The notes beneath the pieces were generated by a model. It was not told the origin of the DNA and made no database searches. It was given only the letters and a program-made list of their open reading frames with translations. Positions 1 through 64,000 of a DNA stretch of 64,000 nt are shown here, piece by piece. Each line of letters starts with the position of its first letter. Within the stretch, counting starts at the first letter, position 1. This DNA is from Bacteroidales bacterium (GTDB lineage Bacteria; Bacteroidota; Bacteroidia; Bacteroidales; JAADJA01), in the NCBI GenBank assembly GCA_020052415.1, contig JAGVPB010000011.1, positions 62,001-126,000 on the forward strand, written 5' to 3'. The translations under genes were made by a program, and so were the position numbers.

Positions 1-1762
1 TGGTGAGGATCACGACCACACAGATCATAATTAGTGAAGTAAGCAACAGGTTAATAATTCCCTGAACCTGAGTTTCAGCAACTACGGTCTGAGGAAGATA
101 AAGCCCAAAGATGTTTTGCCATCCGGCTGTAAGGGTAGTAATACCCACAAAAGCCATTGGAACAATTGTAACCCATGCATATTTCCCCTTTCCGTTATTA
201 ATGATGTAGGAAGTTCCAACAGCAAGAGCTATGGTTGCAAGTAATTGGTTGGCAGTGCCAAACATAGGCCAAAGGGTTGCCACGCTGCCGGTATAGATGA
301 AGTAACCCCAGGCAAATACGATCAGAAAGCTGGTGATGAGGTTGCCGATAAGCCAATCTGTTTTAGCGAAAGGTTTTATGAATTTCCCGAAGAACTCCTG
401 CAGTAAGAAACGTGCAATCCTCGTTCCCGCATCAATGGTGGTAAGGATAAACAATGCTTCGAACATGATGGCGAAGTGGTACCAGTAGGACATTAAACCT
501 CTTAATCCGGGGATGGAAGAAAATATCTGAGCCATGCCAACGGCAAGTGAAACGGCTCCGCCAGTGCGGCCTGCAATCTCTTCACCAACCTCTGCAGATA
601 ATTCCGGTAAATTTGATTCGGTAAATCCCATCGCTCTAAGTTCAGGCAGGATCTGAGCGAACTTTTCGGGAGATACATTGATCTGGAAATAGTCGAGCGG
701 AAACAGGCTTGATGCTGCAATCAAAGCTAAAATGCTGACAATACCCTCGGCTAACATGGATCCGACAGCAACCGTTTTGATGTGCGATTCCTTTGAAATC
801 ATTTTGGGTGTAGTCCCAGAACTCACCAGTGCATGAAATCCTGAAATGGCTCCACAAGCAATGGTTATAAAAAGATATGGAAACAATGTGCCGGGAATGA
901 CCGGTCCATTTCCATGAATGAATTTGGTAAAAGCGGGCATTTCCATGTTGGGTGCAACGATGATAATTCCAACAGCCAGCATGAAAACAACCGATAATTT
1001 CATGATCGAGCTCAGGTAATCCCTGGGAGCTAAAAGCAACCAAACCGGCAGAACAGATGCGAAGAAACCATAACCTGCAAGAAGAAGGGTGAGGGTCTTT
1101 TTATCGAATGTAAACCACGAGGCAAAAGGCGAATCCGGAATATACCTGCCATAAATTACGGCGAGGGTCAATAATATTACACCCATTATAGTAGCTTCTA
1201 TCGTTTTACCCTTGCGGATGATGAACATCCAAACACCCATAAAAAGTGCAATCGGAATAGTGGCTGCTATGGTAAAGGTTCCCCATGAGCTTTCAGCTAA
1301 GGCATTAACCACCACCAATCCCAGTCCGGCCATTGCAATTACAATGATGATCAGGGTGGCAACAGAAGTGGTCATTCCGCTGACTTTATTAATTTCAGTC
1401 CTTGCGATTTCAGCCAGTGATTTGCCATCATGGCGAATCGAAGCGAGAAGAATGACATAATCATGAACAGCTCCGGCCATCACAGCTCCCACCAGCATCC
1501 ATAGAAAGCCGGGGAAATAACCGAATTGAGCCGCCAAAACAGGTCCGACAAGTGGCCCCGCACCGGCAATGGCAGCAAAATGGTGTCCAAAGAGGATCCA
1601 TTTTTTCATGGGATGGTAATTCTGCTTGTCGTACAACCGGTTTGCCGGTGTCACCAGCGAATCGTTGATCACGGCAACTTTAGCTGCAATAAATCCGAAA
1701 TAAAAGCGGTATGCCAGAACAAATATGGCGATTGCACCAACCAATAGGGGCATTGCATTCAT
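1..1762 (-). CDS. cstA: Carbon starvation protein CstA, pyruvate/peptide transporter (3' end outside window)
   Basis: Reading the complement from an ATG at 1760-1762 gives one open frame that runs off the left edge, so the C-terminus is missing. The start is [19 protein letters not shown], followed by the family signature [18 protein letters not shown] and then repeated hydrophobic helices ([42 protein letters not shown]). These match CstA/BtsT-family inner-membrane transporters, which take up peptides or pyruvate during carbon limitation. About 587 residues are visible, close to the usual 600-700. It is a single gene here, transcribed away from the cytochrome operon with 78 bp upstream. No clear promoter or ribosome binding site was found. 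Confidence 0.93.
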
Positions 1763-1840
1763 AATATCAGCATTATTTCTTTCACAAAGTAAAACAGAAT
1801 ATTCAAACAGGACAACGAAATTTTATGAAAAAAGACTGTA

Positions 1841-2986
1841 TTACTCAGGAAAGTCAGATGGAGATTCAAATGCAGGATTATGAATAAAAGAGGTATCTGA
1901 TAAGGTTAAAAGGAAAGCCTTCAAATCTTGTTTTTCCTGTATGGTAAGTTGAACTCCTCCCTGGGCTATGTGATGCATCAAAGGATCAATGTACGGCGAC
2001 CAGAGCAGTTGATGGCTGTAAAATTCAATGACTTCATCAAGAGTGGCAAACCTGCCGTCGTGCATGTAGGGAGCCGTAAATTCGATATTTCTGAGAGTGG
2101 TCGCTTTATATGCTCCTTTATTCATAGGATCACCTGTTATGGAATAACGGTCATTTGGATCGGAGAAAATGGAGTCTTTGCCGTTGTTATAAAACAAATG
2201 GGTAGTAAAAAGCGGATTGCCTGAGCCACCGTGACAGTGAAAACAATCAGCGCCTTCCTCCGTAGTGAAAAGAACAAAACCATTCAATTCCGAATCGTTG
2301 AGCTGGACTTCACCGCGAAGATATTTGTCGAATTTCGAATCAGCAGTGATTAACGTACGAATGAACTGTGCTATCGCCTTTCCGATCCTGTCAGTCGTCA
2401 CTTCCTCCGAACCAAATGCTTTCCTGAACATTTCAGTATAACCAGGTATATTCTTAAAAATTTCGGTGACTTTAGCAGTATCAGAATACATTTCATGCGG
2501 CGCAACTATGGCCATCCAGGTAAGATCTTCAAGTTGTCGTTTGGCAGGGTCGGGATTGTTTTCACTGATTTTTCCATTCCACAAATAACCGCTGCTATTC
2601 CAAACCAGATTTATCATAGGCAGCATAACGTGAGGTGTTGGAATTCCTGTGATACCATGAGGATGTCCTCCAATAAATTCCGGATGATTGATACCGCATT
2701 CAAATGAGTTTTCCTGCAGGTGACAGGTGCAGCACGACATCAGTGAATCTTCCTGCAGCCGTCCTGACATCCTTCCGTCATAAAACAAATATCTCCCCAA
2801 TTCAATACCTTCGACAGTCATCGGATTATCGGAAGGAATATTAAGGATGGTAGGAAAGCCGGGAGGTATTTGAATGGTATAGGGTGTGGGTTTAAAAAGC
2901 GGGATCAAATCCGTATCAGGATTGCGTGAACATGACGAAATCAAAATCAATAAAATGAATGCCGGATAAAAAAAATAATTTTTCAT
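1841..2986 (-). CDS. Dihaem cytochrome c peroxidase / MauG-MbnH-like lipoprotein
   Basis: This is a secreted dihaem protein of the cytochrome c peroxidase/MauG family. It has two CxxCH haem-attachment motifs at residues 85-89 (CCTCH) and 248-252 (CFHCH), and the typical GRYLFYDGRMS and KGAYKATTLRNIEFTAPYMH segments. The N-terminus MKNYFFYPAFILLILISSC is a lipoprotein signal with the lipobox cysteine at residue 19. The ATG at 2986 is preferred over one nine codons upstream because it gives this clean signal and overlaps the preceding stop codon (ATGA). It is last in a three-gene operon with a DUF5011-like lipoprotein and an MbnP-like protein. MbnH-type dihaem enzymes are known partners of MbnP, so a maturase role is as plausible as peroxide detoxification. 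Confidence 0.88.
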   Translation of the reverse strand: MKNYFFYPAFILLILISSCSRNPDTDLIPLFKPTPYTIQIPPGFPTILNIPSDNPMTVEGIELGRYLFYDGRMSGRLQEDSLMSCCTCHLQENSFECGINHPEFIGGHPHGITGIPTPHVMLPMINLVWNSSGYLWNGKISENNPDPAKRQLEDLTWMAIVAPHEMYSDTAKVTEIFKNIPGYTEMFRKAFGSEEVTTDRIGKAIAQFIRTLITADSKFDKYLRGEVQLNDSELNGFVLFTTEEGADCFHCHGGSGNPLFTTHLFYNNGKDSIFSDPNDRYSITGDPMNKGAYKATTLRNIEFTAPYMHDGRFATLDEVIEFYSHQLLWSPYIDPLMHHIAQGGVQLTIQEKQDLKAFLLTLSDTSFIHNPAFESPSDFPE

Positions 2987-3630
2987 TTCATCCTGTTGAT
3001 CTCTGCGTTCCAAAACTCTTTAATACTGTCGTTTTTCAGTTGGTAATCAAGGAACATCAAGGTATCATTAATGGTGCCGCTGCCCTGAACCGAAACCGCT
3101 GAAAGTGAATCCGCAATTAACTGGTAAGGCAGAAGAAGCAGGGAATCATTGAAATCAACAAATACCTCCCGGCCGGTATCGCAGGCAAAACCGCTGAATA
3201 CAAGCCGTTTATTTAGGAATGAATCAACTGCAACCATGATGTTATAGTTACACATGTTATTTCCGGTAAAGATTTCAGTTTCTGTAATATTGTACTGCGA
3301 GGAATAAATATAACCTTCGTTGTAAATAGATACATGCCTTGTGACCGGGATTGCTTCATTCCCTGCCTGGTCAACCACGTGATAGATCACAGTGTACTCT
3401 CCTATTTTATTTACATTCACCGAGTTTTCGATGTAGATATTTTTGGTAATATTACCATCGGTTTCGTCAATAGCTTCAGCACCGTCATCATTGTAAACAT
3501 TGTTAAGGATATGATTAACCGATTCGGCGCCTGTAAGTGTAAGAACAGGAGGAAGATCATCATTTTCCTTACATCCGGATATTGATATTGACAGAACTAA
3601 AATACTCAATATAAAGCAAACAATTTTCAT
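2983..3630 (-). CDS. Lipoprotein with DUF5011-like Ig domain
   Basis: About 215 residues. The signal peptide MKIVCFILSILVLSISISGC ends in a lipobox cysteine, and the ATG that directly precedes it (five codons inside the longest frame) is taken as the start. Residues ~30-105 resemble the DUF5011/HYR Ig-like fold: PPVLTLTGAESVNHILNN, then DETDGNITKNI, GEYTVIYHVVDQAGNEA and a closing TRHVSIY strand. Such domains are surface-exposed binding or spacer modules. The C-terminal half matches no family I recognise. The gene overlaps the downstream dihaem peroxidase by 4 bp and begins just after the MbnP-like gene, so the three are probably co-transcribed. Its role in that operon is unknown. Confidence 0.75.
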   Translation of the reverse strand: MKIVCFILSILVLSISISGCKENDDLPPVLTLTGAESVNHILNNVYNDDGAEAIDETDGNITKNIYIENSVNVNKIGEYTVIYHVVDQAGNEAIPVTRHVSIYNEGYIYSSQYNITETEIFTGNNMCNYNIMVAVDSFLNKRLVFSGFACDTGREVFVDFNDSLLLLPYQLIADSLSAVSVQGSGTINDTLMFLDYQLKNDSIKEFWNAEINRMK

Positions 3631-3637
3631 TTTAAGT

Positions 3638-4522
3638 TTATTCAATTAGAGCCGAAAATACATTGTGTCCGTTTTCTGTTAATTGCTGCATTGCTTCCTG
3701 GTTTTGCATGGTATAGCTTCCCCAAACATTGAAATCATAATCATGAGGATCCGTAAACCATTCGTCCACACTCATGGTAAGAGTAATTTCAGTTTTCTGT
3801 CCCTTAGTTATTGTAAAATCAGAACCCGGCAAAGATACACGGAAATCATTATGTATAAAATCCGTAATCGAATCGGGATAGCTGTAATATATCTGCCCGA
3901 TACCGAGGTGGCAGTTGAAGGGAGTGGTAACTGTGGTTTGGCCGGGTTCGAGCCATTTACCGTTCAGCTTCATATAGTGATACCCTCCTCCCAGAGATTC
4001 AGGCCAGAACATATAACTCTCCGGGGGATTAACAAACATACCGGATAAATTTTTTTCTTCGGATATACCGAAAGTAAACGAAACAGAATCGTAATAGCCT
4101 GCCGGAATCTTTTCAAACACCTCCCATGTCCGGGTTTCCTGAATATCAGTGTCAACGTAATGAATTTCCTTTTGGTCATCAATCATGAAGGTCGAACCAT
4201 CCGGTTTGTATAGTGTGACATCCGAAATAAAATATTGAATCTCGCTTACAAGGTAAGTATTCCCGGTAGCATTGGTATATAAAAGCGTGTCGAATGCGAG
4301 AGGATTTCCCTGAATGCAATGCCTGAATGTAAAAACAAGATTCCAGGTATTATCCTCTTCCGGTTCATTACTATTATCACAGCCGGTTCCAATAAATACG
4401 GAAAGCAATACAACGATAATGGTTCGATAAATGTCAACTTTATGTCCTTTTAAAGAATGGAATCCTTCACTGCGTTCGCAATGACCATCAACAATTTGGA
4501 CTTTTCGGAGTGAGCTCACCAT
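3638..4522 (-). CDS. MbnP-family (copper-binding-like) lipoprotein
   Basis: The body resembles the MbnP family: a first strand WNLVFTFRHCIQGNPLAFDT, the characteristic SEIQYFISDVTLYKPDG segment, GYYDSVSFTFGI, and MFWPESLGGGYHYMKLNGKW, where family members have a conserved Trp/His-rich patch. A hydrophobic stretch followed by GTGCDNS is a lipoprotein signal. The start is uncertain: the ATG at 4522 adds about 28 residues that are encoded by a dispersed repeat-like sequence, and no ATG lies between that and the signal peptide, so a non-ATG start near 4440 or a disrupted 5' end is possible. MbnP binds copper, and a tryptophan in it is oxidised by its dihaem partner. A dihaem enzyme is encoded two genes downstream. 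Confidence 0.72.
   Translation of the reverse strand: MVSSLRKVQIVDGHCERSEGFHSLKGHKVDIYRTIIVVLLSVFIGTGCDNSNEPEEDNTWNLVFTFRHCIQGNPLAFDTLLYTNATGNTYLVSEIQYFISDVTLYKPDGSTFMIDDQKEIHYVDTDIQETRTWEVFEKIPAGYYDSVSFTFGISEEKNLSGMFVNPPESYMFWPESLGGGYHYMKLNGKWLEPGQTTVTTPFNCHLGIGQIYYSYPDSITDFIHNDFRVSLPGSDFTITKGQKTEITLTMSVDEWFTDPHDYDFNVWGSYTMQNQEAMQQLTENGHNVFSALIE
4459..4489. repeat. Dispersed repeat-like element (GTCATTGCGAACGCAGTGAAGG type)
   Basis: The complement reads GATGGTCATTGCGAACGCAG and continues TGAAGGATTCC. This resembles the short GTCATTGCGA-type intergenic elements common in many bacterial genomes. Only one copy is visible in this window. It lies exactly where the 5' end of the MbnP-like gene would be and inflates that reading frame. 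Confidence 0.4.
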
Positions 4523-4617
4523 TTGTTATAAAAAATTCCAACAAAATTATTATTTATTGTATCCTTTTGGTCAAAATTCAGTATAAAAGGATTACTTTAC
4601 AATCTAATATCTGCTGT

Positions 4618-4845
4618 ATGATGATTTATCTGCGTAATCTGTTGCTTATCCTGATCTTATTTTTTTCTCTCAATATAAGTTCATTCGGCGATGCACCACC
4701 CGATCCAGGTGGCGGGCCGGGAGGCGGAGCCGGCCCTGTTGGGGGCGGAGCGCCATTAGGCGGCGGATTACTGTTTCTGCTGACTATGAGCTTTGGCCTT
4801 GGTATCAAAAAAATTTACCTTGCAAGGAAAAAGCTGACAGAATAG
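4618..4845 (+). CDS. Small secreted protein with Pro/Gly-rich linker and C-terminal sorting-like tail
   Basis: From the ATG at 4618 (a second ATG follows at 4621) the product is about 75 residues: MMIYLRNLLLILILFFSL is a signal peptide, followed by GDAPPDPGGGPGGGAGPVG, then GGGLLFLLTMSFGLGIKK and a basic end. Bacteroidota encode many tiny proteins of this form, with a DPGG/GGGL motif, one hydrophobic helix and a KK-rich tail. They resemble the short C-terminal anchor/sorting tails described as PID-CTERM-like. The longer frame back to 4510 has no sensible signal peptide and is rejected. The gene diverges from the MbnP-like operon and stands alone. Its function is unknown. Confidence 0.6.
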   Translation: MMIYLRNLLLILILFFSLNISSFGDAPPDPGGGPGGGAGPVGGGAPLGGGLLFLLTMSFGLGIKKIYLARKKLTE

Positions 4846-5035
4846 ATTTCTTCAACCAAATATAATTTCTTAAAGTCTTTTTTTCATTTTATTCAAGAAG
4901 ACCTTCCTGCTGAAAGAATTAAAGCCATTCCATTCTTTCCTCTTTTCCATCTGGTTCTTTATTTAAGAGAGTTTCAATTATTGTTAATTTTATTTAAACC
5001 GTCAAGTAATCATACCGGTATGTGGATATAATATA

Positions 5036-5043
5036 TATTTTTG
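5036..5043 (+). promoter_or_regulatory. Bacteroidota-type -7 box for the glycogen operon
   Basis: TATTTTTG fits the TAnnTTTG -7 consensus of the Bacteroidota primary sigma factor and lies 30 bp before the debranching-enzyme start. A convincing -33 TTTG at 19-21 bp spacing is not seen. Confidence 0.4.
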
Positions 5044-5073
5044 TAACTACAATTAATTTTAGCATTCCGGTTT

Positions 5074-7017
5074 ATGAGCTATATCAAATTTGATAAAAAG
5101 CAATTGGTTAATCTTGAGTCGTCACTTCAAAAAGAACTTTTACGTTCGAACAGGGCCGGCTCATACCTGAGTACGACTGTTATCGGTTGCAACACGCGAA
5201 AATATCATGGACTGCTTGTCAGTTTACAGCCTCAGATCAATAACCAGCACCACGTAATATTATCCTCTCTTGATGAATCTGTTGTCCAGGAGGAGGCTCA
5301 ATTTGGACTGGGAATACACAAATATAAAGATGATGTGTTTGAACCGGGAGGGCATAAATATCTCAGTCAGTTCGAATCGGACCCTATCCCTAAAATAACT
5401 TATTGTGTCGGCGGTCTTACACTATCCAAGGAAAGAATATTTGTGGAGAATGAAGACAGGATACTGATCCGGTATTCCCTGGTGACTGCCCAGTTACCTG
5501 CGATATTAAGGTTTAAACCTTTCCTTGCGTTCCGAAGCGTGCATGCCCTGAGTAAGGCGAATTCCTTTGCAGATACCTCCTTTACCAATGTGGAAAACGG
5601 AATCCGAATTAAACTTTATGACCCATACCTGCCATTGTATATGCAGTTTTCGAAAAAAGTGGAATATGTACATGATCCCCAATGGTATTACGGAATTGAA
5701 TATATCAAGGAAAAATCGAGGGGCTACGATTGTTGTGAAGATCTTTTAGTACCGGGAAGTTTTGAGGTGGTAATTGAAAAAGGTGAAAGTGTTGTTTTTG
5801 CTGCAGGATTTGACAAGATTTTACCTGGGAAGTTAAAGCCCTTATTTAACAAAGAAGCTGACCGGAGGATTCCGCGTGATAATTATAAACATTGCCTTTT
5901 AAATGCAGCTCTGCAATTTTTTGTTCATAAAAAGGACAAAATTGATCTGATAGCCGGTTACCACTGGTTTGATAAAAGCGGCAGAGATACTTTTATTGCT
6001 TTACCCGGTCTCACGCTTACCCAAAATGATACTGAAACTTTTATGAGTGTCGTTGATACTATTATCGGGGAGATGAATGGGCCCTTTTTCCCAAACAGCA
6101 GAATTGAAAACGAATTTATTTACAATTCCGTAGATGCACCCCTATTGTTTTTCTGGGCTTTGCAGCAGTATGTGTTTTTTACGAATGATCAAAAAATCAT
6201 TTGGGAAAAATATAAGAAAGTCATGGGAATGATACTCGATAGCTTCAGAAAAGGGACCCTTTTCAATGTTCACATGCAGGACAACGGCCTACTGTATGCC
6301 GGCAATGAAAATGATTCGCTTACCTGGATGAACGTGAGGTTCGACAACAAACCTTTTATCTACAGACACGGACTGGCAGTAGAGGTTAATGCTTTGTGGT
6401 ATAATGCTATTTGCTTTTATACTGAGCTGGCGAAAACATTTAAGGATGAAGCGATTGTTTCGGAATGGAAGCCTGTGATCAAACAAATTGAAGATTGTTT
6501 TACAAGTACTTTTTGGAATGAGGAGTTGGGTTATCTCGCAGATGTTGTTCGTGTTGATTTTAAGGATTACAGCGTTCGGCCCAATCAGGTTTTTGCTTCT
6601 TCACTGGAATATAGTCCGGTTAACGATGATATAAGGCACCGGATACTGCAGGTTATAAAAAGGGAGTTGCTGACCCCGAGAGGGCTCCGGACTTTATCAC
6701 CCAATGATCCGAATTACAAGGGAATATACCAGGGAGATATCACTGCGAGAGATACGGCTTACCATCAGGGATCGGTCTTTCCCTGGCTGCTCGGAGCATT
6801 TGCAGAAGGTTATCTCAGAATACATGGTAAGGGAGGATTGAATTTTATAAAGAAGCTATATAAAGGATTTGAAGAAGAAATGTGGGAGGAAGGAATAGGT
6901 ACAATTTCTGAGTTGTACTATGGCGATCCGCCGCACAAGGGTAAGGGAGCAATTTCGCAGGCATGGAGCGTTGCGGAATTACTTAGAATAGAATATTTGA
7001 TAAATAAATATGAATAA
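5074..7017 (+). CDS. Glycogen debranching enzyme (amylo-alpha-1,6-glucosidase, GH133-like)
   Basis: A cytoplasmic enzyme of 647 residues that removes alpha-1,6 branches during glycogen turnover. The N-terminal domain (about 15-260) has the GDE_N_bis features SNRAGSYLSTTVIGCNTRKYHGLL (here in two parts, SNRAGSYLSTTV and GCNTRKYHGLL). The C-terminal (alpha/alpha)6 domain (about 270-645) has AGYHWFDKSGRDTFIALPGL, SLTWMNVRFD, RPNQVFASSLEYSP, YHQGSVFPWLLGAFAEGY and GAISQAWSVAELLR. Length and motifs match the archaeal/Bacteroidota debranching family. It is the first gene of a three-gene operon, with 15 bp to the glycogen synthase-like gene. Confidence 0.93.
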   Translation: MSYIKFDKKQLVNLESSLQKELLRSNRAGSYLSTTVIGCNTRKYHGLLVSLQPQINNQHHVILSSLDESVVQEEAQFGLGIHKYKDDVFEPGGHKYLSQFESDPIPKITYCVGGLTLSKERIFVENEDRILIRYSLVTAQLPAILRFKPFLAFRSVHALSKANSFADTSFTNVENGIRIKLYDPYLPLYMQFSKKVEYVHDPQWYYGIEYIKEKSRGYDCCEDLLVPGSFEVVIEKGESVVFAAGFDKILPGKLKPLFNKEADRRIPRDNYKHCLLNAALQFFVHKKDKIDLIAGYHWFDKSGRDTFIALPGLTLTQNDTETFMSVVDTIIGEMNGPFFPNSRIENEFIYNSVDAPLLFFWALQQYVFFTNDQKIIWEKYKKVMGMILDSFRKGTLFNVHMQDNGLLYAGNENDSLTWMNVRFDNKPFIYRHGLAVEVNALWYNAICFYTELAKTFKDEAIVSEWKPVIKQIEDCFTSTFWNEELGYLADVVRVDFKDYSVRPNQVFASSLEYSPVNDDIRHRILQVIKRELLTPRGLRTLSPNDPNYKGIYQGDITARDTAYHQGSVFPWLLGAFAEGYLRIHGKGGLNFIKKLYKGFEEEMWEEGIGTISELYYGDPPHKGKGAISQAWSVAELLRIEYLINKYE

Positions 7018-7032
7018 AATACCACAACAGGC

Positions 7033-8316
7033 ATGAAAGTATTAATGTTCGGGTGGGAATTTCCGCCGCATATCACAGGAGGGCTTGGGACAGCCTGCTA
7101 TGGTATGACGAAAGGACTTCTTAAGCAAGGGGCCGAGGTATTGTTCGTGGTTCCGAAAGCCTATGGAGACGAGGATCAGCGGGCAGTAAGGCTGATCAAT
7201 GCCAGTGATGTGGATTTGAATTTCAGTCAGCCTGAATTTAGAAAAATCATTAAAAATTTTACCTACCTTGAAGTCGGATCAAACCTTGTCCCATATCTCG
7301 ATCCCAAAGAATTTAAAAAGCTAATAAACGAAACAAAAGTCGAAAAGGAAACAAGGAAAAAATCAGTTTATTCCAGGAAATTTGAATTTTCCGGAAAATA
7401 TGGAATGAATTTATTGGAGGAGGTATCGCGCTATGCACTCATCGGTGGTATCGTCGCATCACAGTTTGATTTTGATGTCATTCACGCTCATGACTGGCTG
7501 ACATACTATGCAGGAATTGCGGCCAAAAGAGTCAGCGGAAAGCCTCTCGTTGTGCATATCCATGCCACCGAGTTCGACAGAACCGGAGATCGGGTGAATT
7601 CAAATATATATAATATTGAAAAAGCCGGCATGAAGGCCGCCGACCGTGTTATCGCCGTAAGTAACCTTACCCGCAAAATTGTCATCGAGAAATATGGAAT
7701 TGATGAAGCAAAAGTTTTTACGGTTCATAATGCAATTGAACCCGTGGAAAAGTTCGATTCCATTGATGTGAACAGGGCTCTGAAAGAAAAAGTCGTAACT
7801 TTTTTAGGGAGGATCACTTTTCAGAAAGGGCCTGAATATTTTATTGAAGTAGCACATAAAGTTTTGCAGAAAGACAGGAATGTCAGGTTTGTCATGGCCG
7901 GGTCGGGAGACATGTTAAATACAATGATCCGGCGAGTGGCACAGCTTAAGATCGCTGACAGGTTTCATTTTACCGGATTTTTACAGGGAGAAGCTGTTGA
8001 CAGGATGTTTGCATTAAGTGATGTATTTGTCATGCCGTCGGTTTCCGAGCCTTTCGGATTGGTACCTTTGGAAGCCATGCGAACCAATGTTCCTGTTATC
8101 GTTTCGAAACAATCAGGAGTCGCCGAAGTATTGAAATATGCCATTAAAGTTGATTTTTGGGATGTTGAAGGAATGGCTGATGCGATATGGGGTATTCTGC
8201 ATTACGAAGCATTATCCAAAATTTTTATAAAGTACGGAAAGGACGAAGTTAACAACCTGAAATGGGAAAATGCCGCAATAAAAATTATGAATGTGTACAG
8301 GAATGCGGTAAACTGA
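7033..8316 (+). CDS. GT4 glycosyltransferase, glycogen/starch synthase-like
   Basis: 427 residues with a GT-B fold. The N-terminal Rossmann domain opens with MKVLMFGWEFPPHITGGLG, carrying the GGLG nucleotide-sugar/acceptor loop. The C-terminal domain (about 230-420) has LGRITFQKGPEYFIEVA and the EX7E motif SEPFGLVPLEAM with glutamates 339 and 347. In Bacteroidota this GT4 protein replaces the classical GT5 GlgA in a conserved debranching enzyme-GT4-GH57 operon, so glycogen chain elongation from a nucleotide glucose is the likely job. The gene lies 15 bp after the debranching enzyme and 64 bp before the GH57 gene. Confidence 0.9.
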   Translation: MKVLMFGWEFPPHITGGLGTACYGMTKGLLKQGAEVLFVVPKAYGDEDQRAVRLINASDVDLNFSQPEFRKIIKNFTYLEVGSNLVPYLDPKEFKKLINETKVEKETRKKSVYSRKFEFSGKYGMNLLEEVSRYALIGGIVASQFDFDVIHAHDWLTYYAGIAAKRVSGKPLVVHIHATEFDRTGDRVNSNIYNIEKAGMKAADRVIAVSNLTRKIVIEKYGIDEAKVFTVHNAIEPVEKFDSIDVNRALKEKVVTFLGRITFQKGPEYFIEVAHKVLQKDRNVRFVMAGSGDMLNTMIRRVAQLKIADRFHFTGFLQGEAVDRMFALSDVFVMPSVSEPFGLVPLEAMRTNVPVIVSKQSGVAEVLKYAIKVDFWDVEGMADAIWGILHYEALSKIFIKYGKDEVNNLKWENAAIKIMNVYRNAVN

Positions 8317-8380
8317 TCCTTAATGCGGATCGGGATAAATAATTGTCAGGAGAATTTTTGAATCAGAAAATAGAGAAATT

Positions 8381-10015
8381 ATGAGAGCGATATGTTTTTA
8401 TTTTCAGGTACACCAGCCTTTCAGGCTGAGGACTTACCGGTTTTTTGATATGGGTGTGGATCATTATTACTACAATGATTTTCAAAATAAATCCATTATT
8501 CAGAGAATCGCACAAAAGTGCTATTTGCCTGCCAATAAGGTTATGCTGGGACTGATCCATAAACACGGCAAATCCTTCAATATCGCTTATTCCATCTCGG
8601 GATTGGCAATGGAACAATTCGAAAAATATGCACCGGAAGTTATTAAAAGTTTCAGGCAATTAGCGGCTACCGGAAATGTTGAATTTTTAACTGAAACCTA
8701 TGCCCATTCCCTTGCCTCTCTTAAAAGCAAGGAAGAGTTTCAACGGCAGGTAAATCATCATAGTAAAAAAGTTGAAGAATTGTTTGGCGTAAGACCGGTT
8801 ACTTTCCGGAATACGGAGCTGATATATTCAGATGAGATCGGCGAAATGGTTGCAGAAATGGGCTATAAGACCATACTCACCGAAGGAGCAAAACACATTC
8901 TTGGATGGAGAAGCCCGAATTTTGTTTACAGGCATCCCATCCATTCCGATGTAAAAATATTGTTGAAAAATTTTCAGCTCAGCGACGATATAGCATTTCG
9001 TTTTTCGAACCGCGGATGGAGTGAGTGGCCTCTGACAGCCGAAAAATTTGCAGGCTGGTTAAAAGCAATCAATAAAAAGCAGCAACTGATCAACCTGTTC
9101 ATTGATTATGAAACATTCGGAGAGCATCAGTGGAAAGACTCCGGTATCTTTGAATTTTTGCAGGCGATGCCGGGTAAAGTAATGTCAGAAACGGACTTTG
9201 CTTTTGTGAAGCCAATGGATTTGGTCAAAAAATATGAACCGGTAGATTCAATCGGCGTTCCCAATCCGATCTCATGGGCTGATGAGGAACGGGACCTTAC
9301 AGCCTGGCTGGGAAATGAAATGCAGGATGAGGCTTGTAACAAGCTGTATGCTCTGGAAAACAAGGTCAAGAATATGGATAATAAGGAAATTCAAAAGGAC
9401 TGGAATTATCTTCAGGCCAGCGACCACTTTTATTATATGTGTACAAAATGGTTTACCGATGGTGATGTTCACCGCTATTTCAATCCCTACCCTTCACCAT
9501 ACGAGGCATTTATAAACTACATGAATGTACTATCTGATTTTACGATAAGAGTTGAAGGCAATGGTAAACCTGATGATTTTGAAATATTAAAAGATAAGAC
9601 TATGGATATATTTGATTCAGCAAAAGAAATGGCCGAAGATGCGGCCGAAACCACGAAGAAAAAGGCCAGGGAAGCCGTGGGTAAAATAAAAGCAAAGGCA
9701 AAACAGGCAACCGACAAAGCAAAATCAAAAGCCAAAGAGGAGTGGGATGGAGTTAAAGATTACACTCTGGATGATATTGCTAAAATGTCGAATGCAAAAG
9801 TTAAAGAGCTTATTAAAAGTGTGGATATTGATGAATTAGCTGTTGCGTTGAAAGATGCCACCGACGAAGTTCGGAATAAAGTTATCCCTAACCTGACAAA
9901 AAAAGCGAAGGATCAGTTTGACAAACTTGAAAGCGAAGTTAAAAAAATTAAAAAGTCCGACATCAAGGCTTTCAAAGATAAGATTGAAAATGAATTGAAG
10001 AATATCTGGAAATAG
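8381..10015 (+). CDS. GH57 alpha-amylase-family protein fused to a FliG-C-like domain
   Basis: 544 residues in three parts. Residues 1-400 are a GH57 barrel with all family regions: HQPF at 11, GNVEFLTETYAHSL, FRNTELIYSD with the nucleophile candidate Glu146, IDYETFGEHQ with the acid candidate Asp242, and ASDHFYYM. Residues ~410-459 form a highly charged Lys/Ala-rich helical linker (KEMAEDAAETTKKKAREAVG). Residues 460-544 resemble the C-terminal half of the flagellar switch protein FliG: LDDIAKMSNAKVKELIKSVD, ELAVALKDATDEVRNKV, then IPNLTKKAKDQFDKLE and a final SDIKAFKDKIENEL helix. The GH57 part should cut or rearrange alpha-glucans in the cytoplasm. The tail's role is unknown, since no flagellar gene is present here. 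It closes the glycogen operon. Confidence 0.88.
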   Translation: MRAICFYFQVHQPFRLRTYRFFDMGVDHYYYNDFQNKSIIQRIAQKCYLPANKVMLGLIHKHGKSFNIAYSISGLAMEQFEKYAPEVIKSFRQLAATGNVEFLTETYAHSLASLKSKEEFQRQVNHHSKKVEELFGVRPVTFRNTELIYSDEIGEMVAEMGYKTILTEGAKHILGWRSPNFVYRHPIHSDVKILLKNFQLSDDIAFRFSNRGWSEWPLTAEKFAGWLKAINKKQQLINLFIDYETFGEHQWKDSGIFEFLQAMPGKVMSETDFAFVKPMDLVKKYEPVDSIGVPNPISWADEERDLTAWLGNEMQDEACNKLYALENKVKNMDNKEIQKDWNYLQASDHFYYMCTKWFTDGDVHRYFNPYPSPYEAFINYMNVLSDFTIRVEGNGKPDDFEILKDKTMDIFDSAKEMAEDAAETTKKKAREAVGKIKAKAKQATDKAKSKAKEEWDGVKDYTLDDIAKMSNAKVKELIKSVDIDELAVALKDATDEVRNKVIPNLTKKAKDQFDKLESEVKKIKKSDIKAFKDKIENELKNIWK

Positions 10016-10217
10016 CCAAACATGCTATAATAAATTTTTTTCTCTGGAAGCTTTATAAAATTAAGATTGGATTACGACCTTTCAATATTTGGAAAGAGAA
10101 AAATTATAAGACCTGGGCTAATTTCTGATAGCAATCTTTTATATTACTTATGCCTCATTTATAAGCCCTTTTTGCAGTAAATTATCCTATGGTAAGATTA
10201 CCTGGTTTTGGGAACTG

Positions 10218-11855
10218 TTATGAGAGATACTTTCCCACTATCGGCATGCGCCGACCCATACCGAAAGCCCTGGACGATACACGTAAAATCGGAGGTGTTT
10301 GGTATCTCTTGTACTCATTGGTGTTCACCATTTTCAGAACCCTTCTGACGGTTGCCTCGTCAAATCCCATTCCAATGAGGTCATTCGGGCCTTTCCGTTG
10401 TTCGATATATTGAAACAAGATAGCATCCAAAACAGGGTACTCCGGCAGGGAATCGGAATCTTTCTGTCCCGGCCTTAATTCGGCTGAAGGCGGCTTAGTG
10501 ATGGTGTTTTCAGGGATGATCTCTTTTTCCCGGTTGATATACCGTGCAAGTTCAAAAACCTCGGTTTTATAAACATCGCCAAGAACCGATAATCCGCCGT
10601 TCATATCTCCGTAAAGAGTGCCATATCCTACAGCCGCCTCGCTTTTGTTTGAAGTGTTCAGCAAAATGTACCCGAATTTATTAGATATAGCCATCAAAAT
10701 CACTCCTCTGATCCTTGCCTGAATATTTTCTTCAGCAATATCTTCAGGAAGCTTCTGAAACAGAGGATCAAGCGAAAGATTTAAACACTGAACCGCATCA
10801 TTGATCCGAACGGTGTCGTAGGGCGATCCCAGGTTTTGGGCAAGCTTTTCTGCATCCGTTATGGAATGTGAAGATGAATAACCCGAAGGCAATAATATTG
10901 AACGGACATTTTCCTTCCCAAGGGCTTCGACCGCCAAAACAAGGGTTACAGCCGAATCAATGCCGCCCGACAAACCCAGTATGGCTTTTGTAAATCCCAG
11001 TTTATTAAAATAATTCCCAATTCCCATCACCAGGGCATCATTTATTAGCTGTATTTTGGAAGGATTAACGGGCTGCTGTTGTATTTTTTGCCTTTCAATT
11101 TCTTCGATGTCATAAATCTTTAAATCTTCCGTGAAATAAGCCAGTTCATCAACGATTATACCGGACGAATTTATGACCAGTGACCCGCCATCGAACAATA
11201 ATTCCGTTTGCGCTCCGACATGGTTCACATAAAACAAAGGGAGCCTGTACTTGCTGACATTTTGCAGATAAATCTTCTTTCTCAGTTTCGCCTGGTCATA
11301 GTGAAACGGTGAGGCGGCTATGTTGATGATGATATCCGGTTTCTGTTTATACAGCTCATCCATCGGATTTCCCCTGTATAACAAATCATCGCCGATATTC
11401 CAGAGATCCTCGCAAATGGTGATCGCTAGTTTTTTACCTTTAAAATCAACAACCTGGTAAACAATATTGGGTTCAAAATAACGATACTCATCAAACACAT
11501 CGTAATTTGGCAACAAAGACTTATTATGCTGGGATTGTATCAAACCGTCAGACAGAAAAAAGGCTGAATTATAAAGATCCTTGCCCTTGATGTCCGGATT
11601 CTTTGACGGAGAGCCGATTATAGCAGCAATCCCACGACATTCGGAAGCAATGCGTTTAATAGAATCGAGGCATTTGATTATGAAGTCATCAAATTCAAGG
11701 AAGTCGCGTGGCGGATAACCTGAAATAGCAAGCTCGGCAAACACAACAAGGTCGGCCTTTTTGTTTTTGGCTTTGCGGATCGAATCAATGATTTTCCTTT
11801 CATTGCTTTCGAAATTCCCGATATGGTAGTTTATCTGACTTAATGCTATTTTCAC
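10218..11855 (-). CDS. nadE: Glutamine-hydrolysing NAD+ synthase
   Basis: 545 residues in the standard two-domain arrangement. The N-terminal nitrilase-type glutaminase (1-~260) has the full triad Glu41 (FAELAISGYPPRDF), Lys112 (HNKSLLPNYDVFDEYRYFEP) and Cys148 (ITICEDLWN). The C-terminal ATP-pyrophosphatase synthetase domain begins with the PP-loop GLSGGIDSAVTL near 296-301 and includes NTSNKSEAAVGYGTLYGDM. It makes NAD+ from deamido-NAD+, ATP and glutamine. It is transcribed toward the GH57 gene (convergent, 202 bp) and sits 18 bp downstream of a beta-barrel gene, probably its operon partner. This looks like the housekeeping NAD synthase. A second homologue lies at 49.9-50.9 kb. Confidence 0.96.
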   Translation of the reverse strand: MKIALSQINYHIGNFESNERKIIDSIRKAKNKKADLVVFAELAISGYPPRDFLEFDDFIIKCLDSIKRIASECRGIAAIIGSPSKNPDIKGKDLYNSAFFLSDGLIQSQHNKSLLPNYDVFDEYRYFEPNIVYQVVDFKGKKLAITICEDLWNIGDDLLYRGNPMDELYKQKPDIIINIAASPFHYDQAKLRKKIYLQNVSKYRLPLFYVNHVGAQTELLFDGGSLVINSSGIIVDELAYFTEDLKIYDIEEIERQKIQQQPVNPSKIQLINDALVMGIGNYFNKLGFTKAILGLSGGIDSAVTLVLAVEALGKENVRSILLPSGYSSSHSITDAEKLAQNLGSPYDTVRINDAVQCLNLSLDPLFQKLPEDIAEENIQARIRGVILMAISNKFGYILLNTSNKSEAAVGYGTLYGDMNGGLSVLGDVYKTEVFELARYINREKEIIPENTITKPPSAELRPGQKDSDSLPEYPVLDAILFQYIEQRKGPNDLIGMGFDEATVRRVLKMVNTNEYKRYQTPPILRVSSRAFGMGRRMPIVGKYLS

Positions 11856-11873
11856 AACGAAATAACTAAAACC

Positions 11874-12557
11874 CTAAAAAATTATACCCACGTACAATTG
11901 AAAATAATACAGGAAACCGTTTTCCTGCGTTTCGGGATATTGACTGTTTTCTCCGGTGAGGATATCCGAAAGGCTGTTGTTGAAAGTAAGTTCAAAGAGC
12001 AGTGAAGTGGATTCATCGAGGTAATATTCAGTTCCTGCACCAACAATCAGCGATTCCTTTATAAAAGCAACTTCATCGCTGATATCGCTTTCCCATTCGG
12101 AGATCAATCCGCTGTTTGCATTTAGAAATTCGTCCTGCGATTTTGCCCTGAGTTTAAATGCGGTTCCCAACCCGATCTCTCCGAAATAGACCATCTTCCC
12201 GAATTTATTGGTTCTCATTTTGATCGTCATTGGAACCTCCAGGTATCGCAGATTATATTTCCGGTACATCGTCCCTGTTGAAACAGAATCCAACTTGTAA
12301 GGAAATTCAAGCTTCCCGTTCAGATAGTCATAGGTAAAACCTGTTTTTAAAAAATAATTATCGGCAAGCGTAATATCAGCCATGAAGCCCCAGGAGAATC
12401 CGGCGACAGCACCTTCATTTTTATAATCCCTGGAGTCGGGTGAAATCCATGCAATGTTTGGAGCAACTTTAAATCCGAAACGAAAAGGCTTGAGCTGGGA
12501 ATACACCTGAATTGAAATAAAAATCATTGTAATGATGAGAACTGATCGAAATTTCAT
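11874..12557 (-). CDS. Outer membrane beta-barrel protein (PorT-like)
   Basis: The preferred ATG at 12557 gives MKFRSVLIITMIFISIQVYS as signal peptide, 41 codons inside a longer frame whose upstream part has no coding look. The mature ~205 residues alternate polar/hydrophobic strands (GFKVAPNIAWIS, YFLKTGFTYDYLNGKLEF, LRYLEVPMTIKMRTNK, YFGEIGLGTAFKLRAKS) and end in an aromatic strand, FLYYFQLYVGIIF, typical of small porin-family or PorT-type barrels. PorT proper is a T9SS accessory, but many unrelated small barrels share these features, so the assignment stays at fold level. It precedes nadE by 18 bp and diverges from another small barrel gene. Confidence 0.75.
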   Translation of the reverse strand: MKFRSVLIITMIFISIQVYSQLKPFRFGFKVAPNIAWISPDSRDYKNEGAVAGFSWGFMADITLADNYFLKTGFTYDYLNGKLEFPYKLDSVSTGTMYRKYNLRYLEVPMTIKMRTNKFGKMVYFGEIGLGTAFKLRAKSQDEFLNANSGLISEWESDISDEVAFIKESLIVGAGTEYYLDESTSLLFELTFNNSLSDILTGENSQYPETQENGFLYYFQLYVGIIF

Positions 12558-12644
12558 CCTTTTACTTATTTGAGATTCACAAAAATAGTGATAAAACGGC
12601 TCAAAGATATTTTGGCAATTAATTTTACAATGATGGATTATTAC

Positions 12645-12652
12645 TAAATTTG
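12645..12652 (+). promoter_or_regulatory. Putative -7 box upstream of a beta-barrel gene
   Basis: TAAATTTG matches the TAnnTTTG consensus and lies 28 bp before the ATG at 12681. The -33 position has only a weak T-rich match. Confidence 0.45.
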
Positions 12653-12680
12653 CTTCCGATAAACGATAAAAACATACCAC

Positions 12681-13337
12681 ATGAAAAAGATCATATTAAT
12701 TGCAGTGATCGGCTTGCTTGCCGGTTTCTCTTACGGACAATTGGGCTTTGGGATTAAAGGAGCCATTACCATGAGTAAATTATCAACCGACATTAAAGAC
12801 TATGATGAAGCGCTTAAAGCCGGTTATCAGCTCGGAGCATTTGTGAGGCTGGGGAAAAAATTGCATCTTCAGCCGGAGGCTTACTTTACAGCAAAGACGG
12901 GCAAACTTAGTTTTGATTACACTCAGGTGGATCCGAACAATCCTAACGGCACAATTACAAGCTCGGTAGAGCAGCAGATAAGTTTAAAAACCATTGATGT
13001 ACCTATTTTGATCGGATTTCAGGTTGCCAAGCTTCCGACTCTTAAGATCAGGGTGCAAGCCGGGCCGGTAGCTTCAATCGTTGTCAATAAAAAATTTAAT
13101 GTCAGTTTCAACGATGTGGATCAACCTGACGATTCCAGTCCGATATTAAAGGACGATTTCAGCAATGTCAACTGGGCTGCCCAGTTTGGCGCCGGTATTG
13201 ACTTTCTGTTTCTTACAGCCGACATCAGGTATGAAATGGGATTAAACAACATCTATAAAGCTCCGGAAAACGCGACGGAGGATCCGACAATGAAAAACAA
13301 TCTTTTCTTCGTCAGCGTCGGCTGGAAAATTCTATAA
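12681..13337 (+). CDS. Outer membrane beta-barrel protein (porin family)
   Basis: 218 residues. MKKIILIAVIGLLAGFSYGQ is a clear signal peptide cut after the Gly-Gln, and the rest is a small beta-barrel: FGIKGAITMSKLS, YQLGAFVRLGKKLHLQPEAYF, LKTIDVPILIGFQVAK, VQAGPVASIVVNKKFN, AAQFGAGIDFLFLTADIRYE and a terminal LFFVSVGWKIL strand. It belongs to the broad outer-membrane beta-barrel/PorT family found in many copies in Bacteroidota. The gene diverges from the barrel gene at 11.9-12.6 kb, with 123 bp between the two starts. A strong stem-loop just after the stop ends the unit. Substrate and role are unknown. Confidence 0.8.
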   Translation: MKKIILIAVIGLLAGFSYGQLGFGIKGAITMSKLSTDIKDYDEALKAGYQLGAFVRLGKKLHLQPEAYFTAKTGKLSFDYTQVDPNNPNGTITSSVEQQISLKTIDVPILIGFQVAKLPTLKIRVQAGPVASIVVNKKFNVSFNDVDQPDDSSPILKDDFSNVNWAAQFGAGIDFLFLTADIRYEMGLNNIYKAPENATEDPTMKNNLFFVSVGWKIL

Positions 13338-13357
13338 ACCTTATACAAAAGAGTTTT

Positions 13358-13388
13358 AAATGTCAATTCTCAGCGATTGACATTTTTT
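13358..13388 (+). terminator. Rho-independent terminator
   Basis: AAATGTCAAT (13358-13367) pairs with ATTGACATTT (13376-13385) across an 8-nt loop and is followed by more T residues, 20 bp after the stop of the beta-barrel gene. An ATG at 13377 lies inside this stem, which argues against it as the gldB start. Confidence 0.75.
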
Positions 13389-13415
13389 ATGTCAGACTGT
13401 TATAAATCGGGATTT

Positions 13416-14417
13416 ATGAATTTTTTCGTTAGAACCGTCCTATTTCTTTTCATCCCCGTAGTATTTTCATGCGGATCACATCAAGACCGTTTTAATGTGG
13501 ATGTGAGTAAAATCAAGGTTGAAAAGTTTAATATTAAAAGATATGAACGTGCATTGTTTTCAGTTGACCGGGATCACCTGAAATCCGGACTTGAAAAGCT
13601 CCAACCGGAATTCCCTATGTTTCTCGATGGTGATCTGAACGACACCCTGAATCTTATCAGGATTTCAAATTATTTGAATGATACGGTTCTTACAGCAACA
13701 AGCAAAGATTGTGAACACATTTTCAGCAGTCTTTCAGGGTTGGAAGAGGAATTAACCAATGCCTTTGTTCATTACCGTTATTATTTCCCCGATAGGCCAC
13801 AGCCCGCTGTTTATACCTACATTTCCGGTTTCGATTATGAAAATCCTGTCCGGCTATACGAGAACAGCCTTCTCATAGCACTCGACATTTATTTGGGGGC
13901 GGAATATCATCGCTATAAAAACCTTGGGCTTCCGCAGTATATTCTGCACCGGTTCACAAAAGACAACATCGCAGGCGATTGTATGAAGGAAATGGCGCGT
14001 AATGAATCCGACAGCCGGAGGGTCGGACCTGATTTACTCGATTTAATGGTAAATGAAGGAAAGACTTTATGGTATTGTAAAGCGATGATTCCGGATATAC
14101 CCGATTCTACTCTACTGGACTTTTCAAAGAAGCAGTTGATATGGGTTGATGAAAACGAAGGGAATGTCTGGGCTTTCATCATTGAGAACCGCATGCTGTA
14201 TTCGCAGGATATGCAGAACATAAAGAAGCTGATTGGCGAAGCGCCATTCACCTCTTTTTTCGGCGATGATTCCCCGCCCCGGCTTGGTCATTATATCGGC
14301 TGGAGGATCATTGAGTCGTATATGAACAAAAATCCAAAAATAACCCTCGCTGAACTTATGAACAGTTATGATGCACAGGAAGTCCTGAATAATTCGGGAT
14401 ACAAGCCCGGGTTGTAG
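13416..14417 (+). CDS. gldB: Gliding motility lipoprotein GldB
   Basis: 333 residues from the ATG at 13416. MNFFVRTVLFLFIPVVFSC is a lipoprotein signal, with Cys19 as the lipidation site. The body carries the GldB hallmarks: an early IKRYERALFSVD segment, FVHYRYYFPDRPQPAVYTYI followed by SGFDYENP, SLLIALDIYLGAEYHRYKN and LPQYILHRFTKDNIAGDCMK. GldB is an inner-membrane-anchored periplasmic lipoprotein required for gliding in Flavobacterium, and homologues also occur in non-gliding relatives. Upstream ATGs fall within the preceding terminator and give no signal peptide. No gldC follows directly; the next 380 bp hold only repeats and a gene remnant. Confidence 0.9.
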   Translation: MNFFVRTVLFLFIPVVFSCGSHQDRFNVDVSKIKVEKFNIKRYERALFSVDRDHLKSGLEKLQPEFPMFLDGDLNDTLNLIRISNYLNDTVLTATSKDCEHIFSSLSGLEEELTNAFVHYRYYFPDRPQPAVYTYISGFDYENPVRLYENSLLIALDIYLGAEYHRYKNLGLPQYILHRFTKDNIAGDCMKEMARNESDSRRVGPDLLDLMVNEGKTLWYCKAMIPDIPDSTLLDFSKKQLIWVDENEGNVWAFIIENRMLYSQDMQNIKKLIGEAPFTSFFGDDSPPRLGHYIGWRIIESYMNKNPKITLAELMNSYDAQEVLNNSGYKPGL

Positions 14418-14463
14418 GGTGAAAGTTTTATGCGGGAAACGGGTAATTTGATGGGAGTCTTAA

Positions 14464-14491
14464 GTATTTAGTATTTAGTTTTGAGTATTTT
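14464..14491. repeat. Heptad-period tandem repeat
   Basis: Four 7-bp units in one phase: GTATTTA, GTATTTA, GTTTTGA, GTATTTT. This is one of several intergenic arrays in the window that keep a 7-bp period. Confidence 0.7.
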
Positions 14492-14532
14492 TAAATAAAC
14501 GGTGAACAATGAATATTATCTGCAACATATAA

Positions 14533-14688
14533 CTGGATCTTATCAAAATCAAAGAGGTCGGCAGGCTGAGGGAGGATGAAAATTTTGAATTTCGGAAATA
14601 TTTAAAGGGACAGAATTCTGATAAAATTGATAAACTCGTACAGAATCATGAAATTTCTGACAGGATTGAAGGCTTATCCGGTATAAAG
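14533..14688 (+). pseudogene. Remnant of a YkgJ-family (cysteine-cluster) protein N-terminus
   Basis: An open frame without a start codon reads LDLIKIKEVGRLREDENFEF, then RKYLKGQNSDKIDKLVQNHE and ISDRIEGLSG. This resembles the N-terminal region of Bacteroidota YkgJ-family metal-chelating proteins, where a LREDENWxFRxFLK stretch precedes the CxxCGxCC cluster. The cysteine cluster is absent: the frame runs into a heptad repeat array at 14689. A stop codon immediately precedes the frame, and the natural ATG seems to be lost. It is most likely a truncated relic between two repeat arrays. The family call is from memory of the motif and needs a profile search. Confidence 0.45.
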
Positions 14689-14723
14689 GTTGCTGGTTAC
14701 TTGTTGCTTGTTGCTTGTTCATT
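14689..14723. repeat. Heptad-period tandem repeat
   Basis: Five units in phase: GTTGCTG, GTTACTT, GTTGCTT, GTTGCTT, GTTCATT. The array abuts the end of the YkgJ-like remnant. Nearly the same heptads (GTTGCTG, GTTACTG) recur near 63730, about 49 kb away. Confidence 0.75.
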
Positions 14724-14798
14724 AAACATAAACCTGTTGAAGAAAATCGTAAAAATATAATTTCATTACCTGAGTCATTTTTATAGAAATAATAATTC

Positions 14799-15389
14799 AT
14801 GGGCTTAACCATTCATTACAGCGGCAGTTTCAATCCTCAGGCTTCTTTAACGGAAATGATTAATGAAGTGAAGGACATAGCAGAAATTTATAAATGGGAA
14901 TATACTGTTTTCGAAGAAGCATTTCCTGAAACCGGATTTGGCAAGACTGAATACGACCAGAATATCTACGGTATTGCTTTTTCACCCCCCCGCTGTGAAG
15001 CTGTTTGGTTGAGTTTTCTATCAAACGGGAAAATGAGCGGCCCTTCACAACTGATGTTTTTTGGTAACTCTGAAAACAAAGATTATCAAAAATACCTGTA
15101 TATGCTTTTTACAAAAACACAATATGCAGGCGTTGAAATTCATAAACTGGTCATTCACATTTTGAAATATATAAGCGGAAAATATCTGAGGGATTTCAAG
15201 GTCATTGATGAAGGTCATTATTGGGAAACCGGCGATGAGAAATTACTTCAGGACACATTTAAGCGATACAGTGATTTGATCGAGAGTTTTGCTTCTTCTG
15301 TCGAAAATTATCCACGAAAACCAGGGGAAAGCTTTGAAACCTATTTTGCAAGATTAATAAAACAGGTACAGGATAAAAACAAGAAATGA
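14799..15389 (+). CDS. Conserved hypothetical protein (MGLTIHYSG family)
   Basis: 196 residues beginning MGLTIHYSGSFNPQASLTE. I recognise this opening from uncharacterised proteins in Bacteroidota and cyanobacteria, but no function is known to me. The protein is soluble, with no signal peptide or membrane helix. It shows a GIAFSPPRCEAVWLSFLSNG core and a helical C-terminus ending in Lys-rich KQVQDKNKK. It stands alone between the GldB downstream repeat region and yifB, 81 bp before the latter. A mixed alpha/beta fold is likely. Confidence 0.65.
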   Translation: MGLTIHYSGSFNPQASLTEMINEVKDIAEIYKWEYTVFEEAFPETGFGKTEYDQNIYGIAFSPPRCEAVWLSFLSNGKMSGPSQLMFFGNSENKDYQKYLYMLFTKTQYAGVEIHKLVIHILKYISGKYLRDFKVIDEGHYWETGDEKLLQDTFKRYSDLIESFASSVENYPRKPGESFETYFARLIKQVQDKNKK

Positions 15390-15470
15390 AAAACTGTTTA
15401 ATTTAATCAGTACATTTTGCCGTAATATTCTTTTTACCTACTTTTAACCGGTGAAAATGATTATCAATCC

Positions 15471-17009
15471 ATGCTGATTAAAACCTTCGGAAGTACCATC
15501 ATCGGCATTGATGCCATTACCATCACGGTGGAAGTGAATATAAGCCGTGGTGCACAATACTATCTCGTCGGATTGCCCGACAGCGCTGTTAAAGAAAGTC
15601 AGCACCGGATTCATGCTGCCCTTGCCAACAGCGGTTATCGCTGGCCCGGCAAAGGGATCACAGTGAATATGGCTCCGGCCGATCTCCGGAAAGAAGGCTC
15701 TGCCTACGACCTCACAATCGCTATTGGAGTTCTTGCGGCATCAGATCAGATTGCAAAGGATAAAGCCGGCGATTATCTTATCATGGGCGAACTTTCGCTG
15801 GATGGCGGACTTCAGCCCATCAAAGGTGCGTTACCCATTGCCATTGAAGCACGTAAGCAGGGATTTAAAGGATTTATCCTTCCTAAGGAAAATGCAAAAG
15901 AGGCTGCTATTGTAAATGATCTCGATGTTTTGGGTGCAGAAACAATTACCGAAGTCATTGATTTTTTTAACGGCAAACTAATTCTTAAACCCACCGTTGT
16001 CAATACCCGCGAGGAATTTTATTCGAGTCTGAGCATGTACGAATTTGATTTTTCTGACGTGAAAGGCCAGGAAAACATAAAGCGGGCTCTTGAAATTGCT
16101 GCGGCCGGTGGCCACAATGTAATTCTCATCGGTCCGCCGGGCGCCGGCAAGACCATGCTCGCAAAGCGGCTGCCTTCTATTCTTCCGCCTCTGAACCTTT
16201 ATGAGGCGCTTGAAACCACAAAGATTCATTCGGTCTCCGGAAAATTAGCAAAGGATACATCGCTTATTTCAGTCAGACCTTTCCGGTCGCCGCATCATAC
16301 CATTAGTGACGCCGGGCTTGTTGGAGGCGGAACCTATCCGCATCCCGGTGAGATTTCACTGGCTCACAACGGAGTGTTATTTCTTGATGAACTTCCTGAA
16401 TTCAAACGGACGGTTCTTGAAGTGATGCGACAGCCTATGGAAGACAGGATCGTAACGATTTCAAGAGCCAAAATGAGTGTGGAATACCCAGCCAGCTTTA
16501 TGCTTGTTGCCAGTATGAACCCCTGTCCCTGCGGTTATTACAATCATCCTGAAAAGGACTGTTCCTGCGCGCCGGGAATTGTTCAACGGTATCTGAATAA
16601 AATATCCGGCCCTTTGTTGGACAGAATTGATATTCATGTTGAGGTAGTCCCGGTTCCGTTCAGGGAATTATCGGATGACAGGAAAAGCGAGAAAAGCGAA
16701 GTGATCAGGGAGAGGGTAGTGGCTGCCCGTAAAATTCAGGAGAAAAGATATGAAGGCTCAAAAGGTATTTATTGCAATGCACAGATGACTTCAAAACAAC
16801 TCAGGCAAATATGCAGGTTAAACGAAACCGGGAATGTTCTTATTAAAAACGCTATGGAAAAACTGAGCTTATCTGCCCGTGCTTACGACCGCATTTTAAA
16901 AGTTTCCCGCACCATTGCTGATCTCGATAGCAGTGAGGATATTAAACCCGAACACCTCGCCGAAGCAATTCAATACCGGAGTTTGGATCGTGAGAATTGG
17001 GGAGTTTGA
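15471..17009 (+). CDS. comM: YifB/ComM-family Mg-chelatase-like AAA+ ATPase
   Basis: 512 residues of standard length. The N-terminal ChlI-type domain (1-~165) opens [20 protein letters not shown] and includes [20 protein letters not shown]. The AAA+ core has Walker [21 protein letters not shown] near 224, Walker [12 protein letters not shown], and the family-specific [19 protein letters not shown] and [17 protein letters not shown]. The C-terminal Mg_chelatase_C part ends [19 protein letters not shown]. ComM is a hexameric helicase that extends integrated DNA during natural transformation. A decayed copy of residues ~246-276 lies about 3.5 kb downstream, beyond the next gene. Confidence 0.93.
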
Positions 17010-17090
17010 TTGGGGAAATTATTAATTTTAAATTTTTAAAATTGAATGCAATAGTTTAGAGATGGAAATTAATGGTTTGATATTTCACGC

Positions 17091-17129
17091 GTGGACGCTT
17101 GAAGCAGACGAGTGGCTTGGCTGGAAGAC
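17091..17129. repeat. Dispersed intergenic repeat, copy A
   Basis: GTGGACGCTTGAAGCAGACG then AGTGGCTTGGCTGGAAGAC. The 13-mer TTGGCTGGAAGAC (17117-17129) recurs exactly at 19551-19563, and GGACGCTTGAAGCAGACGA is echoed as GGACGATTGAAGCTGATGA at 19607. The two copies flank the Ycf48-like gene. Confidence 0.45.
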
Positions 17130-17205
17130 CCGCGCTAATTGGATCAATTTATTAAAAAGATTCTTTTGAAACCATACAAGTAATATGTATATTTGTCAGA
17201 ATATA

Positions 17206-19350
17206 ATGAATTTATCAGCCTTGGAATTAGTGAGATTCAGGATTTCTATTTCTTTAATTGTGTTACTTCACCTGCATTTTTTCTCTTACGGGCAGTGGGA
17301 ATGGAATCATCCTTATCCGCAAGGGCATACTCTTACTGAAATATATTTTACAGACGCAGATCATGCCTGGGCTGGTGGAAGTTATGGAACAATTTTATAT
17401 ACTGAGAATGGAGGCCAATCTTGGAAGAACCAATTTGCTGATACCTATTCAACATTTAACTTTATTTTTTTCATTGATCCGGAAAATGGCTGGGCATGTG
17501 GAACTAGTGGAACAATATTTAAAACAATAAATGGTGGAGAAAGCTGGGAAAATATTTCAACACCCGGCCTTTCTAATTTCTATAGTATACATTTCATCAA
17601 CGAGATGGAAGGCTGGGTATCATCAATTGATACCATAAGACATACTTCTGATGGAGGTGAAACCTGGTATCCAAAGGTTACCGGAAGCTTTACCGCTTAT
17701 TTTGATCTTCACTTTTCCGATAGTTTGCATGGTTGTGCAATTGGAAGCAGTGGCGTAGCTGCTTTAACATATGATGGTGGTGAATCCTGGTTATTTGGAA
17801 ACACCGGAACAGGCAATACATTAAACGACATGTTCTTTATAGAAGATAATACGGTTTGGGCGGTAGGAATGGATGGAACTATTCTATTTAGTAATGATGC
17901 AGGTTTAAATTGGACATCAAAAAACTCAGGGACGGATCAGGATTTGTATACAGTCTATTTTTTTGATCAAAATGAAGGTTGGGCTGCCGGTGGGACAGAA
18001 GGATTCTATGCCGAATCAATTATCCTCCACACCACTGATGCAGGAAACACCTGGACCGCTTTTTATCCGGAAACAAATACGCCAGTGTACAGTATTTGCT
18101 TTGGAGATGATCAGCGAGGATATTGTGTTGGCCCAAACGGTGTAATGAATTTCACCTCAGATGGCGGTGAATCGTGGTCCACCTATGATTATCTAACCTT
18201 CAACGATCTTAAATACACCTATTTTCTTAATGAACAATATGGTTGGATAATAGGAGGATATAGCGATATATTGCATACAATGGATTGCGGAGAGCATTGG
18301 ACAATAAATAATGTGGATGTAACATACATAAATACCTTGTTTTTTATAAATGAAAATACTGGTTGGGCGACTGCTCAGGATTTTATGGACGAAATTCTAC
18401 TTAAAACCCAAAATGGAGGAGAAGACTGGTATCCTGTTTATTCAAGCAGCAATGGTCCAAGTTTTTATTCGATCTTTTTCATTGATGAAAATATCGGATT
18501 AACCGGAGGTTATCAGGGCAAGTTGTGGCGAACTACCGATGGTGGACAAACATGGACTGATAAAAGTTTTAATACCAATCATGTAGTAAAAGATTTTTGG
18601 TTTCTCAATCAATATGAAGGTTGGTGTTTTACCTATTCATACCCGGATAATGAAATTTACAAAACCTATGACGGAGGTAGTTCCTGGGAATCTATTTTTT
18701 ATGGTGATTTTCTTGGAATATGGCAAGTTCAGATGGTCGACCCTTTGTATGGATGGGCCATTACAGGTTTTTCCGAAGAAGTTTATTTTACAAATGACGG
18801 TGGAAATAGCTGGAATTTAAATGCAAATAATCCTGCATTTGATTATGAAAGTCTTTATTTCACAAGCCCGACTGAAGGCTGGATCGTTGGCAGGGATGGT
18901 CATATTGCTGCAACAGCAGATGGGGGAGAAACCTGGTCGGATCAGGGGATCCATACCGGGATCGACTTTTTCGATATTTCCTTTACCTCAGACTCAAAGG
19001 GTTGGATCATCGGTGAAGATGGCGCCATTTTTCACACTATAAACGGGGGTATTATTAGTGGAATTGATGAATTCAACAAAAAAGAAACTGACTCTACCAT
19101 TTTTATTTATCCTAATCCGTTTAAACAAACAGCAAATATTAAATTCAAACTAAATTCAACATCCCAAATAGTTGTAGAAATCTATAACCATAATAGTCAA
19201 AAATTGATTACTCTTTTCAATGGGACCTTGGATTCCGGTCAGTATTATTTGACCTGGAACGCTGCAGAAAACAACCCCGGAATATATTATTCGAAAATCA
19301 CCATTAATGGTATTTCACTTACAAAAAAAATGATCCTGGTTGATTTTTAA
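17206..19350 (+). CDS. Secreted Ycf48/BNR-like repeat protein with T9SS type A sorting domain
   Basis: About 714 residues from the ATG at 17206 (another lies at 17185). A signal peptide ends near HFFSYGQ. The body is about 13 imperfect 45-50-residue repeats of the form 'GWAxGxxGTIxxTxDGGxxW' (for example DHAWAGGSYGTILYTENGG, GWIVGRDGHIAATADGG, GWIIGEDGAIFHTINGG), as in Ycf48-like and sialidase-type beta-propellers. Residues ~625-714 are a T9SS type A C-terminal domain: IFIYPNPFKQTANIKF, SSTSQIVVEIYN-like strands, LDSGQYYLTWNAAENNPGIY, and a terminal KKMILVDF. It should be exported by the type IX system and attached to the cell surface. It is flanked by dispersed repeats and a yifB fragment, suggesting it was inserted. 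Confidence 0.85.
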   Translation: MNLSALELVRFRISISLIVLLHLHFFSYGQWEWNHPYPQGHTLTEIYFTDADHAWAGGSYGTILYTENGGQSWKNQFADTYSTFNFIFFIDPENGWACGTSGTIFKTINGGESWENISTPGLSNFYSIHFINEMEGWVSSIDTIRHTSDGGETWYPKVTGSFTAYFDLHFSDSLHGCAIGSSGVAALTYDGGESWLFGNTGTGNTLNDMFFIEDNTVWAVGMDGTILFSNDAGLNWTSKNSGTDQDLYTVYFFDQNEGWAAGGTEGFYAESIILHTTDAGNTWTAFYPETNTPVYSICFGDDQRGYCVGPNGVMNFTSDGGESWSTYDYLTFNDLKYTYFLNEQYGWIIGGYSDILHTMDCGEHWTINNVDVTYINTLFFINENTGWATAQDFMDEILLKTQNGGEDWYPVYSSSNGPSFYSIFFIDENIGLTGGYQGKLWRTTDGGQTWTDKSFNTNHVVKDFWFLNQYEGWCFTYSYPDNEIYKTYDGGSSWESIFYGDFLGIWQVQMVDPLYGWAITGFSEEVYFTNDGGNSWNLNANNPAFDYESLYFTSPTEGWIVGRDGHIAATADGGETWSDQGIHTGIDFFDISFTSDSKGWIIGEDGAIFHTINGGIISGIDEFNKKETDSTIFIYPNPFKQTANIKFKLNSTSQIVVEIYNHNSQKLITLFNGTLDSGQYYLTWNAAENNPGIYYSKITINGISLTKKMILVDF

Positions 19351-19741
19351 ATTAATTTTTGCATCAAAAAACTTTTACTCACTTTAACCACAGATAGACT
19401 GTTTCGTGCCTTTTGACTCGAGCTTGCTTCAATTTTAATAACCTTTCTTTATTTTCGTTTAGCGCTTCACAACATGGACATAATTTGAACTTTGGATTCA
19501 GAATGCTTCAGGAGGTAAAAATAAGTAGGGTTAACGCAAGCACACAAGAATTGGCTGGAAGACTTGCTCCACACCGGGATTCTCAATTGAATGATACTTC
19601 AAGCAGGGACGATTGAAGCTGATGATTGCGATTGTAAATCACAATTAGTTTTGGGCCTTCCCCACCGAAAGGTTTGAGTATCAGAATTTCAAATTCAATC
19701 CCTATTAGGATCGGGATTACAAATCCCGATCAGCAAGGGGA
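19351..19741. other. Gene-free stretch with repeat copy B and a short palindrome
   Basis: No gene is supported here. It contains dispersed repeat copy B (19551-19563 and 19606-19629), a degenerate small hairpin around 19629-19646 (ATTGTAAATCACAAT), and a perfect 10-bp palindrome with a 3-nt loop at 19709-19731. An 86-codon frame spanning this palindrome is not a gene. Confidence 0.55.
19709..19731. repeat. Short perfect palindrome (REP-like hairpin)
   Basis: GATCGGGATT (19709-19718), loop ACA, AATCCCGATC (19722-19731). It is a 10-bp perfect stem without a T-tract, just before the yifB fragment. Similar perfect stems with 3-nt loops occur at 58152-58178 and 63912-63928. Confidence 0.7.
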
Positions 19742-19841
19742 AGCACCCGAAACTACAAAGATCCATTTTGTTCCCGGTAAACTGGCAAAAGATACTGCAC
19801 TAATTTCCATCAGACCTTTCCGCTCGACTGAAACGCATACC
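19742..19841 (+). pseudogene. Decayed internal fragment of yifB/comM
   Basis: The frame reads APETTKIHFVPGKLAKDTAL then ISIRPFRSTE, clearly homologous to [20 protein letters not shown] plus [12 protein letters not shown] in the intact yifB (nucleotides ~16207-16300). Homology stops on both sides, so this is an internal slice of about 95 bp rather than a gene end. Third-position differences are frequent (for example GAAACTACAAAGATCCATT against GAAACCACAAAGATTCATT), so the slice is old or came from a related genome. It lies downstream of the T9SS cargo gene that directly follows yifB. Confidence 0.8.
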
Positions 19842-19881
19842 TGGTTTCAAAGTTTATTATTCCTTTTTTTCTGCTTTTACT

Positions 19882-19889
19882 TACTTTTG
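19882..19889 (+). promoter_or_regulatory. Putative -7 box for the M1-like peptidase gene
   Basis: TACTTTTG fits TAnnTTTG and lies 31 bp upstream of the ATG at 19921. The -33 element is T-rich but not a clear TTTG. Confidence 0.4.
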
Positions 19890-19920
19890 CCATTTACTAC
19901 ACGATTAAAAAAATATAATC

Positions 19921-22071
19921 ATGCAAACCCTTAAAACTATTTTTAGTCTGATTTTTCTATCGGCGACAGTAAATACTTTTTCACAGGTAATCCACCACGA
20001 CTTAAATGTAAAACTGAGCATCCGGAATAAATCAATTGATGTGGTTGATTCTGTCCTTATCCCCAACGATATCATAAAAGACAAAAGTTTTGTTTCGTTT
20101 TCGTTAAACAAGAACCTGGTACCCGAATCGCTTGATAAATCCATTAAGATTACCAAAATACCTGCGGATAATGCTGAAGCGATTTTCGATAAATACACCA
20201 TCGGCATTACCAATCGCGGGAAGGAAGGTTTGTTAATTCCGCTAAAATATTCAGGCATCATAACAGAAGAAATTTCAACGGGAGCTGCCGAATATGCAAG
20301 GGGTTTCAGCGTAACCAACGGGACAATAAGCGATTCCGGCGTTTACCTTGCCGGTTCCACCTTTTGGGTTCCGACTTTTGATGAACCGCTGCTGTCGTTC
20401 AACCTTACGGTCACGCTCAGAAGCGACTGGAATGTCGTTTCGCAGGGCGACAGGATCATTAATCAGATTAAAGGTGACAACAGAACAATTAAATACCAGT
20501 GTAATAATCAGACGGAAGAAGTTTACCTTATTTCGGCTGCCTGGACGGAATATGAGAAAAAAGCCGGAGATGTTCTGGTTCAGGCATTCCTCCGGACTCC
20601 CGATTCAGCGCTTGCCACCAACTATACCGATGCAACTTCGGGCTATTTAAATATGTACGTCGAACTTATCGGTCCATATCCTTATGGCAAGTTTGCACTG
20701 GTCGAGAATTTCTGGGAAACCGGTTACGGAATGCCTTCGTTTACATTGCTTGGCGAGAAAATCATTCGTTTTCCCTGGATACTGTTTACCTCTTATCCGC
20801 ACGAATTATTGCATAACTGGTGGGGCAATTCAGTGTATGTTGATGTTGATAAAGGCAACTGGTGCGAAGGTCTAACGGCTTATATGGCGGATCACTTGTT
20901 GAAGGAACAAGCCGGGCAGGGAGCAGATTATCGTCGTACAACCCTGCAAAAGTTTACGGATTATGTAAATGCGGAAAATGATTTCCCGGTGATTGAATTC
21001 CGGTCAAGAAATAATTCGGCTGAAGAGGCCATTGGCTATGGAAAATGTTTGATGGTTTATCACATGTTACGGAAATTGATGGGCGACGATAATTTCATTA
21101 AAGCCTGTCAGTCATTTTATAAAGATAACATTTATAAAATTTCAACTTTTGATGATATTCTGGAATCATTTCAGAAATTTTCAGCAACAGACCTGAAACC
21201 TGTATTCCATCAGTGGCTATTGCGAAAGGGCGCTCCTTCCTTTGAATTATCTGATGTTCGTACTGAAAAAGCCGGAGAAAAATTTAATCTGCATTTTACT
21301 TTGTCACAAATCCAGGAAGAAGATTTATTTATGCTGGATGTTCCGGTTGCTGTTTATCTCGCAAACAATGTAGAGCTTATAACAGTAACTTCAGATAAAA
21401 GAACCAATTCTTATACTTTCCCCTTCTCATCTGTACCTGTAAAAATTGAGGTTGACCCGCAGTTTGATGTTTTCAGAATATTAAATAAATCAGAAGTACC
21501 ACCTTCGCTTTCTCAAATTTTTGGAAGTTCATTCGGAATGATCATCCTGTCCAAAAGCAGTCCTTACCTTGAGGAATATAAAACGCTGGCTGAGACCTGG
21601 AAGGAAACACAGGAAGCTCAGGGAAATTCCCTCGAAATAATATTTGATGACGAACTTGATAAATTACCGGAAAATAAATCAGTCTGGGTAATAGGTTTTG
21701 AAAATAAATTTGCCAGGATGTTTAATGTTCAAAAAGAATATCATTCAGCATTTGATTCTGCACAGACCAGTCTTTTAAATAAACTCACTGCTGAGGGCTC
21801 AGTTGTTTATGCTTTACCTAATCCTGAAAATAATGCCTATACCATTGGATTTATTGGGACAAATATTAAACAAGCCGTTCCGGGATTAACACGATTGTTA
21901 TCACATTACGGTAAGTACTCATTTCTTGGGTTTGAAGGTGAACGTCCAAACAATGTTTTAAAGGGCAATTTCCCGGCATTAAATTCACCCATGTTTTATT
22001 CCATTCCTTATGATGGAAAATTTCTTGAAACAAATGCAACATTAGAATCTTCAAAAGCCCTGATTGAATAA
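19921..22071 (+). CDS. Secreted M1-like (gluzincin) aminopeptidase
   Basis: 716 residues with signal peptide MQTLKTIFSLIFLSATVNTF, cut near SQ. The zinc site is HELLHNWWG near residue 298, followed by GNWCEGLTAYMADH, where the third ligand glutamate is 18 residues after the second histidine (one shorter than usual in M1). FWETGYGMPSFTLLGE is the substrate-edge segment. The N-terminal ~200 residues look like the M1 beta-domain, including STFWVPTFDEPLLSFNLTV. The last ~180 residues match no domain I know. It probably trims peptides in the periplasm or at the surface. It stands alone, ahead of a heptad repeat array and convergent with the lipid A operon. Confidence 0.82.
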   Translation: MQTLKTIFSLIFLSATVNTFSQVIHHDLNVKLSIRNKSIDVVDSVLIPNDIIKDKSFVSFSLNKNLVPESLDKSIKITKIPADNAEAIFDKYTIGITNRGKEGLLIPLKYSGIITEEISTGAAEYARGFSVTNGTISDSGVYLAGSTFWVPTFDEPLLSFNLTVTLRSDWNVVSQGDRIINQIKGDNRTIKYQCNNQTEEVYLISAAWTEYEKKAGDVLVQAFLRTPDSALATNYTDATSGYLNMYVELIGPYPYGKFALVENFWETGYGMPSFTLLGEKIIRFPWILFTSYPHELLHNWWGNSVYVDVDKGNWCEGLTAYMADHLLKEQAGQGADYRRTTLQKFTDYVNAENDFPVIEFRSRNNSAEEAIGYGKCLMVYHMLRKLMGDDNFIKACQSFYKDNIYKISTFDDILESFQKFSATDLKPVFHQWLLRKGAPSFELSDVRTEKAGEKFNLHFTLSQIQEEDLFMLDVPVAVYLANNVELITVTSDKRTNSYTFPFSSVPVKIEVDPQFDVFRILNKSEVPPSLSQIFGSSFGMIILSKSSPYLEEYKTLAETWKETQEAQGNSLEIIFDDELDKLPENKSVWVIGFENKFARMFNVQKEYHSAFDSAQTSLLNKLTAEGSVVYALPNPENNAYTIGFIGTNIKQAVPGLTRLLSHYGKYSFLGFEGERPNNVLKGNFPALNSPMFYSIPYDGKFLETNATLESSKALIE

Positions 22072-22165
22072 TTTGTTTTTTATAAGTTAAACTTGGTATT
22101 ATTCTTTGGCTGAAACCACTTAACTCAGGAGTCTCGACATGGTAAATTGGGGAGGCGAGGAGATT

Positions 22166-22298
22166 TATGATGTATGATTTATGATGTATGATGTATGATG
22201 TATGATGTATGATGTATGATGTATGATGTATGATGTGAGTATTAAACACAAATGAACACGAACCCTAAATCTAATATCTAAAATCTAATATCTTCTTT
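22166..22298. repeat. Heptad-phased tandem repeat array
   Basis: Ten copies of TATGATG (22166-22235, the second copy ending in T) are followed by less regular sequence in the same 7-bp phase, including CCTAAAT, CTAATAT, CTAAAAT and CTAATAT (22264-22291). The array fills the space up to the lpxA stop codon. Copy number is likely to vary between strains. Confidence 0.9.
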
Positions 22299-23095
22299 TA
22301 CTGTGCATTTCCTGCATACCTCGAATATCCTTTCATGATTCCCCGGGTGGATTGTGCAATGAACGTAAGAATCTCATCTCTTTCGAATGAGGTAGGCATG
22401 TTGGCTTCGATAAATCTTACAGCCTGTGAAACGTTATATCCCTTTATGAAAATTTGACGGTAAATATCCTGAATTTCGATGATCTTTTCGTTGGTAAATC
22501 CGCGTCTTCTGAGCCCGATGGAATTAACGCCGGCATAGGAGAGGGGTTCGCGGGCGGCTTTAGTGTAAGGCGGAACATCTTTTCTCACCAATGATCCTCC
22601 TGAAATAAATGAATGAGCACCGATCTTAACAAACTGGTGGACAGCAGTGAGTCCGCTGAGTGTGGCATATTCCCCGATAGTGATGTGTCCTGCAAGGTTA
22701 ACAGCATTGCCCAAAATAACCCTGTCCTCAAGATAACAATCGTGAGCAATATGAACATAAGCCATTAAAAGACAATTTTTGCCAATGGAAGTTTTCATGC
22801 TTTCCTTGGTGCCGCGGTTTATGGTAACAAATTCACGAACGGTAGTATTGTCGCCTATTTCAACTGTGGTATCTTCTCCGGCATATTTAAGGTCCTGTGG
22901 TATGGCTCCGATAACGGCTCCCGGAAAAATCTTACAATTATTTCCAATTCTTACCCCTTCCATAATGGTAACATTGGAACCTATCCATGTTGCTTCGCCT
23001 ATTTCGACATTTCGTTCAATATTTACAAAAGGCTCGATGACTGCATTCTTCGCGACCCTTGCCTGCGGATGAACGTATGCTAACGGTTGATTCAT
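22298..23095 (-). CDS. lpxA: UDP-N-acetylglucosamine O-acyltransferase LpxA
   Basis: 265 residues, the family's normal length. It adds the first 3-OH acyl chain to UDP-GlcNAc, the first committed lipid A step, in the cytoplasm. The left-handed beta-helix is built of hexapeptide repeats (VEIGEATWIGSNVTIMEGVR) and includes the catalytic His in AYVHIAHDCYLEDRVILGNA, followed by ATLSGLTAVHQFVKIGAHSF. The helical tail has LRRRGFTNEKIIEIQDIYRQ. It is the last gene of the lpxD-lpxC/fabZ-lpxA block, 2 bp after lpxC/fabZ, so translation is tightly coupled. This order is characteristic of Bacteroidota. Confidence 0.97.
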   Translation of the reverse strand: MNQPLAYVHPQARVAKNAVIEPFVNIERNVEIGEATWIGSNVTIMEGVRIGNNCKIFPGAVIGAIPQDLKYAGEDTTVEIGDNTTVREFVTINRGTKESMKTSIGKNCLLMAYVHIAHDCYLEDRVILGNAVNLAGHITIGEYATLSGLTAVHQFVKIGAHSFISGGSLVRKDVPPYTKAAREPLSYAGVNSIGLRRRGFTNEKIIEIQDIYRQIFIKGYNVSQAVRFIEANMPTSFERDEILTFIAQSTRGIMKGYSRYAGNAQ

Positions 23096-23097
23096 AT

Positions 23098-24507
23098 TTA
23101 TATCTCCGGATTAAGTGTTTTTTTTGAGATTTGGGCCAGCATTTCCCCTTCAATTACCGGTTTATTAGCTACATATCCCACACCTTTCATGTGACACAAC
23201 CCGCGCCTGATCGGAGAAATAAGTTCAAGACTGAACACGAGTGTATCTCCCGGAACAACTTTATTCCTGAATTTCACATTATCAATTTTCAGAAAATAAG
23301 TACTGTAATTTTCCGGTTCTTTATATTTTTTTAAACTAAAGATACCGCCGGTCTGAGCCATCGCTTCAATCTGCAGAACTCCCGGCATAACCGGTTCTTC
23401 AGGAAAATGGCCGACAAAATAGGCCTCATTCATAGTTACATTTTTAACCCCGATCACATGATCGTCATCCATGTCCATGACCTTATCAATCAATAAAAAC
23501 GGAGGACGGTGAGGCAGCACTTTTTTAATATCATTGATATCGTAAAGCGGTTTTTTGTTAAGATCGAAAGGAGGATTAAACCTGTTTTTTTCTTTTTCCA
23601 CGATATACTTTTTTAGCATTTTGGCAAATTCCACATTGGTCGAGTGTCCCGGCTTTCTGGCTATAATATGAGCCTTGAAGGGCATACCCACAAGGGCTAA
23701 ATCTCCTACCACATCAAGCAATTTATGACGCGCGGGTTCATTTTCATAATGCAATTCAACATTGTTAAGAATTCCTTTACTCAATACTTTTACGGAGGGC
23801 TTGTTAAATAATTTTGCCAGCCGGTCGAGCTCTTCCTGTGAAATAACGCGGTTCACAAAGACAATTGCATTGCTAAGGTCACCGCCTTTAATGAGGTTAT
23901 TATTCAGGAGATATTCCAGTTCGTGCAGGAAAACGAAAGTGCGGCATTTTGAAATCTCATCCTGAAAATCTTCAACTCTGTCGAGCGAGGCATTTTGAGT
24001 GGAGAGCACTTCAGTTTCGAAATCAATCATTACCGACACCCTGAACCTGTCGGATGGAATGGCTAACATTTCAACATCTTTTTCCGGTTCGGAAAAGGCA
24101 ATAACCGTATCAATCTCAAAGCTTGTTCTTTCCGATAGCTGCTCAGTGTAACCTGCTTTCTGTAAAGCTTCAGTAAAATATCTCGAGGAGCCGTCGAGAA
24201 TAGGGGTTTCAAAATTATCAACTTCAATAAGAGCATTGTCTATCTCCATTCCCCTTAAGGCTGCCAGCACATGTTCTATGGTGCTGATCGTACAGCCATT
24301 TATACCTATAGTTGTTCCCCTGTTGGTATCTACAACATATTCGCATTGAGCCGGAATTACCGGTTGATTTGCGATGTCCACCCTTTTAAACCGGATTCCA
24401 AAATTATCGGGAGCGGGATGAAAAGTCAGCATAACTTCGACTCCTGTATGCAAACCTTTCCCTGATACTGAAACGGCAGAGGCGATTGTTCTTTGTTTAT
24501 TTCCCAT
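23098..24507 (-). CDS. lpxC-fabZ: Bifunctional UDP-3-O-acyl-N-acetylglucosamine deacetylase / 3-hydroxyacyl-ACP dehydratase
   Basis: A natural fusion typical of Bacteroidota, ~469 residues from MGNKQRTIASAVSVSGKGLH (the ATG at 24507; 15 extra codons upstream are not family-like). Residues ~1-300 are LpxC, the Zn-dependent deacetylase committing lipid A synthesis, with metal ligands in STIEHVLAALRGM and ARHKLLDVVGDLALVG. Residues ~320-469 are FabZ with LPHRPPFLLIDKVMDMDDDH, the catalytic His in YFVGHFPEEPVMPGVLQIEA and MAQTGG. The FabZ half dehydrates 3-hydroxyacyl-ACP and so competes with LpxA/LpxD for the same substrates, which makes the fusion a plausible balance point. Confidence 0.97.
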   Translation of the reverse strand: MGNKQRTIASAVSVSGKGLHTGVEVMLTFHPAPDNFGIRFKRVDIANQPVIPAQCEYVVDTNRGTTIGINGCTISTIEHVLAALRGMEIDNALIEVDNFETPILDGSSRYFTEALQKAGYTEQLSERTSFEIDTVIAFSEPEKDVEMLAIPSDRFRVSVMIDFETEVLSTQNASLDRVEDFQDEISKCRTFVFLHELEYLLNNNLIKGGDLSNAIVFVNRVISQEELDRLAKLFNKPSVKVLSKGILNNVELHYENEPARHKLLDVVGDLALVGMPFKAHIIARKPGHSTNVEFAKMLKKYIVEKEKNRFNPPFDLNKKPLYDINDIKKVLPHRPPFLLIDKVMDMDDDHVIGVKNVTMNEAYFVGHFPEEPVMPGVLQIEAMAQTGGIFSLKKYKEPENYSTYFLKIDNVKFRNKVVPGDTLVFSLELISPIRRGLCHMKGVGYVANKPVIEGEMLAQISKKTLNPEI

Positions 24508-24598
24508 AATCAGCGCGCAAATATATAGAATTATTTCTACAGTTGTCGGCATGAAACAAGAAACAATTAACCGGGTAATTAGTTGAGAATAATGAGGA

Positions 24599-25645
24599 TC
24601 AGGAACGATCGGGTTGTTTTAATTCGCGGATATGATTTTCCAGTTCTTCAAGTTTGGTTTTAATTTCACTCAGATTTCTGAAATGAATATACGATTTACG
24701 ATATTTGCTAATTTCAAAAGCAGGCGATCCCTGTAATATTTCACCTTTTGTCATCACATTTTTTCCTATTCCTGACTGGGCAGCAACCTTCACATCATCA
24801 GCAATTGATATGTGTCCGATCACCCCGACCTGTCCGCCGAACATACAGTTTTTACCAATCCTGGTGGAACCTGAAATTCCTGAAAGTGCCGCTATTACAG
24901 TGTTTTCTCCAATTTCAACATTATGGGCGATCTGAACCAGATTGTCTATTTTAGCTCCCTTGCGGATAAAGGTTGATCCGAGGGTTGCCCTGTCAACAGT
25001 CGTATTTGATCCGATCTCGACTTCGTCTTCAATCACAACATTGCCGATCTGTGAGACTTTCTTATAGTGATTGTCTTCCTGTGGTGCAAATCCAAAACCA
25101 TCGCTTCCGATAACAACCCCTGCATGAAGGATGCAATCCCTGCCAATGAAATTATCCGAGTAAATTTTAACGCCGGCAAAGAGTGTTGTTCCCTCGCCAA
25201 TATGGACGTTATCGCCCACATAAACCTGGGGGTAAATTTTAGTATTGTCGGATATAACTGCATTATCACCTATAAAAGCAAATTCTCCGATATAAACGTT
25301 TGCACCGATTTTAGCGGAATCAGCAATATGGGCTTTCTTTGATATACCTGTTTTATTAAGCTTGATCCGGTTGTAAACTTCGAGTAAATGTGCAAATGCA
25401 GTATAAGCGTTTTCAACTCTTATCAGGGTTGGGATTATAGTTTTTTCCGGTTTAAAATCATTGTTTACCAGAACAATAGATGCCTCTGTATGATAGATAT
25501 ACTGTGTGTATTTTGGGTTGGCTAAAAAGCTAAGTGTCCCTTTTTTCCCCTCCTCAATTTTTGAAACATAGCTTATTCTAACATCAGGGTCTCCTTCAAC
25601 CTTACCCTGTATTATGTCGGCTATCTGCTGTGCTGAAAACTCCAT
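24599..25645 (-). CDS. lpxD: UDP-3-O-(3-hydroxyacyl)glucosamine N-acyltransferase LpxD
   Basis: 348 residues. The N-terminal uridine-binding domain (1-~100) has [20 protein letters not shown]. The left-handed beta-helix (100-~310) is made of hexapeptides such as [20 protein letters not shown] and holds the catalytic His in [13 protein letters not shown]. The C-terminal helix ([20 protein letters not shown]) is the ACP-docking part. It adds the second acyl chain to the deacetylated lipid A precursor made by LpxC. The gene is first of the lpx genes, 91 bp upstream of lpxC/fabZ, with a -7-like box in its leader and an HD-hydrolase gene further upstream. Confidence 0.97.
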
Positions 25646-25668
25646 TTAAAATCGTATTAGATTATCTA

Positions 25669-25676
25669 CAAAGTTA
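25669..25676 (-). promoter_or_regulatory. Putative -7 box for the lpxD operon
   Basis: On the complement, TAACTTTG fits TAnnTTTG and lies 23 bp upstream of the lpxD ATG. At 19-bp spacing the -33 position reads TTAA, a weak match. Confidence 0.45.
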
Positions 25677-25710
25677 AATAATTGTAGGAAAACTGTTAAC
25701 ATTCCCATAG

Positions 25711-26955
25711 TCATTTATTAACATCTTTAGGATAACAAATAAAATGTTTGATTACCTCTTTTGAAATCATACGCGCATCGAATTGGTCGGAGGCTTCAGC
25801 TATGTCAAGAATCTTACCTGTTTTTAAACGAATAAAAATCTTATCGGAATCCATGTTATAAGCATAGTTTGATGTGGTATCATTATAGAAAAAATATTTC
25901 AGTTCTTCCTCTGAAATACCGAATGTGCCAATGATTTTTGATTTGATTTCTTCGATATAAAAATAATCGAAGGGTTCGGATTGAATCTCGCACCTGAAAA
26001 GCTTGCGGCTGACCAGATTGTTGCACAGGGTGGATAGTATTTTATCAGGATGGTCCATCCACATTTTGATACAAGTAAACACGTCAAAATCATCGAGCAA
26101 TGAAAAATAGCGAAGTTTTTCCGGGTCGTCCGATAAATCCCGGTGACTGAAATCTCCTTTCAGGAAAAATAATAATGCGGGAGTTGCAAAAAGACTTTCC
26201 CCGTTCATTATAAGATACCTTGCCCTTTGCAGTATTCTGGTCAGCATATTTTCTGCCGCGAGTACTGTTTTATGCAAATACACCTGCCAATACATGATTC
26301 TTCTTGCAACTATGAATTTTTCCAGGGAATAGATGCCTTTTGCTTCTACCACAAGTTTATCATCTGCTACATCCAGCATCTTAATAATCCGTTCAGTACC
26401 AATAACACCTTCTGAAACCCCTGTGAAAAAACTGTCCCGCTTCAGGTAATCCAGTCTGTCCATATCCAGCTGACTCGAAACCAATTGGCTCAGAAAATTC
26501 TTTTTATAGCTGTGATTAAAGATGGCAATACCGGTTGATAACTTACCGTCAAAAAAATCATTTAGTTTGTGCATAAAGATCATTGAAATTTCTTCATGCG
26601 TCACCTGAGTAATGATCGAGTTCTCCAAAGCATGGGAAAACGGGCCATGCCCGCAATCGTGAAGCAGTATTGCAACCAGCGCGCCTTCTTCTTCCTCCTG
26701 ACTGATCCTATGTCCTTTCGATTTCAGGATTTCCAAAGCCTGTTGCATAAGGTGCATTGCTCCGATGGAATGCTGAAACCTTGTATGTAATGCCCCGGGA
26801 TACACAAGATTGGTAAGTCCAAGTTGCTTAATCCTTCGCAGGCGCTGAAAATAGGGATGTTCAATTAAATTGAAAATAAGTTCACCGGGAATATCCACAA
26901 ATCCATAAACAGGATCATTAATTATCTTATGCTTATTTATCACTGAAACCGGCAA
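25711..26955 (-). CDS. HD-domain phosphohydrolase
   Basis: About 414 residues. The N-terminal HD domain holds metal ligands in LHTRFQHSIGAMHLM and ILLHDCGHGPFSH, plus the conserved YFQRLRRIKQLGLTNLVYPG and QLDMDRLDYLKRDSFFTGV. It resembles dNTP triphosphohydrolases and the uncharacterised YpgQ/SAMHD1-like hydrolases that regularly precede lpxD in Bacteroidota, so the substrate is probably a nucleotide or phosphorylated metabolite. The upstream end has no ATG: translation must begin at the TTG at 26955 or the GTG at 26943. The gene ends about 65 bp before the lpxD start, in the same direction. Confidence 0.85.
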   Translation of the reverse strand: MPVSVINKHKIINDPVYGFVDIPGELIFNLIEHPYFQRLRRIKQLGLTNLVYPGALHTRFQHSIGAMHLMQQALEILKSKGHRISQEEEEGALVAILLHDCGHGPFSHALENSIITQVTHEEISMIFMHKLNDFFDGKLSTGIAIFNHSYKKNFLSQLVSSQLDMDRLDYLKRDSFFTGVSEGVIGTERIIKMLDVADDKLVVEAKGIYSLEKFIVARRIMYWQVYLHKTVLAAENMLTRILQRARYLIMNGESLFATPALLFFLKGDFSHRDLSDDPEKLRYFSLLDDFDVFTCIKMWMDHPDKILSTLCNNLVSRKLFRCEIQSEPFDYFYIEEIKSKIIGTFGISEEELKYFFYNDTTSNYAYNMDSDKIFIRLKTGKILDIAEASDQFDARMISKEVIKHFICYPKDVNK

Positions 26956-27003
26956 GTTAAATTTTTCGGTAAAATTAATATTTTGTGTTCAATCCGGTAT
27001 AAC

Positions 27004-28005
27004 CTACTTTAGTCCGAGGAAAAGCCTTCTTAAAACAGCGTTTTTTAATAAAACAAGCTCAAGTAATATAGGCAGTCCTAATCCGAAGACTAATCCAATT
27101 ATAAATAGTGAGAAAAGGTTGTGAATCCCAAGCCATTTTGATATAATCCTGCTTCCTGCCGTACCAAATACATGGAACAGATATATGCCATAGGAATAAT
27201 AACCGAGTTCGGCTAAAAACCGGTTGGGCCTTCGAATATAAAAAATCAGGAAAATCCCTGTAAGTCCGATAAAGGTTCCAAGCTTTCCATACTTTGCGTC
27301 CTGCATATCCAAAAATCCAAACCAGTTTAATTGTTGAATTACCAGTCCGGTGATGAGCAAAATCAGAATTATGATCAGGTTCGTTTTTCTAAACAGAGTT
27401 TCGGAATATCGGTTAATCCCGATTCCGAGAAGGAAAAATGGCAAAAGGTATAAATAGCTGGTAAAGCTCAAAAAAGAAGTCATAACATAAGGTACCGCAA
27501 ATATGAGGATCAATACACTGATAACAAAACTTATCATCCAGCCTCTGAAATGATTAATAATGTTGTTTATTTCGAGGATCACCACTGTCAAAAAAACAAG
27601 GAATAAAGCCTGTAAAAACCAAAATTGTCCATACGAATAAATGTATATTTTCCAAATATCGGCCATGTCAACACGGTTGTTGACAGCCGGTATAAAAGCG
27701 TTCAGACTGTACTGTAAAGTTGAGACAAAAAGAAAAGGAAGTAAAATTCTGCGTGATTTTCCTTTAATAAATTGCAACACAAAATCCCCCGAAACCGGTT
27801 TAAGGGCATAAACAAAACCTGAAATTGCAGTAAACAGAGGCATACGAAGGTATTCGAAGGAATGATAAAAATATCGCCAGGCCGAATCGTCGCCGACCAT
27901 TAGCCCCGTATCGCTTTTATTTCCGATAACATGGCCGGCTACCATTAAAAGGATAGCTATTCCACGAATGGTTTCAATGGATTGTTCTTTGCGCTTGACA
28001 GCCAT
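27004..28005 (-). CDS. Acyltransferase family 3 (membrane O-acyltransferase)
   Basis: 333 residues with about ten membrane helices. It shows the acyltransferase-3 opening IETIRGIAILLMVAGHVIGN, with the catalytic-type His in AGHV, then FYHSFEYLRMPLFTAISGFV, IYSYGQFWFLQALFLVFL, and YYSYGIYLFHVFGTAGSRII near the end. Family members O-acetylate or O-succinylate polysaccharides, LPS or peptidoglycan from the inner membrane. It stands between the HD hydrolase (same strand) and divergent porX. The acceptor glycan cannot be inferred from the neighbours. Confidence 0.86.
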   Translation of the reverse strand: MAVKRKEQSIETIRGIAILLMVAGHVIGNKSDTGLMVGDDSAWRYFYHSFEYLRMPLFTAISGFVYALKPVSGDFVLQFIKGKSRRILLPFLFVSTLQYSLNAFIPAVNNRVDMADIWKIYIYSYGQFWFLQALFLVFLTVVILEINNIINHFRGWMISFVISVLILIFAVPYVMTSFLSFTSYLYLLPFFLLGIGINRYSETLFRKTNLIIILILLITGLVIQQLNWFGFLDMQDAKYGKLGTFIGLTGIFLIFYIRRPNRFLAELGYYSYGIYLFHVFGTAGSRIISKWLGIHNLFSLFIIGLVFGLGLPILLELVLLKNAVLRRLFLGLK

Positions 28006-28042
28006 TACTTTTTTCGATTTCTTAGCTTCATCATTAGGTAGG

Positions 28043-28050
28043 CAAAAATA
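28043..28050 (-). promoter_or_regulatory. Putative -7 box for the acyltransferase gene
   Basis: On the complement, TATTTTTG fits TAnnTTTG, with TTTT at the -33 position (19-bp spacing), 37 bp upstream of the ATG. Confidence 0.45.
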
Positions 28051-28270
28051 GAAGAATTATCCAAAGCTTAAAAGGTAACAAGAAATTTTGATGAGTTGCA
28101 TCAGGTTTACAATAATATTTCGTTTTTAGCATTATTAAGAAGTTAGAATTTTCCCGGTCAATTTGCGACGATAAATTTGGTTAAGCAATTCCTTAATTTG
28201 ATTTAATTTTACCCTGACTGAGAATTAGAAACGGATCGTATATTAATTTCATAACTGACAAAATTGACCA

Positions 28271-29824
28271 ATGGACAAAGTAAAAATTTTATGGGTTGAC
28301 GATGAAATAGGCTTGTTAAAGCCTCATATTTTATTCCTTGAACAAAAGGGTTACATGGTAAATACTGCCAATAATGGTTCAGATGCCATGGAATTGGTGA
28401 GGTCGGAAGAATTCGATATTGTTTTTCTTGATGAGCAAATGCCGGGTCTTTCAGGGATTGAAACACTCGAGCAAATAAAGGAAGAATATCCGGGTCTGCC
28501 GGTTGTCATGATCACTAAAAGTGAAGAAGAGACGATCATGGAAGAGGCTATTGGTTCAAAAATATCGGACTATCTTATTAAACCGGTAAATCCAAAACAA
28601 ATATTACTGAGCCTTAAAAAAAATCTTGAAAATAAAAAGCTGGTAAGTGAAAAAACAACTTCACAGTATCAGCAGGCATTCAGTCCGTTGGGAATGAAAA
28701 TCTCGGGCGAACTTAATCATGAGGAATGGGCGGATGTTTACAAAAGCCTTGTCAGGTGGGAACTCGAACTTGAAAAATCAACCGACTCAGGCATAAAAGA
28801 AATTCTGAATATGCAAAAGCTTGAAGCAAGTAAAATTTTTGCAAAATTTATTGAAAACAAATACGAGGGCTGGATTAATGGAAAAACCGGCGACAGGCCC
28901 GTTTTGTCACATACACTGTTCAAGGATAAGTTGTTTCCGCGATTAAACAGTAATAAACCATTTTTTTTAATCCTGATTGATAATTTACGATACGACCAGT
29001 GGAAAGTGATACAACCCATTATTGAGCAGAATTTCAGGGTTCAAACCGATCAGGTATTTTACAGTATTTTGCCCACTGTAACTCAATATGCGAGGAATGC
29101 AATGTTTGCAGGATTAATGCCGGTGGAGATTGAGCGAAAGTACCCTCAATATTGGATGGGGGAAGACGATGAGGGAACAAAAAACCAGTTTGAAGATAAG
29201 CTGCTTGATGAATATCTGAAGAGGTACGGGAAAAATATTAAGTTCAGCTATACCAAGGTGCTTAACCTGAATATCGGAAAAAAACTTGTTGAGAATCTTC
29301 CGAACCTGATGAAAAATAACCTTAACGTAATTGTTTACAATTTTGTAGATATGCTGTCACATGCACGAACAGAGATGGAGATCATTCGCGAACTTGCTGA
29401 CGATGAGCCGGCATACCGTTCATTGACTCTTTCGTGGTTTGAGCATTCACCTTTGAAGGACATCATTGATTTTCTGGGTGAAAAGGGAGCCGATGTGGTT
29501 ATTACAACTGATCACGGCTCGGTAAGGGTTAATGATCCCGTGAAGGTATTGGGCGACCGCAATACCAATACCAACCTCAGATACAAAACCGGTAAAGCAT
29601 TACAATATAGCCTGAAGGAAGTTTATGAAGTAAGAAATCCGCATGACATTTATCTGCCAAAAGTTAATGTGAGTTCATCCTATATTTTTTGCAAGAGGAA
29701 TGATTTTTTTGCCTACCCCAATAATTACAATTATTATGTGAACTATTATAAAAACACTTTCCAGCATGGTGGTATCTCACTCGAAGAAATGATAATTCCT
29801 TATATCGAATTAAAGCCAAAGTAA
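28271..29824 (+). CDS. porX: PorX: response regulator with PglZ/alkaline-phosphatase-type effector domain
   Basis: 517 residues. Residues 1-120 form a CheY-like receiver with Asp54 as phosphoacceptor (VFLDEQMPGLSG), acidic pocket VDDE at 9-12, and conserved Lys in YLIKPVNP. A helical bundle links to the PglZ domain (~205-517), whose metal sites lie in LILIDNLRYDQWK, VTQYARNAMFAGLMP, FVDMLSHAR and ITTDHGSVRVND. In Porphyromonas and Flavobacterium PorX works with sensor PorY and sigma factor SigP to control type IX secretion genes, and its PglZ domain has been reported to act on phosphodiester substrates. It is followed by tsaE and ald. This gene is strong evidence that the organism runs T9SS. 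Confidence 0.96.
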   Translation: MDKVKILWVDDEIGLLKPHILFLEQKGYMVNTANNGSDAMELVRSEEFDIVFLDEQMPGLSGIETLEQIKEEYPGLPVVMITKSEEETIMEEAIGSKISDYLIKPVNPKQILLSLKKNLENKKLVSEKTTSQYQQAFSPLGMKISGELNHEEWADVYKSLVRWELELEKSTDSGIKEILNMQKLEASKIFAKFIENKYEGWINGKTGDRPVLSHTLFKDKLFPRLNSNKPFFLILIDNLRYDQWKVIQPIIEQNFRVQTDQVFYSILPTVTQYARNAMFAGLMPVEIERKYPQYWMGEDDEGTKNQFEDKLLDEYLKRYGKNIKFSYTKVLNLNIGKKLVENLPNLMKNNLNVIVYNFVDMLSHARTEMEIIRELADDEPAYRSLTLSWFEHSPLKDIIDFLGEKGADVVITTDHGSVRVNDPVKVLGDRNTNTNLRYKTGKALQYSLKEVYEVRNPHDIYLPKVNVSSSYIFCKRNDFFAYPNNYNYYVNYYKNTFQHGGISLEEMIIPYIELKPK

Positions 29825-29908
29825 ACAGAATTAAAGACATTAAAGCTGGATACCCGGTTCAAACTTTGCAATTTTCATTAATTTTGAGCCGGTTATAAAC
29901 AAGTAACA

Positions 29909-30337
29909 GTGGCCGGTTCAAAGTTCAGTATAGTTAGTTATAAGGAAAGCGACCTTGAAAATGCCGCGGTACTTTTATTAGATAGTTACCCCGGGGAAAG
30001 ATTTTTTGCTTTATACGGTGAAATGGGAGCGGGGAAAACCACTTTTATAAAGGCAATCTGTGAGAAACTTAATGTTACAGATGTGGTCAGCAGCCCTACC
30101 TTTTCAATCGTAAATATTTATCGGACAAAGGATCTGGAAGAAGTATATCATTTCGACCTTTACAGGATCAATTCTTTGGAGGAAGTATTTGACATTGGTT
30201 ATGAGGATTATTTTTTTAGTCAGTCGTATTGTTTTGTTGAATGGCCTGAAAAAATCGAAAATCTTTTACCTGAAAATGCCATAAAAATCTTTATTGAAGT
30301 CAGGCAATCCGGGGAAAACAGAGTTATAAAATTCTGA
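29909..30337 (+). CDS. tsaE: tRNA threonylcarbamoyladenosine biosynthesis ATPase TsaE
   Basis: 142 residues, normal for TsaE. It shows Walker A in GEMGAGKTTFIKAICEKL, then SSPTFSIVNIYRT and VYHFDLYRINSLEEVFDIGY and FVEWPEKIENLLPE, all classic for the family. TsaE is the ATPase that resets the TsaB-TsaD complex in t6A37 tRNA modification. The start is a GTG at 29909 and there is no ATG at the right place. It follows porX by 84 bp and precedes alanine dehydrogenase by 84 bp. Confidence 0.95.
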   Translation: MAGSKFSIVSYKESDLENAAVLLLDSYPGERFFALYGEMGAGKTTFIKAICEKLNVTDVVSSPTFSIVNIYRTKDLEEVYHFDLYRINSLEEVFDIGYEDYFFSQSYCFVEWPEKIENLLPENAIKIFIEVRQSGENRVIKF

Positions 30338-30421
30338 CAAGGTTAAATGAGAATTGTGAAATTTGGGAAAGTTATCCTAATATGTATTAATTTTAGACCT
30401 TTAAACTGAATCTGTTGAGAA

Positions 30422-31645
30422 ATGAATAGCGAGCAGACAGGATATTTCAAATTTTCAAATACTGAAAAGCTTTTACCCCGCGAGGAGATGCTTGAGATCA
30501 ACCGTCAGAAAACCAGCCTGACTATTGGTGTACCCAAGGAGACTTCCTTTCAGGAATGCAGAATGCCATTGGTTCCTCAGGCTGTGGGTTTACTGGTTGC
30601 CAACGGCCATACTGTATTGATTGAATCCGATGCAGGCAAAGCTGCCCATTTCAGGAATGAAGAATATTCAGAGGTTGGTGCAAGGATATTGTACAGCAAT
30701 GAGGAATTGTTAAAAGCGGATATCATTATTAAAGTTGCACCTCCGTCAGCTGAAGAGATCGAATTATTAAAATCGCGGCAGACATTAATTTCCTCTTTGC
30801 ATTTAACTGGTCAGAACCGGGAATATTTCGAAAAGCTGATGTCAAAAAAAATGACCACAATTGCTTATGAATATATCCGGGATAAAATTGGAACTTTTCC
30901 GGTTTTAAGGGCAATGAGTGAAATTGCAGGTACTGCATCCATCATTATTGCTGCCGAATATCTCGAAAGCGGCGAATACGGAATGGGTACCCTTTTTGGT
31001 GGCTTCCCGGGAATAACACCCACAGAAGTTGTCATACTTGGCGCCGGTACTGTAGCTGAATATGCAGCACGTGCAGCAATGGGTCTGGGTGCGGTGGTTA
31101 AAATTTTTGACAATAATATCTATAAATTAAGAAGACTCCAGGATTCATTAAATACCAGGGTTTTTACATCAATTATCCAACCCAGGGTTTTGTTAAAAGC
31201 TTTAAAAACTGCCGATATTGTTATAGGTTCAGTCCATTCTGCCGAAGGACTTACACCGGTAATTATCACCGAAGATATGGTAAGGCAAATGAAATATGGT
31301 TCCGTGATCATTGACGTAAGCATTGATCAGGGCGGATGCTTTGAAACTTCCCATATTACAAACCATAAAAATCCTGTTTTTAAAAAATATGATGTCACAC
31401 ATTATTGTGTCCCAAATATTGCTTCCAAGGTTCCTCATACGGCATCTTATGCTTTAAGCAACTTTTTTACACCTATTCTTTTGAGAATTGGCGAAGTAGG
31501 AGGGATCGAAAATATGATCAGAATGGATTACGGTTTGCGTCAGGGAATTTATTTTTTTAACGGCACTCTTACAAAACCATATATTGGGGATTATTTTACC
31601 TTGCCTTACCAGGATATTGAACTTTTGATAGCCGCCCTGAGATGA
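30422..31645 (+). CDS. ald: Alanine dehydrogenase
   Basis: 407 residues. TIGVPKETSFQECRMPLVPQ starts the catalytic domain, preceded by about 36 extra N-terminal residues compared with Bacillus Ald; such an extension is common in Bacteroidota. The NAD(H)-binding Rossmann motif is ILGAGTVAEYAARAAMGLGA, and IIDVSIDQGGCFETSHIT and KYDVTHYCVPNIASKVPHTA are signature segments. It interconverts alanine and pyruvate plus ammonia with NAD. It is probably co-transcribed with tsaE and ends 106 bp before the convergent Ig-like lipoprotein gene. Confidence 0.93.
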   Translation: MNSEQTGYFKFSNTEKLLPREEMLEINRQKTSLTIGVPKETSFQECRMPLVPQAVGLLVANGHTVLIESDAGKAAHFRNEEYSEVGARILYSNEELLKADIIIKVAPPSAEEIELLKSRQTLISSLHLTGQNREYFEKLMSKKMTTIAYEYIRDKIGTFPVLRAMSEIAGTASIIIAAEYLESGEYGMGTLFGGFPGITPTEVVILGAGTVAEYAARAAMGLGAVVKIFDNNIYKLRRLQDSLNTRVFTSIIQPRVLLKALKTADIVIGSVHSAEGLTPVIITEDMVRQMKYGSVIIDVSIDQGGCFETSHITNHKNPVFKKYDVTHYCVPNIASKVPHTASYALSNFFTPILLRIGEVGGIENMIRMDYGLRQGIYFFNGTLTKPYIGDYFTLPYQDIELLIAALR

Positions 31646-31751
31646 CCACCTGATTTATAAATACATTCCGTTTTTTTTTATTTTTAAACCTGGAATTGGA
31701 TGTGAATATTAATGCCGGGTAAGGTTAATAAAACAGAATGACCGGAGTAGG

Positions 31752-33500
31752 TCATAATTCCCAGTCTTCTTCAATATCCCAATTGGCCCGGATAGTAATA
31801 CCGGATGAAAAAAACTGAACTTCTTCAGGCTGTATTTTATAATAGTAATCACCGGTATCCCATTTCCCGTTTTTATTGGAATCAAATATCGCTTTTAATT
31901 TATAATCACCGGGAGTCAGATGTATGAATGATAAACGTTCAGGTCCGGAAATATTAAATTCTTCCCTAACCTTATCGCCCGAGAGTAGTTGAAATATAAC
32001 ATTGGTTTCCGGTTCCGGGAGTGAAACGTTAACAAAAAAATTCCCATAATCCTCAACTGACTTCGATATAAAAGTAAAGCTTAATGTATCATTTGTCCTG
32101 TTTAGGATGTCAAAAAAGGCGCTGTCAATAATCAAGAGTTTATAAGGGGTTGCACTGGTCCATTTATAATCCACGACAAATTTTCTCTTTGTCGGATCAG
32201 TAAAAAATAAAGCGGCTTCCACCGGGATAGTATCATGTTCAAACAACTGCAATTTCACAGGATTGAAAGAGGTAACAGGGTAATCAAATATCAGTTTAAA
32301 GGGTTGGTACAGTTCAGAATGGTTGGCCTTAAGTTCTGTCCTGATTGTGAGTAGGGTTGTATCTATGGCACCGGGTCCTTGCTTTTTGTCCTTGCTTTTT
32401 TTAACAGCAGCTACTTTCACAGTGTCTAAAATTATGTTGTTATCTGAAATTTCAAATATGATTGAATCCTGAATAATATTTTTAAGCCAGTAATTTACGG
32501 TGTCTTTTGTAATATTAACCTCCTGAATTCCCCAATCCAGGTCCGTTGTAAGATTAAGAGGACGAACAATAAGGTTGGTGACGGGTCTTTTAAAAAAAAA
32601 GCTAAGCAGATTCTTTTTTACCAATGCAACTTTAATTAATTTTTGAGTTGAGTCAGCTTCGTTGAACAGGGCTAGTTTTATACCTGATTTAAAAGACATT
32701 AGCTTTTCTATGTTATCTGTTACCAGTGTATCCGACTCGATGGAATCCGGTATTGTTGTTTGTATAAAGACCGGGGAGATTAAACTGTCAAGAAAAGCAA
32801 TCGCTTCCGAAGGCTGGTCATAAATCATGTTGCTGTTTTGATCGTTTAGAGCAAATAATTTAAACGGCTGATTAATCAGGTTGTTAAAAGTAAAATTGCC
32901 GGAAGCATCTGTCTTTGTTAAGTAATAGGGCCTGACAAAATAAGGAAGTGAATCGAAGGGTATTGTATCATTAATATTAAGATAAAGCATGACATTAATA
33001 TTTTTAACAGGCACCAGGTCGAATGCATTATAAATTGAGCCGGAAATTGACAGTGAATCAATCACATTGCCGGTTGAAAACACATATTGAAAATTCTCAA
33101 AAGCATTATTTTCAGTTAAATCAACAATTGAATTTCCAAAAAATATATTGTAGGTAGTGTTTTCCTTTAGGGTACCTGTCATCTCAATTATAAGTGATTT
33201 GCCTCTCAGTTTAAATTCAGGCGTTTTATCCATTGGGGGCGAAATGATTACCTGCGAATTGATATCTTTCAACTTGATAAATTCATCGAAAGTTATTCTT
33301 ATTTTATTTTGACTGAAATTCCTGGAATTTAAAGGAGGCGCGTATTTTAGAATTACCGGAGGCGTTGTATCTTTCGGCCCGCCGGTAGGTGATACAGGAT
33401 TGGCGCACCTTGAGATCAATAAACAAGCAAGGACGACCATTAATGCTTTGATAAATTTTCCAAACAATTTATTTTCCTCCGGATAATTTAAATCAACCAA
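31752..33500 (-). CDS. Lipoprotein with N-terminal Ig-like (Big_5) domain
   Basis: 582 residues. A hydrophobic stretch ending LLISRCANPVSPTGGPKDTT puts a lipid-modified Cys ahead of a short linker, a pattern that recurs in Bacteroidota surface lipoproteins. Residues ~45-145 form an Ig-like domain (PPVILKYAPPLNSRNFSQNK, ITFDEFIKLKDINSQVIISP, ENTTYNIFFGNSIVDLTENN). A later carboxypeptidase-regulatory-like stretch has DASGNFTFNNLINQPFKLFA and the end has GDYKLKAIFDSNKNGKWDTG. The likely place is the outer membrane, and the function is unknown. Its start overlaps the polysaccharide deacetylase stop by 8 bp, so both are probably translated from one message. Confidence 0.82.
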   Translation of the reverse strand: MVDLNYPEENKLFGKFIKALMVVLACLLISRCANPVSPTGGPKDTTPPVILKYAPPLNSRNFSQNKIRITFDEFIKLKDINSQVIISPPMDKTPEFKLRGKSLIIEMTGTLKENTTYNIFFGNSIVDLTENNAFENFQYVFSTGNVIDSLSISGSIYNAFDLVPVKNINVMLYLNINDTIPFDSLPYFVRPYYLTKTDASGNFTFNNLINQPFKLFALNDQNSNMIYDQPSEAIAFLDSLISPVFIQTTIPDSIESDTLVTDNIEKLMSFKSGIKLALFNEADSTQKLIKVALVKKNLLSFFFKRPVTNLIVRPLNLTTDLDWGIQEVNITKDTVNYWLKNIIQDSIIFEISDNNIILDTVKVAAVKKSKDKKQGPGAIDTTLLTIRTELKANHSELYQPFKLIFDYPVTSFNPVKLQLFEHDTIPVEAALFFTDPTKRKFVVDYKWTSATPYKLLIIDSAFFDILNRTNDTLSFTFISKSVEDYGNFFVNVSLPEPETNVIFQLLSGDKVREEFNISGPERLSFIHLTPGDYKLKAIFDSNKNGKWDTGDYYYKIQPEEVQFFSSGITIRANWDIEEDWEL

Positions 33501-34119
33501 ATAACTCTTCAGTTATGGGTGCAAATTTGTAACCTAAATTGCCAAAGTGCTCAATATACCTGGGCAATGTATAGATGACTTTTTCCTTTGCCTGAATATT
33601 GTCGTGAAAGACGATAATTGTACCACGTTTAGTATATTTGGAGGCACGGTAAAGAATCATTTCCTTTGGTACCCTTCTGTCGAAATCGCCCGGCAATACA
33701 CTCCACATGATAATTTTGTACTGTTTTTTAATGGAATTTTTTTGTTGCCGGGTAATCTTACCATACGGAGGCCTCAATAAATTTGTTTTTAATATTTCTG
33801 CACATTCTGCGATATCGGCAAGGTAAAGTAAGGTTGATGTTTTTGTACCTTTTAAATGGCTGTATGAATGGTTACCAATACTGTGACCGTTTTTTTTGAT
33901 TTTATCTATAATTTCAGGATGTTTATCAGCTTTGGAACCTGTACAAAAAAAAGTGGCCTTTGCTTCATAACAATCAAGAATGTCGAGAATTTGAGGTGTA
34001 ACATCTTTTTCGGGACCATCATCGAAAGTAAGGTAAATATTTTTTTCTTCACCCGGCATGTCCCATATCAAATCTTTTTTGAATATTTTAATAATCTTCG
34101 GAATCTTAATCAAATACAT
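33493..34119 (-). CDS. Polysaccharide deacetylase (NodB/CE4 family)
   Basis: 208 residues with a complete NodB catalytic domain: YLTFDDGPEKDVTPQILDIL carries the base and metal Asp pair, HSIGNHSYSHLKG the two metal His, and LLRPPYGK the arginine motif, followed by IIMWSVLPGDFDRRVP and GTIIVFHDN. CE4 enzymes remove N-acetyl groups from chitin-type glycans or peptidoglycan. There is no signal peptide, and the N-terminus begins MYLIKIPKIIKIFKKDLIWD, a basic amphipathic lead. It overlaps the Ig-like lipoprotein gene by 8 bp, hinting at a shared envelope task. Confidence 0.92.
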   Translation of the reverse strand: MYLIKIPKIIKIFKKDLIWDMPGEEKNIYLTFDDGPEKDVTPQILDILDCYEAKATFFCTGSKADKHPEIIDKIKKNGHSIGNHSYSHLKGTKTSTLLYLADIAECAEILKTNLLRPPYGKITRQQKNSIKKQYKIIMWSVLPGDFDRRVPKEMILYRASKYTKRGTIIVFHDNIQAKEKVIYTLPRYIEHFGNLGYKFAPITEELFG

Positions 34120-34518
34120 ACGTAATCCTTTAGAAGATTTTTCTGGCCATTTGGTATCCGACTTTCACCCTTAAAAGTTCTTATTTTGTTATTAATTGCA
34201 ATCCCTGCAAAAATACATTTACTTCGGTAATTTTTAACAATAATGAAAAATTACTTTTCTTCAAATCTAATCAATTTGTGCTAAGTCAAACCATAAAAAT
34301 ATAATAAGAGGTCTGTTGCTAATTATCTGAAAAAAAATAAGGTAAATATTGTAAATTACAAATTATAATACGTACTTTTACCTTCTTAAAACTTTTCTAA
34401 TTTCAGTTTGTTAAAGGTCGGGATCAAAATGTTCATAATACCGGGAATTCTGGTTGTGGTTGACAAGAATGTCAACTACAAGAGAATATTTTTTTAGATG
34501 GACATATAATTGAGTAAA
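34120..34518. other. AT-rich intergenic region upstream of the giant adhesin
   Basis: No gene is supported in these ~400 bp between divergent genes. The notable element is the inverted repeat GTTGACA-AGAA-TGTCAAC at 34459-34476, 43 bp before the adhesin ATG, which could be an operator or a leader hairpin. No good -33/-7 pair was found. Confidence 0.5.
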
Positions 34519-37500
34519 ATGCGGTTGAAGAAGAAGATATATTTCATTCATATTCTTATTTTTTTTCTTACTCCCTTACTTCTAGTAGGTAAGGGTTCTG
34601 ATTATTATTGGATAAGTGGATCCGGTAATTGGTCAGATACCCTGCATTGGTACTCCGTTTCCGGCGGGCTGCCTGATTCTGCTGATAATGTAATTTTCGA
34701 TATGAATTCATTCAGTGGACCTGATCAGGAAGTCACGATTGATACTACAGCATATTGTCACAATATGGACTGGTCGCTTGTTTCAAACCAACCTTTTTTA
34801 TCAGGAACCGATGATATGTATATTTCCGGTTCATTTATTTTATCGCAGGAAATGGCTCTGAACTTTACCGGGAATATTTATTTTACGACAGGCGAGGCAG
34901 GACAGCTGATTCAATCAAACGGCAATGTTTTAAATTCACCTGTTATTTTTGACGGAACGGGTTCCTGGATATTGGCTGACGATTTCAACAATAACCTGAA
35001 AAATATATCATTAATTAACGGATCCCTCAATTTATCGGGTAAAACATTAAAATGCGGTTCTTTTATTTCTGCCGGTGGATCAAATAAATCTCTGAACATT
35101 GAATCTTCCGAAGTAATTATTCAATCTTCAAACGGAAGCTGGAACATTGATAATCAACTTAATTTACTATCTGATTATTCAACATTAATATTTTTTCAAA
35201 ATAGTTATTCCACTATAAACTCATTTCATGGTGGCAACAAGGTTTATTATGACCTGATCTTTTATAATGATGCAATAATCACCGGAAGCAATAGTTTCAG
35301 GAATGTTTATTTAAATCCGGAACATAACTATAAACTTGCAAGCGGATCAACTCAAACAATAAATGGAACACTGACCGCACGGGGGTGTGCAGGTCCGATG
35401 AGAATCTCCGCGACCGGATCAAACCAGGCTATGATCGCAAAAAGTAATGGTGATATCAGGATTTCATCCGTTGCATTGCATTCAATAAAGGGAATTGTTT
35501 CATCACCGTACCAGTTTGACGCTGTGAATTGTATTGACGAAGGTAATAATGAGGGCATCAATATTTTCTCGCAGGAACGTAATATGTATTGGATAAATGG
35601 ATCAGGAAACTGGTCGGATACCACTCATTGGACGTCCCTTCCGGTTAATGAGGATTCAGATTGCATTCCTCAGGATATTGATAACGTATATTTTAATGAA
35701 GATTCATTTGATGGAACGGATACTGTTAATGTTGATGTTAATGAAATCAGGTGCAATAATATGTTCTGGTCAGGGAATGATCAGCCTGTATTTAAAAATT
35801 CACCCGCAATAAGCAGGATTTCAATTTATGGCTCCCTGCAATTTATGGCCTCAATGCAGAATAATTTTGATAAACCTGTTTTCTTTTGTGATACCCTTAA
35901 CGGCCAAACGATTACATCCGCCGGGCAAAAATTTAATAATGATTTATATTTTACTGGTAAGCAAGGTGGTTGGACCCTTATAGACAGCCTTGATGTGGAT
36001 GGAAAGATTCACTTCCTGCGAGGAAATTTATACACCAATAACAATTATTTGAGTTGTCTTACATTCCAGTCTGATTCTGCATTTGTACGTTCGCTAAATA
36101 TCGGAAATTCAGACATTAAAATTAAGGGTATTTATAACGGATATTCATGGCGGTTGAATACTGATTCACTACAGTTTTATGCAGGTACATCAAATATTGA
36201 AATCATTGCTGCAAGCGGAACCTTATATCAATATGGCGGAGATACGGTGATATATCACAATGTACTATTCAGCGGGATTACAGGAACTGCCAGACTATTT
36301 ACCAATTCTGACACTTACTCGATATTTCATAAAGTCGATTTTAAAAGTAACGGAAGTATATTTAGTAATAATTCGTTTGACACTCTTGCGTTTTCACCTG
36401 GAAATTATTATGATTTGGCATCAGGGAGTACACAAACTATCAACGAAACAATATACCCATCAGGTACCTGCAATGGACCAATTTTATTAAAAGCCTCAAC
36501 CAACGGGAGTCTTGCAAGGCTGAAATCAAATATTGACACATTGAAAGTAGATTATACTTCGCTGCGTGATATCTACACTGCTGGTAATGCTGCTTTTATC
36601 GCTGAAAATTCAGTTGACCTCGGAAACAATAACGGTTGGGATACCATCATGGTATCAGCGCCCGGTAAACTTTACTGGGTTGGTGGCACAGGCGAATGGA
36701 ATGATCAAATGCACTGGTCATTGATCAGTGGCGGTACCGGTGGTGAATGTATCCCGACCCCTTATGACACGGTGATCTTTGATCAAAACTCTTTTACTTC
36801 TGCTGACCAGTATTCACGCATTAATTTAAACAATGCATTTGCACACAATATGGATTGGAGCACAGCCGGTTTTGTTCCGGATTTTAAAGGAACAAGTAAT
36901 GGCGCTTACCTGAGAATTTATGGATCGCTGAAATTAAATCCTTTAATGAAATTTACTTACCCGGCATATATATGGTTTGAATCCTCGGATTCCAATGAAA
37001 CTATAATTACCGAAGGAATTAAATTCAATAATGTTAATAATAACGTTTATTTTGATGGCATAGGTGGAATGTGGTCCCTTATGGATAGCCTGCAGTTGGG
37101 TTCATCCAAAACAAATCAAAATTGTATTTTCTTTAATAACGGTTATATAAATTCCAATAATCAGTATATTGATTGCTTTAGCTTTTATTCAACCTTAACA
37201 ACGCCGAGGATTTTATCTCTCAGCACATCTGAAATCAAAATACAAAATGAATGGTATTTTAATGGAACAAACTTAAGTCTAACTGAAAATCAATCCAATA
37301 TTCAGATTGATTCCGGACGATTTGTTCATATTTCAGGCAATTACTTTCCTTATCACGATGTAAATTTCAATCATTCCTATGCAAACCAGGTGCTCTATAC
37401 AAATAATGCTGATTCAGTTCTCTTCGATGATGTGATATTTCATACCAGTAATGGTAAAGCCTATGGTTCGAACGGATCGGTTTATGGACATAGCCTTTTA

Positions 37501-39438
37501 TTTGAAGGAGCCGGCCAGATCAATGAAACAAATATTCCTTCTTCAAATGTTTACATAATTGATAGTTTGGATTTTAATTCCACCGGGTTAATTTATGGAA
37601 ATGATACGGTGAGAAATTTTGTTAAGTTTGACTCTGTCGGAACCATTATCGGAAATGGAGAATATGTAAATGCCCGGTTTAAGAACGATGGAAATATTTT
37701 TGGAAATAATACCTTTGATACGCTTACTTTCACACCCACGCACAGCTATCAGTTAGGAAGCCAGGACATTCAGACTGTGATTGATTCATTCAGCATTATC
37801 GGAAATAATTGCCAGTCAATCATCCTTTATGCCAGCTCAGATTTACCGGCTGTTGTTTATAAAGACACAGGTTCTGTTTTTGGAGATTATATTGAAATGA
37901 CCGGTATCAAAGCGACAGGGAATGCAATATTTGATGCCGGTAAATTTAGTACAGATGTTGACAATTCAAATGAAGGCTGGCTGTTTCATGATTCTCCTTT
38001 AAATTTTAGTCTGGGACCTGATATTTCAATTTTGGAGGGTGAAACGGTTTATCTGTGTGCCGAAAATTTTAATGGCAACAGCACATCAACCTATGAATGG
38101 TCAAGATGTGAGACGGGAGAAATTTTAGGCACAGATTCGTGTAATCTTTTTTCACAGAAGGGGCATTATTGTTTAAGCGTTTATTATACAGAAGGAGGTG
38201 GCTGCGTTAAATCGGACGAAATCTATGTAGGCTGTCACCTTGATTTAGCTTTTGATACCACGCATGTCAGCTGCAATGGCTTTGCCGATGGATCAATTGA
38301 AATGGAAATTATTACAGGATTTGGGCCTTTTGATATCAATTGGTATTATAACGGAAACTGGATAAGTTCAGCTCAAAATATTTATGATCTTACTGCAGGC
38401 CATTATGTGTATTCAATTTCCGATACCGAAGAATGTATGTCAACCGATACTGTCACGATTCATGAACCGGAATCCCTCCAAATGAACTATAATTCATTCC
38501 CGGCATGTTACGAGGTCTTAAATGGCGCAATTATACTTGAGGTTAGCGGGGGTACGGAACCTTATCAATATTACTGGTCAAATGGTTCATCAAATCCTGA
38601 ATTAACCGGGATTGGACCCGGCATTTACGACATCACAGTTACGGATGAACATTTGTGTCCGCCAATAACAAAATCGGTTACGGTCACCGGGCTTCCTGAA
38701 CTTATCGTGAACTTAACCGGCACGGATTTGAATTGTTATCATGATGGCAGTGGATCAATAGAGGCAAATGAAGTGACCGGAGGCTCCGGTATTTATACCC
38801 TGTATGAATGGTTAAAAGACACTACTTTTTATACCGGTTCTCCTGATATAGGCGATCTAATGGCAGGCACCTATACATTAAGAGTTACTGACGATTATGG
38901 ATGTACCGGAATAAACAGTGTAACAATCACTGAACCTGAAGAAATTATTCTTGAACTTTCCGGGGATAGTAACATTGAAACCCAGGGCTCAGCCTATCTG
39001 AATGTGACCGGAGGTGCCGCGCCTTATAGCTACTTTTGGAGTAACGGAGCCACTACACAGAATATCAGTTACCTTGAAGGAGGAAATTATATTGTAACTG
39101 TTACGGATTCTCATTCATGTAGTACTACCGACTCTATTTTTGTTTATGTTCATTATAAAATCTTTGCACCTACAGCCTTTAGTCCCAATGGCGATGGTAT
39201 TAATGAAGAATTTGTATTCTTTGAAGTTGGCACTGATTTACAAGAAATGGACATGGTGATTTTCAACCGTGCTGGTCAGAAGGTATTTAAAACCACTGAT
39301 ATAAAAAACTATTGGAACGGAAATCTTAACAATAGTGGAAATCCATGCCCTGTTGAAGTTTATACCTGGTTTGCCAAACTTACATTTACCAATGGTGAAT
39401 CATTGGTTTATAAAGGAAATGTCAGCCTGCTGAGATAA
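34519..39438 (+). CDS. Giant secreted adhesin with SprB repeats and T9SS type B sorting domain
   Basis: About 1,639 residues from the ATG at 34519 (MRLKKKIYFIHILIFFLTPL is the signal peptide; a TTG three codons earlier is less likely). Three homologous segments at roughly residues 28, 355 and 718 each start with a YWxxGxGxWxDxxHW motif (YWISGSGNWSDTLHW, YWINGSGNWSDTTHW, YWVGGTGEWNDQMHW) and head a ~330-residue beta-rich block. A PKD-like stretch follows (~1170-1235), then four SprB-type repeats (~1243-1540; SCNGFADGSIEMEI, GGTEPYQYYWSNGSS, GTYTLRVTDDYGCTG). The end is the gliding-motility-associated C-terminal domain (APTAFSPNGDGINEEFVFFE ... YKGNVSLLR). SprB-like adhesins are moved along the cell surface by the gliding machinery or stay as surface adhesins. 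Confidence 0.92.
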   Translation: MRLKKKIYFIHILIFFLTPLLLVGKGSDYYWISGSGNWSDTLHWYSVSGGLPDSADNVIFDMNSFSGPDQEVTIDTTAYCHNMDWSLVSNQPFLSGTDDMYISGSFILSQEMALNFTGNIYFTTGEAGQLIQSNGNVLNSPVIFDGTGSWILADDFNNNLKNISLINGSLNLSGKTLKCGSFISAGGSNKSLNIESSEVIIQSSNGSWNIDNQLNLLSDYSTLIFFQNSYSTINSFHGGNKVYYDLIFYNDAIITGSNSFRNVYLNPEHNYKLASGSTQTINGTLTARGCAGPMRISATGSNQAMIAKSNGDIRISSVALHSIKGIVSSPYQFDAVNCIDEGNNEGINIFSQERNMYWINGSGNWSDTTHWTSLPVNEDSDCIPQDIDNVYFNEDSFDGTDTVNVDVNEIRCNNMFWSGNDQPVFKNSPAISRISIYGSLQFMASMQNNFDKPVFFCDTLNGQTITSAGQKFNNDLYFTGKQGGWTLIDSLDVDGKIHFLRGNLYTNNNYLSCLTFQSDSAFVRSLNIGNSDIKIKGIYNGYSWRLNTDSLQFYAGTSNIEIIAASGTLYQYGGDTVIYHNVLFSGITGTARLFTNSDTYSIFHKVDFKSNGSIFSNNSFDTLAFSPGNYYDLASGSTQTINETIYPSGTCNGPILLKASTNGSLARLKSNIDTLKVDYTSLRDIYTAGNAAFIAENSVDLGNNNGWDTIMVSAPGKLYWVGGTGEWNDQMHWSLISGGTGGECIPTPYDTVIFDQNSFTSADQYSRINLNNAFAHNMDWSTAGFVPDFKGTSNGAYLRIYGSLKLNPLMKFTYPAYIWFESSDSNETIITEGIKFNNVNNNVYFDGIGGMWSLMDSLQLGSSKTNQNCIFFNNGYINSNNQYIDCFSFYSTLTTPRILSLSTSEIKIQNEWYFNGTNLSLTENQSNIQIDSGRFVHISGNYFPYHDVNFNHSYANQVLYTNNADSVLFDDVIFHTSNGKAYGSNGSVYGHSLLFEGAGQINETNIPSSNVYIIDSLDFNSTGLIYGNDTVRNFVKFDSVGTIIGNGEYVNARFKNDGNIFGNNTFDTLTFTPTHSYQLGSQDIQTVIDSFSIIGNNCQSIILYASSDLPAVVYKDTGSVFGDYIEMTGIKATGNAIFDAGKFSTDVDNSNEGWLFHDSPLNFSLGPDISILEGETVYLCAENFNGNSTSTYEWSRCETGEILGTDSCNLFSQKGHYCLSVYYTEGGGCVKSDEIYVGCHLDLAFDTTHVSCNGFADGSIEMEIITGFGPFDINWYYNGNWISSAQNIYDLTAGHYVYSISDTEECMSTDTVTIHEPESLQMNYNSFPACYEVLNGAIILEVSGGTEPYQYYWSNGSSNPELTGIGPGIYDITVTDEHLCPPITKSVTVTGLPELIVNLTGTDLNCYHDGSGSIEANEVTGGSGIYTLYEWLKDTTFYTGSPDIGDLMAGTYTLRVTDDYGCTGINSVTITEPEEIILELSGDSNIETQGSAYLNVTGGAAPYSYFWSNGATTQNISYLEGGNYIVTVTDSHSCSTTDSIFVYVHYKIFAPTAFSPNGDGINEEFVFFEVGTDLQEMDMVIFNRAGQKVFKTTDIKNYWNGNLNNSGNPCPVEVYTWFAKLTFTNGESLVYKGNVSLLR

Positions 39439-39484
39439 AAAGGAAGCATTTTATCACTGACTGTTATGTCTTCAAAATTCCTCC

Positions 39485-40120
39485 TTAATGAGAAGCCATA
39501 TAATTTGCAATACCCTCGTGGGTTTCTTCAATTGCTTCCTGGCCCGGTTGCCAGTCAGCAGGACAGACTTCTCCATGTTCCTCGCTGAACTGAAGGGCAT
39601 CCACCATTCTGATCACTTCATTAACACTTCTTCCAAGAGGAATATCATTTACAACCTGATGACGCACTATGCCCTGTTTGTCAATCAGAAATAAACCCCT
39701 GTAAGCGACAGGATTACCATCAAAAGTAGTTTGATTGGTTTCCTCGTCAAAATCATATTCGCCTGCAAGTACGTCATAGTTTTCAGCAATGGTCTTTGAT
39801 AAATCTGCTACTAATGGAAAAGTAACACCTTTTATCCCGCCTTTTTTTACTTCAGTATTGAGCCATGCCCAATGTACATGTTTTGAATCAATTGAACAGC
39901 CTACCACAGCCACATCGCGTTTTTCAAATTCAGGTAATTTCTTTTGAAAGGCAAGGATTTCCGTGGGGCATACGAATGTAAAATCCATCGGGTAAAAGAA
40001 AAAAACAACGTACTTTTTACCGATGTACTGTTCCAGTGTGAATTTTTCAACAAATTCACCTCCGTTTATTACAGCAATCTCTTCAAACAAAGGCGCTTTT
40101 TTTCCAACTAATACTCCCAT
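39485..40120 (-). CDS. 2-Cys peroxiredoxin (AhpC/Prx1 type)
   Basis: 211 residues. The peroxidatic cysteine is Cys51 in PMDFTFVCPTEILAFQ, and the resolving cysteine lies in HGEVCPADWQPG near residue 190. The family segments FPLVADLSKTIAENYDVL and RGLFLIDKQGIVRHQVVNDI are present. It reduces hydrogen peroxide and organic peroxides in the cytoplasm using thioredoxin or AhpF. It is monocistronic, convergent with the adhesin gene, and has a good Bacteroidota promoter upstream. Confidence 0.96.
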   Translation of the reverse strand: MGVLVGKKAPLFEEIAVINGGEFVEKFTLEQYIGKKYVVFFFYPMDFTFVCPTEILAFQKKLPEFEKRDVAVVGCSIDSKHVHWAWLNTEVKKGGIKGVTFPLVADLSKTIAENYDVLAGEYDFDEETNQTTFDGNPVAYRGLFLIDKQGIVRHQVVNDIPLGRSVNEVIRMVDALQFSEEHGEVCPADWQPGQEAIEETHEGIANYMASH

Positions 40121-40173
40121 TTTTTTAATGTTTATCAGGTTTGAACTAATTTAACTTATAATGCAATAGGCGG

Positions 40174-40204
40174 CAAAGATATACATTTTCAATTTTATCT
40201 GAAA
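40174..40204 (-). promoter_or_regulatory. Promoter of the peroxiredoxin gene
   Basis: On the complement, TTTC (40201-40204), a 19-bp spacer, then TATCTTTG (40174-40181) matches the Bacteroidota -33/-7 architecture (TTTG-N19-TAnnTTTG) closely. The -7 box lies 53 bp before the ATG. Confidence 0.65.
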
Positions 40205-40284
40205 TTGAATCATAAAAACCGAGGGTAATGTTTAAAACTATTGATTATGATGGATGTAGCCGGGAGACTATGCCCAACGGGGAT

Positions 40285-40306
40285 TAATTCTTTACTCCGG
40301 GTTCCC
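40285..40306. repeat. Direct repeat copy of a gene 3' end (left copy)
   Basis: The 22 nt TTAATTCTTTACTCCGGGTT CC/C-type segment is repeated at 41053-41074 with the run TAATTCTTTACTCCGGGTTC identical. Read on the complement it encodes GNPE-stop, the last residues of the remnant at 41060-41182. The two copies flank the membrane-protein gene at 40345-40932. Confidence 0.7.
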
Positions 40307-40344
40307 GACCACTCAGAGTTTTATTTATTATGCACCGACATTTA

Positions 40345-40932
40345 TTATTTTTCATCTTTCATTTTTTGTCGTTCTTCTTGTAGCTTGTCTTGAAAATCTT
40401 TATTAAACGGATCAACCGTTACATTTTTTAAAGCCTTGGCAAATTCAGGATGATTTCTGTACTTTATATCTATTAACAGACCGTTAGGTAGAAATATTAG
40501 AATTAATCCAAATCCTCCAACTATTAATAGTCTCTTAAATACATTAATATAAAATATATTTTTTGTTTTAAGATACCTGATTAATCCGACCATTAACACG
40601 ATAATCAATCCTGTCAATCCGTAGAATAATTCAATTCTTGCACCGGGGTATGATTGGAATTTGAACAAAACACCTATTATGGTAATAGATAATGCTATTC
40701 CTGTTGCAACAGATCCAATAATCCTCGCTGTACTAATGTCTTTATAAGATTCCTTTGTTAATGCATTTCTAAGTCCTATATTATTCAGTATTACAAAACT
40801 CAAAGCAAAATAAAACATCGAATTTATCGAAAGTATTAAAACTGTCACAACCCCTCCACCTGGAACTAAAAGTAAATTTAGAACAAGTGATAGAATTGAA
40901 ATCAATCCAATTATTAGTTCAAATTTTTTCAT
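40345..40932 (-). CDS. Small multi-pass membrane protein, GldL-like N-terminus
   Basis: About 195 residues from MKKFELIIGLISILSLVLNL (the ATG at 40932; earlier ATGs at 40935, 40944 and 40959 add a short non-hydrophobic leader). Five hydrophobic segments can be seen, at ~5-25, 27-50, 72-92, 100-120 and 130-150, then a charged cytoplasmic-type tail ending KDFQDKLQEERQKMKDEK. The N-terminal pair of helices recalls the short GldL-related proteins of Bacteroidota, but this is only a resemblance. The gene is flanked by direct repeats that duplicate the end of another gene, suggesting insertion into an existing locus. Function unknown. Confidence 0.6.
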   Translation of the reverse strand: MKKFELIIGLISILSLVLNLLLVPGGGVVTVLILSINSMFYFALSFVILNNIGLRNALTKESYKDISTARIIGSVATGIALSITIIGVLFKFQSYPGARIELFYGLTGLIIVLMVGLIRYLKTKNIFYINVFKRLLIVGGFGLILIFLPNGLLIDIKYRNHPEFAKALKNVTVDPFNKDFQDKLQEERQKMKDEK

Positions 40933-41059
40933 CATCCCTTTCATTTTATATTGGTGCATAACTTATTATACCTATGACAAAACCAAAACAACACAGCAAG
41001 CATCAGATGCGATAGTATGATTTTGTCATGCTTTATTTTTCAATATAGAGAATAATTCT

Positions 41060-41182
41060 TTACTCCGGGTTCCCTACCGTCACCTCATAGCTTCCTTCCT
41101 TATCAGGGTCAGCATTATAAACCAAGAGATGGGTATTGCTTTCGGCGCCAGGCTCAGATTTCCAATGCGCTCTTACGGTGGA
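41060..41182 (-). pseudogene. C-terminal remnant of an unknown (DUF6266-like) protein
   Basis: The complement carries an open frame reading TVRAHWKSEPGAESNTHLLV, then YNADPDKEGSYEVTVGNPE and a stop, with a stop codon just upstream and no start. The tail is homologous to another remnant at 62697-62785 (SNTFFMVYNPNETGEGKWEV). The 'xxLLVYNxxxxxxG' pattern recalls the C-terminus of DUF6266-type Bacteroidota proteins, but this is uncertain. It is a gene end left behind, and its last ~20 bp occur again at 40285-40306. Confidence 0.55.
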
Positions 41183-41365
41183 TTAAATTTTATAAACTGT
41201 ATTGTTAACTGTTTCAAGGTCAATGGATATTTGTCACACAAATTTAAAACGAAGTATGACATTTCCAACAAATTTTTAAGCCATGACCCTAATTTATAAT
41301 GATTTCAAATAGCAGATTTGAATAATTTGCAATCCGGTACCGGCTTAAAAAAGTTCCTTTCAGAT

Positions 41366-41497
41366 GTGCGGAACACCCATTCCGGTAAAACAACCAACCC
41401 CTTCCGCGTGCGGCACCCCTTTCCCTGAATACAAAACAGCCCCTGCCGCATGCGGAAGACCCTTCCGGCTATAAAAACCATGCCCTTCCGCACACGG
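41366..41497. repeat. 42-bp tandem repeat, about three copies
   Basis: The GTGCGG-type anchor recurs at 41366, 41408, 41450 and 41492, exactly 42 bp apart. Each unit contains a CC-TTCC core and ends in CTTCCGC. The period equals 14 codons and two complement frames stay open through it (for example PHAEGVGCFTGMGVPH and RVFRMRQGLFCIQGKG), but neither continues into a plausible gene. No other gene is supported between 41183 and 41713. Confidence 0.85.
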
Positions 41498-41713
41498 ATG
41501 GCGTTGATTTTCAGAGGAATCAAAGCTGGTTACAACCTGCTTTAAAGGGTTTTCAAACAAACCATGCTAAGCTGTACATAAATGAAATAGATATGGATGA
41601 CGTTTCAGGTTGTGGTGGTCAAAATAAAACAGACTGAAATATGATTAGTTTTTAGAATTTAAGCTTTGGTTTTAATAAAGTTGGCCATGCAAGAATTCAT
41701 TTGATATTATTTA

Positions 41714-41721
41714 TAAATTTG
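41714..41721 (+). promoter_or_regulatory. Putative -7 box of the MazF-type toxin-antitoxin pair
   Basis: TAAATTTG fits TAnnTTTG and lies 16 bp before the antitoxin ATG. A TTTG occurs upstream, but its spacing is too short. Confidence 0.4.
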
Positions 41722-41736
41722 TAGAAATATTTATCT

Positions 41737-41928
41737 ATGGAAAGTATAGTAGTTATTCCAAGAAAAAAAACAGATACCAGGTTCCTGGTTAATCTTTTAA
41801 AATCACTCGATAAAGTGAAAAGCGTGAAAATTGAAAATATAGTTTCCGATGCCGGTATCTCTGAGACATCACTGGCCAAAGACTGGAATACACCTGAAGA
41901 TGACAGATGGGATAAAAACCTTATTTAG
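41737..41928 (+). CDS. Putative antitoxin of a MazF-type module
   Basis: 63 residues: MESIVVIPRKKTDTRFLVNL, then LKSLDKVKSVKIENIVSDAG and a C-terminal SLAKDWNTPEDDRWDKNLI. Short acidic-tailed proteins of this type regularly precede MazF/PemK-like toxins in Bacteroidota: the N-terminal half should dimerise and the Trp/Asp-rich tail should thread along the toxin. The toxin gene starts 2 bp after this stop codon, a normal operon arrangement, but that toxin is truncated, so the antitoxin may be an orphan. It could still repress its own promoter. Confidence 0.65.
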   Translation: MESIVVIPRKKTDTRFLVNLLKSLDKVKSVKIENIVSDAGISETSLAKDWNTPEDDRWDKNLI

Positions 41929-41930
41929 CT

Positions 41931-42055
41931 ATGTATAGTAAAGGTGATATAGTAAAAGTTAGATTCCCGTTTTCTGATTTCTCACAAGGCAAGATCAGAC
42001 CAGCGCTGGTTATTTCTGATGAAGAAATACACAAGTCAACTGGTGACTACATTTT
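41931..42055 (+). pseudogene. Truncated MazF/PemK-family toxin
   Basis: Only the first ~42 residues of the toxin remain: MYSKGDIVKVRFPFSDFSQG and KIRPALVISDEEIHKSTGDYIF, the usual first strands and RNA-binding loop of MazF. Then the frame passes straight into the 3' end of the oppositely oriented gene at 42047-42697 and stops at 42125 with unrelated residues (SLKFQFIISNDLLSFLFH). Normal MazF toxins are 105-120 residues, so more than half is missing and activity is unlikely. The join marks a deletion or insertion boundary near 42055. Confidence 0.75.
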
Positions 42056-42697
42056 TTTGTCTTTAAAGTTCCAGTTTATTATTAGCAACGATCTTCTTTC
42101 GTTTTTATTCCATAATCCGAACTGAAAGCCTCTTAATTTTACAGTCTTATTTACAATTCCTATCTGAAGTCCTTTAGTCATAAACGCATGATTGACAAGC
42201 CCGATTGAAACACCGTTAATTTTATGGTATAAATTCCACAACAGGTTAAATGAAAGTCCATTTATTTTCCTGCCCATGCTCATCCACATTGAAAATGAAA
42301 TTCCGTTAACCTGGTCGGTAAATGACCCGAACGGTGAAATTAATAATCCGTTATGGATTGCCCTTTTGGGTATCGTGTCAATCGTACTAATTGAGTCATT
42401 ATTTCCGGTTTTTCGAAAGTCTTTAAACTTTACTTTATTAATATAGAAAGTTTGTAAAAATCCTTGTCCTAAAACCTGGAAGTTAAGTCCGTGCGAATAC
42501 TTAGTATAAGGCCTTTTGCAAACTGCTTCTGAACCGAATGGTCCAATGGCTATTCCATAAATATTTGTGGCTGCTGAAGGAATTAACCAAAAAACATATC
42601 GGTCAGTTTTCTTCTTGTCGGGTAGTATGGTGTCATTTTGCGAAAAAGAAAAGATCGCATTGCAGAATATCAATACGGTTATGGTAATTATCTTCAT
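42047..42697 (-). CDS. Secreted LA_2272-like surface repeat protein
   Basis: 216 residues with signal peptide MKIITITVLIFCNAIFSFSQ. The C-terminal half is made of short repeats of the type xNGxSxGLxNxxxxxxGxQxG: VNGISFSMWMSMGRKINGLS, KINGVSIGLVNHAFMTKGLQ, IGIVNKTVKLRGFQFGLWNK. These match the LA_2272-type surface repeat family, predicted to form a stacked beta structure. Function is unknown. The 3' end meets the truncated MazF toxin. The gene sits directly upstream of nothing obvious and 22 bp after the asparagine synthase start-distal end on the same strand, so it could be read through from that operon. Confidence 0.65.
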   Translation of the reverse strand: MKIITITVLIFCNAIFSFSQNDTILPDKKKTDRYVFWLIPSAATNIYGIAIGPFGSEAVCKRPYTKYSHGLNFQVLGQGFLQTFYINKVKFKDFRKTGNNDSISTIDTIPKRAIHNGLLISPFGSFTDQVNGISFSMWMSMGRKINGLSFNLLWNLYHKINGVSIGLVNHAFMTKGLQIGIVNKTVKLRGFQFGLWNKNERRSLLIINWNFKDKKM

Positions 42698-42721
42698 TTA
42701 ATATTGTAGCACAAACCTCAC

Positions 42722-44719
42722 TTACGTGCTGACCACAGTATCCTTATCTCCTACCAACTTCAATGCAGCAAGCCTGTCGCCACTTGCATCAAATGAATTG
42801 TCCTTTACAAACATCATGTTTACGAGCTGGGTAGATATGATGCCCGCAAGCGCCATATTTTCGACTTCGGTGATGGCCGCTCCCGAATTAAACTTTTCCA
42901 TCAGCTTGGCCACTTTAGCGGCATCGAAAATACCATAATTATTAATGGCCGGTGCGGATAACATTTCGTTTACATAAGCAGGTGGGTTCACACCGAAAAA
43001 GCTGGTATGGATGGGCGCTCTGTAAGCCTGTTTATGCCGGGTAAGTATGGATTCAGGAATTTTTCCCTTCATCATCTTTTTAAGGATATATTTCTCATCG
43101 AGCAGGTGCAGCTTAGCATCTTCCGGTATCTTAGCTGCAAATTCGATCACCCTGTAATCGAGGAAAGGATACCTTCCTTCAACAGAATTGGCCATTGCCA
43201 TCCGGTCGCCCTGGGATGAAAGCAGGTAACCCGACATAAATATTGTGGACTCAAGATATTGTGATTTTGCAAGATCGCCGAAGCCTGCAAACTTTTCAGC
43301 AAGGTTTTTAGATACCTCAGTCACCGGATCATAATTTCCCAGTTCCGCTCTCAGATCGTCACTAAAATAGTTTTGTATCCTTGAGGTGTTGTGCCACCTG
43401 AGAATATGGGAATACAACGGATTGTCAGTTTCGGTGAGCTTATAGCCGAAAAATGTTTTCAATACACCGGCCGGTGCTGTTTTCATCCAGGGAAGATACG
43501 GATAAAGCTTTTTCAGCAACAGCGGCCTGATCGCGGATTGAGGCTGTCGCGCCCAGAATCTCCGGATTTTAGCTTCTTTAAAAATATTATAACCTGCAAG
43601 CATCTCATCGGCGCCTTCGCCTGTGATGACCACTTTGATATTATTTTCCCGAACCTTTTTCGACAACAGATACATGGGCGTCGGCGCTGTGCGCAAAACT
43701 GGAAATTCAGTATGTTTTATCGTATCATAAAATGCTTCACCAATGTCTTCTGAAGTACAGGTAAATGCTTTATGGCTGGTATTGAAATAAGCAGAGGCTT
43801 CAAGCTGGTAACTTGTTTCGTCGAAAGCCTTATCCTTAAATCCAATGGAAAATGTATTTAAAATACCCGGCTCGATTTCGTGTATGAAAGCTGTCGTTAC
43901 ACTCGAATCAATACCTCCGCTCAGATATGCAGCTACCTCCACATCCGCCCTCAGCCTTATCCTCACAGCATCGCGGAAAAGTTCACGAAGCTCCTCCACT
44001 GAATCTTTAAAGCCGTTTAAGGATACATTTCCTGCTGGGGGAAATGCCAAAGTCCAGTATTTCTGAATAGTAAATTCTCCAGGCTTCACAAGCATATAAT
44101 GTCCCGGAGGCAGTTCATAGATATTTTCATAAGGAGTGTCGGGAGTTATGGTTGTCCAAAAGGTAAAAATCTGGGAAAGACCACGGTTGCTGATCTTTCT
44201 GTCAATCTCCGGGTTTTGAAACAGTCCTTTTATTTCAGAGCAAAAAGATATACTTCCGTTATGATTGGAATAGAATAGCGGACGGATGCCTACCCTGTCG
44301 CGGGCAAGAAATAATTCCTGCTTCTGTTTGTCCCATATTGCAATGGCGAACTGACCGTTAAATTTATTGAGACAGGCAGGTCCGTAGTGTGCATAAGCCT
44401 GAACGACGACTTCAGTATCCGAGGTGGTACGAAAGAAATAGCCCAGTTTTTCGAGTTCAGCGCGAAGTTCGATGTAGTTGAAAATTTCGCCGTTATAAAC
44501 AATCCAGTATCTTTCATTCTGAATGGAGATGGGCTGCTGGCCGGATGAAAGATCAATGATGCTCAGCCTTACGCTTCCCAGTCCGATATTTTTTCCAAGA
44601 TAAATTCCACTTTCATCCGGCCCCCGGTACCATATTACCGAAAGCATCCTTTTCAACAGCTCTTCCGAAACCGGTTTTCCGGGAGATTTAAAATGATATA
44701 TTCCGGCAACACCGCACAT
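42722..44719 (-). CDS. asnB: Asparagine synthase-like glutamine amidotransferase
   Basis: 665 residues. Cys2 of MCGVAGIYHFKSPGKPV is the glutaminase nucleophile, and the class II domain (1-~210) has RGPDESGIYLGKNIGLGSVR, VYNGEIFNYIELRAELEKLG and DTEVVVQAY. The synthetase domain (~230-600) has the PP-loop YLSGGIDSSVTTAFIHE and VVITGEGADEMLAGY and SVEGRYPFLDYRVIEFA. Members either make asparagine or amidate other carboxylates such as uronic acids or carrier-bound intermediates. It is 12 bp after the carrier protein gene, inside a Dlt-like cluster, so a modification role is more likely here than bulk asparagine supply. Confidence 0.9.
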   Translation of the reverse strand: MCGVAGIYHFKSPGKPVSEELLKRMLSVIWYRGPDESGIYLGKNIGLGSVRLSIIDLSSGQQPISIQNERYWIVYNGEIFNYIELRAELEKLGYFFRTTSDTEVVVQAYAHYGPACLNKFNGQFAIAIWDKQKQELFLARDRVGIRPLFYSNHNGSISFCSEIKGLFQNPEIDRKISNRGLSQIFTFWTTITPDTPYENIYELPPGHYMLVKPGEFTIQKYWTLAFPPAGNVSLNGFKDSVEELRELFRDAVRIRLRADVEVAAYLSGGIDSSVTTAFIHEIEPGILNTFSIGFKDKAFDETSYQLEASAYFNTSHKAFTCTSEDIGEAFYDTIKHTEFPVLRTAPTPMYLLSKKVRENNIKVVITGEGADEMLAGYNIFKEAKIRRFWARQPQSAIRPLLLKKLYPYLPWMKTAPAGVLKTFFGYKLTETDNPLYSHILRWHNTSRIQNYFSDDLRAELGNYDPVTEVSKNLAEKFAGFGDLAKSQYLESTIFMSGYLLSSQGDRMAMANSVEGRYPFLDYRVIEFAAKIPEDAKLHLLDEKYILKKMMKGKIPESILTRHKQAYRAPIHTSFFGVNPPAYVNEMLSAPAINNYGIFDAAKVAKLMEKFNSGAAITEVENMALAGIISTQLVNMMFVKDNSFDASGDRLAALKLVGDKDTVVST

Positions 44720-44731
44720 GTAACTTCAGGA

Positions 44732-44983
44732 TTAATTGAGTTTTTTACTAATGAAGTTCACAATTGCATTCACCGATTCGAAGTTCTCCTCAAGCAGTTC
44801 GGAATCTGCCGCTTTAATCTGGAAATGGTCCTCGATAAAATTAATTAATGATAAAAATCCCATCGAATCAAATATTCCATCCACAAAGATTTTGGTGTCA
44901 TCCTGCACTTTTTCCTTAGCAACATAAGATGTTTCGACAATAAAATTTTTCACTCTTTCCTTAGCTTCGGCAGTATCAATCAT
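44732..44983 (-). CDS. Acyl/aminoacyl carrier protein
   Basis: 83 residues with the phosphopantetheine-attachment serine at Ser40 in VDGIFDSMGFLSLINFIEDH, the standard helix II motif of carrier proteins, and an acidic surface (DSELLEENFESVNAIVNF). It differs from the fatty-acid AcpP consensus LGADSLDTVEL and is closer to stand-alone carriers of the DltC/peptidyl type. It lies 12 bp upstream of the asparagine synthase-like gene and near an AMP-forming ligase, an MBOAT and SGNH-like proteins, so it probably carries the group that is transferred to the cell surface. Confidence 0.88.
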   Translation of the reverse strand: MIDTAEAKERVKNFIVETSYVAKEKVQDDTKIFVDGIFDSMGFLSLINFIEDHFQIKAADSELLEENFESVNAIVNFISKKLN

Positions 44984-45049
44984 TTTAGTAATTATTAAAA
45001 AATGTAATTAATAGTTTTATTTTCTGTAAGCGGGTATAAAAATAGAGGG

Positions 45050-45922
45050 TTATTTAATATACTCGCCCGTTAACGTAGTTTTCTGTCCATTTGTTTCGAT
45101 AACATCTGCTATTCTCTGGCAAAACAGTGGGGAAGCCTTCGCAGCGAATTCACCGGAGAGATGCGAATTACCGGCGTTACGTGCATTCTTTACCGGCAGG
45201 TAAATTCCTCCTTCGGTTTCAAGTTCGTAAAAATCCCAGATAAAAATATTATCATCCTGCACATCCCATTCGTTTTTTACCCAATCCGCAAATTCTTTTG
45301 TTCGTGCAGCATAACCAGGATTTGTCTTTGCTTCAACCAGCGCCGGTGCTGTCCATACTAGGAATTTGTTATCAGGAAACCGCTGCATTTTTTCTTTTAG
45401 AGCCTCATACTGGGCTTTATAATTTTCAAGACTTTTTATCTTTGAATCCAGAACAGCCGCTCCCTGGTCTTCCTCTATATAGCCTGCCGGGAAGCAATGT
45501 TTAAAAATAATCAGTTTATAGTCCTTTGTCAGTATTTCAAGGGTTGGCTCATCTTTATAGGGATTTTCACCTTCGTTTTTCACCCATATATTGTAATAAT
45601 CATACGGGTAATTTTCCCAGCCATAAGGTTGTTCTTTCGGAAATGTTTCCTCAGAAATAATATAATTTGTACCGTTTTCTTCATTATACTTTTTGAACCA
45701 TTCCGGTGTAGCCGATGTTTTACCGAATAAATTTTTCGTGATGCCGGAGCCTTTGTCACTGCCATTCCAGACAGCTTCACCGGTACTGTGGTGCAGGAAA
45801 ATAATCTTATATTGATTTTCGGTATTCACCATTGTTTCCTGTCTTTTGCAGTTTGTATGCAAAGATAATAACAGGAAAACATAGAACATAATCAGGTAAT
45901 AGTTTTTTATCTTTGTCGCCAT
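45050..45922 (-). CDS. Membrane-anchored SGNH-hydrolase-like protein (first of two)
   Basis: About 290 residues from the ATG at 45922 (MATKIKNYYLIMFYVFLLLS), a signal anchor or lipoprotein-like leader ending in HTNCKRQ; a longer frame back to 45973 looks non-coding. The start of the mature domain is KIIFLHHSTGEAVWNGSDKG, and near the end comes NARNAGNSHLSGEFAAKASP, placing a catalytic-type Ser/Thr early and a His near the C-terminus as in SGNH esterases or acyltransferases. YKLIIFKHCFPAGYIEEDQG is another conserved-looking strand. The identification is by general architecture only. It sits between the carrier protein and the divergent MBOAT gene, so a role at the periplasmic step is likely. 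Confidence 0.55.
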   Translation of the reverse strand: MATKIKNYYLIMFYVFLLLSLHTNCKRQETMVNTENQYKIIFLHHSTGEAVWNGSDKGSGITKNLFGKTSATPEWFKKYNEENGTNYIISEETFPKEQPYGWENYPYDYYNIWVKNEGENPYKDEPTLEILTKDYKLIIFKHCFPAGYIEEDQGAAVLDSKIKSLENYKAQYEALKEKMQRFPDNKFLVWTAPALVEAKTNPGYAARTKEFADWVKNEWDVQDDNIFIWDFYELETEGGIYLPVKNARNAGNSHLSGEFAAKASPLFCQRIADVIETNGQKTTLTGEYIK

Positions 45923-46006
45923 TGCGCTCGGAATTTTAAGTAAATACTTAAATTTAATTAAACCTTTTGTCACTTATATGGTTAAAATTACTTTTACTAT
46001 TTATTA

Positions 46007-47446
46007 ATGTTATTCAATTCTTTTTATTATTTTATTTTTCTTACAACAGTTTTTTTGGTTTACTACCTCGTAAACAATAAAACAAAGTGGTTTGTTCTTT
46101 TCGCAGCCAGTTTATTATTCATTGGAACCATTGCCCCAAATTTAGTAATATTTACTTTGATCTTCACTGTTGTAAATTATTTTTTTGGAATCGTACTTCA
46201 AAGCTCCAGGAATAAACCCACCCGGCTTTATATATTTTGGTCAGGTATAGCCATAAATATTGGGGTACTTGCTTTTTATAAATACATCAATTTTCTGTTT
46301 GAAAATATAAATTTCATTTTGAGCATGTTTCCTGCTCGACCTGCAATACCATACCTGTCGTTGATCATTCCTGTAGGTATATCCTATTACACATTTCAGG
46401 CATTGGGTTATTTGATAAGGATAAACCGTGGCGCAGAACAGGCGGAGAAAAATTTTATCGTCTTTGGTACTTTTTTAACCTTTTTCCCTAAATTTTTAGC
46501 CGGACCTGTTGAAAGGTCGAACCACTTTTTCCCCCAGTTAAAAAAACAGATTGAATTTAAGTCTGAAAACATTTCTGCCGGACTGAGGTTGATCCTGTGG
46601 GGTATGTTTAAAAAAGTGGTTATAGGAAATAATCTTGCCGGGCCCGTTACCCTGGTATATAACGACCTTCATAATTACTCCGGGATTCCGTTACTTACGG
46701 TTTTGTTTATTCAAACCATACATCTGTATTGTGATTTTTCGGGTTACACCGATATGGCCCTTGGTTCGGCAAAACTTTTAGGAATCGACCTTGTGGATAA
46801 TTTTAACCGTCCGTTCTTAGCTAAAAATGTCGGGGAATTCTGGCGACGCTGGCATATTTCCTTATCCTCCTGGTGCAACGATTTCATTTTCTCACCTTTT
46901 ATTGTTAAATACCGAAAGCTGGGTAATAAAGCTGCTATATTGGGAATATTCCTCGCATTTTTCGTAATCGGAATCTGGCATGGCGCTAACTGGACATTTG
47001 TTGTACTAGGCCTTCTTCAGGGAATAGCGATCAGTTATGAGTTTTATACAAAAAAACAAAGATTGATGATTGCTGCCAAGCTTCCGCCAAAACTTGCAGT
47101 GAGAATCAGCAGGCTGATCGTTTTTGTTTTCTTTTGTTTTACACTCGTTTTTTTTAATGCACAATCGCTGAGCGACTCATGGTATTTTATAACCCATTTA
47201 TTTACTGATTTACAATGGCAGGTTAGCGGACATAAATTTATTTTTGAAGGTGGAAATTTTATTTTTGCCCTTATCATGTTCCTGTTTCTTTTTATAGCAG
47301 AAATATATGAAGAAAAAGGAGTTAGCCTCATCGGCTACTTTTTAAGCAGGCCAAGATATTTAAGGTGGGCTGGATACTATTTGCTTATTGTAATGATCTT
47401 TTATTTTACAGGTGGCGAAGATACTTTCGTTTATTTGCAGTTTTAG
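46007..47446 (+). CDS. MBOAT-family membrane O-acyltransferase (AlgI/DltB-like)
   Basis: 479 residues with about 11 membrane helices. Family landmarks are LIIPVGISYYTFQALGYLI, FLTFFPKFLAGPVERSNHFF, IHLYCDFSGYTDMALGSAKL and LLGIDLVDNFNRPFLAKNVG, EFWRRWHISLSSWCNDFIF, and the catalytic His in FVIGIWHGANWTFVVLGLLQ. AlgI and DltB are the closest functional models: they pass an acyl or D-alanyl group through the inner membrane to a periplasmic acceptor with help from an SGNH protein. The next gene, 24 bp away, is SGNH-like, and a ligase and carrier protein lie either side. This makes a Dlt-like export path the best explanation. Confidence 0.92.
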   Translation: MLFNSFYYFIFLTTVFLVYYLVNNKTKWFVLFAASLLFIGTIAPNLVIFTLIFTVVNYFFGIVLQSSRNKPTRLYIFWSGIAINIGVLAFYKYINFLFENINFILSMFPARPAIPYLSLIIPVGISYYTFQALGYLIRINRGAEQAEKNFIVFGTFLTFFPKFLAGPVERSNHFFPQLKKQIEFKSENISAGLRLILWGMFKKVVIGNNLAGPVTLVYNDLHNYSGIPLLTVLFIQTIHLYCDFSGYTDMALGSAKLLGIDLVDNFNRPFLAKNVGEFWRRWHISLSSWCNDFIFSPFIVKYRKLGNKAAILGIFLAFFVIGIWHGANWTFVVLGLLQGIAISYEFYTKKQRLMIAAKLPPKLAVRISRLIVFVFFCFTLVFFNAQSLSDSWYFITHLFTDLQWQVSGHKFIFEGGNFIFALIMFLFLFIAEIYEEKGVSLIGYFLSRPRYLRWAGYYLLIVMIFYFTGGEDTFVYLQF

Positions 47447-47470
47447 TTGAATGATCTTTAAATCAGATAT

Positions 47471-48400
47471 ATGGAAATGAAAAAATACATATTGAGATTA
47501 TTACTGTTTTTGAGTCCGGTATTTTTTTGTTTTGTTTTAATCGTTGTTGTGGATCCGTATGAGTTTTTTGATGTTTTTCATTGGGTTAGTGTTGAAGATA
47601 AAAAGAAAGTAATGAACAGGAATGATGAATCCTCGCCCCGTGGAAATATATTGTGGAAAACCATCCACTTTAAAAGGAAACCGCAAAAAAATATCCTGAT
47701 CGGGGATTCACAAGGAAAAAATATGAAAGTTGAACTGATCAAAGAAATTAGCGGGGAGGATGTTTTTAATTATTGTGTAGCCGGTGCCAGTTTCGAAACT
47801 TTATTCGAGATGTTTTGGTATGCCGCGAATCAGATCAAACTGGAAAAGGTATATTTCCAGGTTGCTTTTATGAATTACAACCTCAGCAGGTCGTACAACA
47901 TCTTTTACTTTGCCAAGGATTACCTCGATAATCCGATAAAATATTTCACTACAAAAGAGATATATTTTGATACCTTCGTTAATATTGATTATCATTTAAC
48001 TAAAAATCCAAGCCTGGTTTCCAACACTTATGAATTTACTCCTGAAAGTGAAATGAATGCACTGGCCGATTACCGTCTGGATTTATTTTTCAGCAATTAT
48101 ATTTATCCCGAATCTTATTACATTGAGCTGGTCAAAATAAAAGAATATTGTGAGGCTAATGGTATTGAACTGAAGTTTATTATTCTTCCAACTTATAAAG
48201 CAGTGGATGAGTACCTGGCAAAAAATAACCTTACTGGAATGAAGGAGCGGTTCAAGAATGATATAAAGTCCTTAGCATTAGCAAGCGATTTGGACATTCC
48301 CGGTGAGATTAAAGAAGATCGGAAAAATTTCGTTGATTACTTTCACCCCATCCAGCCTGTATTGGATACACTGACCTATGAAATCTGGGCGAAAAAGTGA
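47471..48400 (+). CDS. SGNH-like partner of the MBOAT (AlgX/AlgJ/DltD-type)
   Basis: About 309 residues. KKYILRLLLFLSPVFFCFVL is an N-terminal membrane anchor. The mature part has NILIGDSQGKNMKVELIKEI, a GDS-type nucleophile motif of SGNH hydrolases (with Ser at GDSQ), VFNYCVAGASFETLFEMFWY as the following strand-helix, and RKNFVDYFHPIQPVLDTL near the end, supplying Asp and His as in the SGNH DxxH motif. It follows the MBOAT gene by 24 bp. In alginate, cellulose and teichoic acid systems, an SGNH protein receives the acyl group from the MBOAT and loads the polymer. Family-level assignment rests on motif spacing and context. Confidence 0.68.
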   Translation: MEMKKYILRLLLFLSPVFFCFVLIVVVDPYEFFDVFHWVSVEDKKKVMNRNDESSPRGNILWKTIHFKRKPQKNILIGDSQGKNMKVELIKEISGEDVFNYCVAGASFETLFEMFWYAANQIKLEKVYFQVAFMNYNLSRSYNIFYFAKDYLDNPIKYFTTKEIYFDTFVNIDYHLTKNPSLVSNTYEFTPESEMNALADYRLDLFFSNYIYPESYYIELVKIKEYCEANGIELKFIILPTYKAVDEYLAKNNLTGMKERFKNDIKSLALASDLDIPGEIKEDRKNFVDYFHPIQPVLDTLTYEIWAKK

Positions 48401-48414
48401 ATTTTTATAAACTC

Positions 48415-49881
48415 TCAGTATTTTGACTTCTTACCTGCAGTATTAAATGTCAGTTTAGTTTCGAACACTACCTTTTGAGGGATTTTCCAGGACGATAACT
48501 TTTGAGCGCAATGCTGTTTTATAGATTCTTCTGAAAAATTCCCTTGCTCAGCTTCATTAATAAAAACGGTAGCCTTCACTGATTCGCCGGTAATTTCGTC
48601 AGTTTCCGCTTCAATTGTGCAATCAATAACTCCGGGGTAGGTAACAATCACTTCTTCAATCTCCTTTGGGCTGATCCTGATCCCCCTGACTTTGATGATT
48701 TCTTTTTTCCGGCTTCTGATGTAAATATAACCGTCATTATCCACCGTTGCCATATCGCCCGTGTGCAGCCATCCGTCGTGAAGAGCAGTCTTGGTTGCTT
48801 CCGGGTCCCTGAAATAGCCGGGCATGATGTTTTCTCCCTTTGCGATGATTTCACCGGTTTCATCCGGCTGTACCTCAACGCCATGCTCATTTACCACTTT
48901 GAGTATAACTCCCGGGATACCTTTCCCGATTGATCCAAGTTTTTGTTTTAAATCTGAGGGCGGAAGATACGACAGGCGTGCGGTAGCCTCGGTTTGGCCA
49001 TACATGACATGAAATTTTATGTCGGGAAAAGAATCAATGAATTCCTGTATAAAAACAGTGTGCAATTTCCCGCCCGCCTGTGTTACATATTTCAATGAAT
49101 GAAATTTGGTCTCCTTGAAATCTTTTGTTTTCCTCAATAGAATTTGAAAATGACTCGGCACACCTGCAAATCCGGTGCAATTATATTTATTCAGATCACT
49201 GATCACACTACCAATAAATATGAAGGAATTGTTAAGAACCACTGAACCGCCGACACGCATGTGTGTATGCAACAACGATAATCCATAGCAATAATAAAAA
49301 GGCATGACGATTTCAATGGTATCCCTTTCGGTGAGTCCCAGATATTCTATGATGGAATTGGAATTAGCAATGATATTCCGGTGGGTAATCATTACCCCTT
49401 TTTGTTCGCCGGTTGAGCCTGATGTAAATATGATTTCAGCTAAGCGGTTCCCGTCGAACCCGGAATCCGCTGGTTCAGGTATAACTGCTTTATCATCCCC
49501 TGTCCAGGAGTTTATGGATTCATCATCAAGAATTTTAAATGAAAAATTATCAAAACGGGCGGAATATCTTTTGCTGACAAATGCCAAATCCGATCCGGTT
49601 TTTGTAATGACTTTCTGAAGATTTTCCGGTTCTATCGCTGGATTCAATGGAACACATACATTCCCTGATTTCATGATCGCAAGGTAAGCGGTAATGAAAA
49701 ATACTGAATTTTCGCAAAGAATCAGAATATTGGTGTTTTCACCGCAGGATTCATTTAACCTGGAGGCAACTTTTAGCGAATCAGTATATAATTTTTCGTA
49801 AGAAACTGTCTCCCGCGTTCCCAGAACCAGGTATTTCGATAACTCAGCTGTGTTTTGAAAAAAATAATCAAACACATTCAT
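48415..49881 (-). CDS. AMP-forming acyl/aminoacyl ligase (ANL superfamily)
   Basis: About 488 residues from the ATG at 49881 (a TTG two codons upstream is possible). Core motifs: IIFTSGSTGEQKGVMITHRN (P-loop, A3), FHVMYGQTEATARLSYLPPS (A5), WLHTGDMATVDNDGYIYIRS (A7), RKKEIIKVRGIRISPKEIEE (A8) and the catalytic lysine region near the C-terminus, KLTFNTAGKKSKY (A10). It should activate a carboxylic or amino acid with ATP and load it on a thiol, most likely the nearby carrier protein. The length and place resemble DltA. Substrate is unknown. It is 5-12 bp after the second NAD-synthase-like gene, in one operon. Confidence 0.9.
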   Translation of the reverse strand: MNVFDYFFQNTAELSKYLVLGTRETVSYEKLYTDSLKVASRLNESCGENTNILILCENSVFFITAYLAIMKSGNVCVPLNPAIEPENLQKVITKTGSDLAFVSKRYSARFDNFSFKILDDESINSWTGDDKAVIPEPADSGFDGNRLAEIIFTSGSTGEQKGVMITHRNIIANSNSIIEYLGLTERDTIEIVMPFYYCYGLSLLHTHMRVGGSVVLNNSFIFIGSVISDLNKYNCTGFAGVPSHFQILLRKTKDFKETKFHSLKYVTQAGGKLHTVFIQEFIDSFPDIKFHVMYGQTEATARLSYLPPSDLKQKLGSIGKGIPGVILKVVNEHGVEVQPDETGEIIAKGENIMPGYFRDPEATKTALHDGWLHTGDMATVDNDGYIYIRSRKKEIIKVRGIRISPKEIEEVIVTYPGVIDCTIEAETDEITGESVKATVFINEAEQGNFSEESIKQHCAQKLSSWKIPQKVVFETKLTFNTAGKKSKY

Positions 49882-49892
49882 TGGCAATAGGT

Positions 49893-50885
49893 TTAGACAT
49901 TAAAGTAAAAAGGATTGGCTCTTAAATATTCGGTAGTTTTCTTTTTACGTGCAAAGTTTTCAAAAATGATTTCAACCTCCTGTTCCGTTTTACCCATTAC
50001 CCTTGCTACTTCGGCTTTATCATATCCGTTTTCAAACCCAAACCACATAAGGTCCATCACTTCAAAGGGCAACTGGTAGAAAAATTCCTCCTGTGTTTGT
50101 TCAGCGCTATATGTATCGGTTGTAGGTGTACGGTCAATGATTTCCTGGGTCACACCTAAATACCTCGCCAACTGGTAAACCTGGGTTTTATAAAGTTTCG
50201 CAAGCGGGAACAGGTCAGCGCCGCCATCACCGAATTTGACGAAGAATCCCTGGTCTATTTCATGTTTGTTGGCTGTTCCAAGCACGACAAAATGTTTTTG
50301 TTCAGCATGGTAATAAACCATTGACATACGGCAACGCTGTTTAAAATTCGAGGCAGCCACAATCTGAAGATATTCTTTTACAGGAATAACCTTGCTTTTC
50401 ACTTCGCCATTTTCGCGGATGATGGTAAGATGAAAGACGGGAGGTAATTTTTGATCCAGCCCGGTTTGATTGATACCGATCTTGGATTTGTCGGTTACAG
50501 GATTAAATTCGGGGAATACTCTTTTCATTGCTTCATCACGCCTGCCGTAGCATTTAAATCCTTCAAGGGCAGGCCTGATATTTTCCACCACAGCCTCAAC
50601 ACCGAATTTTTTTGCCAGTTTTTCGGCAAGGTTTTCACTATCCGGACTTGAATCTTTTTCAGGCATCATTACCCCGAATACCCTTTCGGCACCCAGGGCT
50701 TTTACTGCCAGTGCCATAGTAACGGATGAATCAATGCCACCGCTGATCCCGATGACCGCTCCCCTTCTTTTGTACTTGTTAAAAATTTGATCTTTAAGTT
50801 GTTCACCAAGCCGGTTTATAACCGATCCAACGTCTTCAAAATGCAAAATATTTTTCGAAAACAGCTGCTTATTATTTTGGATCAT
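49893..50885 (-). CDS. NAD+ synthase-like ATP pyrophosphatase (second copy, cluster-associated)
   Basis: 330 residues, without a glutaminase domain. The PP-loop is GISGGIDSSVTMALAVKALG with Ser48 to Ser53, and later segments HFVVLGTANKHEIDQGFFVK, FGDGGADLFPLAKLYKTQVY and RTPTTDTYSAEQTQEEFFY match NAD synthase. A ~45-residue insertion relative to minimal NadE (about residues 110-155, CYGRRDEAMKRVFPEFNP onward) is unusual. The organism already has a full two-domain NadE at 10.2-11.9 kb. With the ligase 5-12 bp downstream and AsnB in the cluster, this copy probably amidates or otherwise activates a substrate of the surface-modification pathway, though a second ammonia-dependent NAD synthase is not excluded. 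Confidence 0.83.
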   Translation of the reverse strand: MIQNNKQLFSKNILHFEDVGSVINRLGEQLKDQIFNKYKRRGAVIGISGGIDSSVTMALAVKALGAERVFGVMMPEKDSSPDSENLAEKLAKKFGVEAVVENIRPALEGFKCYGRRDEAMKRVFPEFNPVTDKSKIGINQTGLDQKLPPVFHLTIIRENGEVKSKVIPVKEYLQIVAASNFKQRCRMSMVYYHAEQKHFVVLGTANKHEIDQGFFVKFGDGGADLFPLAKLYKTQVYQLARYLGVTQEIIDRTPTTDTYSAEQTQEEFFYQLPFEVMDLMWFGFENGYDKAEVARVMGKTEQEVEIIFENFARKKKTTEYLRANPFYFNV

Positions 50886-50948
50886 AACAATTTTAAGTTT
50901 AGTTAAATCAATGAAAGTGCAAAGGTAATATTTTTAAGAAAAAAATGA

Positions 50949-52298
50949 TCACCAGGTAATAATTCGTTCGACTTTGTTCCTTTTAATAAAGCTTTTTAGG
51001 ATTTGCTGAACATCCCTGTGATCGGGGAATGGCCTGATACAATCCTTTAGCATTTCGATCCCCATCGCACCATTGTATTTAAAATCTATAAAACCATGGC
51101 CCAAATACTTACCGTTTTCTACATAAATAACCGATTTTTCGCCCTGTGTCCTGCCTTTGTCAATTACAATAAAATTCTTTTCCTCGAACCGGTAAGGCTC
51201 AATTGCCTGCAAAACACGCGCATTATATAATCCCTGCGATTCTTTACCGATACATGCGCCGTTGCATTTGTGAATATTATATTGAAAGCAGGCGCCGGTA
51301 GTATCGAAAAGTCCGCATAATTTCTGGCATAGGTTGAAAGCTTCAGCCAGCATAAAAAGGTGGCTTTTTGCAGAAAGAGTTGAAGTAAATGATGTCAGCG
51401 GAATTTGTTCAAGGTTGTTTTTGTCAATTTTCAACCGCAGGTATCCGTTCACATCTTTATAATAGTATAAACCACAATTAAATCCTGTCCTCCGCTGAGC
51501 TTTATTATATCTTGGAGTGTGTTTCTTTATTTCGTTCGATTCCAGCAGGAGGGCTATAAGTTCATTCCCCGTGAGTTCAAAACCAATGTCCGCAATTTCA
51601 TTGCGCATCTCGATGGCTCTTTTGGAAGCATTGTTGGTTAGATGCGACAGCACGCGTTCACGGATATTGATGCTTTTGCCAATGTAGATAATAGTGCCAT
51701 TATCATTATGAAAGTAATAAACACCGGGTTCCTGTGGCAGTTTGTCAATCAGATTCCTGTCGAGGTTTGTGTTCAAACCATGCATAGAGATATCCTCTAT
51801 ATTTTTTTCGACCTTTAACAGAATTTCGAAAAGCTTCAATGTTGCTTTTGCATCTCCGAAAGCCCTGTGGCGGTGCGGATTCTCGATTCCCAATTCCTGG
51901 CATAGCTTGCCAAGCGAATAGGATCTCCTTCCGGGAAGCAGTTTACGGCTAAGCCTTGCAGTACACATTTTTTTTCTCTGGTAATCATAGCCTAATTCCC
52001 TGAATTCCTTTCTGATAAAATTGTAATCAAAATGAACATTGTGCCCAACGAAGATCGTATCCTCCGTCATTTCAACGATTCGCTTTGCCACCTCATAGAA
52101 TTTGGGGGATTCTTTAACCATTTTATTATTGATGCCGGTAAGCTGGGTGATGCGGTACGGAATTTCAATTTCGGGATTAAGGAGAGTGGTGAATTCATCA
52201 ATAACCTTTTCTCCGTCATGAACATAAATAGCAATTTCTGTGATCTTTTCCCGGTTAGGGCTTAATCCGGTAGTTTCTATGTCAATAATGGAGTACAT
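50949..52298 (-). CDS. DEDDh exonuclease (DnaQ-like) fused to GIY-YIG nuclease (Cho/UvrC-like)
   Basis: 449 residues. Residues 1-165 form an epsilon-type 3'-5' exonuclease: Exo I SIIDIETTGLSPNREKITEI, Exo II FVGHNVHFDYNFIRKEFREL and Exo III ENPHRHRAFGDAKATLKL. Residues ~190-280 form a GIY-YIG endonuclease: GVYYFHNDNGTIIYIGKSIN, followed by IRERVLSHLTNNASKRAIEM and LLESNEIKKHTPRYNKAQRR as in the N-terminal half of UvrC and Cho. This fusion is a known repair-type nuclease family. The remaining ~170 residues contain four cysteines (CQKLCGLFDTTGACFQYNIH, KCNGACIG) resembling the UvrC Cys-rich segment. The gene begins five bases after a heptad repeat array and is independent of the cluster downstream. 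Confidence 0.9.
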   Translation of the reverse strand: MYSIIDIETTGLSPNREKITEIAIYVHDGEKVIDEFTTLLNPEIEIPYRITQLTGINNKMVKESPKFYEVAKRIVEMTEDTIFVGHNVHFDYNFIRKEFRELGYDYQRKKMCTARLSRKLLPGRRSYSLGKLCQELGIENPHRHRAFGDAKATLKLFEILLKVEKNIEDISMHGLNTNLDRNLIDKLPQEPGVYYFHNDNGTIIYIGKSINIRERVLSHLTNNASKRAIEMRNEIADIGFELTGNELIALLLESNEIKKHTPRYNKAQRRTGFNCGLYYYKDVNGYLRLKIDKNNLEQIPLTSFTSTLSAKSHLFMLAEAFNLCQKLCGLFDTTGACFQYNIHKCNGACIGKESQGLYNARVLQAIEPYRFEEKNFIVIDKGRTQGEKSVIYVENGKYLGHGFIDFKYNGAMGIEMLKDCIRPFPDHRDVQQILKSFIKRNKVERIITW

Positions 52299-52302
52299 GG
52301 GA

Positions 52303-52477
52303 GTTCAAAGTTTAAAGTTCGAAGTTCGAAGTTCGAAGTTCGAAGTTCGAACTTCGAAGTTCATTGCCTATTTCTATCTGCCGGTGGTTCACAGTTTTCT
52401 GTTTTCTGTTTTCTGTCCTCTCTTCTCAATTCCCACACCCAGCCTGAAACTTGAAACCTTGAACCTGAAACCAATTT
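52303..52477. repeat. Heptad-phased intergenic array of 25 units
   Basis: One 7-bp phase runs unbroken over 175 bp: GTTCAAA, GTTTAAA, five GTTCGAA, CTTCGAA, GTTCATT, then less regular units, GTTCACA, three GTTTTCT, GTCCTCT, and finally CCTGAAA, CTTGAAA, CCTTGAA, CCTGAAA. The consensus changes along the array but the register does not. It fills the whole gap between the exonuclease-gene start and the yidC stop. Confidence 0.92.
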
Positions 52478-54403
52478 ACCTTTTTGCCGGTTTATATCCT
52501 CTTGCTTTGGCAGCGTCTTCGAGCCGTTTTTGCCAGCTTGACTTTTTCTTAGGAGGCTTCTTCTTATTTTCTTCTATCTGTTTCCTGATTTTATCTTCGT
52601 CAATCATTTTTCTTATAACCCACATTTGACCAAATGTAATAACATTGGCAAGGAAATAATAATAACTCAGGCCGGAAGCATAATTATTAAAAATACCAAG
52701 AAACATCACAGGCATAATGTACATCATGGTTTTCATGCCCGGTAGCTGCTGCTGGCCTCCTCCCATTAAATCCTGGTTGATTCGGGTGTAAATAATCGTT
52801 GATATGGTCATCAGAAGTGTAAAAAGGCTAACATGGGAACCATAGAACGGTATCTTAAACGGCAGGTCAAGTATGGAATCATAGCTTGAAAGGTCGTCAG
52901 CCCAAAGGAATGCCTCCTGCCTTAATTCAAATGCCGCAGGGAAGAACCTAAACATTGCGATAAGGATAGGGAACTGAAGCAGCATGGGAATGCAACCGGC
53001 CATAGGATTCACACCTGCCTGTTTGTATAAAGCCATAGTCGCCTGCTGTTTTTTCATCGCATCTTCTTTCTTGGGGAATTTTTTGCCGAGTTCATCAATG
53101 TCCGGCTTCAAAAACCGCATCTTTGCAGAGGAAATATACGATTTATAAGCGATTGGAAGAAGAACAATCTTTAAAAGAATGGTAAGTATAAGTATAATTA
53201 TACCATAGTTCCAGCCAAAACCTTCTAACAAATTAAACACAGGAAGCACGGCATAACGGTTAATCCACGCCAGCAGGAAGAAACTCCATCCCAGCGGTAT
53301 CTGGCGTTCCAGATCAAGTTTATACTGTCGCAGGGTCTTGAACTTATTCGGACCAAATAAAACGACATAGGAACAGAAGTCGTTTCAGTAATTTTAAACG
53401 GGATATTGATGGCTGTTTCGGCTGACCGGAGATATTGCTTGTTCGGATGTTCGGCTAACGTAAACGTTTTAATTTTTGCGCTGAGAAAATGATCTTTCGC
53501 AATCAAAGTAGATGTAAAAAAGCGTTGTTTGAAGCCGATCCATTTGACTCTTGTAATAAGGTCTTCTTCGTCATCCTTTGTTTCGGAAAGAAAATCCACA
53601 TCATCCTGGTAATATTTATAATAGATGGTCGGGCCGTTAAACTGATCAACGCCTTTTTCAGATTGCAGCATTTCTGCGCTCCAGGAAAGATCTATAAAAT
53701 TGGTGCCTGCATCCACAAATTGGTTCATTCCGACAAAGTTGATGTCGAAATCTATCATATAATCAGCCCCTTTAAGCGTATAAAGGAATTCAATATAACT
53801 CGCTTTGTTAAGCACGGAATCACCGGCATCCGTATAAAGCCTCATCGAAAAGCTTTTGGAATCGTTTGCAGAAATTTTAAAGTTTGTGTCAGAAGCCGGA
53901 TGAAAAAATAACTCATTCGTATTAATAAGCCGGTTAGCTGCAAAAAAAGTAATGCCGAAATTGGTTTTCTCCGGATCGAACATCAGCAGTGGAAGGGAAT
54001 CATAAGTGTGGAAATCCTTCAACTCTACAGTGATAATTTTGCCACCCTTAGCAGCGATCGTAATTTTCATCAGCTCGTTTTCGATGATATAGTTTCGATC
54101 CTCTCCGGTTGCTGATCCGGCAAAGATTCCAAGCTTATCGCGGTCAATTACTGATATGCTTTCTGTGCCTGGAGTGGCCTCTGTCTTAGTGACCACTTCC
54201 TGCGTCATTCTTACCGAGTCGAGCAGGTGTTGTTCCGCTGCTTTTAATATTGTTAGGGAATCCCTGACTCTTTGGGTTTGTAATATTGAATCCTGTTTAT
54301 GGCGTAAAGCCTCTTTTTCTTCTTTGGAAGGTGTTACCCAAATGCTGTAACCAACCAGGATCAGAAAAATGAAAATGATTCCGATAATTGTATTTCTATC
54401 CAT
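52476..54403 (-). CDS. yidC: Membrane protein insertase YidC (one-base frameshift near 53356)
   Basis: Two overlapping frames make one YidC of about 642 residues. The N-terminal part starts MDRNTIIGIIFIFLILVGYS at 54403 and holds the large periplasmic domain (NYIIENELMKITIAAKGGKI, YSIEFLYTLKGADYMIDFDI-like strand). It reads in frame to TTSVPMSFY, then shifts. The correct continuation, FGPNKFKTLRQYKLDLERQI, is in the next frame and joins the C-terminal insertase core (NLLEGFGWNYGIIILILTIL, QQATMALYKQAGVNPMAGCI, FNNYASGLSYYYFLANVI) and Lys-rich tail. One extra T on the coding strand in the TTT at 53355-53357 would restore it. YidC is essential, so this is probably a sequencing or assembly error rather than a real pseudogene. 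Confidence 0.93.
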
Positions 54404-54577
54404 GAATTATATCCGATTATTTAATGATGAACCCTCATGGCTCAGCCACTTTTCAGTGTTGGTTTGAAAAAATAACCTATTAGACCAAATCCTCAACCAT
54501 TTGGCGGCAAAGATAAAAAATGTTGGCTAAGGGGTTAACTTTTATTTGAGTTAAATTTGCCACCAAACAAATGAGAG

Positions 54578-55807
54578 GTGATTAATAGTCCCCAGAAAGT
54601 TTTCATAGCGCTTCCCGTTCAGGACGAACTGGATTTTCTTCCCGGATTTATTGAATGCGTCAGGTCGCAATCCCATACTAATTTCAAATTGGTTGTTTGT
54701 ATTAACCAACGGGATGACTGGTGGGAAAATTTGAATAAAGTCAAGGTTTGTAAGAACAATGCTGAAGCGATAGGTTTATTGAAAAATATCAAAGATTTTC
54801 CCCAGGATATAATTGACCGGAGTAGTCATGGAAAAGGCTGGAAAGGTAAGGACTTCGGAGTAGGCTGGGCGCGGAAAACCGCCATGGATCACATCAGTGC
54901 TCAGGCTGAGGACAATGACATCATCATAAGTCTGGATGCGGATACGAAGTTCAATCCGGATTATTTTATGTCGGTCACAGAAAATTTAAACCGGCACCCC
55001 GATGCCGTTGCTTTATCAGTTCCTTATTACCATGAGCGGACAGGCGATGAGGAAAAAGACAGGGCAATTTTAAGGTACGAGATATACATGCGATATTATG
55101 CCATCAATCTCTGGCGGATCGGAAATCCATACAGCTTCACAGCAATTGGATCGGCGATTGCATTGCCGGTAAGGTCTTACAGAGCGATTGGAGGGATTAC
55201 ACCGCATAAAAGCGGCGAGGACTTTTATTTTGTTCAGAAACTCAGAAAGTTTGGAAAGATTCTGACCTGGAACCAGGAAAAGGTCTATCCTGCAGCCCGC
55301 TATTCCGATCGCGTATTCTTTGGAACCGGCCCGGCGATGATCAAAGGCAGGGGAGGGGACTGGAAAAGTTATCCGGTTTATCCTTTTGAATATTTCGATG
55401 AAGTGAAACAAACTTATGATCTGTTTCCGGTTTTATTTAAAGAGGATGTTGCAACTCCGATGGATGAATTTTTCCGGGAAAAGTTCCAGGGAAAAAATAT
55501 ATGGGAGCCGCTGAGAGAGAATTTCCGGGCAGAAGAAAAATTTGTGAAGGCTTGCCATCATAAAATAGATGCACTGCGGATTTTGCAATTCCTTAAGTGG
55601 AAGAATGCTGGCAACAATGACTCTGACGAAGAAAATCTGATCCGCTGGTTCGGGCGATTTTATCCTGAAAAAATCTCATTATTGCAATTTGATTTAAAGA
55701 AGTTTACATTTTCAGATAATCCTATATTAGAATTAGATTCGGTAAGAAACATGCTTTCTGAAATCGAAGAAAAATTTCAAATGGAACAGTCAAATCCTAA
55801 ATCCTAA
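54578..55807 (+). CDS. Family 2-like glycosyltransferase
   Basis: About 409 residues starting at GTG 54578 (no in-frame ATG is suitable). The GT-A nucleotide-sugar fold has VFIALPVQDELDFLPGFIEC at the start and a DxD-like motif in DNDIIISLDADTKFNPDYFM. NPYSFTAIGSAIALPVRSYR and AIGGITPHKSGEDFYFVQKL follow the GT2 pattern of an acceptor loop and ED motif. There is no membrane helix, so it works at the cytoplasmic face on an unknown acceptor. It diverges from yidC and precedes miaA by 24 bp in the same direction, with heptad repeats covering its last codons (SNPKS). Confidence 0.82.
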   Translation: MINSPQKVFIALPVQDELDFLPGFIECVRSQSHTNFKLVVCINQRDDWWENLNKVKVCKNNAEAIGLLKNIKDFPQDIIDRSSHGKGWKGKDFGVGWARKTAMDHISAQAEDNDIIISLDADTKFNPDYFMSVTENLNRHPDAVALSVPYYHERTGDEEKDRAILRYEIYMRYYAINLWRIGNPYSFTAIGSAIALPVRSYRAIGGITPHKSGEDFYFVQKLRKFGKILTWNQEKVYPAARYSDRVFFGTGPAMIKGRGGDWKSYPVYPFEYFDEVKQTYDLFPVLFKEDVATPMDEFFREKFQGKNIWEPLRENFRAEEKFVKACHHKIDALRILQFLKWKNAGNNDSDEENLIRWFGRFYPEKISLLQFDLKKFTFSDNPILELDSVRNMLSEIEEKFQMEQSNPKS

Positions 55808-55827
55808 TTCCTTAATCCTAAATTTAA
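55793..55827. repeat. Heptad-period repeat overlapping a gene end
   Basis: AATCCTA, AATCCTA, ATTCCTT, AATCCTA, AATTTAA in one phase. The first two units encode the final residues of the glycosyltransferase and its stop codon, and the rest lies in the gap before miaA. Confidence 0.65.
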
Positions 55828-55831
55828 ACCA

Positions 55832-56749
55832 TTGATCATTAACAAAAAATCAAACCTCCTCGTCGTCACCGGCCCAACGGCAACGGGTAAGACCGCTTTT
55901 GCCGCACACCTTGCTTACCACCTGAACGGCGAAATCATCAGCGCCGACTCCCGTCAGGTGTACTGTGGAATGGACAAAGCCACCGGCAAGGACTTCAGCG
56001 ATTATATGGTTAATGGAAAACAGGTTCCTTACCACCTTGTGGATATTGTTGATCCTGGTTATGAGTATAATGTTTTTGAATTTCAAAAGGATTTTCTTGT
56101 CGCTTTTAATTCTGTTTCAGCAAGAGGAAAGTTGCCAGTTTTATGCGGCGGAACCGGACTCTATATCGAATCGGTACTGAAGGGGTACCGGCTGATTGAT
56201 GTTCCTGGGAATCCAAACCTGAGAGCAAACCTCGAAAGCAAACTGGATGAAGAACTTGTTGATTTGCTCAAATCATTTAAAACGCCCCATAACATCACCG
56301 ACATCAGCAACCGGAAACGGTTGGTTCGTGCCATCGAAATCCAGCAATACTACGCCGATCATCCTGAAACCGACCGCACATTTCCTGAGATTCACTCTCT
56401 GATCTTTGGTATCCGGTTCGAAAGAGAATTATTGCGGCAAAGGATCACCGACCGCTTGAAAACCCGGCTGAGTGAAGGAATGGCAGATGAAGTAAAAGCT
56501 TTGCTGCAGAAAGGTCTGAAACCGGAACAACTGAAATTTTACGGACTCGAATACAAATACCTGACTCAATATGTTACAGGCGAAATCAGTTATAACGAAA
56601 TGTTCCGGCTACTGAACACCGCCATTCACCAGTTTGCCAAGCGGCAGCTGACATGGTTCAGGAAAATGGAAAGGGAAGGGGTGGAGATACATTGGATTGA
56701 GGGGATGCTAAGCATGGAGGAGAAAGTAAGGATGGCTTTGCAATTTTAG
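55832..56749 (+). CDS. miaA: tRNA dimethylallyltransferase MiaA
   Basis: 305 residues, normal length, starting at TTG 55832. P-loop TGPTATGKTAFAAHLAYHLN, then ISADSRQVYCGMDKATGKDF with the catalytic Asp-Ser-Arg, HLVDIVDPGYEYNVFEFQKD, LCGGTGLYIESVLKGYRL, and the anticodon-binding NTAIHQFAKRQLTWFRKMER near the C-terminus. It prenylates A37 of tRNAs that read UNN codons. The last 135 bp (56614-56749) occur in two further diverged copies downstream at 57389 and 57895, each after a toxin-antitoxin module, so the 3' end is an integration target or recombination site. The intact gene ends in MEEKVRMALQF. Confidence 0.96.
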   Translation: MIINKKSNLLVVTGPTATGKTAFAAHLAYHLNGEIISADSRQVYCGMDKATGKDFSDYMVNGKQVPYHLVDIVDPGYEYNVFEFQKDFLVAFNSVSARGKLPVLCGGTGLYIESVLKGYRLIDVPGNPNLRANLESKLDEELVDLLKSFKTPHNITDISNRKRLVRAIEIQQYYADHPETDRTFPEIHSLIFGIRFERELLRQRITDRLKTRLSEGMADEVKALLQKGLKPEQLKFYGLEYKYLTQYVTGEISYNEMFRLLNTAIHQFAKRQLTWFRKMEREGVEIHWIEGMLSMEEKVRMALQF

Positions 56750-56766
56750 TCTATATTGTCACTGTT

Positions 56767-57069
56767 TTATTTCAATATTCTGCTTAGATCATGTGGGTTT
56801 TGTCTGCAATCCCAAATTGTCAGTACCAAGATTTCTTTTGGCATCGCTTCATAAATAATCAGGTATTCTTTCAATACTTTTAACCTGACATTATTTTTAT
56901 CGGTACGCCTTCCAATTTGAGGATACTTAGCAATCAGAACAAGCGATTGCCTGATCAGTTCATTCAATTTCCTGCTGTATAAATTGGATTTGTTCCTGTT
57001 ATTCCAGTATTCGAGAATTTTTCTTCTGTCGTTTTGTGCCCTGGCTGTCCAGGTTATTCGCCTAACCAT
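56767..57069 (-). CDS. RelE/ParE-family toxin
   Basis: 100 residues: MVRRITWTARAQNDRRKILE and YWNNRNKSNLYSRKLNELIR, then LIAKYPQIGRRTDKNNVRLK and VLKEYLIIYEAMPKEILVLT, the four-stranded sheet and basic surface of the RelE/ParE superfamily. The C-terminus IWDCRQNPHDLSRILK is the usual DxRxxP/L terminal tail. Members cut mRNA at the ribosome (RelE) or poison gyrase (ParE); the pattern does not settle which. It overlaps its antitoxin gene by 16 bp. The module is convergent with miaA, starting 17 bp after the miaA stop, and is the first cassette of the miaA 3'-end array. Confidence 0.85.
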   Translation of the reverse strand: MVRRITWTARAQNDRRKILEYWNNRNKSNLYSRKLNELIRQSLVLIAKYPQIGRRTDKNNVRLKVLKEYLIIYEAMPKEILVLTIWDCRQNPHDLSRILK

Positions 57070-57290
57070 TCGTCAATCTCTTTATCTGCCTGATCCTTCG
57101 TCATAATGTTTCCCTTCCTGTATTGATCCTGCGCCTCTTCAATAGCACTATTTTGTTCAGAAGATAATTTATAAACCGACAGGTCGGTTTCTTCATTTTC
57201 GATAAGGCGATACATTTCTTCCAGGATTTCGTTGTTGTCTGTGCTGTTGATTTTCCCTATTAATCGCTTTTTCAATTCTATGTCAGTCAT
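57054..57290 (-). CDS. Antitoxin partner of the RelE/ParE toxin
   Basis: 78 residues: MTDIELKKRLIGKINSTDNN, then EILEEMYRLIENEETDLSVY and KLSSEQNSAIEEAQDQYRKG, ending MTKDQADKEIDEWLGE. The acidic helical second half with a SxEQxxAIEEAxxQYxxGxxxT motif is characteristic of antitoxins paired with RelE/ParE toxins in Bacteroidota. It precedes the toxin in the operon with a 16-bp overlap, which supports coupled translation. It would neutralise the toxin and, with it, repress the promoter at 57306-57313. Confidence 0.82.
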   Translation of the reverse strand: MTDIELKKRLIGKINSTDNNEILEEMYRLIENEETDLSVYKLSSEQNSAIEEAQDQYRKGNIMTKDQADKEIDEWLGE

Positions 57291-57305
57291 AAATTATGTT
57301 TTGTA

Positions 57306-57313
57306 CAAATTTA
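57306..57313 (-). promoter_or_regulatory. Putative -7 box of the RelE/ParE module
   Basis: On the complement, TAAATTTG fits TAnnTTTG, 15 bp before the antitoxin ATG. It is the same octamer as upstream of the MazF-type module at 41714-41721. No proper -33 element was found. Confidence 0.4.
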
Positions 57314-57388
57314 ATGATAATATCTTTTACTATATCAGTGCTGTAATTAGTCTAAAAAAATTACTTATTTCCGAATTTGAAGTATTTT

Positions 57389-57525
57389 GAACAAAACAAT
57401 TCACCATAATACCAGTCGGCAAAATGACCTGGTTTAGGAGGATGGAAAGGGAAGGAGTAGAGATACATTGGATTGAGGGTATGCTGGCAATGGAAGAGAA
57501 AGTCCGGAAAGCGTTGGAATATTAT
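57389..57525 (+). pseudogene. Second copy of the miaA 3' end
   Basis: Starting at GAACA the sequence matches the last ~135 bp of miaA (56614-56749). The frame reads MTWFRRMEREGVEIHWIEGM, then LAMEEKVRKALEYYQ, against LTWFRKMEREGVEIHWIEGM and LSMEEKVRMALQF in the intact gene. The first ~30 bp are most altered, and the frame continues past the normal stop. Many changes are synonymous, which suggests an allele from another strain rather than a fresh duplication. It lies between the RelE and the VapBC-like modules. Confidence 0.9.
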
Positions 57526-57574
57526 CAATCTGACCAAGACAACACCACTTCAGGAAAGTATTTTATTTTTATAA

Positions 57575-57582
57575 TATCTTTG
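57575..57582 (+). promoter_or_regulatory. Putative -7 box of the VapB-like antitoxin
   Basis: TATCTTTG, identical to the -7 box of the peroxiredoxin promoter, lies 14 bp before the antitoxin ATG at 57597. The -33 position is not a clear match. Confidence 0.45.
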
Positions 57583-57596
57583 TAAAAAATGTGGAA

Positions 57597-57800
57597 ATGG
57601 AACAAATTCAATTGTATAAAAAAATAATTCATTTGCCAGAAAACTTAAAGTCGGAAGTAAACGATTTTGTTGATTTCCTTTTAAGCAAAAATAAAAAGAA
57701 AGACACATTAAGACAACCAAAATTCGGCTGTGCAAAAGGATTGATCTACATTTCGCCGGATTTTGATGAACCATTAAATGACTTCAAAGAATACATGTGA
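57597..57800 (+). CDS. DUF2281-type antitoxin (VapB-like)
   Basis: About 67 residues: MEQIQLYKKIIHLPENLKSE, then VNDFVDFLLSKNKKKDTLRQ and PKFGCAKGLIYISPDFDEPL with NDFKEYM. The LYxxIxxLPxxLKxEVxDFVDFL opening and the FGxAKGLIxxSxDFDEPLxDFxEYM ending are typical of DUF2281 antitoxins that partner PIN-domain toxins. The ATG at 57597 is chosen over a GTG two codons upstream. Its stop overlaps the start of a vapC-like gene that has lost its middle, so this antitoxin is an orphan in the sense of toxin control. It sits in the second cassette of the miaA array. Confidence 0.88.
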   Translation: MEQIQLYKKIIHLPENLKSEVNDFVDFLLSKNKKKDTLRQPKFGCAKGLIYISPDFDEPLNDFKEYM

Positions 57801-57865
57801 TGGAATTATTACTTGACACTCAGGATGAAAATATCGGAAAGTACAATATACCTACAATGTGGTAA
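57800..57865 (+). pseudogene. PIN-domain (VapC-like) toxin with internal deletion
   Basis: A 21-codon frame, MELLLDTQDENIGKYNIPTM plus W, starts in the TGATG overlap with the antitoxin stop. Its first seven residues fit the start of VapC (xLLLDTH with the first active-site Asp) and the remainder fits the end of a PIN domain (DExIxxYxIPTxW). About 100 codons between the two, holding the other catalytic acids, are gone without a shift of frame. The toxin is therefore inactive. Confidence 0.8.
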
Positions 57866-57894
57866 TTCATGGTTATCCATAGAAAGTAAAATTT

Positions 57895-58042
57895 GAACAC
57901 TGCCATTCACCAGTTTGCCAACCGGCAGATGACCTGGTTCAGGAAAATGGAAAAGAAAGTGGTGGAGATACATTGGATTGAGGGAACTTTAAGTATGGAG
58001 GAGAAAGTAAGGATGGCTTTGAATATTTTGCTCAAGATTTGA
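57895..58042 (+). pseudogene. Third copy of the miaA 3' end
   Basis: Starting at GAACACTGCC this stretch is about 90% identical by eye to 56614-56743 of the intact miaA. The frame reads NTAIHQFANRQMTWFRKMEK, then KVVEIHWIEGTLSMEEKVRM and ALNILLKI before a stop. It begins at the same base as the second copy and at the same point of miaA, so all three share a left boundary. It follows the VapB/C-like remnants directly, 30 bp after the vapC stop. Confidence 0.92.
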
Positions 58043-58043
58043 G

Positions 58044-58460
58044 ATTCTAATTGCAAGCCTGTCACCAGTCCTGCTTTCCCACATGTCTTTGCTGGAACAC
58101 TGGCGGCAGTAGTTCCAGAGGATTTGAAGGCATTAACCTGCGGAAAATATGTTCGGCTTTGGCTCTGCCAAAGCCGAAATGAGATACACTGCTCTTTTTC
58201 CTGAAGCTCAATTACCCAATTTGCCTTCTGATCCCAGATATCGCTTACTTCAAAGTCGTTCAAAATAAACTCTGGTACTAACAACTTCATGGGCAGAGAA
58301 GTACAATTCTCTTTCACTTTTGTGTGATTTATTTTTGTCCCATCGCTATATTCCAACAATGTTACTCCCTTCTATCTAATTCAAAGCATTCGAAAAAAAG
58401 GTTTACCCGTTGTTTGAATACTATTTCAATTATAATTTTTTTTTCAGTACCAAATGCTTC
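58044..58460 (-). pseudogene. Degenerate transposase-like fragment and IS debris
   Basis: No intact gene is supported here. On the complement, from an ATG at 58290, MKLLVPEFILNDFEVSDIWD and QKANWVIELQEKEQCI resemble the N-terminal region of ISAon1-type transposases of Bacteroidota (LLPExLxxxFE then LxIxLEEK). The reading then drifts into a different composition, with a second frame reading RAKAEHIFRRLMPSNPLELL, and passes through a perfect palindrome at 58152-58178. No downstream transposase catalytic part remains. The stretch 58291-58460 holds nothing further that I recognise. Confidence 0.4.
58152..58178. repeat. Perfect 12-bp palindrome with 3-nt loop
   Basis: TTCGGCTTTGGC (58152-58163), loop TCT, GCCAAAGCCGAA (58167-58178). 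It has no T-tract, so it is not a canonical terminator, and it resembles the hairpins at 19709-19731 and 63912-63928. Confidence 0.75.
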
Positions 58461-58462
58461 TA

Positions 58463-59320
58463 TTAAAAATATCTCTCTGAATAACCTGTATGTAGGGAAG
58501 GGAAATATATATGTAATATAATGGTCCATGTTTTATCTCGAAGTTTGAATGTGTCCTTTTCAAGATTACTAGTTTTCGTAATTGAATTCAAACCGTAATT
58601 ATATCTTACCTCTGCTCCAAAAATTCTTTGCCCATTTGCAGCAATATCGAATCCCAAGCCTCCAATTAGATTATAATTAATAAATTTTAAATGACTCACA
58701 TCTCCACTAAGAATACCATTATAAAGTCCTGTATCACCATGTCGTTGTATTACTAATCCTCCATGAGATTCACTAAAAATATTAGGTATTTCAAATGAAA
58801 TACCAGCAGAACATGTAGGTATTAAAAATGAACTATTAACTATAATAATTTTTGGTAGAACAGCAAATCGAAAATAATTTAGATAAAGCTCATCTAATTT
58901 ATCAGCGCTCTGAAATGTATAGGGATCATGATATCTTTGATCATCTGGATCGATTTGCGGCAAATTGCCGAATCTTGAAATATCTTGTTTGACACCTTTG
59001 TATGAAGCCCCAACTTCTATAAGACACTCAAACCCACCGGAATAACTTGTAACTCCAACAGCTAAACCAGCATAAAGTCTTGGAAATGTTTCTATGTATT
59101 TAATTTCACTACCACTTAACTTTGTATAATTTATTCCAACAGTTGCTGTATTCCCGTATACAATACATGGCCATAATCCGTTAACCATAATGAGTCCCCC
59201 AACAATTTTAATTCCTAGAGGGAGTGTAGAATATGTAGATTGACAATTAACTGATTTTTGAATTAAACAAAAAAATGTAATTACTAAACAAATAAATTTT
59301 ATATGCAGCTTTTTTTTCAT
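58463..59320 (-). CDS. Uncharacterised outer membrane beta-barrel-like protein
   Basis: 285 residues. KKKLHIKFICLVITFFCLIQ and KSVNCQ form a signal peptide. The mature protein shows beta-barrel-like strands: LYAGLAVGVTSYSGGFECLI, EVGASYKGVKQDISRF, FRFAVLPKIIIVNSSFLIPT and NYNLIGGLGFDIAANGQRIF, GAEVRYNYGLNSI, and a C-terminal aromatic strand WTIILHIYFPSLH. It is AT-rich compared with its neighbours, and no family is recognised. It lies alone between transposon debris and the tandem SUMF1 gene, so it may be acquired. Confidence 0.68.
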   Translation of the reverse strand: MKKKLHIKFICLVITFFCLIQKSVNCQSTYSTLPLGIKIVGGLIMVNGLWPCIVYGNTATVGINYTKLSGSEIKYIETFPRLYAGLAVGVTSYSGGFECLIEVGASYKGVKQDISRFGNLPQIDPDDQRYHDPYTFQSADKLDELYLNYFRFAVLPKIIIVNSSFLIPTCSAGISFEIPNIFSESHGGLVIQRHGDTGLYNGILSGDVSHLKFINYNLIGGLGFDIAANGQRIFGAEVRYNYGLNSITKTSNLEKDTFKLRDKTWTIILHIYFPSLHTGYSERYF

Positions 59321-59442
59321 ATTTTAACTTTTATTAGAAACCGAAAATTATTTGAAATAATTAAACTATAGTCCATTAAATTTTCAGCAGGCAATTTTGC
59401 CGAACCATAATGCATCTCGATATGTACGGCATAAACCACTGT

Positions 59443-61152
59443 TTATTTGGGAGAAACAAGGCGGAAGCCTATGGCTCCACTCCGAGATTCTGGGGTGTTG
59501 AAAAAGCGTTTAGCCACCCGGCAAAGTTGCTCGCCCATGGCCCAGCTGCCACCACGAATCACTCGACGCACACCCTTCTTTTCTTGTCCTCCAGGATTGG
59601 TTAGGGAGGTCGTTGGATAATCTCCATACCAATCGTTACACCATTCACCGACATTGCCGTGCATATCGTATAAGCCCCAAGTATTGGGGGAAAAGCTACC
59701 TACTGGCATTGTTTTTCCCCTGAATTTTCCGTGCCTGCAGTCGCTGTATGAATAATATCCGTGATAGTTAGCCTGGGCGGTGCTTAAGCAGTTTCCTGAA
59801 TTAAAAGGAGTGTTTGTACCTGCACGTGCAGCATACTCCCATTCCGCTTCTGTAGGCAAACGGCAGCCCATCCATTCGGCGAAGGCTGTGGCGTCGTTCC
59901 AACTGACATGGATAACAGGATGGTTGTATTCGGTTTCAGATCGAAGGTTTCCTTCTCCATCACATTTCCAATTCACACCTGCTTTAAATGGCCAATCTGG
60001 CTTTGTATCTATATAAATTCCACTACCTTTAACCCTCCCACTTCCTTTGTCGGCATCTGTTTTGTAACCTGTTGCATCTATGAATGCTTTAAATTGCCCT
60101 ATGGTTACCTCGTACTTGCTCATCTTAAAGGCACTTAGCGTTACCTGGTGCTGGGTTTCATCAACATCCCTGTTTGCTTCACTTGTTGGGCTACCCATAA
60201 GAAAGGTACCGGCAGGAATGTTTACCCATTCAATCGTTGTTTCTTTTGCAGACACAGTTGTTGTAAATTGTATAGTATCTAACTCGCTGTAAATTAGGCG
60301 TATACCTGTACAGCCATTACGTTCGTCATTTGAGAGTTTGTATCTTTGCGCCGACCGGCATTGAGTGGCGCCGTCATACCAGCTGCCACCGCGAATTACG
60401 AACTGTGTCGCCGATGGAGGGCCTTCAGGATTGGTTTGGGAGGCCGTTGTATAATCTCCATACCAATCACAACACCATTCACTGACATTGTCGTGCATAT
60501 CGTATAAACCCCAAGTATTGGGGGAAAAGCTACCTACTGGCATTATTTTTCCCCTGAATTCACCTTTTACATCGTTATTGTATGAATTATTACCATTATA
60601 ATTAGCTTGAGAGGTGGTGAGGTTGTTGCCTGTATTGAACGGAGTTGTAGTTCCGGCGCGGCAGGCATACTCCCATTCAGCTTCGGTAGGAAGTCGGCAG
60701 TCCATCCAATCAGCAAAGGCTCTTGCGTCTAACCAACTGACGTGTGTAACAGGATAGTTGTATTCAGTTTCCGGTCGCAAGTTTCCTTTTACATCATATT
60801 TCCAATTCACAGCTGCATTTTCTTTCGAGACGGTACCTGTCCATATAATACTTCCATAATTCCCATCTCTTCCTTTTTCGGCGCTTGTTTTGTAACCTGT
60901 TGCATCTATGAATGATTTAAACTGCCCTACGGTTACCTCGTACTTGCTCATCTTAAATGCACTAAGTGTTACCTCGTGTTGGGTTTCACAATCCTCCCTC
61001 CCTACTTCATTTATAGGACTGCCCATAGTGAAAGTACCAGCTGGGATTTCTACCCATTCAACGACGGGTTTTTGAGCAGAAACATTGTTTGCAACAAGCA
61101 TGGTAACCAAAATTACCATTAGGCTTCTCAGTTCTTTAGTTTTTTGTTTCAT
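59443..61152 (-). CDS. Secreted protein with two tandem SUMF1/FGE-like domains
   Basis: 569 residues with signal peptide MKQKTKELRSLMVILVTMLV ending near NNVSAQ. Two homologous domains, ~32-295 and ~305-569, each have the formylglycine-generating-enzyme fold: WVEIPAGTFTMGSPINEVGR and WVNIPAGTFLMGSPTSEANR, MSKYEVTVGQFKSFIDATGY, RLPTEAEWEYACRAGT, WGLYDMHDNVSEWCCDWYGD and RGGSWYDGATQCRSAQR or RGGSWAMGEQLCRVAKR. The paired catalytic cysteines of true FGE are not present around RGGSW, and only a structural Cys remains, so this is probably non-catalytic. Tandem SUMF1 domains occur in gliding lipoproteins GldJ/GldK and in sugar- or protein-binding surface proteins. Monocistronic. Confidence 0.85.
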   Translation of the reverse strand: MKQKTKELRSLMVILVTMLVANNVSAQKPVVEWVEIPAGTFTMGSPINEVGREDCETQHEVTLSAFKMSKYEVTVGQFKSFIDATGYKTSAEKGRDGNYGSIIWTGTVSKENAAVNWKYDVKGNLRPETEYNYPVTHVSWLDARAFADWMDCRLPTEAEWEYACRAGTTTPFNTGNNLTTSQANYNGNNSYNNDVKGEFRGKIMPVGSFSPNTWGLYDMHDNVSEWCCDWYGDYTTASQTNPEGPPSATQFVIRGGSWYDGATQCRSAQRYKLSNDERNGCTGIRLIYSELDTIQFTTTVSAKETTIEWVNIPAGTFLMGSPTSEANRDVDETQHQVTLSAFKMSKYEVTIGQFKAFIDATGYKTDADKGSGRVKGSGIYIDTKPDWPFKAGVNWKCDGEGNLRSETEYNHPVIHVSWNDATAFAEWMGCRLPTEAEWEYAARAGTNTPFNSGNCLSTAQANYHGYYSYSDCRHGKFRGKTMPVGSFSPNTWGLYDMHGNVGEWCNDWYGDYPTTSLTNPGGQEKKGVRRVIRGGSWAMGEQLCRVAKRFFNTPESRSGAIGFRLVSPK

Positions 61153-61195
61153 CCGTAAAGAATTATTAAGTTAAACAATATCAACATTTTTAATA

Positions 61196-61258
61196 AACAG
61201 ATAAGGAGTTAAAATTTCATCCGCGTACTCGAAGTATATGTGTTTGTGCTTATCTGTT
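61196..61258. other. Inverted repeat in the leader of the tandem SUMF1 gene
   Basis: AACAGATAAG (61196-61205) and CTTATCTGTT (61249-61258) form a perfect 10-bp stem with a 43-nt loop, 44 bp upstream of the SUMF1 ATG and next to the IS110 end. It may be regulatory or part of the element border. Confidence 0.4.
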
Positions 61259-61273
61259 GATGTCAGTTTCATA
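61241..61273. repeat. Imperfect direct repeat at the left flank of the IS110 relic
   Basis: TGTTTGTGCTTATCTGTTGA then TGTCAGTTTCATAA. A similar stretch, TGTTTGTGCACTATCATTGG then TGTTTCATAA, lies at 62601-62630 on the other side of the element. TTTCATCCG precedes both. Confidence 0.4.
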
Positions 61274-61316
61274 AGCAGGGATAAACCACCAATAAAAAAC
61301 GACCTTTTGCTTTTCG

Positions 61317-62564
61317 CTATGCTGCTTTTTCAATTTTATATCCATTTTCTTTCAACTCTCGTTTTAAATACTCCAACCTGTTTTTCTTTTTACGTACTGC
61401 TAAATATTCAAAACCGAGTTCTTTAAAGGCTTCTTTGTTTTTTATTATGTGGTAAGATGCACAAAGGATCTTATGTCCTATCGCTATTAGTGTTCGTTTC
61501 TTACCACGTCTTACGACTAAGCTTTCATATTTGTCCTTGAAAAAGCTTTTCTTTGTGCGAGTGGCTCCCCATGCCAGTTCTGTTAAAGTGGCTTCTAGGT
61601 GTTTGTTCCATTGTCGTGTTCGTGAACTTTTTTTTACCGGCACTCTCATTGTTGCCGTGACACATGCCTGAATGCGATGCTAAATGGTGCTGGCTGAGAA
61701 AAACATCCATATCAATCACTATCTCTGAAACTATTCCTATTGCTCCTTCTTTCCCAACTCCAGGGATGGTTTGGAGCAATTCTATTTCTTTCTCAAAATC
61801 TTTGATGTGTTTTTCAATTTCAACATCAAGTTCCGCAATCTGTTCCTCAACAGATTGAATATGCTTTTTCTTGGTACTGAGAAGGAAGGTAAGATGAGGT
61901 GTTAGCCTTCAGTTAATAGCCTCAATTATTTGTTCAGGGCAAGACTTTAGCTTTTTGTTAAAACACTCGGCAACAAGATTGTTTAAATCTCTCCGGCCGT
62001 CAACCAAACCATTTATCAAGTATGTAGCTGTTACCCCCGATGTATCGGATACAACCAATGACAACTTAATGTTGGCAACTTCCAAGACCCTTATTATCCG
62101 GTTTTTTCTGATGCTACCACCCCAACAAATTTTTTCTTGTAACGGTGTAAGTCGCGTAAGACCTGTATATTCTCAGGTGGTATAAAACTGCCTTTGAGTA
62201 AACCGCTTAGAAGCAACTTGTATATCCTCTTGCTATCGGCCTTATCTGTCTTTCTTCCGGGTACATTCTTAATGTGCCGTGCATTAACAACTAATAGGTT
62301 TAATGGATACTCCCGAAGGATGTGGAGTACGGGTTTCCAGTAAATGCCTGTGCTTTCCATTGCTCCATCAGTTACCTGTAAATTCTCGAGCCACTTGCCC
62401 AATTCTTTCAAAGAACTTGTTGTGGTGCAATAGGTGCGGGTTTCTGTTTGGATTCTCTTACCCATTACTGTCGTAACTACTGTGTCGCAGTGAACATCGA
62501 GTCCACAACCCCGATCGATGACTTGTTCAAATTCAACTGTGTGCTTTGCCATAGTCGTTTTCAT
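61317..62564 (-). mobile_element. IS110-family insertion sequence, decayed transposase
   Basis: On the complement the transposase reads in three pieces. The N-terminal DEDD RuvC-like part (62094-62564) has IDRGCGLDVHCDTVVTTV, MESTGIYWKPVLHILREYPL and KTDKADSKRIYKLLLSGLLK. A frameshift near 62105 is followed by VLEVANIKLSLVVSDTSGVT in another frame, with an in-frame stop (AACTGA) near 61915. The C-terminal Transposase_20 part has LLQTIPGVGKEGAIGIVSEI, then a second shift in an A8 run near 61640 joins to SSRTRQWNKHLEATLTELAW. The total ~410 residues is normal for IS110, whose transposition uses a bridge RNA. This copy cannot make full-length transposase. No terminal inverted repeats are seen. 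Confidence 0.88.
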
Positions 62565-62696
62565 TCAAAGGTACACAGTTCGCCTCTCAATTTTCATCCG
62601 TGTTTGTGCACTATCATTGGTGTTTCATAATGATTAAATTTTTTTAGAATGATTTAAATGAATGATATATTTACTAAATATTTTGATACATTTTCT

Positions 62697-62785
62697 TCAC
62701 TCCCCCTCAACAACTTCCCATTTCCCTTCTCCTGTTTCATTTGGATTATAAACCATAAAGAAGGTATTGCTTTAGGCGCCATTTA
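62697..62785 (-). pseudogene. C-terminal remnant, homologous to the one at 41060-41182
   Basis: The complement reads NGA-stop-SNTFFMVYNPNETGEGKWEV then VEGE and a stop. It matches AESNTHLLVYNADPDKEGSY plus EVTVG of the other remnant, with one in-frame stop replacing the Glu. It is a leftover gene end in the 449-bp gap between the IS110 relic and the DUF1684 gene. Otherwise 62573-62918 holds no gene. Confidence 0.6.
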
Positions 62786-62918
62786 GCCCAATCCGGGTAT
62801 CATGAGGATTACGTTTCATTCTTGTTTCTGAATATGCAGTAAAATTAAATGATTATTTTGTAATTATATAAATATTATTTCTGAAAATTAACAGAAACTC
62901 AAAGATATAACAAGAAAA

Positions 62919-62947
62919 AATCCTTTCCAATGGTTAAGGAAAGGATT
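62919..62947 (-). terminator. Rho-independent terminator of the DUF1684 gene
   Basis: AATCCTTTCC (62919-62928) pairs with GGAAAGGATT (62938-62947) across a 9-nt loop. Read on the complement the stem is followed by TTTTTTC, a proper U-tract, 75 bp after the stop codon of the gene at 63022-63660. Confidence 0.82.
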
Positions 62948-63021
62948 CTTTCAATTTATTTTATTCAAGGGGTGAGTAATTATGGTTGTTCAGCTCAGTC
63001 ACCCCGTGAATGTTTTCAATT

Positions 63022-63660
63022 TTAATGCTCTTCGAAAATCTTCTCCCCGGCTTCAATCCTTATGTTCAGCCTGTTTTCTTCCGGCGGAATCACACAAGAA
63101 AACCTTGGATTATAAGCGCAATAAGGATTATAGGCATAGTTGAAATCGAGAAAGATGGCATCTCCCGAAGGGGGTATTTCGCAATCAATGTACCTTCCGC
63201 CGCCGTAGGTTTCATGTCCGTTGGTCAGGTCGCGGAAAGGGATGAACAGCATGTTCGTATCCTGCGAAAGGTCGAGCATCTTCTTATTCTGGAAAACGGC
63301 AAGCTTATAATCCTGGCTACCGATTGTAAATCTAACTTCGCCGTATCTTACATAAGCCGGCTCGCGGTCGGTAGAAGTTTTCATCAGGATGACCTCCTGT
63401 TTTTTATCCTTGATCAGTTTAGCATCAATCCTGTACTTTACGTTGGGTTCAAAATATTTCAATCCCTTGAATGCGGCAAGTTGTTCCTTTGTCAGTGGGG
63501 TGGATTCGGTATAAAGCATTTTGATGTTCCTGCCGGTACGGTGTTTTTCGATCATCGTATTGTAATCATCGGTATTAGCTTCAAATTTTTCTATTTGCTG
63601 GCATAGAACTACGGAAGCTGTCAATGTCAGGATGAGTAACGAAATGAATTTTATCTTCAT
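63022..63660 (-). CDS. DUF1684 secreted protein
   Basis: About 212 residues from MKIKFISLLILTLTASVVLC (start at 63660, two codons inside the longest frame), a signal peptide with a possible lipid-modified Cys20 (VVLC). The body is DUF1684: LKYFEPNVKYRIDAKLIKDK, LFIPFRDLTNGHETYGGGRY with IDCEIPPSG, and IFLDFNYAYNPYCAYNPRFS with CVIPPEENRLNIRIEAGEK. The YGGGRY and FNYAYNPYCAY signatures are diagnostic. The fold is a beta-rich, flavin-type split barrel-like domain in related entries, and the function is unknown. It is monocistronic and ends in a strong terminator. Confidence 0.9.
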   Translation of the reverse strand: MKIKFISLLILTLTASVVLCQQIEKFEANTDDYNTMIEKHRTGRNIKMLYTESTPLTKEQLAAFKGLKYFEPNVKYRIDAKLIKDKKQEVILMKTSTDREPAYVRYGEVRFTIGSQDYKLAVFQNKKMLDLSQDTNMLFIPFRDLTNGHETYGGGRYIDCEIPPSGDAIFLDFNYAYNPYCAYNPRFSCVIPPEENRLNIRIEAGEKIFEEH

Positions 63661-63705
63661 GATCAATCAAATGAATGGTTATTTGAACATCACAAAATTA
63701 ATAAA

Positions 63706-63999
63706 GTTTCAGGTTCAAGGTTTCAGGTTGCTGGATGCTGGTCGCTGGTTACTGGTTTGGCCGAATACTTATTGCCGACTGGTTGCTGGTTGCCGACTGC
63801 CGGTTGTTTTCAGTACTGTGTTCCGAGTTCGGGTCTGACAACATCAAATATCTAACATCAAATTTCTAATTTCTCAGGTCTCAGGTCCCATGTCTCAAGT
63901 TTCAGGTTTCATCTCGCCTACGGCGAGACAAGTCTCGATTTCTCAAGTCATGATATCTCATGTCTCAAGTCTAACTACTAATTACTTAAGACTAACGAC
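63706..63999. repeat. Heptad-phased intergenic array, about 42 units
   Basis: A single 7-bp register runs for nearly 300 bp: GTTTCAG, GTTCAAG, GTTTCAG, GTTGCTG, GATGCTG, GTCGCTG, GTTACTG near the left end, then TAACATC, AAATTTC, TAATTTC, TCAGGTC, TCAGGTC, CCATGTC, and TCATGTC, TCAAGTC, TAACTAC, TAATTAC, TTAAGAC, TAACGAC at the right. The array continues past the window end. No gene is supported from 63661 to 64000. Confidence 0.9.
63912..63928. repeat. Short palindrome inside the heptad array
   Basis: TCTCGCC (63912-63918), loop TAC, GGCGAGA (63922-63928). A perfect 7-bp GC-rich stem with a 3-nt loop, like the palindromes at 19709-19731 and 58152-58178. Confidence 0.6.
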
Positions 64000-64000
64000 T

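Follow-up and report, generated by a model that had tools for sequence, protein, structure and literature searches.

A quartet of NadE-like, AsnB-type, carrier and ligase genes joined by an MBOAT-SGNH pair in a Bacteroidales genome, with a possible role in glycan acylation

The locus studied here raises the question of whether an adenylating ligase, a stand-alone carrier, an MBOAT and SGNH-like proteins, encoded next to two enzymes of amidating type, form a surface acylation system of the Dlt kind or belong to something else. Seven ORFs were found at 42722-50885 of the window (the whole 64,000-nucleotide stretch analysed, from Bacteroidales bacterium contig JAGVPB010000011.1), and both profiles and predicted SGNH folds agree with the seven families in 8.2 kb that a sequence-only reading had claimed. 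Among the seven genes, Pfam and NCBIfam profiles identified AsnB, PP-binding, MBOAT, AMP-binding and NAD_synthase, with no convincing family match for the two anchored proteins. The ORF layout gives three transcription units: (i) a NadE-like amide-forming ATP-pyrophosphatase (49893-50885, minus strand) with the AMP-forming ligase (48415-49887, minus strand; probable start at ATG 49881), (ii) on the opposite strand, an MBOAT acyltransferase (46007-47446, plus strand) with its membrane-anchored SGNH partner (47471-48400, plus strand) and (iii) an SGNH-fold lipoprotein (45050-45973), the carrier protein (44732-44983) and an AsnB-type glutamine amidotransferase (42722-44719), all on the minus strand. 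By comparison with its homologues, in which a Cys closes the hydrophobic stretch, the lipoprotein probably starts at an ATG near 45922; the intergenic stretch 45923-46006, from which the lipoprotein and MBOAT units diverge, is their probable shared promoter region, and promoter and terminator scans at the locus remained at chance level. Since the same gene set was found again in most of the genomes that were sampled from the genus, the seven-gene arrangement is not due to chance.

With the Dlt system (DltA-DltC-DltX-DltB-DltD), which D-alanylates teichoic acid, the cluster shares an adenylating ligase, a stand-alone carrier, an MBOAT and an SGNH-fold protein, as well as an acyl-Tyr shuttle motif and a basic segment at the position where DltB receives DltC (PMC11035591). 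However, the analogy fails at the level of families. The ligase (PF00501, 227 bits, and PF13193) is the best match of the genome to DltA (TIGR01734) with 161.6 bits, far under the cut-off of 559.85; the carrier, which passes PF00550 (24.2 bits, cut-off 20.8) and has its phosphopantetheine site at Ser40 in DSMG, reaches 28.3 bits against DltC (TIGR01688, cut-off 52.35); the MBOAT, which passes PF03062 with 68.9 bits, reaches 183.8 bits against DltB (TIGR04091, cut-off 375); and the DltD family (PF04914) has no match in the genome. In addition, the A4 motif of the ligase, PFYYCYGLSLLHTH, is devoid of the Asp found in amino-acid A-domains according to the A4 survey, and an oxalate-CoA ligase is the nearest solved relative. 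With every component short of its Dlt cut-off and no amino-acid-binding Asp in the ligase, the cluster, as judged from its sequences, is not a Dlt system. It also differs from Dlt in that the shuttle Tyr is part of the MBOAT chain itself, as it is in PatA, and in that an additional SGNH lipoprotein and two enzymes of amidating type are present. The exosortase-A (PEP-CTERM) EPS set is matched in a similar way, as its models TIGR03098 and TIGR03108 match the ligase (274.4 bits) and the AsnB-type protein (443.9 bits), respectively, but both scores are far under the cut-offs (592.35 and 816.9), and the 2006 description of that system does not mention a NAD synthase or an amidotransferase.

The real unit is not the seven genes but a quartet, defined as the NadE-like protein, the AsnB-type protein, the carrier and the AMP-ligase (genes 1, 4, 3 and 2, respectively). 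The recurrence of all seven families across Bacteroidota, on which the sequence-only reading had made its Dlt analogy depend, was not borne out: of 395 genomes drawn evenly from Bacteroidota, 13 carry the quartet, and outside the genus an MBOAT is present near the quartet in 2 of 57 well-flanked loci and absent in the other 55. In the neighbourhood survey, the quartet genes stayed together in at least 11 phyla but in varying order, all four lying within 6 kb in 53 of 63 well-flanked loci, while the loci of other NadE proteins from the same search (L125-L135) had no quartet partners. Matches of NadE-like relatives in phages were distant at best. No description of the quartet was found in the literature searched, which included few subscription papers; a study of salt tolerance in S. 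meliloti proved unrelated, its apparent nadE match being an author's name.

This linkage over many phyla bears on a housekeeping explanation, in which the NadE-like protein and AsnB serve the synthesis of NAD and asparagine, respectively, and the remaining genes are unrelated neighbours. In both enzymes the catalytic motifs of the respective family are intact, and both pass general models: the NadE-like protein passes the curated NAD synthase subfamily NF002048 (423.8 bits, cut-off 313) and retains SGGIDSS, GTxNKxE and GFFxKxGDGGAD in the alignment, and the AsnB-type protein passes the asparagine synthase model TIGR01536 (508 bits, cut-off 267.1) with its N-terminal Cys and both domains intact. 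Moreover, the latter is the sole full-length AsnB in the genome and may therefore serve ordinary asparagine synthesis. The NadE-like protein thus shares with NAD synthase NadE the PP-loop, GTxNxxE and GDGxxD, but it differs by a central insert of ~60 residues, by EQTQEEFFY where solved NAD synthetases have the acceptor-side motif QTDExELG, and by the lack of a glutaminase domain. It is also nearly always found in the quartet, the NF002048 members fetched being mostly quartet genes, and another NadE homologue, of the size of the glutamine-dependent enzymes, is encoded elsewhere in the window (10218-11855, minus strand). With the altered acceptor side, this second NadE and the linkage taken together, the housekeeping explanation is very improbable.

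The neighbours of the quartet elsewhere point to exported polysaccharides. Polysaccharide genes (Wza, Wzz and initiating transferase) often adjoin it in other phyla, exosortase genes stand beside it in some genomes, and hexapeptide and GNAT transferases are frequent next to it; the window locus itself has no glycan-assembly cluster beside it. Quartet loci often have an SGNH-fold lipoprotein as a fifth gene, a linkage seen in several phyla. A quartet that produces a small diffusible amide (solute or natural product) and decorates no glycan would fit Sinorhizobium, where the quartet stands alone beside an aldo/keto reductase and min genes without polysaccharide genes (S. meliloti 1021 has it on pSymB); this is nevertheless quite improbable, given that genes for polysaccharides and exosortase neighbour the quartet in Bacteroidota as well as in several further phyla, and that secreted SGNH-fold proteins are linked to it in several phyla. 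Alternatively, a wholly cytoplasmic quartet could act on a nucleotide-sugar or lipid-linked sugar to give a uronamide or an amide-bearing N-acyl sugar, with SGNH and MBOAT proteins modifying the polymer separately. WbpS makes uronamides, and WbpS-type amidotransferases belong to EPS and O-antigen clusters (PMC3684757), while RfbL/RfbK is a ligase-carrier pair that handles the acyl part in the O-antigen cluster of V. cholerae O1 (PMC12208996). These systems resemble ours in that an amidotransferase or a ligase-carrier pair serves a surface polysaccharide, whereas the window cluster joins both types with a NadE-like enzyme. The frequent GNAT and hexapeptide transferases and the lack of an MBOAT at most quartets agree with such a cytoplasmic route, which we consider improbable since it accounts neither for the recurrent linkage of an SGNH lipoprotein to the quartet nor for the genus-wide MBOAT clade with its carrier-type docking segment.

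Within the genus, MBOAT orthologues were found in 12 of 14 quartet-bearing genomes against 0 of 2 without the quartet, and the MBOAT adjoins the lipoprotein gene wherever both lie on one fetched contig. According to the tree, the MBOAT-SGNH pair is an addition of the genus and of one Chlorobiota-labelled MAG, and the cluster MBOATs form one clade (100/100), which is separate and on a long branch. The pair resembles the PatA-PatB/AlgI-type O-acetyltransferases of Gram-negative bacteria, in which an MBOAT with a C-terminal FXYXXF works with an SGNH partner, and which are described as carrier-less and acyl-CoA-using (PMC12148441). The parts of an MBOAT-SGNH acyl shuttle were all found here: PF03062 with a predicted catalytic His (His325, the invariant WHG His of the alignment), the C-terminal FXYXXF in which cluster MBOATs end, described as the acyl-shuttle motif of MBOATs (PMC12148441) and present in the window as FVYLQF with Tyr476 (47426-47443, plus strand), and an SGNH partner with Ser-Asp-His and, in a weak model, the SGNH fold. 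However, the window MBOAT sits with a carrier and a ligase and is without the GG[NS]R loop. Where DltC docks on helix HC of DltB (PMC11035591), it has a basic segment of residues 296-309 (SPFIVKYRKLGNKA; 46892-46933, plus strand) that replaces the usual PLGG[NS]R. Among the other MBOATs, 9 of 12 non-GG proteins have a carrier gene no more than 2 kb away, against 1 of 56 GG proteins; over 81 MBOATs, this correlation comes down to 2-3 independent contrasts, with a sign test that is not significant. The docking segment of the window MBOAT thus appears to be of the carrier-associated type. The motif of the carrier was dropped as a predictor of the MBOAT because an identical DSMG is common to MBOAT-less Bacteroidota loci.

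Because of the acyl-shuttle end, the basic docking segment and the carrier-gene association of non-GG MBOATs, the cluster MBOAT looks carrier-fed, and a Dlt-like export step is plausible. The pair could instead be an ordinary O-acetyltransferase like PatAB or AlgIJ, fed by acyl-CoA, whose genes happen to lie in the quartet locus while the quartet does something else: its FVYLQF end is of the kind seen in acyl-CoA-using MBOATs (PMC12148441), it lies on the opposite strand, and it is missing from most quartet loci and from congener L045, which has kept the quartet and the lipoprotein. Nevertheless, genus-wide co-location, the separate long-branched clade and the docking segment make this unlikely, as does L068, where the genes for MBOAT, lipoprotein, carrier and AsnB run in one direction together with what reads as a phosphopantetheinyl transferase gene.

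Predicted structures support the SGNH-like nature that had been proposed for both anchored proteins. The model of the lipoprotein (pLDDT 78.5) has an SGNH fold, since VIA-align matched it to a carbohydrate esterase (Z 12.6, rmsd 3.1, 185 aligned) and the other structural neighbours listed are likewise GDSL/SGNH enzymes or proteins designed on this scaffold; the alignment adds HHSTG as a putative nucleophile motif and, towards the C-terminus, a block with the catalytic His. The MBOAT partner has a weak AlphaFold model (pLDDT 59) with SGNH neighbours at Z 8-9.3, including DltD at Z 8.3, and carries GDS80 and D289-x-x-H292, of which S80, D289 and H292 are invariant in 4 homologues.

Altogether, our preferred reading, which we hold at close to an even chance, is that this cluster serves to attach an acyl group bearing an amide to a glycan, either exported or at the cell surface; we infer the acyl group, the amidation and the acceptor. 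The ligase would activate a carboxylic acid, probably no plain alpha-amino acid, as acyl-AMP and load it on Ser40 of the carrier, while AsnB would free ammonia from glutamine, and either AsnB or the NadE-like enzyme, or both, would convert a carboxylate of the substrate to the amide. The acyl-carrier would then dock on the cytoplasmic basic segment of the MBOAT, which would pass the acyl group to Tyr476 of its own C-terminal shuttle, from where the SGNH protein (Ser80) would hand it to the glycan; the SGNH lipoprotein may work on this product too, either as a further transferase or as an esterase that edits it. At loci without an MBOAT, another transferase would have to accept the acyl group. 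From the Dlt-like acylation with amidating enzymes proposed earlier, the association of ligase, carrier and amidating enzymes in one unit thus stands, together with an apparently carrier-fed MBOAT, whereas the Dlt family assignments do not. It is possible, and we suggest it tentatively, that a four-enzyme module found in at least 11 phyla uses a dedicated carrier to build an acyl group with an amide, and that in this genus the carrier feeds the MBOAT-SGNH pair directly, as a Gram-negative Dlt counterpart with a new, amidated acyl group. A quartet so widely and tightly conserved, for which the searched literature gave no function, points to a common chemical modification of bacterial surfaces that the annotation of its members as NAD synthase and asparagine synthase has kept from view. 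If the MBOAT is indeed carrier-fed, the basic segment in place of the GG[NS]R loop could mark carrier-fed MBOATs, and the view of non-Dlt MBOAT-SGNH systems as carrier-less (PMC12148441) would need revising. Note that L147 was dropped as an independent coupling of quartet and MBOAT; its MBOAT has its own carrier and an FkbH protein and therefore supports solely the idea of a carrier-fed MBOAT.

We conclude from gene content, linkage, folds, motifs and clade that the cluster at 42722-50885 contains a pan-bacterial quartet (a NadE-like protein, an AsnB-type amidotransferase, a stand-alone carrier and an AMP-forming ligase) plausibly recruited to a Dlt-like export step, in which an acid would be amidated, handed over from the carrier to the MBOAT and passed to an acceptor. 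ORF positions and Pfam/NCBIfam profiles confirmed the seven genes of the sequence-only reading, both in place and in family. They form three units: the NadE-like and ligase genes, 5 bp apart (minus strand), the MBOAT (46007-47446) and its SGNH partner (47471-48400; plus strand), and an SGNH-fold lipoprotein (45050-45973), the carrier and AsnB (minus strand). In alignments, the NadE-like protein retains the NAD synthase motifs for ATP and magnesium, but has QTQEEFFY in place of the QTDExELG loop and an insert of ~60 residues; it is a paralogue, since a second NadE homologue (10218-11855, 545 aa) with the size of glutamine-dependent enzymes occurs in the same window. In AsnB, the N-terminal Cys and both domains are present, and its score exceeds the cut-off of the ordinary asparagine synthase model. 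The genome encodes no other full-length AsnB, and this one may serve asparagine supply.

Quartet loci were gathered via the NadE-like protein from named genomes, their relatives and phylum samples. After removal of duplicates, 63 loci extended at least 6 kb to either side of its gene; in these, AsnB, carrier and ligase genes were found within 6 kb in 59, 59 and 60 loci, respectively, and all three in 53. The genes differ in order and strand from locus to locus, so the linkage is not plain synteny. At 11 loci of other NadE proteins that matched the same search patterns, no partner gene was found. Record titles place the quartet in Bacteroidota, Chlorobiota, Zixiibacteriota, Acidobacteriota, Nitrospirota, Pseudomonadota, Desulfobacterota, Planctomycetota, Verrucomicrobiota, Cyanobacteria, Myxococcota, Actinobacteria and one Chloroflexi contig, some phyla being represented by a single MAG and each genus being placed in what we take to be its phylum. 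Within Bacteroidota, 13 of 395 evenly drawn genomes carried it; in Sinorhizobium meliloti, it forms a four-gene operon on a pSymB-type plasmid. Note that a quartet on a contig titled Bacillus subtilis SK6B4 (L107) matches a Brucellaceae locus (cf. L098) in order and neighbours and is probably contamination, and that Methanosarcina acetivorans, an archaeal control genome of the phylum survey, has a NadE-like protein above the quartet-type cut-off.

In several Bacteroidales, genes for an initiating sugar transferase, Wza and Wzz are followed by the quartet, and the commonest neighbour families (119 proteins from many phyla, no family in more than 7) were hexapeptide and GNAT transferases, nucleotide-sugar enzymes, polysaccharide deacetylases, glycosyltransferases and exosortase. 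Exosortase-A EPS models were also among the best matches, below cut-off, of the window ligase and AsnB. Given these polysaccharide-type neighbours and model matches, the product of the window quartet would sit on a glycan; the window locus itself has no neighbours of this sort, and rhizobial operons are an exception to this context.

In amino-acid A-domains and in DltA, an Asp binds the alpha-amino group. This residue is absent from the A4 motif of window-type ligases (PFYYCYGLSLLHTH); therefore, a plain alpha-amino acid is probably not accepted. The other ligase type (rhizobia, many other phyla and L068, a Chlorobiota-labelled MAG locus) has PL[AS]FDYGLYQ, and both types occur together at a few loci (e.g., L036 and L109).

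Of 14 congeners with the quartet, 12 have an MBOAT orthologue (at least 54% identity; next-best MBOATs at most 39%), as against none of the two congeners that lack it, and the orthologue genes adjoin the lipoprotein gene wherever both lie on one fetched contig. In the tree, the genus MBOATs and that of L068 form one clade (support 100/100). Outside the genus, only 2 of 57 well-flanked quartet loci have an MBOAT: L068, whose co-directional genes are followed by a thioesterase-like protein and a putative phosphopantetheinyl transferase, and L147, whose MBOAT has a carrier and an FkbH protein of its own.

Pfam and NCBIfam gave no convincing match for either SGNH candidate. The lipoprotein shows an HHSTG motif and, in aligned homologues, a hydrophobic stretch ending in cysteine; its good AlphaFold model (pLDDT 78.5) has carbohydrate esterases and GDSL hydrolases as structural neighbours (VIA-align Z 12.6, rmsd 3.1, 185 aligned). 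The model of the MBOAT partner is poor (pLDDT 59), its structural neighbours being SGNH proteins or designs on an SGNH scaffold (Z 8-9.3; DltD, 8.3), and GDS80 and D289/H292 do not vary among four aligned homologues. Other families of the order likewise have the SGNH lipoprotein together with the quartet (L159, L161 and L162); in genome G023, the two lie on different contigs.

Docking between DltC and DltB involves M302, V305, I306, M309 and K312 of DltB helix HC (PMC11035591). In the DltB alignment, this site reads P-F-I299-V300-K301-Y-R in the window MBOAT, as opposed to PLGG[NS]R in most of the Bacteroidota MBOATs sampled. Among MBOATs sampled by similarity to that of the window, and with the window clade left out, a carrier gene lay within 2 kb of 9 of 12 MBOATs with a replaced loop versus 1 of 56 with the GG loop, the latter being closer to a non-GG sibling; 8 of 9 scanned MBOAT-adjacent carriers exceeded the Pfam PP-binding cut-off. 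The Fisher value of the association (4e-8) ignores relatedness, the tree offering only 2-3 independent contrasts and a non-significant sign test. We take this correlation as a lead, not proof, that tilts the balance from a CoA-fed to a carrier-fed window MBOAT. FkbH-type proteins encoded next to a carrier and a non-GG MBOAT (L147, with TIGR01686 at 290 bits, L171, L197 and L220) suggest another class of carrier-fed MBOATs.

A compact co-directional cassette of a congener (L190, G011:C96, 4034-9755) is nearer in plan to the Dlt system than the window cluster: it encodes two A-domain ligases (DltA models among best hits, 271-288 bits, below cut-off), a carrier, an MBOAT ending in FIYLQF and a membrane protein of SGNH-like appearance.

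Elsewhere in the window, a YidC-like insertase (52476-54403) is broken into two pieces on overlapping ORFs (53225-54403 and 52476-53249), as a frameshift or an assembly error would produce. A 1642-aa protein (34510-39438), whose domains are repeated and whose C-terminus (SPNGDGINEEF) is gliding-motility-like, is probably type IX secretion cargo. Small ORFs at 41737-42125 and 56767-57069 resemble an antitoxin with a shortened PemK-like toxin and a RelE/ParE-like toxin, respectively.
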